This document shows positions 1-36,419 of a DNA stretch of 36,419 nt, piece by piece. The stretch is from an uncultured Nitrospira sp. (lineage in GTDB: Bacteria > Nitrospirota > Nitrospiria > Nitrospirales > Nitrospiraceae). The position numbers and the translations under genes are program-made. The stretch is taken from contig CABVRW010000037.1 of assembly GCA_902500785.1 (NCBI GenBank), forward strand, positions 1-36,419, given 5' to 3'. The notes under the pieces are model-generated. The model did no database searches. It worked only from the letters and a program-made list of their open reading frames with translations, and was not told where the DNA came from. Each line of letters starts with the position of its first letter. Positions within the stretch are counted from its first letter, which is position 1.

Positions 1-366
1 GAAAGTGTTGTTTCCGCCCCCGTTACCGTTACCACCGCCCCCGCCCCCGTTACCGCCACCACCGCCAGGCAGGGTCAACGCCGCGATATTGAGGTACTCG
101 TAAGGATTTCCCCAGGGATCGACCATGTCACCGGCCCCCACTTCGGCAAGCGTGTTCGGCAAAAATTCATTCGCGGCTTCGTACGAATCGATCGCTCGCT
201 CGATGTAGCGAATCTCCGCGATGCAGCGGGCCAGTCTCGCCTTATCCAGATAGCCCAGATAGTTCGGGATCGCCAACCCCGCCAACGCCCCGACAATCGC
301 CACGGCAATCATCAATTCAATGATCGTAAAGCCCTGCTGCCTCTGGCAGCCTGTCCGGTAAGTCAT
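1..366 (-). CDS. Type IV prepilin / GspG-like pseudopilin (3' end outside window)
   Basis: The reading frame starts at the ATG at 366 and stays open to base 1, so the C-terminus is missing (122 codons visible). Residues 12-22 form a class III prepilin signal, a Gly followed by FTIIELMIAV, with Glu at mature position 5. A long hydrophobic helix follows, as in type IV pilins and type II secretion pseudopilins. A DPWGNPYEY motif near residue 90 is typical of GspG-type major pseudopilins. After it comes an unusual low-complexity Gly/Asn tract (about residues 103-121). A prepilin peptidase should cleave after Gly12 before assembly in the inner membrane. The gene begins 7 bp after the HAMP protein and is probably the third gene of that operon. 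Whether it serves a pilus or a secretion system cannot be decided here. Confidence 0.85.
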   Translation of the reverse strand, partial: MTYRTGCQRQQGFTIIELMIAVAIVGALAGLAIPNYLGYLDKARLARCIAEIRYIERAIDSYEAANEFLPNTLAEVGAGDMVDPWGNPYEYLNIAALTLPGGGGGNGGGGGGNGNGGGNNTF

Positions 367-373
367 ATGCGAC

Positions 374-1009
374 CTAAAATCCCGACGCAGAAGGCAACGA
401 CGCAGGCTGGGCCTCGATGACATTCGACGTGGTCTGAAACGGTTCCATCGCCCGCGTGAGCTGTTCGACGGTCGCACGTAATCGGTCGGCCTCCTGCTCC
501 ACTTCCTGCAACGCCCCACGGGCTGCGGCGGCTTTCAATCGTTCCAACTGCGGAGCGATGGCGGCATGGTGCGCCTCGATACGGGCGATCTTCTCCCGCA
601 ACGCGCCGACCATTTCACCCAAACATTGCGCTTCCACATGGAGATAATCGGCCTTGCGAATTGAGGTGCGCACGGTCAAATCCCCGTCCGCCACGGACTG
701 AAAAATCCGGCGAAAGCGATAGAGCGGACCCGCGATCCGATGTGAAAAAAACACGCCGTGCACGAGCAGGAGAACAGACACCACCGCCACCACCGGCCAG
801 AAGCGGCTGTGTAGCAATTCAAACTGATCGGCCACCCGTTGCGCCTCGACCGAGGAAATCGGCAAGTGATTGAGCTCCAACATCAACGGGACGAAGAGCG
901 CCCTCGCCACGGCCGCAATGACCACCACCACGTAACAGCAGCTCAGCCCCAGGAAGCGCGGCTGCACCGTGTCCCATAGAAAATGGCGTCGAAACCGTGG
1001 CCGGCTCAT
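374..1009 (-). CDS. Membrane protein with HAMP domain and coiled coil, no output domain
   Basis: This is a 211-residue protein. It has a membrane segment near residues 20-42, a short periplasmic loop, and a second membrane segment near 70-88. A HAMP domain follows (roughly 89-140), recognisable from the R-I-A-G-P-L start and the D-G-D-L turn. The rest is a heptad-rich Ala/Glu/Arg helix (about 140-190). No kinase, cyclase or methyl-accepting module follows, so this is a receptor-like stub. Its ATG overlaps the stop of the upstream lipoprotein gene (ATGA), which implies translational coupling, and the pseudopilin follows at once. It may organise or sense the state of a pilus or secretion complex; that is inference from position. 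Confidence 0.75.
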   Translation of the reverse strand: MSRPRFRRHFLWDTVQPRFLGLSCCYVVVVIAAVARALFVPLMLELNHLPISSVEAQRVADQFELLHSRFWPVVAVVSVLLLVHGVFFSHRIAGPLYRFRRIFQSVADGDLTVRTSIRKADYLHVEAQCLGEMVGALREKIARIEAHHAAIAPQLERLKAAAARGALQEVEQEADRLRATVEQLTRAMEPFQTTSNVIEAQPASLPSASGF

Positions 1010-1380
1010 GATGTCACAACCTTTCTCGTCCAGATCAAATGGTCCTGATTCTTATAGATAATCCTGCCGCCGGCGGCCGGTTCATAAAAAAATGCCAGTT
1101 GATACTTGGCCTGGTCGGCGCCCTGATAGGACACCACGAACAAGGTCTTGGCCCCTACTTGGCTTTCATCGATATGAGTGATCACATAGCCATCCGCCGT
1201 CAGGGAACTCGTTCCGAATCCGATGCGATGGTCATCGATAAACATATGTTGGTCGGCATACCCTTCGGCCTGTGTCTGCCACGCCCCCAGAAGATACGAC
1301 GGAGCCGCCTCCGGCTCGGAGGTACAAGCCGTACACAACCAGAGCGCGAGAAGACAGCTCACTTGCAAAATCGAACGCAC
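1006..1380 (-). CDS. Putative lipoprotein, unknown function
   Basis: A short secreted protein (124 aa from the GTG at 1380). The N-terminus has basic residues, a hydrophobic stretch and a lipobox-like L-C-T-A-C, so lipid attachment is likely. The mature part is predicted beta-rich and I recognise no family. I chose the GTG at 1380 because AAGAGGT lies 5 nt upstream of it. An in-frame ATG at 1419 would add 13 residues but has little ribosome-binding sequence and sits only a few bases from the candidate promoter. The gene overlaps the HAMP gene by 4 bp and looks like the first gene of the operon ending in the pseudopilin. Confidence 0.7.
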   Translation of the reverse strand: MRSILQVSCLLALWLCTACTSEPEAAPSYLLGAWQTQAEGYADQHMFIDDHRIGFGTSSLTADGYVITHIDESQVGAKTLFVVSYQGADQAKYQLAFFYEPAAGGRIIYKNQDHLIWTRKVVTS

Positions 1381-1430
1381 GATGCACCTCTTTGAAGTGG
1401 AGTTCCTGAATCTCTCCATGACACCGATTC

Positions 1431-1458
1431 AGTATGCCGTACCTGCTTGCAAATTCAA
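1431..1458 (-). promoter_or_regulatory. Candidate sigma70-type promoter for the lipoprotein-HAMP-pseudopilin operon
   Basis: On the minus strand TTGAAT (1458-1453) and CATACT (1436-1431) are separated by 16 bp. Each resembles, but does not match, the -35 and -10 consensus. The inferred transcript start is near 1424, leaving room for the ribosome site of the GTG at 1380. Only pattern evidence supports it. Confidence 0.35.
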
Positions 1459-1557
1459 TTTCTTTGGGAGTTTTAACAGGGAATCAGCCGCGTCACCGGG
1501 CGAATTTTCAGGCGTGAGTGCCGATCGATTCCTGTGAGAGAGCGGTGAAGAGCGGAC

Positions 1558-2991
1558 TTAGTCGCCCTGAATGGGAATGTAGAGCAGACTGCCTTGACGA
1601 TTGATGAGCAGGAGCGCGAGGTCGGTGGGACGAAGGGGCTCGGCGAGCCGTTGAAAGGTCGCGAAGTTGGGGATGGGTTGCCGATTGAGTTCCACGATCA
1701 GATCGCCGGGCTGTAGACCGGACACTTCCGCCAGGCTGCCGTCTTCGATATCCGTCACGACAAGACCGGAGTTGACAGGCAAATCCAGCTGGCGCGCCAG
1801 GGCCGGGGTGATATCGTCCACGATGACGCCGGACAAGGGATGCGCGGCGTTGCCGGCGGTATCCGGTGTCTCGGTTTTCTTGGGCCGTTCCCGCGGCGCT
1901 TCCTGCACAGTGAGGTCCGTCTGCATCAGCCGCGCATCACGGACCAACTCGATCCGATGCTTGCTCCCGATCGCCGCCGCCGCCATCAGGTTGCGCAAGT
2001 GTCCGCTGTCCATGACATCGCGCCCGTCGAAACGCACGACGACGTCGCCCCGTTTCAATCCGGCGCGTTCCGCCGATCCCTTGGCCTGCAAATCGGTGAC
2101 GATCGACCCCTTCACGTCCGGCAGGTGAAAGGTCTTGGCCAGCAACGGCGTGACGTCCTGCGTGGATGCTCCCAGAAACCCTCGTACCACGCGGCCCGTT
2201 TTAATGAGGCTCTGCATGGCCGTTCGCGCCATGTTGCTGGGAACCGCAAACCCCACGCCGACACTGCCGCCCGTCGGGCTGGCAATGGCTGTGTTGATCC
2301 CCACCAGCTCTCCGTTCGTGTTCACCAACGCCCCGCCCGAATTCCCAGGATTGATCGGCGCATCGGTCTGAATGAAGTCTTCCACATCGGCCACCCCCAC
2401 ATCCGCGCGCCCGACCGCGCTGACAATGCCGAACGTGACCGTGCGACTCAATCCTAACGGATTTCCGATCGCCAGCACGAAATCTCCGACGGCAAGCGCG
2501 CTCGAATCACCCCAGGCCGCAGCGGGAAGGCCGGTGGCACTGATTTTCACTACCGCGACATCTGTTTTCGGATCGGTCGCGACGACCCGGCCTTTGAACT
2601 GCCGTCGATCGGCGAGAATGACTTCCACGTCCACCGCATCGGCCACGACGTGGTTGTTCGTAATGATGTATCCGTCCGACGAGACGATCACCCCGGAGCC
2701 TTGACCATATTGCCGGCGAGGCGGCACGTCCTTGAACATGCCGAACGGCAGACCTTCGTCGCTGAAGGCCTGTTCGTGCACCATAACGGTCGAGGCGATA
2801 CTGACGACGGCGGGAAGAACCTTGGCGGCGGTGGCCCGCACTTGCGCCTGCAAATCTCCGGATGTACTGACACGCGACGGGCGCACCGTCAATGACTCGC
2901 CGGACGCAGCACACACCGCCGGCCCGACCCCCAACAGGGCGCCGAGCACTCCCGCAGCCAACAGGCACGGATAAGACTCACCCATCGACAT
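1558..2991 (-). CDS. degP: HtrA/DegP-family periplasmic serine protease with two PDZ domains
   Basis: A 477-residue Do-type protease and chaperone of the periplasm. From the ATG at 2991 there is a signal peptide (about 1-28). The trypsin-like domain follows, with His114 in T-N-N-H-V-V, Asp144 in T-D-V-A and Ser218 in G-N-S-G-G-A. Two PDZ domains end the protein; the second carries the D-L-P-V-N-S-G-L-V-V segment. Length and triad spacing match DegP/DegQ. An ATG at 3063 overlaps the ATPase stop (ATGA) and would add 24 residues. I prefer 2991 because GGAGGAG lies upstream of it and it places the signal peptide at the N-terminus. It lies directly downstream of the copper ATPase, which suggests a role in copper-damaged envelope proteins. 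Confidence 0.93.
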   Translation of the reverse strand: MSMGESYPCLLAAGVLGALLGVGPAVCAASGESLTVRPSRVSTSGDLQAQVRATAAKVLPAVVSIASTVMVHEQAFSDEGLPFGMFKDVPPRRQYGQGSGVIVSSDGYIITNNHVVADAVDVEVILADRRQFKGRVVATDPKTDVAVVKISATGLPAAAWGDSSALAVGDFVLAIGNPLGLSRTVTFGIVSAVGRADVGVADVEDFIQTDAPINPGNSGGALVNTNGELVGINTAIASPTGGSVGVGFAVPSNMARTAMQSLIKTGRVVRGFLGASTQDVTPLLAKTFHLPDVKGSIVTDLQAKGSAERAGLKRGDVVVRFDGRDVMDSGHLRNLMAAAAIGSKHRIELVRDARLMQTDLTVQEAPRERPKKTETPDTAGNAAHPLSGVIVDDITPALARQLDLPVNSGLVVTDIEDGSLAEVSGLQPGDLIVELNRQPIPNFATFQRLAEPLRPTDLALLLINRQGSLLYIPIQGD

Positions 2992-3059
2992 CGGGCGAAC
3001 GCTCCTCCAAAACGGCAGGCCACAGCCTATCATGCGGGAAGTGGTTGCACACCCAGAAC

Positions 3060-5939
3060 TCATAAATCGACGTGCCGGAGGCGTAACGCGTTCGAAATTA
3101 CCGACAGAGAACTGAACGTCATGGCGGCACTGGCCAACATCGGACTGAGGAGAAGGCCGAAGAACGGATACAACAGCCCGGCAGCGATCGGCACACCGAT
3201 CATATTGTACACAAAGGCGAAGAAAAGATTTTGTCGGATGTTGCGCATCGTGGCTTTGCTCAAACGGCGTGCCCTGACAATGCCTCGTAAGTCACCCTTG
3301 ACCAGGGTCACGCCGGCATTCTCCATCGCCACATCGGTTCCACTCCCCATCGCCATGCCGACATCCGCTTGCGCCAGCGCCGGAGCATCATTCACCCCAT
3401 CACCCGCCATCGCCACCACATGGCCCTGCTGTTGAAGCTCCCGCACGATCCGGCTCTTGTCTTCCGGTTTCACGCCGGCCTTGACCTCCTCCAACCCCAA
3501 CTCCTTCGCCACGGCCTGGGCCGTGACGGCATGATCGCCGGTCACCATCACCAGATGAATCCCGTCCTGCTTCAAGAGCCGGAGCGCTTCCGGCGTCGAA
3601 CGCTTGATCGGGTCGGCTACCCCCAGCATCCCGATCGGACGCCCATCGACGGCGACGAACATCACGGTTTGCCCGGTCTGCCGCATCAACTCCGCGTTGG
3701 ATTCCAACCCTGCCAGATCCGTCTCGTCATCCATCCGCATCTCCCGCAGCAGATCAATGGTCCCCACCGCGACTCGCTTGCCCTCGACTGTGGCTAGGAC
3801 GCCTTTCCCCGTCTTCGAAAGAAACTCGGACACTGACGCCAGCGTGATACCCCGCGCCTCGGCCCCACTGACTATCGCGTCGGCCACCGGGTGCTCGCTC
3901 CCTCGCTCCACCGACGCCGCCAATCGCAACAGATCCGTCTCGGACCAGGGCGGCATGGCGCTCACGACCCGGAGTTTGGGCTTGCCTTCCGTCAGCGTGC
4001 CGGTCTTGTCGAACACCAACGTATCGATCTTTTCGATCGTCTCCAGCGCCTCGGCTTTCCTGAACAGCACCCCCGCAGCCGCGCCGCGCCCCGTCCCCAC
4101 CATGATCGACATCGGCGTCGCCAACCCAAGGGCACAGGGACAAGCAATGATCAGCACGGCGACGGCATTCAGCAACGCATGGGCAAGGCGGGGTTCCGGT
4201 CCCAAGACCGCCCAGGCCAGCCCGGTGACGATCGCGACGCCCACCACAATGGGCACAAAGTATCCGGCCACCACATCGGCCGTTCGCTGAATGGGGGCGC
4301 GGCTCCGCTGCGCATCGGCCACCATTTGAACGATGTGCGCCAGCAATGTGTCCGCCCCCACACGGTCGGCCTGCATCACGAGACCACCGGAGCCATTGAT
4401 GGTGCCGCCCGTCACGCGGTCACCCACAGTTTTTTCCACCGGCAAGGATTCTCCGGTGATCATCGATTCATCGACGGCCGTCGATCCCTCCAGAATGACG
4501 CCATCCACCGGCACTCGCTCGCCCGGTCGCACACGCAGGCGATACCCGACCTGGACCTGTTCGAGCGGCACATCTTCTTCACGGCCATCCTCACGCAACC
4601 GCCGGGCGATTTTCGGAGCCAACCCCAACAGCGCCCGAATCGCGCCGGTGGTGCGGCTCCTCGCCCGCAGTTCCAACACCTGGCCCAACAGGACCAACAC
4701 CGTGATGACCGCCGCCGCCTCGAAGTACACCGGCACCGCCCCGCTCTCAAGATGAAACGATTGCGGAATCAGTGCAGGGAATAACGTCGCGAAGACACTG
4801 TAGAGATACGCCGTGCCGGTCCCGATCGCGATCAACGTGAACATGTTGGGGCTGCGGTGCACGATCGACGCCCAGCCGCGCTGAAAAAACGGCCATCCGG
4901 CCCAGAGGACCACCGGCGTGCTGAGCAGGAACTGCACCCAGGCCGATTGCGTATCCGACAAGAGATGTTGGATCGGGTGACCGGGAATCATGTGCGACAT
5001 CGCCAGCACGAACACGATTGCGGCCGGACCCAGCCCCATCCAAAACCGCCGGGCCATGTCCACCAACTCAGGATTTCGCTCTTCCTCCACGGTGACGGTT
5101 CGCGATTCCAGCGCCATCCCACAAATCGGACAGGGCCCCGGCTCCGCCTTCACCACCTCCGGATGCATCGGACAGACATATTCCGTTTTGGTCGGCAACG
5201 GCTGAATCGAGGCCGGTTCCAACGCCATGCCGCATTTGGGACAGGGCACCGGCTTGTCCTCCGACACCTCAGGACACATGGGGCAGACATACTTCGTCCC
5301 AGGGGGAGCCGGTGCTGCGGGAGCTGCCTGTGTTGATGAGGCCGATGGAAGATACCGCTGTGGATCGGCACGAAATTTAGTGAGGCAACCCTGGCAACAG
5401 AAGGAGTAGGTCGTGCCCTGGTAGTCGAAGGACCCGGCCGCCGTGGCCGGATCCACCGTCATCCCGCAGACCGGATCGATGACGCCGGAACTCGCGTCGC
5501 TCGGCGGCATGGCGCCGAGCATCGGGAGCGACTTTCCCTCCGCCTCAAGCGGCGCGGTCGACGGCGACAGATACCGGGCCGGGTCGGCCCGGAACGTGTC
5601 GAGACAGGCCTGACAGCAGAAATAATACGTCTTGCCCGCATGCACATGAGATCCGGCGGCGGTCGCAGGCTGAACGGTCATCCCGCAAACGGGGTCCCGT
5701 TCGCCGCCCTCAACCGACTGCTGGGCAGGCATCGCCTGCATCATCGGCAATGGACGCCGTCCGGCGCCTGGCATGGCCGAGGCAGCAGCAGGCGCCTGCT
5801 TCACATATTGATCCGGCGCAGCGCGAAAACGATCTCGGCATCCGGTACTGCAGAAATAGTAGGTCTGGCCGTCATGCTCGACGGAGCCCGCCGCCCTCTC
5901 CGGCTCTACCGTCATACCGCATACAGGATCAATCGCCAT
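3060..5939 (-). CDS. copA: Copper-translocating P1B-type ATPase with three YHS and two heavy-metal-binding domains
   Basis: A 959-residue cation ATPase, far longer than a typical CopA. Three tandem YHS domains (about 4-46, 82-124, 155-197) each show D-P-V-C-G-M-T-V and a C-x2-C or C-C-x2-C pattern. Two short heavy-metal-binding domains follow (217-243, 253-279) with Y-V-C-P-M and C-P-x-C-G-M-A-L. The core is complete: the A-domain T-G-E-S, the membrane C600-P-C602, Asp644 of D-K-T-G-T, His683-Pro684 and the GDGVNDAP hinge. Tyr-Asn and M-x2-S-S in the last two helices are features of Cu(I) pumps. The start has AGGGAA upstream. It should export Cu(I) from the cytoplasm using ATP. No CxxC-type HMA domain is present, so the YHS and HMBD array probably replaces it. 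The protease gene follows with a 4-bp overlap if its longer start is used. Confidence 0.92.
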
Positions 5940-6033
5940 CGTTCCCTATCTGGTGATGGAGTGCTGAGCAATCATTGTTCGACACTCACCAAATCATGAA
6001 ATCGTCCAATCATACGTGCGGCGCTTCGCGGCG

Positions 6034-6678
6034 CTAACGCTTCCCGTCACCATCCAGAATGCTGTGAATGATCAACTTCAAGTTCTCCGGATCGATTTGT
6101 TCGACCTTGATGTTGCCGTCGATGAGCACGGTGGGCGTCTGTTGAATCTTGATTCGATCGCCCCATTTCCGCCCGTCTTCAAATGCCTTCGCCGGCTTGG
6201 CGCTGGCCAGCCCCGCTTCGAATGCCACCGGGTCGAGACCGACCTCGCGAATCAACACTTCGCGAATCGCCTTGTCGATGATGCCGATCTTGTCCGTATG
6301 GATCGTTCGAAACAGCGCTCGCTTCATCTCGCTGCCCTTGCCCATGGCCTTGGCCTGTTCATACATATCGAAGGCCGTCGGCAGCTTACCGGGAATCACC
6401 GGGTATCCCACCATGACCGCATCCAGTTTCGGTCCGAACTCCTTCTCCAAAATGGCCAGTCCTTCGCCGTCAAACCGGTGGCAATGCGGGCAGTAGAAGT
6501 CGGCAAATTCCACCAATTGAACTTTCCCCGGCTTGTGCGTCGACTTTTCGTCGCTCAGCATCTGAAAGTTGCCCTTGAGTTCCGCCTTGCCGGCCAGCGC
6601 GGTTCCTGCGACCACGAGCGCCGCCAGCGCGACCAGCCCCGCCAACACCACCCCCTGCCATACACGACGCTTCGCCAT
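6034..6678 (-). CDS. DsbA-family periplasmic thiol-disulfide oxidoreductase
   Basis: A 214-residue exported thioredoxin-fold protein. A signal peptide or anchor covers residues 1-30, the active site is C63-P-H-C66, and a cis-Pro loop (Q-Q-T-P-T-V) lies near the C-terminus. A helical insertion of about 90 residues between them matches the DsbA/Com1 family. The ATG at 6678 has AGGAG 8-9 nt upstream; the longer frame would need a TTG. Expected role is oxidation or isomerisation of cysteines in exported proteins. Its neighbours encode several Cys-rich or copper-related envelope proteins. It is divergent from the slp-like gene and probably has its own promoter. Confidence 0.88.
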   Translation of the reverse strand: MAKRRVWQGVVLAGLVALAALVVAGTALAGKAELKGNFQMLSDEKSTHKPGKVQLVEFADFYCPHCHRFDGEGLAILEKEFGPKLDAVMVGYPVIPGKLPTAFDMYEQAKAMGKGSEMKRALFRTIHTDKIGIIDKAIREVLIREVGLDPVAFEAGLASAKPAKAFEDGRKWGDRIKIQQTPTVLIDGNIKVEQIDPENLKLIIHSILDGDGKR

Positions 6679-6727
6679 ACGCTGCACTCCTTTTTCCAAA
6701 CTTGGTTCGTTTCAACGGGCTCATGGC

Positions 6728-6767
6728 ATTATAAACAATGCTCGCCCGTTATTGCGTCTGTTATAAT
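6728..6767. promoter_or_regulatory. Divergent promoter region with mirrored TATAAT elements
   Basis: A perfect -10 hexamer, TATAAT, occurs on the plus strand at 6762-6767 and on the minus strand at 6733-6728, in a 7-bp inverted repeat (ATTATAA/TTATAAT). The plus copy ends 7 nt before the ATG at 6775, so transcription could begin at that ATG. The minus copy lies about 50 bp upstream of the DsbA-like start. Neither has a convincing -35 box. Confidence 0.5.
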
Positions 6768-6774
6768 GCCAACG

Positions 6775-7329
6775 ATGCGGGTGAAACTTCTACAGGGGAT
6801 CGGAATTTTATGGCTCGCTGCGCTCTTGGCAGCCTGCGCTTCATCCGGTGACACACGAGCGTTGGGGGAAAGTGGACCGCCGGTCCCGCCGTTCTCTCAG
6901 GTGAAGGCGGCGCCGGACTCGTTCAAGGGACAGACCCTCGTGCTCGGCGGACAAGTGCTCGCAGCGCGGCGCATGAAAGACGGCACACGGATCGAAGTGC
7001 TGCAGCTGCCGCTCAACGACTCACAACAACCAACGCTCGATCTCATGAAGTCTGAAGGGCGCTTTGTCGCCATCCAACGCGAATTTCTTGATCCTGCAAC
7101 CATTCCCCAGGGAACGTTCCTGACCATCACCGGGGCGCTCACCGGCTCTATGACCTTACCGCTCGACGAGACCGACTACACCTATCCGGTGATCGATATC
7201 AACACCTTCCGCACCTGGATTCCATCCCAAGACTCAAACCTGTCCCGAATCCGCCCCTACCCCTATTACTATAGCCCGTTCTGGCATCCCTATTGGGGCC
7301 CCTATGGGCGCTTTCCCTACTACTGGTAA
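6775..7329 (+). CDS. slp: Slp-family outer membrane lipoprotein
   Basis: A 184-residue lipoprotein with lipobox L-A-A-C (Cys21). The Slp core follows: V-P-P-F-S-Q near the start, a repeated segment on preserving or replacing an inherited value, and a Y-P-V-I-D-I end. The C-terminus is a Tyr/Pro/Trp-rich tail of about 25 residues. E. coli Slp is a starvation and stationary-phase outer-membrane lipoprotein. Two in-frame ATGs, 6766 and 6775, are possible. I choose 6775 because the 6766 codon overlaps the -10 hexamer. No Shine-Dalgarno sequence is visible, which fits leaderless translation. The open frame extends far upstream, antisense to the DsbA-like gene, but that part is a shadow. Confidence 0.85.
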   Translation: MRVKLLQGIGILWLAALLAACASSGDTRALGESGPPVPPFSQVKAAPDSFKGQTLVLGGQVLAARRMKDGTRIEVLQLPLNDSQQPTLDLMKSEGRFVAIQREFLDPATIPQGTFLTITGALTGSMTLPLDETDYTYPVIDINTFRTWIPSQDSNLSRIRPYPYYYSPFWHPYWGPYGRFPYYW

Positions 7330-7508
7330 TCAAACTCCCGCCAACCCGGAGTTCCTTCGACAACATCCGCTCAGTTCTGGATAAATCTAGAGCAGCGCTA
7401 TGGATTGCGGGGCCGGAACAGGCTTGGGAGGAATTGGAAACCGAACCATTCCCTTGTGACCATGCCGAGTGGTACTCGAGCAAGGACTGCGCGGGGAGGG
7501 TGAGCGAA

Positions 7509-8099
7509 TCACATATGTGGCTCAAGCCGGTTGGATCCGGCCCCCCTCCGATTTCTTCTGAAGACCAGAAGCATGTGGGCTCCAAGTTTCGTATGGTGCA
7601 GATCACGGATCGCACGGTCTGCCTCTTCAGCTCGCGCCATCTCAACTTGGGCGATTCCCAAGAATTGTCCATTCAACGTAGGCAACATCTCCACCGACAC
7701 CACCGTGCCACAAGCAGAAAACAGGGTTCTCAGGTCCGCTTCCGTGACTGACGGAGGGAGCCCATCCACACAAACCTGGACACCCATAGCCTGTTGGTCT
7801 CCGGTGTCCAAGGACAAGGTGCTGACTGTCGAGGGTGGGGCTGAACTCGGCTGATGATGGGAGACGGCATACTGTTCACACACCAGCAAGCGCTTCCCAT
7901 AGACAGGCATCCGATGGAGGGCCTCTATGGCCCGCAACGCTTCATGCTTGTCCGACATGATCACTTCGGCAAACCCCAGAAGCTGCGGAGTACGAGCGAT
8001 GGTGACGGACAGCACGGTCCCGAATGCTGCGAAGCGTCCCACCAGTTCCTCTTCCGTCACGGATGCAGGAAACCCCTGCACATGTAAGGTGCACGCCAT
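7509..8099 (-). CDS. Tandem RNA-recognition-motif (RRM) protein
   Basis: A 196-residue cytoplasmic protein with two RRM folds (about 3-75 and 105-180), joined by a Ser/Pro/Gln-rich linker. RNP2-like strands are L-H-V-Q-G-F-P and V-C-V-D-G-L-P. RNP1-like strands are L-L-G-F-A-E-V and F-L-G-I-A-Q-V. Most bacterial RRM proteins known to me have a single domain. Here the aromatic positions of RNP1 are largely replaced by aliphatic residues, so RNA binding may be altered. AAGGAGG lies 5 nt before the ATG. It follows the broken Crp/Fnr gene by 27 bp, probably on the same transcript, and converges on slp. Confident family, unknown targets. Confidence 0.88.
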   Translation of the reverse strand: MACTLHVQGFPASVTEEELVGRFAAFGTVLSVTIARTPQLLGFAEVIMSDKHEALRAIEALHRMPVYGKRLLVCEQYAVSHHQPSSAPPSTVSTLSLDTGDQQAMGVQVCVDGLPPSVTEADLRTLFSACGTVVSVEMLPTLNGQFLGIAQVEMARAEEADRAIRDLHHTKLGAHMLLVFRRNRRGAGSNRLEPHM

Positions 8100-8126
8100 G
8101 GGATCCTCCTTGAAGTCAGGGCAACT

Positions 8127-8874
8127 TCAGGTTCCGACGGTTGGGGCATGGGTCTGACAACTCTCAACAAAGCTATCCACCTCTCTTTTCATCAATGCAT
8201 AACATTCGCAGGACTCCTTCTCGAGGTCCTTCCCGCGAAGGATGGTCACCCCGCCGCGGTGAGATCTGAGAAGTTTCAATCGTTCGAGACTCGACAGTGT
8301 ACTGGCGACCCCTGGACGTTGGGAGCCAATCATGTCGGCGAGGTATTCTTTCGTGAATTCGAGATCATCGGATTGACGACGGTCACGGGCGGTCAGGAGC
8401 CAGCGGCACAGCCGCTGTCGCATGGAATGAAAGCGATTACAGATCGCCGACTGGATGACTTGCGTGATGCGGACATGGGTATAACGCAAGAGGATGGCGG
8501 TAAGCACACGGGCTCTGCCATTGATCGGATCTACCGCTTCCTTAGGGAGCCCAGAGCGTCCCCCCGAGCTGCGTCACCGCTTGGTAGGGCTGGCTGGAGA
8601 CCCCTAACAGGATAGGAACCCCGACAAACCCTTCGAAGCCCACCATGCCGACCTCAACAGCCTGACCTGCGGCCGAGATGCCGATCAGCGAAATGAGGGC
8701 GGTGCGGGGGAAATAGACATGTCGAATAGAAGTTCCGACGCTATACAGAACCTCCCCGCGTTTGAAGGTCACAGGCTCAAGGTCGTCACGAAGGGCCGCG
8801 TAGGATCCTGCGTCCAGCGTGTTGAGGATACTGTTCTGGTCGGAGAGATGAACAGTGGCCATGGATGCTTTCAT
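8127..8874 (-). pseudogene. Crp/Fnr-family regulator interrupted by a frameshift
   Basis: Two adjacent frames make one regulator. 8874-8542 encodes the cyclic-nucleotide-binding-like sensor domain (110 codons, with R-H-V-Y-F-P and G-M-V-G-F-E-G), ending at an early TAA. 8507-8127, open upstream to about 8560 in a different frame, encodes the dimer helix and winged HTH (L-L-L/I-L-L-R-Y-type helix, C-N-R-F-H-S-M, R-P-G-V-A recognition helix and a terminal C-E-C-Y). Joining them needs a 1-nt skip or 2-nt insertion near 8545-8560, next to a run of six G. The fused product would be about 250 residues, the family norm. A TATAAT (minus, 8893-8888) precedes the start. It may be a real pseudogene, programmed frameshift or sequencing error. 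Confidence 0.8.
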
Positions 8875-9211
8875 TCGGTAAGCCGTAATTATAGGAAGAT
8901 TGACGGCTTCGGTCTGTCTGCTTCAAGACAGACCCCATCGTTTTGGAAAGTCAGTCGTACGGCGTTAACGCAACGGAGGCTGATGAGGAATCGACCGCGT
9001 AAGGAGGGGAGTCGAAGACGATCGATGTGACAGTCAGCGTGCTGGACGTCATGTCATCTTACGCCTTTATTCAAGCGGGATGTCAAACATCACGACCGGA
9101 ATAAACATTTTGGTGTGGTATCGGTCGGCGCGGTCTGTCAGGTGCGCGAGCCGCTTGGAGAAATACCAGTATTAGTCGGTGGGGCTGGTCCACAGTCTGG
9201 GGTTGCCGGGA
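8875..9211. other. Intergenic region upstream of the Crp/Fnr gene
   Basis: This 337-bp stretch holds the promoter and palindrome of the Crp/Fnr gene at its left end. I see no credible gene in the rest; the open frames there lack ribosome sites and family resemblance. Confidence 0.5.
8911..8934. promoter_or_regulatory. 24-bp palindrome upstream of the Crp/Fnr-like gene
   Basis: GGTCTGTC (8911-8918) and its exact reverse complement GACAGACC (8927-8934) flank an 8-bp spacer. The palindrome lies just upstream of the minus-strand TATAAT at 8893-8888, around the expected -35 position, where a dimeric repressor or activator would bind. Autoregulation by the adjacent regulator is a guess. Confidence 0.45.
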
Positions 9212-9658
9212 TCATGGCCGAGGTGCCGCAGGCCTGCTCATTACTGAGGTGCCGGCACATTTCGTCTTGAGAAACGCCGCCTTCTCTTCCCGATCCTGCC
9301 GCAACGCCTGTTCTTCTTCGGCCTGTCCCTCATCACGAAACCGGACGATCGCGTGGTCGAGTTGGGAGACATCTGCAACCGCCTCCGTGCAGCGGCGTTC
9401 AAGTCCTGCCCGCAAATACTCTTCAAGCAGCCGGTGCTGTTCGGCATGGGCCGTCTCCCGAGTTGTCTTATGCCCCGCCGTGGCCTCCAGTTCGCGAGTC
9501 GATTCCAGTAACTCTCGTGGCACCGGTCCCCCATCGAACAGTGCTCTGAGCGCATCAAGGCTATGGGAACAGGCCCGCGGCGGGTCGAATAGGAAGAGGC
9601 ACGGGAATGAGCAGAGCAGCCAGAGCGCCGTCATCGGCCGGCCTCTCAACATACTCAT
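9212..9658 (-). CDS. Putative secreted helical protein, unknown function
   Basis: A 148-residue protein with a hydrophobic signal-like segment (about 9-28, ending near R-A-C-S) and then a mostly charged helical body rich in Glu, Arg and Ala. It has two mature Cys residues (C-T-E-A near the middle and K-C-A near the end) that might form a disulfide. I recognise no family. The start overlaps the stop of the DUF6496-like gene by 4 bp (ATGA), which supports expression as its downstream partner. Confidence 0.6.
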   Translation of the reverse strand: MSMLRGRPMTALWLLCSFPCLFLFDPPRACSHSLDALRALFDGGPVPRELLESTRELEATAGHKTTRETAHAEQHRLLEEYLRAGLERRCTEAVADVSQLDHAIVRFRDEGQAEEEQALRQDREEKAAFLKTKCAGTSVMSRPAAPRP

Positions 9659-9831
9659 GACTTCTTCGGGGGAACCTTCTGTCCCTTCTTGCGCGCTTCA
9701 GACAGGCCGATTGCCACGGCCTGTTTCCGGCTTTTGACCTTCTTCCCGCTGCCGCTCTTCAACGTCCCCTTCTTGCGTTTGCGCATGGCCTGCTTGACTG
9801 TTTTTTGAGCTGCCTTGCTGTATCGCGCCAT
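9655..9831 (-). CDS. Small Lys/Arg-rich DUF6496-like protein
   Basis: A 58-residue, very basic protein. The C-terminal half, S-R-K-Q-A-V-A-I-G-L-S-E-A-R, is the recognisable core of the DUF6496 family; the first half is A-A-x-K-T-V and Lys/Arg runs. The ATG at 9831 has GGGAGGG at the right distance; the longer frame to 9906 lacks one. Its charge suggests nucleic-acid contact, but no activity is known to me. It is coupled to the next gene by ATGA. Confidence 0.75.
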   Translation of the reverse strand: MARYSKAAQKTVKQAMRKRKKGTLKSGSGKKVKSRKQAVAIGLSEARKKGQKVPPKKS

Positions 9832-10170
9832 GGTGTCCCTCCCTTGCCGGCAAGAGCGATTGAGTGCGGCATCGGCTGTTGTGGTCTTCGACGAAACGAC
9901 ATCCATTCAGGCGGCATGGTCTCTCTTACCCAGGGGCATGGCTCGCCTCTCTACCCATCGCCGATGGATTTCAATGGGTTTCAACGATCATCCCGCCCCC
10001 TGATCCTACCGAGGGGGCCGCGAAGCGCCACTGGGTAAATCCCCTGTCATGGAAAATGCTAGGGACATCTCCAGGCGCTGGATGGGCGACGCTCGAATAG
10101 TATGTGTCCACCTGATTTACAGGGACATTCATCCGACAGACTGATGGGATTTTTATGGGAGGAGCAGGCC
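9832..10170. other. Divergent intergenic region
   Basis: This 339-bp stretch separates the minus-strand DUF6496-like gene from the plus-strand genes. It probably carries promoters for both. I found no convincing hexamer pair, and no gene in it looks real. Confidence 0.4.
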
Positions 10171-10197
10171 ATGAGTAGCCTCGCGTGGAAAGGATAG
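10171..10197 (+). other. Possible short leader peptide ORF
   Basis: An ATG at 10171 preceded by GGGAGGAG opens a nine-codon frame encoding MSSLAWKG and stopping at TAG 10195-10197. The next ATG, at 10200, starts the hypothetical gene just 2 nt later. The ribosome site is stronger than that of most genes here, so the short frame may be translated and couple to the downstream gene. Confidence 0.35.
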
Positions 10198-10199
10198 GC

Positions 10200-10505
10200 A
10201 TGCTATTCGATACCGTACGGAACCGACGACGACAGGTCGAATTGTATCTGGGACGCCACGGATTTGAGGGCATATCCTCGAAAGAGGAGGTCAATACCGT
10301 AGTCTCTATGCAGTCGGGCGGTCAGACCTATGAATTGCGGATGCAACGGGAATGGCTCGAACGGCTGACCCAGTCCACCATCGACGCTCGACTCGACAGC
10401 CTTCGACTGATTCCCTTCTTGCAAGCGAATCAATCTGCGTGGGTCGGAGTCACGACGACTGGGGAGGAGGTCGTGACACACATCGAACCGGATGCGAGAG
10501 CGTAG
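10200..10505 (+). CDS. Hypothetical protein, 101 aa
   Basis: A small soluble protein without signal peptide or membrane segment. It begins with a basic helix (R-N-R-R-R-Q) and then mixes alpha and beta predictions. I recognise no domain. The ATG at 10200 is favoured by GGAAAGGA upstream; a GTG at 10185 would add five residues. Codon use resembles the neighbours, and a long inverted repeat begins at its stop codon. Confidence 0.55.
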   Translation: MLFDTVRNRRRQVELYLGRHGFEGISSKEEVNTVVSMQSGGQTYELRMQREWLERLTQSTIDARLDSLRLIPFLQANQSAWVGVTTTGEEVVTHIEPDARA

Positions 10506-10563
10506 CAGGATGCGAACAACGCCCGCCGACGGATGAAGAGCATGGATTTTTTTCGTATCCTGC
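10505..10563 (+). repeat. 12-bp inverted repeat after the 101-aa gene
   Basis: GCAGGATGCGAA (10505-10516) and TTCGTATCCTGC (10552-10563) pair at 11 of 12 positions with one G-U wobble, enclosing 35 nt that includes a T7 run. It could be a weak terminator or a structured RNA element. The long loop makes a normal intrinsic terminator unlikely. Confidence 0.35.
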
Positions 10564-10736
10564 GGGCTATATTGAAACCGACCCACGGCCTGTGAGGTGA
10601 TCGAGAAGCTTCGCAACAACCGAGTATTCCGCAGCTTGTGAGCGCCACCTTCGCAGAGAACCGACAGGATCCTAACTGGCCCGAGGGTACGACATGGTCC
10701 TCGAATCGAGAGAGGCCTGATACAAGGAGGGACAGC

Positions 10737-11117
10737 ATGGCACCCAGGGCGAAGCCTTCACAGAAAGCCCATCCAAAGAAGGCGAAAAAATGGTCCGCTG
10801 ATGTCATGAGGCGATCCGACGCCCTGGATCTAGAGGAAGGAGTCTTCACCAAAAGCAGTGCGAAGCTGGTCGCCGAATCGTTGAAACGGTCCGCGATGCG
10901 GAGCCGGCGTCGAAAGGGAACGCCGTTTCAATCGGCCATGTCCATGCTCAATTTTCACATCAATCGTGCGGGCAAGTCCTTGAACCCTACGCAAAAAGCC
11001 CGCTTGGAACGAGCGAAGGACGAATTACGCAGGCTATTCGGACGGACGAGCATGAAGAAAAAGAAACCATCAGGCAAGAAAGCCAGTGACAACGGCTTGC
11101 GACGCCGTACACACTAA
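10737..11117 (+). CDS. DUF3175-family protein
   Basis: A 126-residue basic protein. The conserved core runs K-K-W-S-A-D-V, then S-D-A-L-D-L-E-E-G-V-F-T, S-L-K-R-S-A, P-F-Q-S-A-M-S-M-L and a terminal helix with R-A-K-D-E-L-R. This order is the DUF3175 signature. Lys-rich extensions lie on both sides. The ATG at 10737 has AAGGAGGG at ideal spacing; upstream in-frame codons lack support. Family function is unknown; the charge suggests nucleic-acid binding. Confidence 0.85.
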   Translation: MAPRAKPSQKAHPKKAKKWSADVMRRSDALDLEEGVFTKSSAKLVAESLKRSAMRSRRRKGTPFQSAMSMLNFHINRAGKSLNPTQKARLERAKDELRRLFGRTSMKKKKPSGKKASDNGLRRRTH

Positions 11118-11257
11118 ATCGAAGGGACCTCCCTCTCACAAGTGGAGTCTCATGCCGCAGGCTACAACGCATGACAATGCGCTGTCAGCACACAACGAAT
11201 CCATATTGAAGAGTTCCCTGATCGAGTCCGAATGGCGCTCAAGAAGCCCTCTCCAAC

Positions 11258-11293
11258 AACGCCCCGTCCATCGTCAGAGATGAACGGGGCGTT
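11258..11293. terminator. Bidirectional terminator-like hairpin
   Basis: AACGCCCCGT (11258-11267) and ACGGGGCGTT (11284-11293) form a perfect 10-bp stem with a 16-nt loop. It sits 25 nt past the stop of the minus-strand cupredoxin-like gene and 140 nt past the DUF3175 stop, so it could end both transcripts. T-runs are short on both sides. Confidence 0.6.
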
Positions 11294-11318
11294 CCTGTTA
11301 CCGATACGACCGAGCAGC

Positions 11319-11798
11319 CTACTTCACCATCAACAACTTCCCTCCAGGCTGTTTGGGATAGAGGTGGTCACGATACTCCAGCGTATTACCTTGTGTCGCC
11401 GTGAAAAGATCGCTCGTCGGGATGCCGATGTATCTCGTTTCACCCGGCTTCAACACCACTTCGGTTTTGAACACGAACGGCGAACTGGCGTTCACGGTGT
11501 CGATCATTTGAAAACCGCGTTCGGAGCTCGTCGTATTCGTGACTTTCATCAAGACCGGCCGACCGGGCCGCACTTTGAAGTCAATGACCGTGGTCGGTGG
11601 ATACCAGGCCTTCAGGCCACTCAGTTCGACGGCGTACAACTGCACGTCGACTTCCAATTCTTTGAACGGTTGCCCCACGACGGACCCAGTCTCCAAATCA
11701 CCGACCTCGACGCCGCCTGCCTGGAGCGCCAACGCCGATGTTCCACTCGACAAGACACCGAAGACGCCCAGAAAAAGAACCGCAATCCTGCTCAACAT
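11319..11798 (-). CDS. Periplasmic cupredoxin-like protein lacking obvious copper ligands
   Basis: A 159-residue exported protein with a signal peptide ending near S-A-L-A. The body follows a cupredoxin-like strand order: K-V-R-P-G-R-P-V-L-M-K-V-T-N-T, then V-V-L-K-P-G-E-T-R-Y, and a terminal H-L-Y-P-K-Q-P-G-G-K-L-L. In copper-binding relatives the last strand has Cys and His ligands and the R-G-F site has His. Here no mature Cys exists, so a type 1 site is absent. It is 18 bp downstream of the next secreted gene, in one operon. The fold call is moderate; the role is unknown, perhaps structural or electron-independent. Confidence 0.65.
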   Translation of the reverse strand: MLSRIAVLFLGVFGVLSSGTSALALQAGGVEVGDLETGSVVGQPFKELEVDVQLYAVELSGLKAWYPPTTVIDFKVRPGRPVLMKVTNTTSSERGFQMIDTVNASSPFVFKTEVVLKPGETRYIGIPTSDLFTATQGNTLEYRDHLYPKQPGGKLLMVK

Positions 11799-11816
11799 AC
11801 AGAACCTCCTGTCAGG

Positions 11817-12161
11817 TTAAAGAGATGAGGACGGACGATGCTCCTGCGCCAGGCAAGGCGGAAGACCGGTGCCTTCCAATACCTGGCCACCGACAATGTG
11901 ACCATTCACGATTAAAAACAGCACTTTGATACGTTTGGTCTTGTCCGAAAATTTTCCGCTGGCAACGGCCAGCACTTCACGGGATCCGTCTGGTTGCGGC
12001 TGATCCGCTTCGATCAGGACATAATACGAATCGAATCCCTCGAACTCCCGATTGAATGCTTGCGCCCGCAACAATCGCTCCAGCTGATCGTCGGCGGCCC
12101 ACACCCCTGACCCACCGGCCAGCACGAGAATCTGAACTATGGCCACGAAGAGTTTTCGCAT
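11817..12161 (-). CDS. Small secreted protein, unknown function
   Basis: A 114-residue exported protein with signal peptide (about 1-22, W-A-A-D cleavage). Mature part is predicted alpha plus four to five strands: Y-Y-V-L-I-E-A, V-L-A-V-A-S-G-K-F and I-K-V-L-F-L-I-V-N-G. One Cys lies near the end. The ATG at 12161 has AGGAGG at good spacing. First gene of a two-gene operon with the cupredoxin-like protein. No family recognised. Confidence 0.75.
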   Translation of the reverse strand: MRKLFVAIVQILVLAGGSGVWAADDQLERLLRAQAFNREFEGFDSYYVLIEADQPQPDGSREVLAVASGKFSDKTKRIKVLFLIVNGHIVGGQVLEGTGLPPCLAQEHRPSSSL

Positions 12162-12364
12162 AGGAACTCCTCCTAGGGAGTCGAGTTATAGCCCCAGCAT
12201 GCTCGCTCGTCTACAGATGCGCGCTCACGCATGCCTACCGATGCTACAGGATCGTGTCGTTGAAACTTGACGTTGGAAGACACCGGACCCGGCAGGGCTA
12301 ACCTGGTTTCACGAGGGTCAACGGGCCAGGGGATGAAGCGTAGGTGACGGCACCGGCAAGGGAT

Positions 12365-12400
12365 CAAGGGGGAAGCCGGATGGACATCGCTTCCCCCTTG
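12365..12400 (-). terminator. Terminator hairpin after smbP
   Basis: CAAGGGGGAAGC (12365-12376) and GCTTCCCCCTTG (12389-12400) are a perfect 12-bp inverted repeat with a 12-nt loop, 15 nt past the stop of the SmbP gene. The stem is strong; the following minus-strand bases are only partly T-rich. Confidence 0.7.
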
Positions 12401-12414
12401 GAAAACACATCCTG

Positions 12415-12717
12415 CTACTTACCTTTCGGCTTACCCTGGTGGCTCGCAGCCTGCTCGGCATGCGCCAGGGATTCCTCTGCATGCTTGATGGCTTCCTTTG
12501 CATGCTCCAGCGCTTCTTTCGCATGCGGATCGTTACTGGACTTGACCGACTCTTCCAAGTGCTTGATCGCTTCCTTCTCGTGCTCCACGCCTTCCTTGGC
12601 ATGTTTGATCGTTTCCTTGACGTGCCCGCCCCCGTCGGCAAGGGCGTAGCCCATCGGCGCAGCAGCCACCAACGCAGACACGACGAATGCAACGATTCCT
12701 GAACGCAACATGGTCAT
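12415..12717 (-). CDS. smbP: SmbP-like small metal-binding protein
   Basis: A 100-residue exported protein. After a signal peptide (about 1-27) the mature chain is a regular series of H-A-K-E-A-I-K-H-like heptads with His every three to four residues and very few hydrophobic core residues. This is the pattern of Nitrosomonas SmbP, a periplasmic four-helix protein that binds several copper or nickel ions. Three ATGs occur in a row; 12717 has the best spacing from GAGGAGG. It has its own terminator and should buffer periplasmic copper. Confidence 0.88.
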   Translation of the reverse strand: MTMLRSGIVAFVVSALVAAAPMGYALADGGGHVKETIKHAKEGVEHEKEAIKHLEESVKSSNDPHAKEALEHAKEAIKHAEESLAHAEQAASHQGKPKGK

Positions 12718-12857
12718 CATCATCCTCCTCGGTAATGAGTGGGCAAACTCGTCCGCTTGATCTCATTCTACTCCATTGGCCCGGCATTGTTCAGCAGGCG
12801 AAAGAGCCACGGCACTCGGCATGAACGATGAGCGCGAACGGAACAAAGGAGGTGGGA

Positions 12858-12887
12858 GAGGGAAGCGCATGGGCGTACGCTTCCCTC
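12858..12887 (-). terminator. Terminator-like hairpin after the P460-like gene
   Basis: GAGGGAAGCG (12858-12867) and CGCTTCCCTC (12878-12887) form a perfect 10-bp stem with a 10-nt loop. It is 55 nt past the stop of the minus-strand P460-like gene. No T-run of note follows. Its stem shares G-G-G-A-A-G-C with the smbP terminator. Confidence 0.5.
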
Positions 12888-12941
12888 ATCGGAGCTCACT
12901 GCGTGGTCAGCGCAGTCCAACCGTCGAGCCCCGTCCACCGA

Positions 12942-13463
12942 TCATCGACTCACAGGCGGCGTCAGCCAAGGCAGTCGGCAGACGCCACAACGTCCAAGAT
13001 CTGTCGTGGCACGGCGAGCATCGGAATCCCAACTCGCATAGATCCACGATTCAATTTGTCGGCTCCCCACGCCAGGCATCGTCAGACCGGCACATTTTTC
13101 CATCGCAAACACGGACGCCCCGGAGGATCGGGCTCGTGACCGGCCCGGTTCAGACTCCACCACGAACGTGGTCCCGACGGGAAACGACTCAGCGTCCGGC
13201 GTGAGCAGCGCCTTGGGACATACGAAGAAGCGGAGTCGTTGCGTCCCGGTGCGCGCGTCCACGCTGGAAGTCAGCTGCGGCCAGTCTCGATACCCGAACG
13301 GAATCGACAGGGTCGCGGCAGGGGGTGTCGACGACCATCCCTCGCTGATATCGAGGGCCAACCCCAACAACCGCACCACGGCCACGTTCAATCTCGCCCT
13401 GTTCTGAGCATCCAGAGCCATCTCTGCACGACGCGGTGACGCCACCGCACAACCGACCGGCAT
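12942..13463 (-). CDS. Cytochrome P460-family homologue lacking the heme-ligand His
   Basis: A 173-residue protein aligning by eye with the intact P460 gene at 14952-15497: Y-R-D-W-P near the start, R-L-R-F-F-V, F-P-V-G-T, V-F-A-M-E-K and the aromatic W-I-Y-A-S-W segment. The C-terminal motif is C-G-V-C-R where the relative has C-R-A-C-H, so heme could be attached by at most the two Cys and would lack the usual axial His. No clear signal peptide is visible, although P460 is periplasmic, so export is doubtful. The ATG at 13463 has AGAGAGG upstream. It follows the TPR gene by 32 bp. It may be degenerating or have another role. Confidence 0.7.
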   Translation of the reverse strand: MPVGCAVASPRRAEMALDAQNRARLNVAVVRLLGLALDISEGWSSTPPAATLSIPFGYRDWPQLTSSVDARTGTQRLRFFVCPKALLTPDAESFPVGTTFVVESEPGRSRARSSGASVFAMEKCAGLTMPGVGSRQIESWIYASWDSDARRATTDLGRCGVCRLPWLTPPVSR

Positions 13464-13495
13464 GGAGCGCCTCTCTTTCTAGCAGGCTGCGATCG

Positions 13496-14653
13496 TTATC
13501 GCGTCAGTTCGCCGACCGTCGGACTCTGGCGCACGGCCGCTCCTTGCCGCACCGCCCCCGTTTGAACCTTCGCCCGGATCGACGCGGCGCGCGCGGCAAA
13601 CAGCCCGGCCTCAACCGATTGTCCGAGGGTGTCGAGCACTTGCGCATACCGTTCCACCAACAGGCCGACGGTCTGGTGATGCAGTCCCAGTTGTTCTTGT
13701 TGGATCACGAGCGCGCGCTGATACAACAACTGCGCCTGGATCCAGAGTCCCTGCTGGTCGGCGAGGAAGGCCATATTGCCGACGATTGTCCCGGTCAAGG
13801 AGGTCTGCGGGCCGGACGTACGCTCCGCGATGTCCAACGCCTCGTCGAACAATCTTTGCGCCGAGGCGTAGAGCCCTTCGGCCTGATAGAGGCAGGCGGC
13901 ATTGTTCAAACTCATCGCGACGGCAGGATGTTCCTCGCCGAATCGCAGGCGACGCATGTGCAGGGCCCGCAAGTAAAACGGTTCCGCCAAGGCATACAAT
14001 CCGCGCCCCTTGTAGAGCACCGCCAGGTTGTTGAGCACCGGGCCAAGATCCGGATGATTCGCCCCGTGAGCGGTTTCCATGAGCGTGAGCGCTAAGTAAT
14101 ACAAGGATTCGGCCGCGCTCTCCCGTCCCTGTTTCCGATACAGCTCGGCAAGATTGTTCAAACTGATCGCCACATCGGGATGCGCCGCACCCAGCACCTT
14201 ACGCTCGATCGCCAACACACGTTCATAGAGCGGCTCCGCGCGGCTCCAATCGCCTTCGGCATGGGCGACCTCCGCCAGGTTGTTTAAGGCCGCGGCGACA
14301 TCTTCATGTTCGGGGCCCCACTGTTTTTCCCAAATGGCCAGGGCGCGCGCGTAGAGCGGTTCGGCCTCCGCGAGCCGACCCTGGTCGTGATACAGCAGAC
14401 CGAGATGGTTCGCGGCCGCGGCCACGCGACTGTTGTCCGGATACTCCTGCTCAGCCTTTTGGAGGGCATGCTGCAAGAGCTGTTCGGCCTCGATATAGTG
14501 CGCCGCCTCTCGGGCCGCCACACCTTTCGTAAACAGCTGAGTCCAGACATCCGGTTCAGCGGCCCAGAGCCCCTCGACACCTACGCACAATGCCATTCCG
14601 GCCACCAGCGTCATAGGCAGCCACCGCGAAGCCGTCCTCATGTGACCCACCAT
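13496..14653 (-). CDS. Exported TPR-repeat protein (kinesin-light-chain type repeats)
   Basis: A 385-residue protein with signal peptide (about 1-30, ending L-W-A-A). The rest is about seven tetratricopeptide repeats of the 42-residue type, marked by repeated L-N-N-L-A-x-L-Y and A-E-P-L-Y-x-R-A-L. These stack into a superhelix for protein binding. The ATG at 14653 has AGAGGGGC upstream and gives a proper signal peptide; the ATG at 14695 does not. The P460-like gene follows 32 bp downstream, presumably cotranscribed. Partner unknown. Confidence 0.88.
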   Translation of the reverse strand: MVGHMRTASRWLPMTLVAGMALCVGVEGLWAAEPDVWTQLFTKGVAAREAAHYIEAEQLLQHALQKAEQEYPDNSRVAAAANHLGLLYHDQGRLAEAEPLYARALAIWEKQWGPEHEDVAAALNNLAEVAHAEGDWSRAEPLYERVLAIERKVLGAAHPDVAISLNNLAELYRKQGRESAAESLYYLALTLMETAHGANHPDLGPVLNNLAVLYKGRGLYALAEPFYLRALHMRRLRFGEEHPAVAMSLNNAACLYQAEGLYASAQRLFDEALDIAERTSGPQTSLTGTIVGNMAFLADQQGLWIQAQLLYQRALVIQQEQLGLHHQTVGLLVERYAQVLDTLGQSVEAGLFAARAASIRAKVQTGAVRQGAAVRQSPTVGELTR

Positions 14654-14737
14654 GGCTTGCCCCTCTTTCCTCAGATTCCATCGACTCCGCGTCATGCGCC
14701 CTCATGCCTCATCGATTTTCGCTCACCGTGGTCGGAG

Positions 14738-14823
14738 CCCCGAAGGGCCGGGGTGAAGGGGGAGGCCATCCCACTCACCCCGGGAGGCAGATCCTGAAGA
14801 AGGGTGCACAACCTCAGGATCCG
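14738..14823. repeat. 86-bp direct repeat, copy 1
   Basis: Matches 15585-15670 at 85 of 86 positions (the difference is at 14814). It contains a 9-bp inverted repeat, CCGGGGTGA (14748-14756) and TCACCCCGG (14775-14783), so it can fold. It lies just downstream of the P460 gene on the minus strand. Confidence 0.95.
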
Positions 14824-14951
14824 AGGGACTCAGTATTCGACCGGTCAATGGGGAAAACGGCCACCCACCGCTCCCTGATGGGTAACCTGTGAAGAGGTCG
14901 GCGAGCCCCCCCAGACCACACTTTCTCACTCGTGTGCTATTCCGCACGCTC

Positions 14952-15497
14952 CTAGTGCGCCTTGTGGCCCTGCGCACAGAACTCGTCATATCGATGCACG
15001 AAATCCTTCTGCGCTAACGGAGCATGGCAGGCCCGACATTTCGTAAAATCCTCGGCCAACGCTGTGCCGTCCGGCCCGTAAGCCCCAAACACCCAAGCGC
15101 CGTTCTTCAAATTGTCAGGCACATCTTGTCCCCACCCCTGGTGCTTCTCCATGACGAAAACTTTGGCGAGGTCGCCTTTAACCAACTGCCCCTCCGGCCC
15201 CTTCGCCAGCGCGTCACCATCGGCCTTGGCCTTATAGAGCTCCATGACCATGACCGTCGCATCAGGAAAATCAGACACCGGGCAGGCTTTCGCTCCGACG
15301 GGATTCACATACAGCTCACGAACTTGTTTGGCATCGCCCCGTTGCACCTCGGTCAAGAACTTGGGCCATGTTTTGTACTCTGCAGGAAGGGCAATCTCGC
15401 CGTCCTTAGGAGCAGCGGCGACCGCCGCAGTCAAGGTGATCCCGCCGTACCATGACATCCCCAGCAGCACAACAAGGCACAGTAACCGTCTGACCAT
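14952..15497 (-). CDS. Cytochrome P460-family c-type heme protein
   Basis: A 181-residue exported protein. The signal peptide (about 1-28) is followed by P-A-E-Y-K-T-W-P, a short insert with C-P-V, F-P-D-A-T-V, K-V-F-V-M-E-K-H and the heme site C-R-A-C-H near residue 155. Cytochrome P460 in ammonia oxidisers converts hydroxylamine (with NO) to N2O, using a heme cross-linked to Lys. Whether that Lys is present cannot be judged safely by eye, and a cytochrome c'-beta role is the alternative. The ATG at 15497 has AAGGAG 9 nt upstream. The gene is bracketed by an 86-bp direct repeat and preceded by a small HTH gene. Confidence 0.85.
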   Translation of the reverse strand: MVRRLLCLVVLLGMSWYGGITLTAAVAAAPKDGEIALPAEYKTWPKFLTEVQRGDAKQVRELYVNPVGAKACPVSDFPDATVMVMELYKAKADGDALAKGPEGQLVKGDLAKVFVMEKHQGWGQDVPDNLKNGAWVFGAYGPDGTALAEDFTKCRACHAPLAQKDFVHRYDEFCAQGHKAH

Positions 15498-15584
15498 GGT
15501 GTCCGTCTCCTTCCTCGCGATCTTTCTTGCCTGACCGTCTTGCTGGCCAACTGCATTCCGCCGGCCTCGATGACATTCCGGCTT

Positions 15585-15670
15585 CCCCGAAGGGCCGGGG
15601 TGAAGGGGGAGGCCATCCCACTCACCCCGGGAGGCAGATCCTGAAGAAGGGTGCACAACCCCAGGATCCG
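15585..15670. repeat. 86-bp direct repeat, copy 2
   Basis: Second copy of the element at 14738-14823, 847 bp away in the same orientation and differing at one base (15661). It lies upstream of the P460 gene, between it and the HTH gene, so the two copies frame that gene. Confidence 0.95.
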
Positions 15671-15682
15671 TCGTTGACAGGC

Positions 15683-15928
15683 TTATCGCTTCATCGCTCT
15701 GCGCCCACTAACCGGAACCGCTTTGAGGTGCGGCGTCGGATCATGGGGGCATGGATCGGTTCGATTCCCTTCCACCAATGCCGTCACCGAGAGACGAAAA
15801 ATGCGGAGGCTGCCTCCCCCGATCTTCGTGGCGCCGAGACGCCCTTCATCTATCCAACGGTAGATGGTCCACTTACTCACGTTGAGCAACTGCGCAGCTT
15901 CCTTGACACGCAAGAGCGGCTGATCCAT
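15683..15928 (-). CDS. Small excisionase/MerR-type HTH DNA-binding protein
   Basis: An 81-residue protein. Residues 4-60 form a helix-turn-helix of the HTH_17/excisionase class: L-L-R-V-K-E-A-A, then V-S-K-W-T-I-Y-R-W-I-D-E-G-R-L and T-K-I-G-G-G-S-L-R-I-F. Such proteins are architectural or regulatory factors (BldC, AlpA, Xis type). The ATG at 15928 has GAGGTG upstream. Its closest relative in the window is at 23030-23224. No integrase is nearby, so regulation rather than excision is likely. It lies upstream of the P460 gene on the same strand, separated by a repeat. Confidence 0.85.
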   Translation of the reverse strand: MDQPLLRVKEAAQLLNVSKWTIYRWIDEGRLGATKIGGGSLRIFRLSVTALVEGNRTDPCPHDPTPHLKAVPVSGRRAMKR

Positions 15929-16296
15929 CCCCGCACCTCTGCGAAACGTTGGCGGTGGACAGGAGCGGTTTTCGACACCGCTCCTTCCCGATTGCGGGAG
16001 GGGGCACGAGCCTCCCAAGCACCCGGGTCCACCATGCACGGAACGACTCAGGACGTTTTGGATCCGTCGCGGAAACCGGCAGCGGAGGTCACAGGAAAAG
16101 CGCCCGCGCTGTCCGTTGATCCGAGATCGAAGGACAATCCGATCATCGAACTCAGCATGCTTGAGTGAAATACCTCGGGCCGAACGCCAGGAGGTGGCGG
16201 ATCACAGGACCAACACCATTCCCGCCTCAGCATCTGCCGTGACGGGACCCTAGGCATAGAACCTGTAAATCGGTGGCGACGTGCGCCCCGCCCGAA
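15929..16296. other. Intergenic region
   Basis: This 368-bp stretch between the HTH gene and the small His-rich gene contains no credible coding sequence. The open frames in it have no ribosome site or recognisable product. It probably carries the HTH promoter. Confidence 0.45.
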
Positions 16297-16638
16297 CTAT
16301 CCCCTCGCGGGGACCGGCGGCGCGCGAGCGTGAAGGGACGAGGTGTCCCCGACGGAAAGGAATAGCGGAGGAGAGATCAACGTGAAGGATTGAGCAACCC
16401 ACGCCGCGCCCACATCTCCATGCGAGATCGGGCCGACATCGGTTGTGGCCTGACAGGCCCACGAACAGAGCGTGGAATGTGATTCCGTGCCTGAGTGCTG
16501 GTGATGACTCTCCGTCGGCGCGGCGTGGGCAAACGAACAACCAGGCGCCACGAGAGCCAGCGCCATATAGACACAGACAACCCCGAGTGCCAGAGCGGCG
16601 ACTGAGGTCTTGGAGGTACGTCGGTTCATAATCTGCAT
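16297..16638 (-). CDS. Small His-rich C-x-W-x-C protein, copy A
   Basis: A 113-residue secreted or membrane protein. It has a hydrophobic segment (about 11-34), a His-rich stretch (S-H-H-Q-H-S-G, S-H-S), then C-S-W-A-C. A second hydrophobic stretch and terminal A-R-A-P-P-V end it. The same order occurs in genes at 25724, 31441 and 34116. His plus paired Cys suggest a metal site, most likely copper, facing the periplasm; this is inference. The layout recalls DUF2946-type proteins. The start is uncertain (ATG 16638 or 16629); the longer frame uses TTG. Confidence 0.7.
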   Translation of the reverse strand: MQIMNRRTSKTSVAALALGVVCVYMALALVAPGCSFAHAAPTESHHQHSGTESHSTLCSWACQATTDVGPISHGDVGAAWVAQSFTLISPPLFLSVGDTSSLHARAPPVPARG

Positions 16639-16688
16639 GGTCTGATAGTTCTCAACTGTTCTACCATTTACGCTTTTCCTCAAAAGTT

Positions 16689-16717
16689 GTCTACCGACGG
16701 ATGCTCACGGATGCTAC
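16689..16717. repeat. 29-bp imperfect direct repeat, copy 1
   Basis: Shares GTCTACCGACGG and GGATGCTAC with 16950-16978; 24 of 29 positions agree. It lies about 50 bp upstream of the copy A start. A weaker CTACCGATGCTAC variant occurs at 12235-12247. Could be a regulator site. Confidence 0.5.
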
Positions 16718-16949
16718 ACAATCGAACCGCCGGCGAAGGTGCCCGGCATCCTCGCATTGTCGGAACCACGCTCTCCCCCTGCGAAAGACGACCGTGGCTC
16801 CGAGCGTGATGCTGTGCGTACCCCTCCGGAGACTCCTGATGGATCGAGGAATGCGCGGCACACCCGCACGATGCCACGATCGTCGAAGGGTCGAGCGAAT
16901 GATCTATTGGGGAATTGAATGTGGAGAGGCAACGCAAACAGATTCGGCT

Positions 16950-16978
16950 GTCTACCGACGGTTGCCTGTGGATGCTAC
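16950..16978. repeat. 29-bp imperfect direct repeat, copy 2
   Basis: Partner of 16689-16717 (24 of 29 identical), located just past the stop of the S9-like gene. Confidence 0.5.
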
Positions 16979-16990
16979 GGCAAGAACGAT

Positions 16991-18964
16991 TCAGTCGAGG
17001 TGAGAGGTGAGAAACTGCTCAAGTTCCTGGAATACCTGAATCCTGTCCTGTTCGCGACTCAGCGCCTGATCGGCGAAAGGCAGTTCCACATATCGATAGG
17101 TCGTCACGTGTGCGGCTTTCAACGCCTCGGCCATGTCGCGACCGTGCGACACCGCCACGGCACGATCCACGGCGCCATGCATCAAGAGCAGCGGCGTGCG
17201 GATCTCCTGCGCGTGAAAGACCGGCGAGGTCTCCCGAAGTCGCTCACGGTCGTCCCACCAAGAGCCGATGCGCGACTCGACCACCTGTTTCTGATTCAAA
17301 TACCAGCGGCTGTCGGAGAGTAGCTGCGGCAAATCGGTCACTCCGCCGAGGCTGACGGCGCAACGATAGAGGTCCGGCGTCTTCACCGCGCCCATCAGCG
17401 CCGCATAGCCTCCGTACCCGGATCCGACGATACAGATCCGGTGCGCGTCGGCGAGCCCGGATCGAATCGCCCATTGCACGCTGTCGGTCAAGTCGTCTTG
17501 CATCTCCAGTCCCCAGCGCTGGAACCCGGCCCGGAGAAACTCATCGCCATAGCCTTCGGTCCCGCGAAAACGCGGTTCCAGCACCGCCCATCCGCGGCTG
17601 ACAAACCACTGCGTCCAATAATTGAACCCGCCGCGGCCTTGCGAGGCCGGACCTCCATGGGGAAAAAGAATCAACGGCAGCTCACGGGGCTCTCGATCTT
17701 TCGGGATGGTCAGGAACGCAGAGAGTTCTTTTCCGTCACGCGCCGTGATGAACGTCTCCCTTGGAGCCACCAGCGCGGCCGCGTCAAGATCCGGGTAGGC
17801 TTTGCCGAGCAGCACCATCCGACCGTCGTGCTCGTCGAACAGCGACCATTGCGGAGGATGCACGGCATCGCTCGATTGCACGATATGCCAACGCCCATCG
17901 TCACTGCTGCTATGGATCACGTTTGTCCGGCCTGGAATCGCCCGGTCGATGCGGGCCTGGAGCCGTTGCGCATCGAAATCCCAGAAGAGCACCCGCTGGT
18001 CCGCCGCGCTGTATCGGACCCCGACCACTTTCCGGCGGCCCGGCGCATATACCAACTCACCCATGAGATCATGCCTCGCATCGGCGGCGACGAGGACGCG
18101 ATCCACCCTGCGATCGACGACGTTGACCTTAAAGATAGCGGCCTTGCCCTGATGTTGGTCTCTCACATAGAGCCAGGCAGGATCGGCATCGAAAGCCAAG
18201 GGCAACAAGCCGGTTTCTTTCGCCAAGTCGTATTGGGCGAGGTGACGCCAGAGACTGGACTCCGGCTGCTTTACGATCACATGCACCATGGTCTGGAACT
18301 GGCCGGCCCCTGCGCGCACGTGCCCTTCGCGATCGGCGACCCAGTGCGAGATCGTATTCACGCCCGGCTCCAGCCCTGGATTGACCTGCACGAGTTGTCG
18401 CTCGCCGGAATACACATCCACGTTGTAGACATCCGGAGACAGCGGCCGCTCCAAGTCGAGCGCGAGCAGCACATGCCTGGAATCGCGGGGAATGGTTCCC
18501 ACGATACGATCCTGCAGCTGGGGGAAATGCCTTTTCCCGAAGAGGGAAAGAAAGGATGCCTGTTTGAATAAATTGGGAATCTGCTGCGTCCCATCCCGGT
18601 TCACCGCCAACAGCCTGGTTTCGACCGAATCGATGGTGTCGCGCGTCGCGGCGAATTGGATACCGACCAGCAACCGTTCGTCGTTGGCCCATCGAAACCA
18701 GGTCACGAAAAATTCTTGATTGTCCGACGTGACGACGCGATGGGCATCCTGTCCCGCGACGGTGTGAGTATCCAGATAGGTCTTCCCCTCGTGGGTACGA
18801 AGCACGGCGAGATGCCGACCCGATGGGGAGAGTTGGATGGACGTGATACGGGGAAGGGAGGCGAAGGCGTCCGTCGAAGGAAAAGCGAAGCCTGAATCGG
18901 CACGGGCAGGAGCCATGCTCAAGACAAGCAGGAGAACAGCAACAATTCCGTAGAGAGCCGGCAC
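16991..18964 (-). CDS. S9-type prolyl oligopeptidase-like protein, catalytic Ser and His missing
   Basis: A 657-residue exported protein: signal peptide (1-22), a beta-propeller-like region (about 30-400) and an alpha/beta-hydrolase domain (about 410-655) with the F-P-H-G-G-P oxyanion element and R-G-T-E-G-Y-G. Active S9 enzymes have G-G-S-Y-G-G-Y; here it is G-S-G-Y-G-G-Y, placing Gly516 at the nucleophile. The region of the catalytic His reads P-F-A-D-Q-A-L instead of G-E-G-H-G-F. The Asp element, H-G-A-V-D-R, remains. It is therefore probably catalytically dead. The start is GTG with AGGGAT upstream. It lies downstream of a TonB receptor; a binding role for a peptide ligand is a possibility. 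Confidence 0.85.
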   Translation of the reverse strand: MPALYGIVAVLLLVLSMAPARADSGFAFPSTDAFASLPRITSIQLSPSGRHLAVLRTHEGKTYLDTHTVAGQDAHRVVTSDNQEFFVTWFRWANDERLLVGIQFAATRDTIDSVETRLLAVNRDGTQQIPNLFKQASFLSLFGKRHFPQLQDRIVGTIPRDSRHVLLALDLERPLSPDVYNVDVYSGERQLVQVNPGLEPGVNTISHWVADREGHVRAGAGQFQTMVHVIVKQPESSLWRHLAQYDLAKETGLLPLAFDADPAWLYVRDQHQGKAAIFKVNVVDRRVDRVLVAADARHDLMGELVYAPGRRKVVGVRYSAADQRVLFWDFDAQRLQARIDRAIPGRTNVIHSSSDDGRWHIVQSSDAVHPPQWSLFDEHDGRMVLLGKAYPDLDAAALVAPRETFITARDGKELSAFLTIPKDREPRELPLILFPHGGPASQGRGGFNYWTQWFVSRGWAVLEPRFRGTEGYGDEFLRAGFQRWGLEMQDDLTDSVQWAIRSGLADAHRICIVGSGYGGYAALMGAVKTPDLYRCAVSLGGVTDLPQLLSDSRWYLNQKQVVESRIGSWWDDRERLRETSPVFHAQEIRTPLLLMHGAVDRAVAVSHGRDMAEALKAAHVTTYRYVELPFADQALSREQDRIQVFQELEQFLTSHLD

Positions 18965-19124
18965 GGTCTATCCCTGAAGTTACCAGGACATGTCCATCCG
19001 GAAACACCGCCGACTTTACTTATCACATGTTCGGACAACCGTCGTCTATCGTATTTTTTCCATCACCGTCATCAGGCCACGAGTGGTCCGCGGCCGATTC
19101 CCCGCGGATCATGGCCACGATGGC

Positions 19125-19155
19125 GCAGGGACTCACCTGACTGATGAGCCCCTGC
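19125..19155 (-). terminator. Hairpin after the TonB receptor gene
   Basis: GCAGGGACTCA (19125-19135) and TGAGCCCCTGC (19145-19155) pair over 11 positions with one wobble and a 9-nt loop. It starts 60 nt past the receptor stop on the minus strand. There is no T-run, so it may be a stabilising 3' structure instead. Confidence 0.35.
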
Positions 19156-19214
19156 CCACGAACACCTTCCCCGACCTCGCAGGATGCGAAACAATCGAGC
19201 GTTTTCGCAACTCG

Positions 19215-21476
19215 CTAAAATTTGTACTCCACCCCGCCGAACGCGCTGATGCCCAGTCCGGGGTTGGCAAATCGATTCAATTGATCGTTTACCACCACCG
19301 CCCCGGCGTAGGTTTTGTTGGTCAAATTGCGCCCTTCGGCAAAGAGCGTCCAATGCTCGTCGAGATACCATCCGGACCGCAGATTGACGAGAGCATAGGA
19401 CGGATTCTTGATCGTGTTGCTGTAGTCCGTATAGAACCCGGACAACGACCATTCGACGTTCGGCGCAATCCACCAGCCGGCCGGGTGATCGTACCGGACC
19501 TCCATGTTCAGACTATGTTCCGGCGCACCGGCGACCGTATTGCCGGCCTTGGCGATCAGCACGTTCGGCCCCACGCCTCCGCCGGCTCGCACGTCATCGG
19601 TAAACTTGAAGCGCGACCAGGTATAGGCCACACGCGTTTGCAGGCTGTCTTCCCGACCTGCCCCACCCTGTGCGAGCAGTCCCTTCTTCACGACCATTCC
19701 TGCGCCGGCCTCCACGCCGGTATGCCGCGTCCCATTGGCATTTTGGAACGTGCCCTGGTTGTTGATGATCGACGCGAGAATCTCTTTCTGCATTTCGAGA
19801 TTGTAGACCGTGACATCCCAGTTGTAGCGTCGATCGGCGGACGTTCCACGGTGTCCCAATTCCAATTGCCATGCGCGCTGCGCATCGAGGTTCAGGAAAC
19901 CCGTATTCGGCGTGCCGTTCGCATTCACCGATGAAAGGAGTTCAAGATTCAGCGGCGCCTCATAGGCTCTGCTCGCGTTGAAATACAACTGCGAGGTCGG
20001 CGTCGTCCGATAGACGAACCCGATCTTCGGATTGATCGCATCGAAATGTTGCAATGGCTTCTGCGTGCCGGTCGGCGTCGATGGCGTGGTGGGGTTGAAC
20101 GGGTTGCCGGCCGGGCCGAAGTTGTCCACCGTCGCCTGGCGTCCCGTGTAATCCCATCGGCCGCCGATCACGATCGTAAAATCCTTCGTGGCATCGAAGG
20201 CATCTTCGGCGTATGCTCCGAAATACGTCGTCTTGGCCGTATAATTCTGCGTCAGCGCTCCGATGCTCCCGTTATTGTTCACGAACCGCTGCTGACGTTG
20301 ATTGCCGTACCGCGGCTGAAATCCCATCACGAAGGAGTTGTTCTTCCCAAAGAGCGAATTGGAGTTCACATACCGAAACTCGCCGCCCACATTATTGTTC
20401 TCCTGCCTGATCGTCTGAAAAATAGGGTGGTCGATGTATTGATTCGAGAAGTAGGGAATGATCTCGAAGTATTGGTTGGGGGCGAACTCATTGTGGTAGG
20501 CAATTCCAATCCGCTGCAAATTATAGTACCGCCCGTAGTTGCACACCTGGTTGTTCAGATTGCAGGCAAAAAACGGAGGCGTTCCCGGAGGGCTTTGTCC
20601 CCCAACCTGTTGCCGATTTTGAAAGAGCTGGGTGTTGGTCAAGGAGCCGGGAATGCGCTCGGCGACATTCGCCTGCAGAAAGTAGGCCCTGATTTCCTGA
20701 TGATTGCCGAGTTGAATGCCGATGTTGGCATTGATGCGCTCGCGGGCTTGCTGACTGTTGTCCTGAAATCCGTCCTGCCGGTTGCCGGACACGCTGATGT
20801 AGTAATCCATCGTCGCGTTCATGCTGCCGACCTTGAACGGCTGCAGCACTTTGCCGCTGGACACCTGGCCGCTCACCAGGCCGAAGCTGCCGCCGAGCAT
20901 CCGCATCTGCAGGGTGGAGGCGCTATAGCCGGTGCGCGGCACGAAATTGATCGCTCCGCCGATGCTATTCGCGCCATACCGCAGGGCGTTCGCGCCTTTG
21001 TACACTTCGATGCGTTCGTAGGCCAGAAGGTCGATGGATTCGAAGTCCGAAAAGCCGTCGGCGTCGCCGAAGAAGATGCCGTTGATCAGGATGTTGATCC
21101 CGCGATGATGGAAATTATTGCGCAACGAGGTGCCGCGAATTTGAAACTGGCCCTCGTCCGCTCCAAAGCGCGACTGGAATCGCACGCCGGGCGCGAATTG
21201 CAGCACCTCTTGAAGATTGACGGCTGTCGTCTCCGTAATCTGCTTCTCCTCGATCAGGATGTTGCTGCCCGGTCTCCGCGCCAGTTCCTTCTTCACATCC
21301 TCAACATTTTCGATACGCTTCCCCTGCACCTCGACCGGATCAACCACCACGACAGGAACATCCTGGTCGGACGGTTCGTCGGCCGCACGCACGACAGACT
21401 GATCGATGCCCCCAACTAAGGCTGTGGCCAGACAGGCCACCCCTACTGCTCGTCTCCACAACTCCCCTGCCTTCAT
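19215..21476 (-). CDS. TonB-dependent outer-membrane receptor 1
   Basis: A 753-residue receptor. A signal peptide (about 1-31) and a Val-rich TonB-box-like segment (D-V-P-V-V-V-V) precede the plug domain (about 60-175, with Q-F-Q-I-R-G-T-S and G-A-N-A-L-R-Y-G-A-N-S-I-G-G-A-I-N). A 22-strand barrel follows, ending in Phe. One loop has a Cys pair, C-N-L-N-N-Q-V-C. Transport uses energy from the TonB complex; a tonB gene lies at 28285-29496. The ATG at 21476 has AAGGAG upstream. The substrate is unknown: most similar receptors carry iron or copper chelates. It is next to an amidohydrolase and an inactive S9-like protein. Confidence 0.93.
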   Translation of the reverse strand: MKAGELWRRAVGVACLATALVGGIDQSVVRAADEPSDQDVPVVVVDPVEVQGKRIENVEDVKKELARRPGSNILIEEKQITETTAVNLQEVLQFAPGVRFQSRFGADEGQFQIRGTSLRNNFHHRGINILINGIFFGDADGFSDFESIDLLAYERIEVYKGANALRYGANSIGGAINFVPRTGYSASTLQMRMLGGSFGLVSGQVSSGKVLQPFKVGSMNATMDYYISVSGNRQDGFQDNSQQARERINANIGIQLGNHQEIRAYFLQANVAERIPGSLTNTQLFQNRQQVGGQSPPGTPPFFACNLNNQVCNYGRYYNLQRIGIAYHNEFAPNQYFEIIPYFSNQYIDHPIFQTIRQENNNVGGEFRYVNSNSLFGKNNSFVMGFQPRYGNQRQQRFVNNNGSIGALTQNYTAKTTYFGAYAEDAFDATKDFTIVIGGRWDYTGRQATVDNFGPAGNPFNPTTPSTPTGTQKPLQHFDAINPKIGFVYRTTPTSQLYFNASRAYEAPLNLELLSSVNANGTPNTGFLNLDAQRAWQLELGHRGTSADRRYNWDVTVYNLEMQKEILASIINNQGTFQNANGTRHTGVEAGAGMVVKKGLLAQGGAGREDSLQTRVAYTWSRFKFTDDVRAGGGVGPNVLIAKAGNTVAGAPEHSLNMEVRYDHPAGWWIAPNVEWSLSGFYTDYSNTIKNPSYALVNLRSGWYLDEHWTLFAEGRNLTNKTYAGAVVVNDQLNRFANPGLGISAFGGVEYKF

Positions 21477-21547
21477 CTCTCGACTCCTTCTGCGTACATG
21501 AATGATAAGACACGATGATCTTGAATGATGGCCCCAAACCCGGCCGG

Positions 21548-22957
21548 TCAGTGAGCGCGGTGCTCGCGCTCTGAGGAAACGGGCCCCGACCCGTCAAGGT
21601 GCTCCAGCGGCACCCCCTGCTTAAATCTGCGACGAATGGCCTGTACCTGATTGAAATCCTCGACGGGATTGCCGGCCAGCGCGAGAAAGCTGGCCTCATA
21701 GCCCTCCTCGAACCGCCCGATACGACGATCAGGGAAAATAGCGGCCGGAGTGGCTTCGCACCACATCTTGAGCAGCGCGAGATTATCGAAGAGATGGAAC
21801 GAATGCAGATGCATGATTTCCGCTAACGACGTGTCGGCATGGTCACTGCCGACCAGCAGTTGCACTCCCGCGTGATGGAGCAGGCCGAGATTGTCTATCA
21901 GAACCTGCTCCGCTGATTTTCCCGGCGCAGATTGGTGAGGATCGGCCGACTCCGCGGCATGCGCCCCGTCGTGATCATGCGGACGGTGCCCTGCCATGGA
22001 TGGCATGGCGCTTCCTGCCACGGCCGTGGTCACGACCCGCACGCGCCGTTCGAAGGCCATGCGCGCATCATCGTCCGTGAGTCTGGCACGCTCCGCATCA
22101 GTCGGGCTCTTCACCAGCCATCCGGGAACATGCGCAATCTCGTCGACGCCCGCACGAACCGCGTGGCGAAAGTCCGCCGCCGTTTCGACATGGGCTGTCA
22201 CCTGGAGCCCGGCCGCATGGGCCTTGGCGACGATGAGCGGCACCAATCGAGGATGCAGGCCGGTCCGTAACCGGCGCCCCGAAGCCTCTCTGCTCTCGTC
22301 CTCGTCTTCGGAGTGCACCACATACACCTTCACGAAATCGGGCCGACCACTCGTGATCAACGACCACTTCGCATCCAGGTCGGCCTCGGTCTCGATGACG
22401 ATATACGCGCGATTCTCAAACCACCCCCGCTCGACCGTTCCGATAACCGGTTCATACCGACTCACCCGCAGCACATCCTCATACAGCGCGATGGGGTGGC
22501 CGCCCTTCCCCGTGAGTCCGGCATGCGCGAAGGTTGCGTCGATGCTCGTCGGCCGATTCACGGCATTGCGAATCTGCAACGCGAAGTCCCTGACGTTGTT
22601 CGGGTTCTTCACGTAGAACACGCCGTCCGTGAGATACCGCTGCGACACCGTCTGAAGATTCCATGGGCCTTCGACGTTGTGATTGTGTGCTTCCCCGAAC
22701 GGCGGCAGCACGAAGAGGCCGGAGAGATCCACCGTCTCGATCCGACCCGGCGGCGGGGTACGCGTCAGGCGTCCCTGCGCCGAATACCACGTGGCCGATT
22801 GAAACCCTTGGCCATCAAACCACCGACCATTGATGAAAGCGTATTGCCTCACCTCCGATGGCCCCGCCGGGTGCGACGCCCCCGACGATGGAGACATGCC
22901 AGTCCCAGCTCCGCAGCCGGCCAGCAGCACAACCAGAACCCATGCCATACGACTCAT
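21548..22957 (-). CDS. Lipoprotein amidohydrolase with His-rich insertion
   Basis: A 469-residue metal-dependent hydrolase of the imidazolonepropionase-like amidohydrolase group. Lipobox L-L-A-G-C (Cys15) suggests outer-membrane anchoring. Metal ligands appear complete: H91-N-H93, Lys210, His256, His276 and Asp372 in G-S-D-H. Between the fourth and last ligands is a low-complexity insert (about 319-341) rich in His and Asp. The ATG at 22957 has GAGAGGAA upstream; upstream in-frame ATGs lack one. It precedes receptor 1 by 71 bp, consistent with one operon. It may process the receptor's ligand; substrate unknown. Confidence 0.88.
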   Translation of the reverse strand: MSRMAWVLVVLLAGCGAGTGMSPSSGASHPAGPSEVRQYAFINGRWFDGQGFQSATWYSAQGRLTRTPPPGRIETVDLSGLFVLPPFGEAHNHNVEGPWNLQTVSQRYLTDGVFYVKNPNNVRDFALQIRNAVNRPTSIDATFAHAGLTGKGGHPIALYEDVLRVSRYEPVIGTVERGWFENRAYIVIETEADLDAKWSLITSGRPDFVKVYVVHSEDEDESREASGRRLRTGLHPRLVPLIVAKAHAAGLQVTAHVETAADFRHAVRAGVDEIAHVPGWLVKSPTDAERARLTDDDARMAFERRVRVVTTAVAGSAMPSMAGHRPHDHDGAHAAESADPHQSAPGKSAEQVLIDNLGLLHHAGVQLLVGSDHADTSLAEIMHLHSFHLFDNLALLKMWCEATPAAIFPDRRIGRFEEGYEASFLALAGNPVEDFNQVQAIRRRFKQGVPLEHLDGSGPVSSEREHRAH

Positions 22958-23029
22958 CGTTCCTCTCCCACTCATGCAGAGCTGCACCGGCTTGGTCGCC
23001 GGTCATGTGCAGCCATTGCCAGGTACGTC

Positions 23030-23224
23030 TCAGACAGTCAGGTTCATTTCCTGCGTCTTATTGGTCTGCACCAGCCGATCCAGCGACGTGCGGAACACCC
23101 TGAGGCTGCCACGCCCGATCTTGGTGCCCTCCAATCGCCCTTCCTCCACCCATCGATAAATGGTCCACCGGCTCACCGCCAATACATCCGCCGCTTCCCC
23201 GACTCGCAACAGTGGCTTGTTCAT
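23030..23224 (-). CDS. Small excisionase/MerR-type HTH DNA-binding protein, paralogue 2
   Basis: A 64-residue HTH_17-class protein clearly paralogous to 15683-15928. Both contain P-L-L-R-V-x-E-A-A, W-T-I-Y-R-W and G-S-L-R-V/I-F. The recognition helix differs at a few positions (V-S-R-W versus V-S-K-W). The ATG has AGGAGG 4-5 nt upstream, within the gap after receptor 2. It sits between receptor 2 and the amidohydrolase-receptor 1 genes, so it likely regulates one or both. Confidence 0.87.
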   Translation of the reverse strand: MNKPLLRVGEAADVLAVSRWTIYRWVEEGRLEGTKIGRGSLRVFRTSLDRLVQTNKTQEMNLTV

Positions 23225-23247
23225 GGCAACCTCCTGATTGAGTGAAT

Positions 23248-23282
23248 GCGCGAGCGACGCTCGGATACTGTGCCGCTCGCGC
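23248..23282 (-). terminator. Hairpin between receptor 2 and the HTH gene
   Basis: On the minus strand the stem is GCGCGAGCG with CGCTCGCGC (9 bp, plus-strand arms 23248-23256 and 23274-23282), loop 17 nt. It starts 8 nt past the receptor 2 stop and lies upstream of the HTH start. No T-run. It may be a terminator, or a processing site that lets the HTH gene be expressed at a lower level. Confidence 0.4.
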
Positions 23283-23289
23283 TGAATGG

Positions 23290-25614
23290 CTAAAACAGTC
23301 CTAAGGTCACGCCGGCATAAATGGATCGGCCGTACCCGGCGAAGAACAGGGTCTTGTTCGCATCCGCCGTGCTATCCGCGACTACGTTGCCGGAGGCCGC
23401 ATATTTCTTGTCCGCAATATTGTCGATTTCCGCAAAGAACTTTGCGAATCGGATCCACTTATTATTGTGGAACTCAAAGTTCTTATGGATATTCAAGTTG
23501 GCAATCACAAAGGCGGGAATGCCCACGGTGTTGTTGTTGTTCAAGAAGTAGCTGTTCATATAGTTGACTTCCACCCAACCACCCCACCCGCTGCCGTTAT
23601 GATCGTAGGATTCCTTGAAATTGAACGTGTCGGTCGGCACGTTTGGAACGACTTTGCCGTCCCGCACGAATGCCGTCGGAAGACCGCCCGATAGAAACTG
23701 GTCGCTAAAATTGATGTAGCGCGCATCGATGTGGGTATACGCACCGGAGAATCGCAACCCGTCCAATGGCCGCCAGTCGTAGAACAATTCAATGCCCCGA
23801 TATTGCGAAGAGTCCGCATTGATCGCGGCCTGACCGCCGGTATTGGAGACCACCTGGCTGATGATTTCATCCTTCACGAACGTGACGAACCCGACCAACT
23901 GCACGGTCAACGTCTTGTGCAATCGGGACTCCGTTCCAAGTTCCACGTTGAGATTTTTCTGCGGCTTCAGATCGAAATTCGTTCCGGCCAGGCCGGTAAA
24001 AGGGTTGGTCAGAAGGTTGCTGAAGCCGGGAATGGCATACCCGGTAGAGGCCCGCACCCAATGGCGATACCCATCGGTCGGCTTCCAACTGATCGACATC
24101 TCCGGCGCCCAGTTACTGAAACTGCGTTCCGCCCCGGCTCGGCCGCTCACCGCTCCCGCCGTGTAGTTGATCGTCTGTACACTCAACTGTGATTGCTCGA
24201 AGCCGAGACCCGCAGCCAAGGTCCATTTCGGCAAAAACTCCAATTCCTCTCGAAACCGCCCGCCGATGTTTCGAATCGTTCCACGGCTATTCTGCGCCAA
24301 TGTTCCGCGCGTCCCGAAAAAGTCCTGGAGATTGTTGAAGGTCTGCCCTTCCTGCTCCATCTGATTCACGAAAAACCCGACGTAACTCCGCAACGGCATG
24401 TCGAACAGCCGTCCGTCATGACGTAAATCGGTGTAATGCTTGTAGTTCGGATTGATGTTGTCGGTGATCTGGGTGAAGGTCTGGTTGATGTCCTTCACGT
24501 CATAGTCGGCTTCCATCGTCAGGACGGTGTTGGCATCGATCTGCCGTTCATACATTCCACCGATGATGTTCCGTCGGTCCAATCGCCGTTGAGCGAGCAA
24601 CACGGCATTGGTCGCGTTGTTGATGCCGCCGGCCTGTCGATGGTCGGCGTTGAATTGATCGATGGTCAATCGGGTGGGGACTCGCGAATCCAGCCAGTTC
24701 GTGATGGCTTTGAAGTACAAGTTCTGTTTGTCGTCCACCTTCACCCGAAAATTAAAATTCATCGTTTGCGTGCTGTAGTCGCTGTGCCGAATAAATCCAT
24801 CCTCGGCGACGTGACTTCCGAACAACGAGATGTCCACGTTCGTAAATTGTTGGCCGACGGCGAACGCGTATTTCTGATAGCCGTACGATCCGCCGCTGAT
24901 GAAACTCTCCATGCCGTTAATGTCACTGCCGCGTCGGGTACGGAAGTGCACCATACCGCCGAGCGCGTAGTTGTCGTAGAGGGACGAGGAGGCGCCACGC
25001 GTGACCTCAACGCTCCGCATGAACCAGGGGTCATGAATATCCAAGCGCGACAACCCGTCGGATTGCGTCTGGATGAATCCGTCTTCGTACATCTTGATCT
25101 CACGCACCGCGAACGAGGTCTTTACACCCGAGCCACGGATCGAGATACTGAAATCCCTCGGACCATTGGCCTGGCGCAACACCACCCCTGGCAAGGACTC
25201 CATTGATTCTCTGAGCGTTCTGGTCGGCTGCGACTCAGTCTCCGACTGCTCGGTCGCCGACAGCGTGATGCCTTCCGGCCGACGCTGTACGCGATCGCTG
25301 ACGATGCTGACATCGGCTAGTTCGAAGTGCGGAATTGCCTCCTGCGCCTTCGACTCAGACGATTCCTTCACCACCGACGGCTGCGCCGGCGTCGCCGCCG
25401 CGCCCGCTGCCGGTTGCTGGTGCAACTCGTCCAATTCACGAAGGATGTTCTGCAGTTGATCTCTCAAGTCGCGCTCCCGTTCGCTTGTGTCGGCGACGGC
25501 TCCGGCCGCCGCCTCTTCCTGCGCATCCGCGCGGGATGCGGTGAAGGGTAGTACCATCACGATGCCGGACAACAACATTGAATAAATAATCGATGAATGC
25601 AGACGGGCCCACAT
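23290..25614 (-). CDS. TonB-dependent outer-membrane receptor 2 with N-terminal coiled coil
   Basis: A 774-residue receptor from the ATG at 25614 (AGGAGG upstream; upstream in-frame codons unlikely). The signal peptide (about 1-31) is followed by a charged helix with D-L-R-D-Q-L-Q-N-I-L-R-E-L-D-E-L (about 48-66), which looks like a coiled coil, then an Ala/Pro linker. The plug has S-L-P-G-V-V-L-R and I-S-I-R-G-S-G, and the barrel ends in Leu-Phe. Such N-terminal extensions are unusual for receptors and may mediate a protein contact. It is downstream of the copy B small protein and shares its signal and coil with the pseudogene at 27901-28240. Confidence 0.93.
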   Translation of the reverse strand: MWARLHSSIIYSMLLSGIVMVLPFTASRADAQEEAAAGAVADTSERERDLRDQLQNILRELDELHQQPAAGAAATPAQPSVVKESSESKAQEAIPHFELADVSIVSDRVQRRPEGITLSATEQSETESQPTRTLRESMESLPGVVLRQANGPRDFSISIRGSGVKTSFAVREIKMYEDGFIQTQSDGLSRLDIHDPWFMRSVEVTRGASSSLYDNYALGGMVHFRTRRGSDINGMESFISGGSYGYQKYAFAVGQQFTNVDISLFGSHVAEDGFIRHSDYSTQTMNFNFRVKVDDKQNLYFKAITNWLDSRVPTRLTIDQFNADHRQAGGINNATNAVLLAQRRLDRRNIIGGMYERQIDANTVLTMEADYDVKDINQTFTQITDNINPNYKHYTDLRHDGRLFDMPLRSYVGFFVNQMEQEGQTFNNLQDFFGTRGTLAQNSRGTIRNIGGRFREELEFLPKWTLAAGLGFEQSQLSVQTINYTAGAVSGRAGAERSFSNWAPEMSISWKPTDGYRHWVRASTGYAIPGFSNLLTNPFTGLAGTNFDLKPQKNLNVELGTESRLHKTLTVQLVGFVTFVKDEIISQVVSNTGGQAAINADSSQYRGIELFYDWRPLDGLRFSGAYTHIDARYINFSDQFLSGGLPTAFVRDGKVVPNVPTDTFNFKESYDHNGSGWGGWVEVNYMNSYFLNNNNTVGIPAFVIANLNIHKNFEFHNNKWIRFAKFFAEIDNIADKKYAASGNVVADSTADANKTLFFAGYGRSIYAGVTLGLF

Positions 25615-25723
25615 ACACTTCCTCCTGGCACACCTGTGCACATGACAGTACAGACACACCCCCGTCGTCCCTGTCAGAACGGACGGCAAGAGCGGCTAGC
25701 ACACCTAGCGATATGTTATGAAA

Positions 25724-26044
25724 TTATGATTGAACTGGCGGCGCGCGAGCGGCAGCGTGGAACTCCGCGCCGCCGGCGATGACGGTATGATCACTCTCGG
25801 CAAAGATTGTGACCACGAGAAACGGGTGCAGCACCAGCACGGAGGGCACGGCATCCGACGTAGGATTGACCTGACAGGCCCAGACACAGAAGCTGGAGTG
25901 GGACACCATCCCGCCATGGTGATGGCCGGTCGGCATCGGGTCGCCATGGTCGAACGCGCAGGCTATGGGAAAGACGGCCAGGGCAAGATAGATCCCTGCA
26001 AGCGCGGCCGCGAGCGCAACTGAGGGTGCCTTCATGCGGCTCAT
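25724..26044 (-). CDS. Small His-rich C-x-W-x-C protein, copy B
   Basis: A 106-residue protein. Hydrophobic segment about 9-28, then G-H-H-H-G-G and S-H-S-S, then C-V-W-A-C, a hydrophobic segment and A-A-R-A-P-P-V. The ATG overlaps the stop of the TlpA-like gene (ATGA at 26044-26041), so the two are translationally coupled. It lies just upstream of receptor 2. A periplasmic metal-binding partner of the thioredoxin or receptor is a reasonable guess. Confidence 0.8.
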   Translation of the reverse strand: MSRMKAPSVALAAALAGIYLALAVFPIACAFDHGDPMPTGHHHGGMVSHSSFCVWACQVNPTSDAVPSVLVLHPFLVVTIFAESDHTVIAGGAEFHAAARAPPVQS

Positions 26045-26577
26045 GGCATCAACCCCTGCAACGCAAGCACCGCGTTCGGAGCATCCCATTCACGCGGCCC
26101 GACCGCGCGACCCACCAAGGCGCCCTGCCCATCGATCACCACCGTGGTCGGCAAGGCGCGCACCAGATAGGCCTGCGAGACGTCCTGATGTTCGTCGAAT
26201 AGTACCGGGAGCTGCACGTTCAGGTTCGCCAGAAAATGTTTGATACCGTCCCGCTGCAAGTCAGTCGTGATGGTGAGCAACGCAAAGCGTTCGGGATCCA
26301 GTTTCTGCCGCAACCGCTCGAAGGCCGGCATTTCGTCCTTGCAGGGCCCGCACCAGGTGGCCCAGAAATTCACCACGACGACTTTTCCCTTCAACTCTGC
26401 GAGCTGAACCGACCGTCCATCCATGGACTGCAGATCGAAGGCTGCGGCGGCGGTTCCCGGTGCGACCCGGGCGATTTTCAATGCGGCGAACGGATCGTCC
26501 GCCTGTACAGGGCTCACGGTCGCGCCCAGCCCGACCGCCAGCATCAGCCCCCACACCCATGCTGCTCGCATCATCAT
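26041..26577 (-). CDS. TlpA-like periplasmic thioredoxin
   Basis: A 178-residue exported protein with signal peptide (1-26) and thioredoxin fold. W75-C76-G-P-C79-K is the active site, and L-P-T-T-V-V supplies the cis-Pro. The A-T-W-C-G-P-C-K context matches TlpA/ResA, which reduce cysteines of cytochromes or copper-site proteins. It is 21 bp downstream of a propeller protein containing C-x-C-C, a likely substrate, and overlaps copy B. Expected to act in the periplasm. Confidence 0.88.
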   Translation of the reverse strand: MMMRAAWVWGLMLAVGLGATVSPVQADDPFAALKIARVAPGTAAAAFDLQSMDGRSVQLAELKGKVVVVNFWATWCGPCKDEMPAFERLRQKLDPERFALLTITTDLQRDGIKHFLANLNVQLPVLFDEHQDVSQAYLVRALPTTVVIDGQGALVGRAVGPREWDAPNAVLALQGLMP

Positions 26578-26598
26578 TCCAGTCTCAGCCCTGCCCGA

Positions 26599-27876
26599 TT
26601 ACCGAGCCGATTCATCCGCTACCTTCACCGATGGCACCGTCAACGTCTGCACCGCCAGCTTATACCCGGGCATGCCGTGCTCCACCCAGGCCAAGGCAAA
26701 CAGGCCCTGCCGATTGACTGCCACCACCGGAGTCTGGCTTTTTTTCTCGTTGACCTTCTGCGGCGCCGTAAACGTCTCTCCTCGATCCGTCGACAGGCTC
26801 ATCACCACGTCGCGTTTCACCGGCGCCTGCTCCTCCCACACCACCACGATCCGTCCCTCTGGATCCACCGCGATCTGCGGATGATCGGGAAACGTGTTTT
26901 TCGCGACGTTCAATTTGCGCTTGTCAGAGAAGGTCTTCCCGCCGTCGTCTGAATAAGCGATGTAGACGGCGGGAATTTCATCCGTCCCTTCGGTGTACCA
27001 GACCACGTAGAGCCGCCCCTGTCGATCGACTCCCATGGAGGCCGGACGATGCGGGCAGGCCGGGAACACCCACTGATCGTGCCCCACGATGACCGGTGTC
27101 TCGAACGTCTCCCCCTGATTCATCGAACGCGCCACAACCGTTTCGCGAACATTGCCTTCGAAAATCTTCCGCCAGGCCACATAGACCATGCCCTCGGGAC
27201 CGCTGGTCACCGCCGTGCGGCAGCAGACACAGGTGCCCTCGTCCACCTTGAGGTTCTTTGTGATCGTTACGCCTCGATCCAACGACCGGGCCGCATACGT
27301 ACCCGGCTCCTTTTTCCCCTCGCGTGCATCGATCCAGGAAAGGTGCAACCGGCCATCCGCATCACGATGCAACGCATCGAAGGTATGTTGAATCACACCC
27401 GGATCATCGTTCACCAGCACGGACGGCTGAAACGTCCGGCCGCCGTCGGTCGATCGGCTCAAGCGCAACTCCGTCGCAAGCGGTTGCTGCGGAGTCGCCC
27501 TGGAGTGGGTCAACCCCCAGGTGACAAAGACTTCGTCTCCATGCACTACCAGGGCGGGCGCTTCCTGTCTCCAATAGGGCACCTCTTCCGGCCGATTGAT
27601 GCGCACCGCCGATCCCATCGGCCCGCCCGGTTCCGTGCTACGGGCGTAAAGGACCGACCGCACATCCCTGTCCTCTTCCGTCCAGGCCAAGGAGACATGC
27701 CCCTGTTCATCAACCTGCACCGACGGACCGACCAGGCTCTTCACCTTATGGTCGGTCACGAATTTCTGGCCGAGCTCGAAGGGCCTGGTCGACTCGGCCT
27801 GGACAGCCGCCAATGGGAATGCCACAGCGAGGCACAGGGCCAACAGCCCGCCCATGCTTTTTTTAGACTGTCCCAT
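26599..27876 (-). CDS. Exported Asp-box beta-propeller with C-x-C-C-R motif, copy 1
   Basis: A 425-residue protein with signal peptide (1-27). Repeated Asp boxes (S-T-D-G-G-R-T-F, S-D-D-G-G-K-T-F, S-T-D-R-G-E-T-F) mark a sialidase-like propeller. It has C216-V-C-C219-R followed by A-W-R-K-I-F-E-G-N-V-R and A-C274-P-H276-R. The same motifs recur in 30035-31309. Sialidase catalytic residues (Arg triad, Tyr/Glu pair) are not evident, so a sialidase call would be misleading. Closely placed Cys and His suggest metal binding. The ATG at 27876 has AAAGGA upstream. It heads an operon with the TlpA-like and copy B genes. Confidence 0.82.
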   Translation of the reverse strand: MGQSKKSMGGLLALCLAVAFPLAAVQAESTRPFELGQKFVTDHKVKSLVGPSVQVDEQGHVSLAWTEEDRDVRSVLYARSTEPGGPMGSAVRINRPEEVPYWRQEAPALVVHGDEVFVTWGLTHSRATPQQPLATELRLSRSTDGGRTFQPSVLVNDDPGVIQHTFDALHRDADGRLHLSWIDAREGKKEPGTYAARSLDRGVTITKNLKVDEGTCVCCRTAVTSGPEGMVYVAWRKIFEGNVRETVVARSMNQGETFETPVIVGHDQWVFPACPHRPASMGVDRQGRLYVVWYTEGTDEIPAVYIAYSDDGGKTFSDKRKLNVAKNTFPDHPQIAVDPEGRIVVVWEEQAPVKRDVVMSLSTDRGETFTAPQKVNEKKSQTPVVAVNRQGLFALAWVEHGMPGYKLAVQTLTVPSVKVADESAR

Positions 27877-27900
27877 CAGGGTCCTTTCTTTCCCACCTTC

Positions 27901-28240
27901 ATTTTCCGGCTCCTCTGATGAAGAGATCGACGGCTCGTCCCCCTGGTCCCGGAGACCCCGCAACCCCCGGAACCGACTCCATGGCTTCCTTCCGCGTCCG
28001 GGTGGGCTGGTCGCTCAATTCCATCCTTGGCACACCGACGAACGGCGAACCCCGTTCGGCTGCTGTTTCAGTTGATTCAATTCCCGCAGAATGCGATCGC
28101 GATGTTTCTGAAGCTCCTCGACCCGCGGAGCCCGCTCAGAGTCAGGACCGACCGCCGACTTGTCCCCTGCCAATGAAATCCCACCGAAGATCGAGAGGCC
28201 ACGAATGGCCCAGTACCCACGAGAACCGGAATCATCATGT
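27901..28240 (-). pseudogene. Remnant of a third TonB-dependent receptor N-terminus
   Basis: Three frames together match receptor 2. First: M-M-I-P-V-L-V at 28238, matching the signal peptide. Second, frame 0 of 28140: S-E-R-A-P-R-V-E-E-L-Q and R-I-L-R-E-L-N-Q-L-K-Q-Q-P, matching the coiled coil, ending at TGA 28017-28015. Third, from 28018: Q-P-T-R-T-R-K-E-A-M-E-S-V-P-G-V and F-I-R-G-A-G-K, matching the start of the plug. The frame then ends where the propeller gene begins and the rest of the barrel is gone. At least two frameshifts and a large deletion are implied. It occupies the otherwise empty gap after tonB, where receptor 2 sits relative to copy B. Confidence 0.8.
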
Positions 28241-28284
28241 TCGCATCACCCAATAATGTCATGGCTGAAACACGCACCGCACGC

Positions 28285-29496
28285 CTAGCGATTTAAACTG
28301 TAACTGACCGGCAGATGCAGCACGATCATCGGAGCCGTCAGCTCATGCTTCATGTGCAAGGGACAGGCGCGCCGCACCGCTTCCATCGCCGCTTGATCGA
28401 GTGACTCGTGCCCGGAACTTTTCACCACTTCGACAGCCTTGAGTTGTCCGTCGTTGCGAATAGAGACCTTCAACACGACCTTGCCTTCCCAGCCGTTCAA
28501 ACGCGCGTGACTGGGATAATGCCGCAACTCAATGATGCGACGGTGCAACGATTCGGCCAGCCAGCCATAGTCGGTTTTCGTGGCAGGCCTCGGCGTAGCC
28601 ATGCGCGCCACGACTTGATGTTCCTGCAAGGTGGCCGGATCCGGCTGCGCCTCGGCAGGCGGTGCGGGTGGCGCAGCCACAGGCGCCACCGGAGCCGAAG
28701 AAGGGGCAATAGGCTCACTGACGGCGGCGACTGCTTCCATGGGCGGAGCCGGACTCGCTGGAGCCACTTCAGCCGCAGGAGCCGGAGGAGTCCGTTCAAC
28801 CACCGGATCGACCTGTACGACTTGGGGACTCGCAGTGACGACCGGTTCAGGCCTCGTCTCCATTTCCGATGGCTCACTGCCTACCGCCTGGGCCTGATAG
28901 GCCTGAGCCGTCACAGGCGCCGCCTCCACAACCGTCTGTTCGATCGTCGGAGCCGTTTCCCGCACCACTTCAGCCGGGGTCGCGGCCTGCATGACCGGCT
29001 TCGTCTCCTGAATCTCTTGCGGCTCGATGGGCTTGGCCTGCACCTGAACCACTTCTCTTGTGGGCTGTATCTGCTCTTGCGGTCGAACCGTTTCGACGAC
29101 CGGCTGCGGATCCCGCTGGACCGGCTGCACCACCCGTTCCACCGGTTGTATCGCCCGTTGAACCGGCTGAGGTTCCACCCGCGTTTCCACCTGGCGTTGG
29201 ACCGGCTGAGGGGGAGGCGGCACGGTCCGCACGGTCTCAACTCGTGGCTTCACCGGAGCCGGAGCGGGCGGTTGCACTTTCGGCGTGGGGGCCGGCTCTG
29301 CCTGAGGCACCACCTCATGTGGGGCCTCGACAAGGGCTACGTCCCATTTGAACGGCTCTTGCTCCACTATCATGGCCATCTTCGGCAAGAGACCGAATGC
29401 GGCAAGCACGAGGCAGGCATGCAGCAGAAGCGATGCGCCCCACCCTGTCATCGCCTGCCTGGGTTGCCACGATTGCGCCACGAACACAGTCTCCAT
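28285..29496 (-). CDS. tonB: Energy transducer TonB
   Basis: A 403-residue protein. It has an N-terminal cytoplasmic stretch, one membrane segment (about 20-40) and a very long Pro/Gln/Val-rich spacer (about 60-300). The TonB C-terminal domain (about 310-400) shows H-Y-P-S-H-A-R-L-N-G-W-E-G-K-V. The Pro-Val repeats reach across the periplasm to receptors. The ATG at 29496 has AAAGGGAG upstream; the longer frame does not. ExbB and ExbD are not in the window. It likely serves receptors 1 and 2, and once the lost receptor. Confidence 0.92.
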   Translation of the reverse strand: METVFVAQSWQPRQAMTGWGASLLLHACLVLAAFGLLPKMAMIVEQEPFKWDVALVEAPHEVVPQAEPAPTPKVQPPAPAPVKPRVETVRTVPPPPQPVQRQVETRVEPQPVQRAIQPVERVVQPVQRDPQPVVETVRPQEQIQPTREVVQVQAKPIEPQEIQETKPVMQAATPAEVVRETAPTIEQTVVEAAPVTAQAYQAQAVGSEPSEMETRPEPVVTASPQVVQVDPVVERTPPAPAAEVAPASPAPPMEAVAAVSEPIAPSSAPVAPVAAPPAPPAEAQPDPATLQEHQVVARMATPRPATKTDYGWLAESLHRRIIELRHYPSHARLNGWEGKVVLKVSIRNDGQLKAVEVVKSSGHESLDQAAMEAVRRACPLHMKHELTAPMIVLHLPVSYSLNR

Positions 29497-29530
29497 GAGA
29501 CACTCCCTTTCGAAACGATTCGTTCGACCC

Positions 29531-29989
29531 TTACTTGAAGACCACCTTGGACACCGACCCGATCGGCACCTCGACCTGACCGAAATCAGATTCACCTTTG
29601 AAACTGCCGTTCACCGCAGGCACAAACTCGCCGTTCTTACCGTTGGTCAACGTCACCGTCATGACCGGCGCAGCCTGGTCGGCGCCGGGCTTGACCTCGA
29701 TCTGTTTGATCTGGTCGAACTTGATATTGACCGTCGCCGTGCCGCGCTTCGACGGCAGATGCCGCAGCTCATGCGGGACGAACGAGGTCTCACTCATTTT
29801 TTCTTCCCAATAGAAGATGCCGTTCTTGAGCTCAGTTTCGACTCCCTGCTGGTCGGTCACCGCAATCGTGAAGGATTTCTCGGCCTTCCCGTCGGCAGCA
29901 GAAAGGCACGGCGCCCACAACAAGAGCGCCAGCCCCACAATCCCATACAGACCTATGCGTCTCACCAGCTGATCCACGTGCGTCTTCAT
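29531..29989 (-). CDS. Secreted protein upstream of tonB, unknown function
   Basis: A 152-residue exported protein with signal peptide (about 1-31, ending L-S-A-A). The mature domain is predicted to be mainly beta: F-T-I-A-V-T-D, A-T-V-N-I-K-F-D-Q-I-K-Q-I-E-V-K, M-T-V-T-L-T-N-G-K and a terminal V-S-K-V-V-F-K. No Cys or His cluster is present. GGGGAGGAG lies before the ATG. It is 34 bp upstream of tonB and probably in the same operon. I recognise no family. Confidence 0.75.
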   Translation of the reverse strand: MKTHVDQLVRRIGLYGIVGLALLLWAPCLSAADGKAEKSFTIAVTDQQGVETELKNGIFYWEEKMSETSFVPHELRHLPSKRGTATVNIKFDQIKQIEVKPGADQAAPVMTVTLTNGKNGEFVPAVNGSFKGESDFGQVEVPIGSVSKVVFK

Positions 29990-30034
29990 GACTCCTCCCC
30001 TTGCTCCCTTGTTGCTGGGAATCGCCGGACCGCG

Positions 30035-31309
30035 CTAGGGTTCCACCGCGCGCGACAATTGCCCCTGCTGGACCATAATTCTGTTGTGTGGAAAGGCATG
30101 TTCGGTCCAGCCGATCGCGACCTTGCCACTGTTATGGATGGCCACCGTCGGATGCTCGGCCTTGGAGCCGCTGCTCAACGTCTGCATCGCGCCGAATGTC
30201 TGCCCGCGATCGGTCGAGACCCGCATGACCACACGCTTTCGGACTCCCGTCACCTCTTCCCACACCGCCACGACCCGCCCGTCCGGATGGACCGCCATAT
30301 GGAGATTGTCCGGCAAAGAGGTTGTTGCGTGGTGCAGCGCCACCGGCGCGGAGAACGTCGCGCCCTGATCGTCCGACGTTGCGATGAAGAGGCGCGGCTG
30401 CTCATCCTTCCCCTCTGTATACCACCCTATATAGAGCCGTCCCCGGCCATCGAAGGCGATCGAGGGGCCGCGATGCGGACAGGCGTCGAAGACCCATCCG
30501 TCCCGGCTCACGACGGTCGGCGGGGAAAAGGTCCGACCCTGGTCGGTCGAGCGCGCAATCACGATGTCCCGCACATTGCCCTCGAACGTCTTGCGCCAAG
30601 CCACCCATAACGACCCATCCGGCGCCTCTGTGACCATCGGACGGCAGCAGGGACAGGCCATCCCGTCAATGACGACGTTCTTCTCGACTGTGATTCCATG
30701 GTCCCGCGAGCAGGCCAACATGACACCCGCGCCGCTGCGATCCTTATTCCGTCCGTCTAGCCAGGCGACGTACACCTCGCCGTTCTTGCCCGTGGAAACA
30801 TTCTCAAACGTATGCGAAATGGCCAACCCGTCGTCGTTGACCTGAACCGGCGCCTGGAATTTCGCTCTTTTGTCGGTAGATCGTGCCAGTTGGAGATCCG
30901 ATGCGAATAAGGCTCCGGGCTTCTTCACGGCCGTAGACCAGGTCACGAGCTGTTCGCCATCGGCCCCGATGGCGAAGCCCGGTGATTGATGAATGGCTTC
31001 CGGCCCGACACCGGAGGGATTGACCTGAACCTGGGCTGCCGCCGACCGATCATCCGGAACCAGGGCTGTCTTTACTTCCCCCTGCATCCCGCTTTTTTCA
31101 ATCCAAGCAGCGTACAACCGCCCGTCTTGATGAAACCGGAGAGCGGGCGGGGAGATGACCGTCGTGGCCTGGACAAGATTGAGCGGCGCTCCCAGTATCG
31201 TAACGGCCTGGAGTTCAGACTCGGCACAGGCGACGCCGCCGAAGACGACGAGAGGCAGCAGGGCCGCAGCACCACGCAAGGCAACGACGACATCACAAAC
31301 ACGAAGCAT
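30035..31309 (-). CDS. Exported Asp-box beta-propeller with C-x-C-C-R motif, copy 2
   Basis: A 424-residue paralogue of 26599-27876, with signal peptide (about 1-29). It has Asp boxes S-T-D-Q-G-R-T-F, S-D-D-Q-G-A-T-F and S-T-D-R-G-Q-T-F. The distinctive segment C219-P-C-C222-R, A-W-R-K-T-F-E-G-N-V-R-D and A-C277-P-H279-R is conserved at the same spacing. Such conservation across divergent sequence suggests a functional site, perhaps a metal. The ATG has AAGGA about 8 nt upstream. It is 45 bp upstream of the 29531-29989 gene and follows copy C. Confidence 0.85.
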   Translation of the reverse strand: MLRVCDVVVALRGAAALLPLVVFGGVACAESELQAVTILGAPLNLVQATTVISPPALRFHQDGRLYAAWIEKSGMQGEVKTALVPDDRSAAAQVQVNPSGVGPEAIHQSPGFAIGADGEQLVTWSTAVKKPGALFASDLQLARSTDKRAKFQAPVQVNDDGLAISHTFENVSTGKNGEVYVAWLDGRNKDRSGAGVMLACSRDHGITVEKNVVIDGMACPCCRPMVTEAPDGSLWVAWRKTFEGNVRDIVIARSTDQGRTFSPPTVVSRDGWVFDACPHRGPSIAFDGRGRLYIGWYTEGKDEQPRLFIATSDDQGATFSAPVALHHATTSLPDNLHMAVHPDGRVVAVWEEVTGVRKRVVMRVSTDRGQTFGAMQTLSSGSKAEHPTVAIHNSGKVAIGWTEHAFPHNRIMVQQGQLSRAVEP

Positions 31310-31440
31310 GATGGAATCCTTGGTACTGTAACGATCTCATAAAGGAATGCGGCCACAGCATGCGAGACACCTCGCCGAACTGTTCACTCGCGATCTGCGA
31401 CATCGAGTCGCGGAGCGAGGAGGCACACCATAGATGTGGT

Positions 31441-31746
31441 TTAGGAGTACACGGGTGGAGCGCGGGACCGACTGGGAGCGAGGAACTGGGGCAAAAGCAC
31501 CGAATCGGAGCGGAACGATACCTCGCCGGCCACGGTGAACAGGTGCATCGAGTGAACGGGGGTGACCACATGCACGCCGGCCGTTGCACACATCCAGGCA
31601 CAAATGCCCGATCCATGCATGCCGGCGTCATGGTGTGCCGTATGCTGGACTTCGTGCGCGACGGCAGAGCCTGTCGTCACGGCCAGCAACGCAATGATCG
31701 TACAGGCCACGACCCAGACGATGGTTCTAAAGGAGGTGCTTCGCAT
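31441..31746 (-). CDS. Small His-rich C-x-W-x-C protein, copy C
   Basis: A 101-residue protein. Signal or membrane segment about 9-30, then H-E-V-Q-H-T-A-H-H-D-A-G-M-H-G, C-A-W-M-C, a hydrophobic segment and R-S-R-A-P-P-V. It lies 131 bp upstream of propeller copy 2. No ribosome site is obvious at the ATG. Copies C and D share C-A-W-M-C-A-T and are closest to each other. Confidence 0.75.
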   Translation of the reverse strand: MRSTSFRTIVWVVACTIIALLAVTTGSAVAHEVQHTAHHDAGMHGSGICAWMCATAGVHVVTPVHSMHLFTVAGEVSFRSDSVLLPQFLAPSRSRAPPVYS

Positions 31747-31877
31747 AGGAGAAAACCGGAATATTATGGTCGCATGCTAACAAAACCGCCAGGGAACCGT
31801 CAACGCAACATTCTCCTGACAGCATCCCCCTTCCGCCGCCGTTCCTGGCCGTCGATTGCCTGGTGAAGCGCTTGGGT

Positions 31878-32747
31878 TCACGGCGCGAAACCGGACGAGA
31901 GGTCGAAGGTCACGTCGACCTGTTCATCGTCCCTCAGCGTAACGGAATGGGTCCGCATTCCCAACAGCGGATGCCAGGCAATCAGGTCGTAGGACCCGGG
32001 CGGAACTCCATCAATAGCGAAGCTACCGTCCCGGCCGGTGATGGCAAAATATGGACTCTCCACGACATAGAGCCAATTCTGCATGAACTCATGCCGGTCA
32101 CAGCCGATCCTCACGATCTGGCTCTGTTTGAGATGTTGGGCTGTAAAGGTCTCCTCCATCGAGGAATGGGCCCGCAGGTCACGGTTGTGCAGGGTACGAT
32201 GGATACGCTTCTCTCGGCCGAATACGGCATAGGTATGGACGGTATGGGTCATCGGATCTTCGTTCACAAACTCCACCGCCGTCTCGGCCATCACCACTGC
32301 GGCATTCGGCCCGAAGTTACATCCCTTCGACCGGATCTCGAGAGCCGCCTCTCCGCCGGCCGCATAGGTGAATCTGCCGGCGCCCGGCGGGTCCCCGGCA
32401 TAGGAACGCGCTTGAAAGGGCTTCCCCTTGCGCACGTCTTCCAGCACGATGACCACCCCGCTCAGCAACCCCTCGCGAACGTCGACATCCGTCAAGACCC
32501 GTTCCTGACCGCAGATATCGGCATCTTTTTTGACCTCGAACCGGCGAGGTTCCGGAGCTGGACCCGCAAAAATGGCCGTCCCCGACACAGCGCCGCCGTG
32601 CACCACGTCCGCCACATCGTAGGCCCCGGCGAGGTCCACCGGGGCTATCAACAACGCGCATCCACAGAGCATGCCGGAAACCACAGACCTCACGGCCTCC
32701 ATATCCCACGGCCCATGACCGCCCGATGTGTTTTCATTCAGCATCAT
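31878..32747 (-). CDS. Exported cupredoxin-like protein with carboxypeptidase regulatory-like domain
   Basis: A 289-residue protein with a hydrophobic export segment near 22-42. Possible copper ligands are H168-T-V-H171 after N-E-D-P, and C216-D-R-H219-E-F-M222, a C-x2-H-x2-M loop like type 1 copper sites. A carboxypeptidase regulatory-like beta domain follows (about 226-285, with D-G-S-F-A-I-D-G-V-P-P-G). The start is the first of two ATGs after GAGGAGG, only 6 bp past the Met-rich barrel gene. A periplasmic copper carrier or electron-transfer role is plausible; the ligands need structural confirmation. Confidence 0.78.
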   Translation of the reverse strand: MMLNENTSGGHGPWDMEAVRSVVSGMLCGCALLIAPVDLAGAYDVADVVHGGAVSGTAIFAGPAPEPRRFEVKKDADICGQERVLTDVDVREGLLSGVVIVLEDVRKGKPFQARSYAGDPPGAGRFTYAAGGEAALEIRSKGCNFGPNAAVVMAETAVEFVNEDPMTHTVHTYAVFGREKRIHRTLHNRDLRAHSSMEETFTAQHLKQSQIVRIGCDRHEFMQNWLYVVESPYFAITGRDGSFAIDGVPPGSYDLIAWHPLLGMRTHSVTLRDDEQVDVTFDLSSGFAP

Positions 32748-32753
32748 CCCTCC

Positions 32754-33878
32754 TCAATGGACCACCTGCCAACCCGCATAGACGACCCAATCCGTTTCGA
32801 GCTGGGGACCATTCAGTCGCTGGTAGATCGGCATCCCGGCTTCCACCCCCAGCCGATTCTCAAGCCCCATGATTTCAGGAAAGAGCAGATTGAATCCCAC
32901 GAGAACATCGAGACGCCGGCCACCCTGGAGTGTCGGATCTACCGTCGGCACCATCTGCATAGCGGGATTGGCAAGGGCCAGGTCGCGCCCGCTGATATTG
33001 TCCCAATCCTGATAGTTGAGACGCACCGAGCTACTTACCCAATCCGCCCACTGGTAGGCCCCGTAGCCGGTCAGAAACCAGGAGTTCCCCAGCGAATAGT
33101 CCTCGCTGTTACGACCGGTGCGCGCGTTGTACATGAATTGCGCCCCCCACGAGACGGCTCCTGCAGATCCCTGATAGGTGATGCCGGGCAAGAAATCCAC
33201 CGTGCCAGACCCCAGTTGCATCGGATAGGGAAGGCGAACCGTGCCCTGCGGGGTGAGTCCTCGCTCCGTGATGCTGCCGGTCGGAATATTCAGTCCCAGG
33301 TTTAAGTGAAACCGATGAGAACCGATGCTCGGCGTTTCGATCGCGTACAACCGCACTAGACCAAAGAGCTGGACGTCGCCGACCCCGTTGGATTCCGTCG
33401 TAAAGGTCCCGCCGGGACGGGTCAGGTGGTCCATGGATTTAGTACTGTAGGGAACCATCGCCATTACGGTCACCGTGTCGGTCAGCCCATACATCGGCAT
33501 GAACATATGCATGTCCATCGCCATATTCGTGGGAGTCGCCATGAACCGCTGGAGTACGTCCGAATTGGCCAGCCGGTTGGTTCCGTTCCGCATTCCCTCC
33601 ATTGCCATGTGCATGTACCGGTACGTAAACATGAATTCGCCCTTGTTGTGCGTATGCTCTCCCACCATGCCGATCGGCCCATGCGCATCCGCTCGATCCG
33701 GCGCGTAGAAGTTTCCGACGATCACGTTCTCCCCACGTTCGGCCAGACGCTGCTCCAGCGGCGTCATGAGCCCGTCCAGCAACGCGGCGCCCGCCTGGCC
33801 ACATTGGAGTCCGCCGACCAGCATCCAGCAGGCCGCCACGACCATCCATTTCATCGCCGACTCCGTCATCATTCCCAT
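32754..33878 (-). CDS. Met/His-rich outer-membrane beta-barrel protein
   Basis: A 374-residue exported protein with signal peptide (about 1-30). The first part has very dense Met and His: Y-R-Y-M-H-M-A-M-E-G-M and M-A-M-D-M-H-M-F-M-P-M-Y. The rest has alternating strands as in MetA-pathway/phenol-degradation-like barrel proteins. Met-rich sequences bind Cu(I) in CopA/CusB-type proteins. Start choice: ATG 33878 follows an AAGGG; ATG 33854 follows GGAG and is nearly as good; the ATG at 33995 is unlikely. The cupredoxin-like gene follows by 6 bp. Probable role: copper passage across the outer membrane, inference. Confidence 0.8.
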   Translation of the reverse strand: MGMMTESAMKWMVVAACWMLVGGLQCGQAGAALLDGLMTPLEQRLAERGENVIVGNFYAPDRADAHGPIGMVGEHTHNKGEFMFTYRYMHMAMEGMRNGTNRLANSDVLQRFMATPTNMAMDMHMFMPMYGLTDTVTVMAMVPYSTKSMDHLTRPGGTFTTESNGVGDVQLFGLVRLYAIETPSIGSHRFHLNLGLNIPTGSITERGLTPQGTVRLPYPMQLGSGTVDFLPGITYQGSAGAVSWGAQFMYNARTGRNSEDYSLGNSWFLTGYGAYQWADWVSSSVRLNYQDWDNISGRDLALANPAMQMVPTVDPTLQGGRRLDVLVGFNLLFPEIMGLENRLGVEAGMPIYQRLNGPQLETDWVVYAGWQVVH

Positions 33879-34115
33879 CACCCCTACCCTTTCTATTCTA
33901 TGAATCCCGTTCCACACGTGGTCGACCGGAGGTTCCGCGTTGAGCAGAACGCCCGTGGTCCCATCGGACCCCATCCAAGCCCCATCGAGCGACACATCGA
34001 CGGTCCCGACGTGACCTCAATCGGGGCCATTCGGCGCGGAGGTCTCGACTAGCGGGCACGAACATGGGGAAACGATGGCTCGTCACCTGTTCAGACCGAC
34101 CACTGACAATGTGCG

Positions 34116-34424
34116 TTAGGAAGCGAACAGGGGCGGAGCGCGGGGATTCGACCGTCGTACGGAAAGAAAATGGAGAGGATCCTCGTGATGGTTCGGAGCG
34201 AGCCAGACGAGGAACGGATTGTAGATGAGATGCACCTCGGCGTGGTTGGCGACCGCTCCCGTGGCGCACATCCAGGCACAGATCCCGGTGCTGTGTGAAC
34301 CGGCCGTATGGTGCGAAGCATGCTCAAGGTCATGGGCGATGGCTACGCGCATCGCGCTGCCCGACATGAAGAGAAGCACCACCAGCAGGAAAGAGGTCGA
34401 TGATTTGAAGAGAACGCGTTTCAT
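34116..34424 (-). CDS. Small His-rich C-x-W-x-C protein, copy D
   Basis: A 102-residue protein. Signal or membrane segment about 9-30, then H-D-L-E-H-A-S-H-H-T-A-G-S-H-S, C-A-W-M-C-A-T, a hydrophobic segment, N-H-H-E and P-R-A-P-P-L. The ATG at 34424 has GTGGGA upstream; the longer frame starts with TTG. It lies upstream of the Met-rich barrel and cupredoxin-like genes, possibly opening that set. Confidence 0.78.
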   Translation of the reverse strand: MKRVLFKSSTSFLLVVLLFMSGSAMRVAIAHDLEHASHHTAGSHSTGICAWMCATGAVANHAEVHLIYNPFLVWLAPNHHEDPLHFLSVRRSNPRAPPLFAS

Positions 34425-34494
34425 GGTCCCACACCAAAAAAACCACGCTGCCAAATAACAGCGCTAGGGGACAACGAGCCACTCCGCAGGAGAT

Positions 34495-35574
34495 TCACTG
34501 CCCGGCGATGCCGATGATTCGCTCCACCCGGTCGTCTCGACCTCCGAGATCGTGGTAACGCCGGTACTGCGCCAAAGCCTTGATCATGTCCTTGCGATGA
34601 AGCTCGTAAAAGACCCCGAGATTATAATGGGCCTCCGCCGAATTGGGCTTGAGGGCCACCGCCCGCTCGTGTTCCTTTTCCGCCTCATCCAACCGATTCA
34701 AGCTGGTGTAGACCATGCCTAAATTCAAGTGGGCTTCGGCATATTCCGGGCGATAACGAATCACCTCCAGGAATTCCCGCTCAGCCTCAGCGAGCAGCCC
34801 TTGACTCCGATAGACGAACCCGAGGTTGTAATGAGCATCGACCAGATCGGCCTTCACCGCAATGGCTTCCTTGAAGGCGGCAGCCGCCGCGTTCAGGTCG
34901 TTGCCGCGCTCGGCGAGGCGTCCGAGCAGATACCAGGCATCGGCATGCCCGGGATTCGCTTGCGTGAGACGGAACAAATACTCACGGGCCAGCTTGAGGT
35001 CACCTTGACCGTCGTAATAACTCGCCAGATGATATAAGGCCTCTCCATGGTCAGGTCGCACCCGCAGCAGGGACTGATACATCTTCACGGCATTCGCACG
35101 ATCATGCCGTTCTTCGAAGAGCCGCGCCAAATCCAGATGCGCCTCTTCGTTTCCAGGCGCAATGTCCAGCGCCTGCCGCAGCACCCCTTCCGCGTCGATT
35201 CCGCGTCCTTGCGCGAGATACACATCGGCGAGATCGTTCAGGATCTCCGCGGAAGCCGGGCCCAACTTGAGCGACTGTTTGTACGCCTGGATCGCCTCCT
35301 CGGGATTGCGTTTGTTCTGGAAGTAGACAAGCCCCAATACATGGTACGCCTCGGCCAACCGAGGATTCTGCGCCAGCGCCTGCTTCAACGCCTCAATCGC
35401 GCCGTCGGCATTCCCCGCACGAAACAGCGTGACGCCTCGTTCATAACTGCGTCGGGCGGATTCAGGGGAAGCGGGCGAAGCTATCGCGACCTCAACGAGT
35501 GGCACGAGAACGGCCAGGCAGAAGACCGGAACGCTCGTGAGGAGACTGAGAGAGAAGCTGGCCCCTTGCCGCAT
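34495..35574 (-). CDS. Exported TPR-repeat protein
   Basis: A 359-residue protein from the ATG at 35574: signal peptide (about 1-33) and then nine to ten 34-residue tetratricopeptide repeats (A-x-Y-x-L-G-x-V-Y, A-E-A-H-Y-N-L-G patterns). Such arrays bind proteins; families like this often assist outer-membrane or cell-wall assembly. The open frame extends over the start of secA, but that part is antisense and should be left out. Promoter is expected in the gap shared with secA. Confidence 0.85.
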   Translation of the reverse strand: MRQGASFSLSLLTSVPVFCLAVLVPLVEVAIASPASPESARRSYERGVTLFRAGNADGAIEALKQALAQNPRLAEAYHVLGLVYFQNKRNPEEAIQAYKQSLKLGPASAEILNDLADVYLAQGRGIDAEGVLRQALDIAPGNEEAHLDLARLFEERHDRANAVKMYQSLLRVRPDHGEALYHLASYYDGQGDLKLAREYLFRLTQANPGHADAWYLLGRLAERGNDLNAAAAAFKEAIAVKADLVDAHYNLGFVYRSQGLLAEAEREFLEVIRYRPEYAEAHLNLGMVYTSLNRLDEAEKEHERAVALKPNSAEAHYNLGVFYELHRKDMIKALAQYRRYHDLGGRDDRVERIIGIAGQ

Positions 35575-35829
35575 CGAAATCCGCAATGGAATCCGTGGGT
35601 GAGCTTCGCCTGCAGAATCGGCGAAGCGGTGAGCCTCACTATAGATCGCAGCGCATCCGAAAGCAACGCTGGGAAGCCCGTCGGATTCGTTGATCGAGAC
35701 GCAGTTGAGACCTCCGCCGCTGTTTCGGTAGGATTCCCCTATGAATTCCTGTATACTCCGCGGCCGAGCCGATGCGCTTACGGTGAGCCTTGCCCGTGAG
35801 AAGGCTCGTGAGAATGAAGGTACGCCTGC

Positions 35830-36419
35830 ATGTTGACTCAAGTCCTGAACGTCATATTCGGCAGTAAGAACGACCGCGAGATCAAGGCGTTGCGCCCGAT
35901 CGTCGAGCGGATCAACGGGCTCGAAGCCGGCCTCAACCCGCTCTCCGACGAAGCTCTGGCCGACAAGACGCATGAGTTCAAGAAACGCCTTGAAGCCGGA
36001 GAGACGCTCGACGACATCCTGCCCGAGGCCTTTGCCGTCTGCCGGGAAATGTCCCGCCGTCGATTGAACATGCGGCACTTCGATGTGCAGCTGATCGGCG
36101 GTATGATCTTGAATAAAGGCCGGATCGCCGAAATGAAGACCGGCGAGGGCAAGACCCTGGTCGCCACCCTGCCGCTCTATTTGAATGCCCTAGAAGGCAA
36201 AGGCGCCCATCTCGTCACGGTCAACGACTACCTGGCCAAACGCGACGCTCAATGGATGGCACAACTGTACCATGCGCTCGGCCTCTCGGTCGGGATCATC
36301 CAGCACGACGCCTCGTTTCTTTACGACCCGACCTACGAAGCGGCCGACAAACGACTGCAGCACCTGCGGCCCTGCACTCGGCATGAGGCGTATCGCGCCG
36401 AGATCACCTACGGCACCAA
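35830..36419 (+). CDS. secA: Preprotein translocase ATPase SecA (N-terminal part)
   Basis: The first 196 codons of SecA; the gene continues past the window. It starts [15 protein letters not shown] and has the DEAD motor Walker [12 protein letters not shown], near residues 102-112. The [10 protein letters not shown] motif follows, then the start of the preprotein-binding region. SecA powers export through SecYEG, an essential function. GAAGGT precedes the ATG. It is divergent from the TPR gene. Confidence 0.97.

Follow-up and report, generated by a model that had tools for sequence, protein, structure and literature searches.

The stretch of DNA analysed here (the window) is 36,419 nucleotides long, comes from an uncultured Nitrospira sp. 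and encodes two paralogous proteins, PropA and PropB, which very probably serve in the handling of copper and do not cleave sugars. This reading of the sequences is based on the conjunction of seven blades, four unchanging cysteines and gene clusters of a copper type. We consider it probable, at rather better than even chances, that PropA and PropB are secreted, TlpA-reduced, Cys-rich copper-binding propellers that serve in a copper-responsive system of uptake or handling. The invariant cysteines, the fold, the gene order and the leader ORFs were all computed, and the features are collected in Table 1.

Table 1. Features of the propeller locus, in coordinates of the window.
Feature	Position	Strand	Remarks
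TonB-dependent receptor 2	19215..21476	-	follows an amidohydrolase-like gene (21548-22987); order conserved
CruR/CutF-like leader ORF, LCSWAC ... RAPP	16297..16683	-	
TonB-dependent receptor 1	23290..25689	-	Plug and beta-barrel Pfam; conserved beside propeller; nearest NCBIfam PqqU, below cut-off
CruR/CutF-like leader ORF, FCVWAC ... RAPP	25724..26089	-	precedes TonB receptor 1
TlpA-like thioredoxin, WCGPC	26041..26577	-	AhpC-TSA/Redoxin 1.8e-25; TlpA NCBIfam 1.5e-31, under equivalog cut-off; candidate reductant of the Cys site
PropB	26599..27963	-	ORF of 454 aa; probable start ATG 27876 (inspection); model pLDDT 92.9, pTM 0.92
CPHR of PropB (C303, H305)	27046..27057	-	translation
CVCCR of PropB (ORF residues C245, C247, C248)	27217..27231	-	translation
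GVIQHTFD of PropB with H193	27376..27399	-	blade position is that of the Cys motifs; H193 in 94/95
TonB protein, likely start ATG 29496	28285..29595	-	TonB_C 1.3e-16
Small secreted protein, no assigned function	29531..29989	-	conserved after PropA in the genus
PropA	30035..31309	-	424 aa; secreted-type seven-bladed propeller; ORF, BNR_2 Pfam 4.9e-18, model pLDDT 91, pTM 0.91
CPHR of PropA (C277, H279)	30470..30481	-	translation
CPCCR of PropA (C219, C221, C222)	30641..30655	-	translation
CruR/CutF-like leader ORF, ICAWMC ... RAPP	31441..31746	-	precedes PropA; weak DUF2946 match, E 5.8e-4, below cut-off
CruR/CutF-like leader ORF, ICAWMC ... RAPP	34116..34454	-	precedes 32754-33995

PropA and PropB share 39% identity over 389 residues, and the genome has no other propeller of the CxCCR ... 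CPHR type. Both may be secreted, as each begins with a hydrophobic stretch that, judged by eye, resembles a signal peptide. A preliminary description of this DNA had placed both motifs in both paralogues about 58 residues apart, and the distance from the first Cys to the Cys of CP is indeed 58 in each. The same spacing was found in 31/31 of the first relatives, and in an alignment of 95 relatives that spans Nitrospirota, Rhodobacterales and Methylomagnum the residues C, C, C, C and P are invariant (95/95), so that the motif pair is conserved and does not reflect chance. The motifs as first written, A-C-P-H-R and C-x-C-C-R, hold in their core, C-x-C-C ... C-P; distant members differ at the A before CP, at the H and at both R. 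Among these are CPHH with a spacing of 54 and, in an alphaproteobacterial type, CPVN. The second conserved His, H193 of PropB, is almost universal (Table 1). The His of CPHR is kept in 86 of the 95 sequences, and because the other 9 have Val it cannot be an obligatory ligand throughout the family. On the evidence of the alignment, the fourth Cys, rather than this His, is the invariant part of the CPHR site. Mature PropB has four cysteines in total, all of them in the motifs, and mature PropA has its four motif cysteines and C200. Counted along mature PropB, the cysteines are C190, C192, C193 and C248, and the two His are H138 and H250. The cysteines are also kept in distant plasmid relatives from Rhodobacterales and one methanotroph, with 20-28% identity. 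These outgroups came from plasmids; a scan of contigs with the pattern (V/A)WEE(Q/L/V)... returned Nitrospirota almost exclusively, and the viral contigs that were searched yielded no relatives of the propellers.

Database names suggest a different activity. Relatives carry sialidase names, the BNR_2 domain is matched, and PropA and PropB each contain three clear Asp-boxes (S-x-D-x-G-x-T-F), which, together with propeller blades, they share with the six-bladed sialidases of family GH33. However, the models of both proteins have seven blades with high confidence (seven a-strands/blades counted), neither protein contains the RIP string of the FRIP/YRIP motif that holds the first catalytic Arg, and no Tyr that could belong to the catalytic Tyr/Glu pair of GH33 is found among the positions conserved in at least 95% of the 95 relatives. 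Solved sialidases match only in short Asp-box stretches, and the invariant Cys4 cluster is a further difference from GH33. The earlier observation that sialidase catalytic residues are missing is therefore borne out, and genuine exo-alpha-sialidase activity has next to no probability; the number of blades, the motif and the conservation all led us to reject it.

The best VIA matches of the models are seven-bladed propellers. The Cys motifs and H193 occupy one and the same d-a loop position on the consecutive blades 3, 4 and 5, and the highly conserved Arg, Asp and Cys residues, those of the Asp-boxes excepted, all map to the top face of these blades. By blade register, this face carries the cysteines, the second His, three invariant Arg and one Asp. 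From the register only, the four Cys and the His are expected to converge in space, and the Cys4 site with the nearby His would most likely bind Cu(I). Copper sites on propellers, His-based ones, occur in N2O reductase and thiocyanate dehydrogenase. These enzymes would provide a precedent for copper on one face of a propeller, although the site predicted here would be Cys-based. A bolder proposal, which we regard as quite unlikely, is that the top face holds a multinuclear Cys4 Cu(I) centre, surrounded by Arg and Asp that take part in catalysis; the propeller would then be a copper-site enzyme that, for example, strips copper from an imported chelate or reduces it. In nitrifiers, methanotrophs and marine bacteria the name sialidase would have concealed such an enzyme.

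The same face might instead recognise a sugar or a copper chelate on behalf of the TonB receptor, in the manner of a lectin or lyase, with the cysteines merely shaping the pocket. The closest folds indeed include PLL-type lectins, glycoside hydrolase family 145 and lyases, and the conserved Arg and Asp resemble a ligand pocket. The lectins, family 145 and the propeller domain of CylK also have seven blades and the same general architecture (VIA Z 28-36, with 8-14% identity in this comparison). But identity to these folds is 8-16%, folds of this kind have many functions and no functional relation is known. Moreover, the gene contexts speak of copper and not of glycans, while L041, a relative that lacks the cysteines, does lie among glycosidases and a sulfatase. 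We therefore hold this reading to be very unlikely.

More can be learned from the neighbouring genes. Across Nitrospiraceae the order TonB-propeller-TlpA-CruR-TonB receptor is conserved, and the cultured N. defluvii and N. moscoviensis are among the carriers of the cassette. For 69 unique propellers not at a contig edge, with partners counted on the same strand, a TonB receptor lies within 6 kb in 62/69, a leader ORF within 3 kb in 66/69, TonB within 6 kb in 59/69 and TlpA within 1.5 kb in 50/69. The thioredoxin that had been noticed beside one propeller is directly downstream of PropB, has the TlpA/ResA fold with WCxxC, and keeps its place in nearly all cassettes of the B type. TlpA reduces Sco1 and CoxB (PMC9145763), and a periplasmic thioredoxin of this type would keep the propeller cysteines reduced in the same way. 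The two cases are alike in that a TlpA-type thioredoxin is associated with a Cys-containing protein, here a putative copper binder; they differ in that the substrate here would be a propeller and not Sco or subunit II, and in that its reduction is inferred.

These neighbours may also be read in another way, which we consider rather unlikely, namely that the cysteines form metal-free redox-active or structural disulfides, such as a vicinal one in CxCC, with a redox state set by TlpA- or DsbA-type partners. The adjacency of TlpA is consistent with this notion, as are a CxxC thioredoxin-like protein right behind L118, a divergent CECC-type propeller, the DsbA/PDI-type neighbours in two plasmid loci and the oxidising nature of the periplasm. 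It would, however, leave unexplained both the copper loci found in every lineage and the conserved cluster of His and Arg.

The reading that we prefer, a copper-binding propeller, draws much of its support from the leader ORFs. CruR (PMC9426467) and CutF (PMC9973294) have been shown by experiment to be copper-responsive leaders, and the window holds 4 of the 5 CruR/CutF-like ORFs (C-x3-C ... RAPP) of the genome. Among 230 such ORFs in the fetched loci, the distance from C-x3-C to R[AG]PP is 41-44 residues in 226, and in an alignment of 17 rows (mean identity 25%) only C, C, R, P and P are invariant. We name them CruR/CutF-like, and not members, because they miss the cut-off of Pfam DUF2946: the best leader scores 21.0 bits against 23.7, and the others are unmatched. 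As in cruR-crtA-bp2921 of Bordetella (PMC9426467, PMC12914433), genes for TonB-dependent receptors are preceded by a small exported leader in which a Cys pair is followed by RAPP. The Nitrospira leaders differ in having C-x3-C instead of CxxC, a spacing of 41-44 instead of 45 and no DUF2946 match above the cut-off, and their partners are propellers, TonB and TlpA where the Bordetella operon has a PepSY_TM protein; the main text of the two papers mentions no propeller or sialidase-like protein. With CutF of Rhodobacter capsulatus (PMC9973294) they share the character of an exported nascent sensor, C-x3-C and a proline-rich C-terminus. CutF, which serves a multicopper oxidase, acts through a stem-loop over the start of the next gene, and no such structure stands out at the Nitrospira leaders, where folding between the genes is unremarkable (z -0.7, 0.2, 1.3). 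The preliminary description had left out these ORFs and the TonB receptor, on which the case for copper mainly rests.

The metal part of the metal or redox role first proposed is supported by gene contexts that are independent and come from several lineages. Copper genes (multicopper oxidase, CopC/CopD, CusA, plastocyanin, amoCAB) were found near the propeller in all 11 of the 11 proteobacterial plasmid loci read. Searching for the motif pair and inspecting the neighbours, as had been suggested, thus placed Cys-bearing relatives among copper genes and Cys-less ones elsewhere, in unrelated contexts. It is on gene context, that is on the leaders, the receptor and the plasmid copper genes, that the link to copper is based; within the protein, the one direct hint at copper binding is the invariant Cys4. 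In published work, a BNR protein whose gene neighbours copCD and that of an outer-membrane receptor is induced together with thiocyanate dehydrogenase, a copper enzyme (PMC5744179). In Nitrososphaera viennensis, copper limitation induces gene clusters that contain a "sialidase" (PMC7785015).

The direction in which copper moves is a separate question. Most proteobacterial contexts resemble copper tolerance rather than uptake. The propeller might sequester or buffer copper, or pass it to oxidases or efflux, and so serve tolerance and not acquisition, which is possible though on balance unlikely. Relatives in Rhodobacterales lie with multicopper oxidases, CusA-type RND efflux and P-type ATPases, and CutF, with the C-x3-C of the leaders, is needed for the copper-dependent production of a detoxifying oxidase (PMC9973294). 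On the other hand, the constant partners in Nitrospirota, TonB and TonB-dependent receptors, are import machinery, and the Methylomagnum propeller is located by amoCAB, CopC and a TonB receptor. We infer the direction of transport, like that of regulation, and favor acquisition: the propeller, partnered with a TonB/TonB-receptor pair whose genes are headed by putative copper-sensing leader peptides, would most likely be a periplasmic acceptor or deliverer of copper.

A published description of a Cys-bearing propeller family was not found in the open-access literature, subscription journals being outside the scope of the search, and on this basis the putative copper-handling propeller family is so far undescribed. 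Papers on ammonia-oxidising archaea interpret "sialidase" genes as enzymes of extracellular polymers (PMC12448741, PMC11561398), and one of them reports an adjacent electron-carrier protein. The label "sialidase" may be wrong in nitrifiers and on marine copper-resistance plasmids. In nitrifiers and methanotrophs the key enzymes are copper-dependent, and the acquisition and delivery of copper are poorly understood; the propeller family is a tangible candidate, in which four residues can be targeted by mutation and which is preceded by a copper switch of a kind already described in the literature.

The two propeller genes, PropA and PropB, lie on the minus strand where inspection of the sequence had placed them, and both translations contain the motif pair described there, CPCCR or CVCCR followed by CPHR. 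They share 39% identity, and a search of the 3.9 Mb genome found them to be the only genes of this kind. PropB probably starts at the ATG at 27876, which has a good ribosome-binding sequence ahead of it. In one other Nitrospira genome (locus L063, 9909-10802, minus strand), PropB is a 298-residue frame that keeps CPHR and has no CxCC, a probable truncation.

Propeller genes, leader ORFs and other features of the window
Feature	Position	Strand	Remarks
PropA	30035-31309	-	ORF; CPCCR (C219, C221, C222), CPHR (C277, H279), from translation
PropB	26599-27963	-	ORF; CVCCR (C245, C247, C248), CPHR (C303, H305), ORF numbering
Leader ORF	34116-34454	-	Exported N-terminus, C-x3-C, RAPP near C-terminus
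Leader ORF, ahead of PropA	31441-31746	-	Exported N-terminus, C-x3-C, RAPP near C-terminus
Leader ORF, ahead of TonB receptor	25724-26089	-	Exported N-terminus, C-x3-C, RAPP near C-terminus
Leader ORF	16297-16683	-	Exported N-terminus, C-x3-C, RAPP near C-terminus
P-type ATPase	3060-5939	-	Several YHS domains at the N-terminus, with HMBD repeats, TRASH-like matches; unusual for a copper/heavy-metal ATPase
Cytochrome P460	14952-15656	-	Downstream of leader ORF 16297-16683
Methylamine-utilisation-like protein	31878-32747	-	Behind a leader ORF; in few relatives (L106)
Outer-membrane-like protein	32754-33995	-	Behind a leader ORF; in few relatives (L106)

The spacing between the motifs is exactly 58 residues in all 31 first relatives. 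In an alignment of 95 sequences, plasmid relatives included, each of the four Cys, like the Pro that follows the last of them, is present in 95/95, H193 of PropB (ORF numbering) in 94 and the CPHR His in 86, Val replacing it in the alphaproteobacterial type. In the corresponding tree, type A (CPCC, n=22) and type B (CVCC/CICC, n=61) form distinct clades with support of 0.99, and the duplication is therefore old. Remoter Nitrospirota variants read CECCR ... CPHH, with a spacing of 54, or CTCCG ... CPVN. The nearest relatives of the window belong to the same genus, as do the named genomes among the search matches, e.g. Candidatus Nitrospira defluvii and N. moscoviensis. One contig is filed under uncultured Nitrosospira (isolate CMX), yet its propeller, TlpA-like thioredoxin and receptor are of the Nitrospira type; it is likely a mislabelled comammox Nitrospira.

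AlphaFold2 models built on alignments of 34 and 46 rows reached pLDDT values of 91.0 (PropA) and 92.9 (PropB), and predicted secondary structure gives seven blades. The top VIA matches included the CylK propeller domain (Z 36), PLL lectins (Z 28-29), GH145 enzymes, virginiamycin B lyase, YncE and integrin alpha, all of which we take to be seven-bladed. Foldseek target TM-scores were near 0.7 for PLL lectins vs 0.36-0.61 for sialidases, and profile matches to solved sialidases were confined to short Asp-box stretches. The catalytic residues of sialidases had not been seen in the preliminary description; scanning of both translations found no FRIP motif, and Tyr is absent from the 37 positions conserved at ≥95% in the 95-sequence alignment. 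Taken together, these observations make the sialidase label untenable.

The blades of PropB were superimposed in sequence on strand b. In mature numbering, H138 (blade 3), C190, C192 and C193 (blade 4) and C248 and H250 (blade 5) all fall within the loop linking strand d to strand a. Their offsets are equal or nearly so, 9 for H138, C192 and H250 and 7 for C190 and C248. By the usual propeller convention, this loop borders the channel on the top face. D132, D157, R159, R210, R218 and E270 were assigned to the same face of blades 3-5, and the conserved positions of the bottom face are Gly and Asp-box residues; these assignments come from predicted strands and blade register, read by rule of thumb. 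Because Cys and His take like offsets and the charged residues share their face on the same three blades, we predict that all form one site. Convergence of the two motifs we infer from this blade register.

A profile of the small leader ORFs finds five in the whole genome, of which four are in the window. The fifth (L137, 5305-5730, plus strand) keeps RAPP, but one of its paired Cys is missing (LCQWVQYH); after it, at 5790-8273, comes a TonB-dependent receptor whose N-terminus is carboxypeptidase-regulatory-like. Mean identity within the group is 25%, yet C, C, R, P and P are invariant in the alignment, and the fetched Nitrospirota loci hold 230 candidates. Since they score under the Pfam DUF2946 cut-off, we call them CruR/CutF-like; they are a divergent group missed by Pfam and apparently form a large copper-leader regulon in Nitrospira. 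They share with CruR and CutF the signature of a Cys pair and a RAPP or Pro-rich end. CruR (CXXC and RAPP) serves a TonB receptor switched off by copper (PMC9426467), and CutF (CxxxC and a Pro-rich end) a multicopper oxidase whose production needs copper (PMC9973294). Because these are opposite in sense, copper may either raise or lower expression of the window genes.

The order TonB, propeller, TlpA-like thioredoxin, leader ORF, TonB receptor is repeated across Nitrospiraceae. For 69 unique propellers, contig-edge cases left out, same-strand neighbours were a leader ORF within 3 kb (66/69), a TonB receptor within 6 kb (62/69), TonB within 6 kb (59/69) and TlpA within 1.5 kb (50/69), the last agreeing with the thioredoxin first seen beside PropB; these are rates around the propeller, in loci picked for it and from many closely related genomes. 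The divergent CECC-type propeller is directly flanked by a TonB receptor on its upstream side and by a CxxC thioredoxin-like protein on its downstream side, and the CPVN type of Nitrospirales has a TonB receptor with FecI/FecR-type regulators. As a small control (n=3), the Cys-less Nitrospirota relatives L034, L040 and L041 adjoin other propellers, sulfatase, glycosidases and a mechanosensitive channel, and no receptor, TlpA or leader ORF was found near them.

A metal or redox role had been proposed in the preliminary description. Plasmid relatives (about 20-28% identity), annotated "sialidase family protein" or "exo-alpha-sialidase", have the Cys motif in every case examined and lie near copper genes in 11/11 loci read, in some four distinct layouts: multicopper oxidase, copper-binding protein, plastocyanin/azurin, CusA-type RND pump, P-type ATPase or CopC/CopD. 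In Methylomagnum, also among these loci, the propeller lies near CopC, a TonB receptor and the genes for ammonia/methane monooxygenase. Published genes of three organisms, known here by annotation, are candidate relatives: a "BNR repeat" gene of Thioalkalivibrio thiocyanoxidans, by an outer-membrane receptor and co-induced with copCD and with thiocyanate dehydrogenase, a copper enzyme (PMC5744179); a "sialidase" drawn with DsbD in clusters induced by copper limitation in Nitrososphaera viennensis (PMC7785015); and two sialidase genes beside a Ccd-type electron carrier gene in N. franklandianus, interpreted as polymer enzymes (PMC12448741).

We propose a secreted propeller with a putative Cys4(+His) copper site, which TlpA would hold reduced, serving a copper-controlled TonB-dependent uptake system. 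TlpA is known to reduce the copper-site Cys of Sco1 and CoxB before the metal is inserted (PMC9145763). The copper-leader/TonB-receptor operon is of a kind already known; in the open-access literature we found no description of such an operon regularly paired with a seven-bladed propeller that bears a Cys cluster. PropA and PropB are very probably part of a copper system, and their direct binding of copper, a prediction, seems fairly likely. In Nitrospira, we lean somewhat toward a role in acquisition rather than tolerance.
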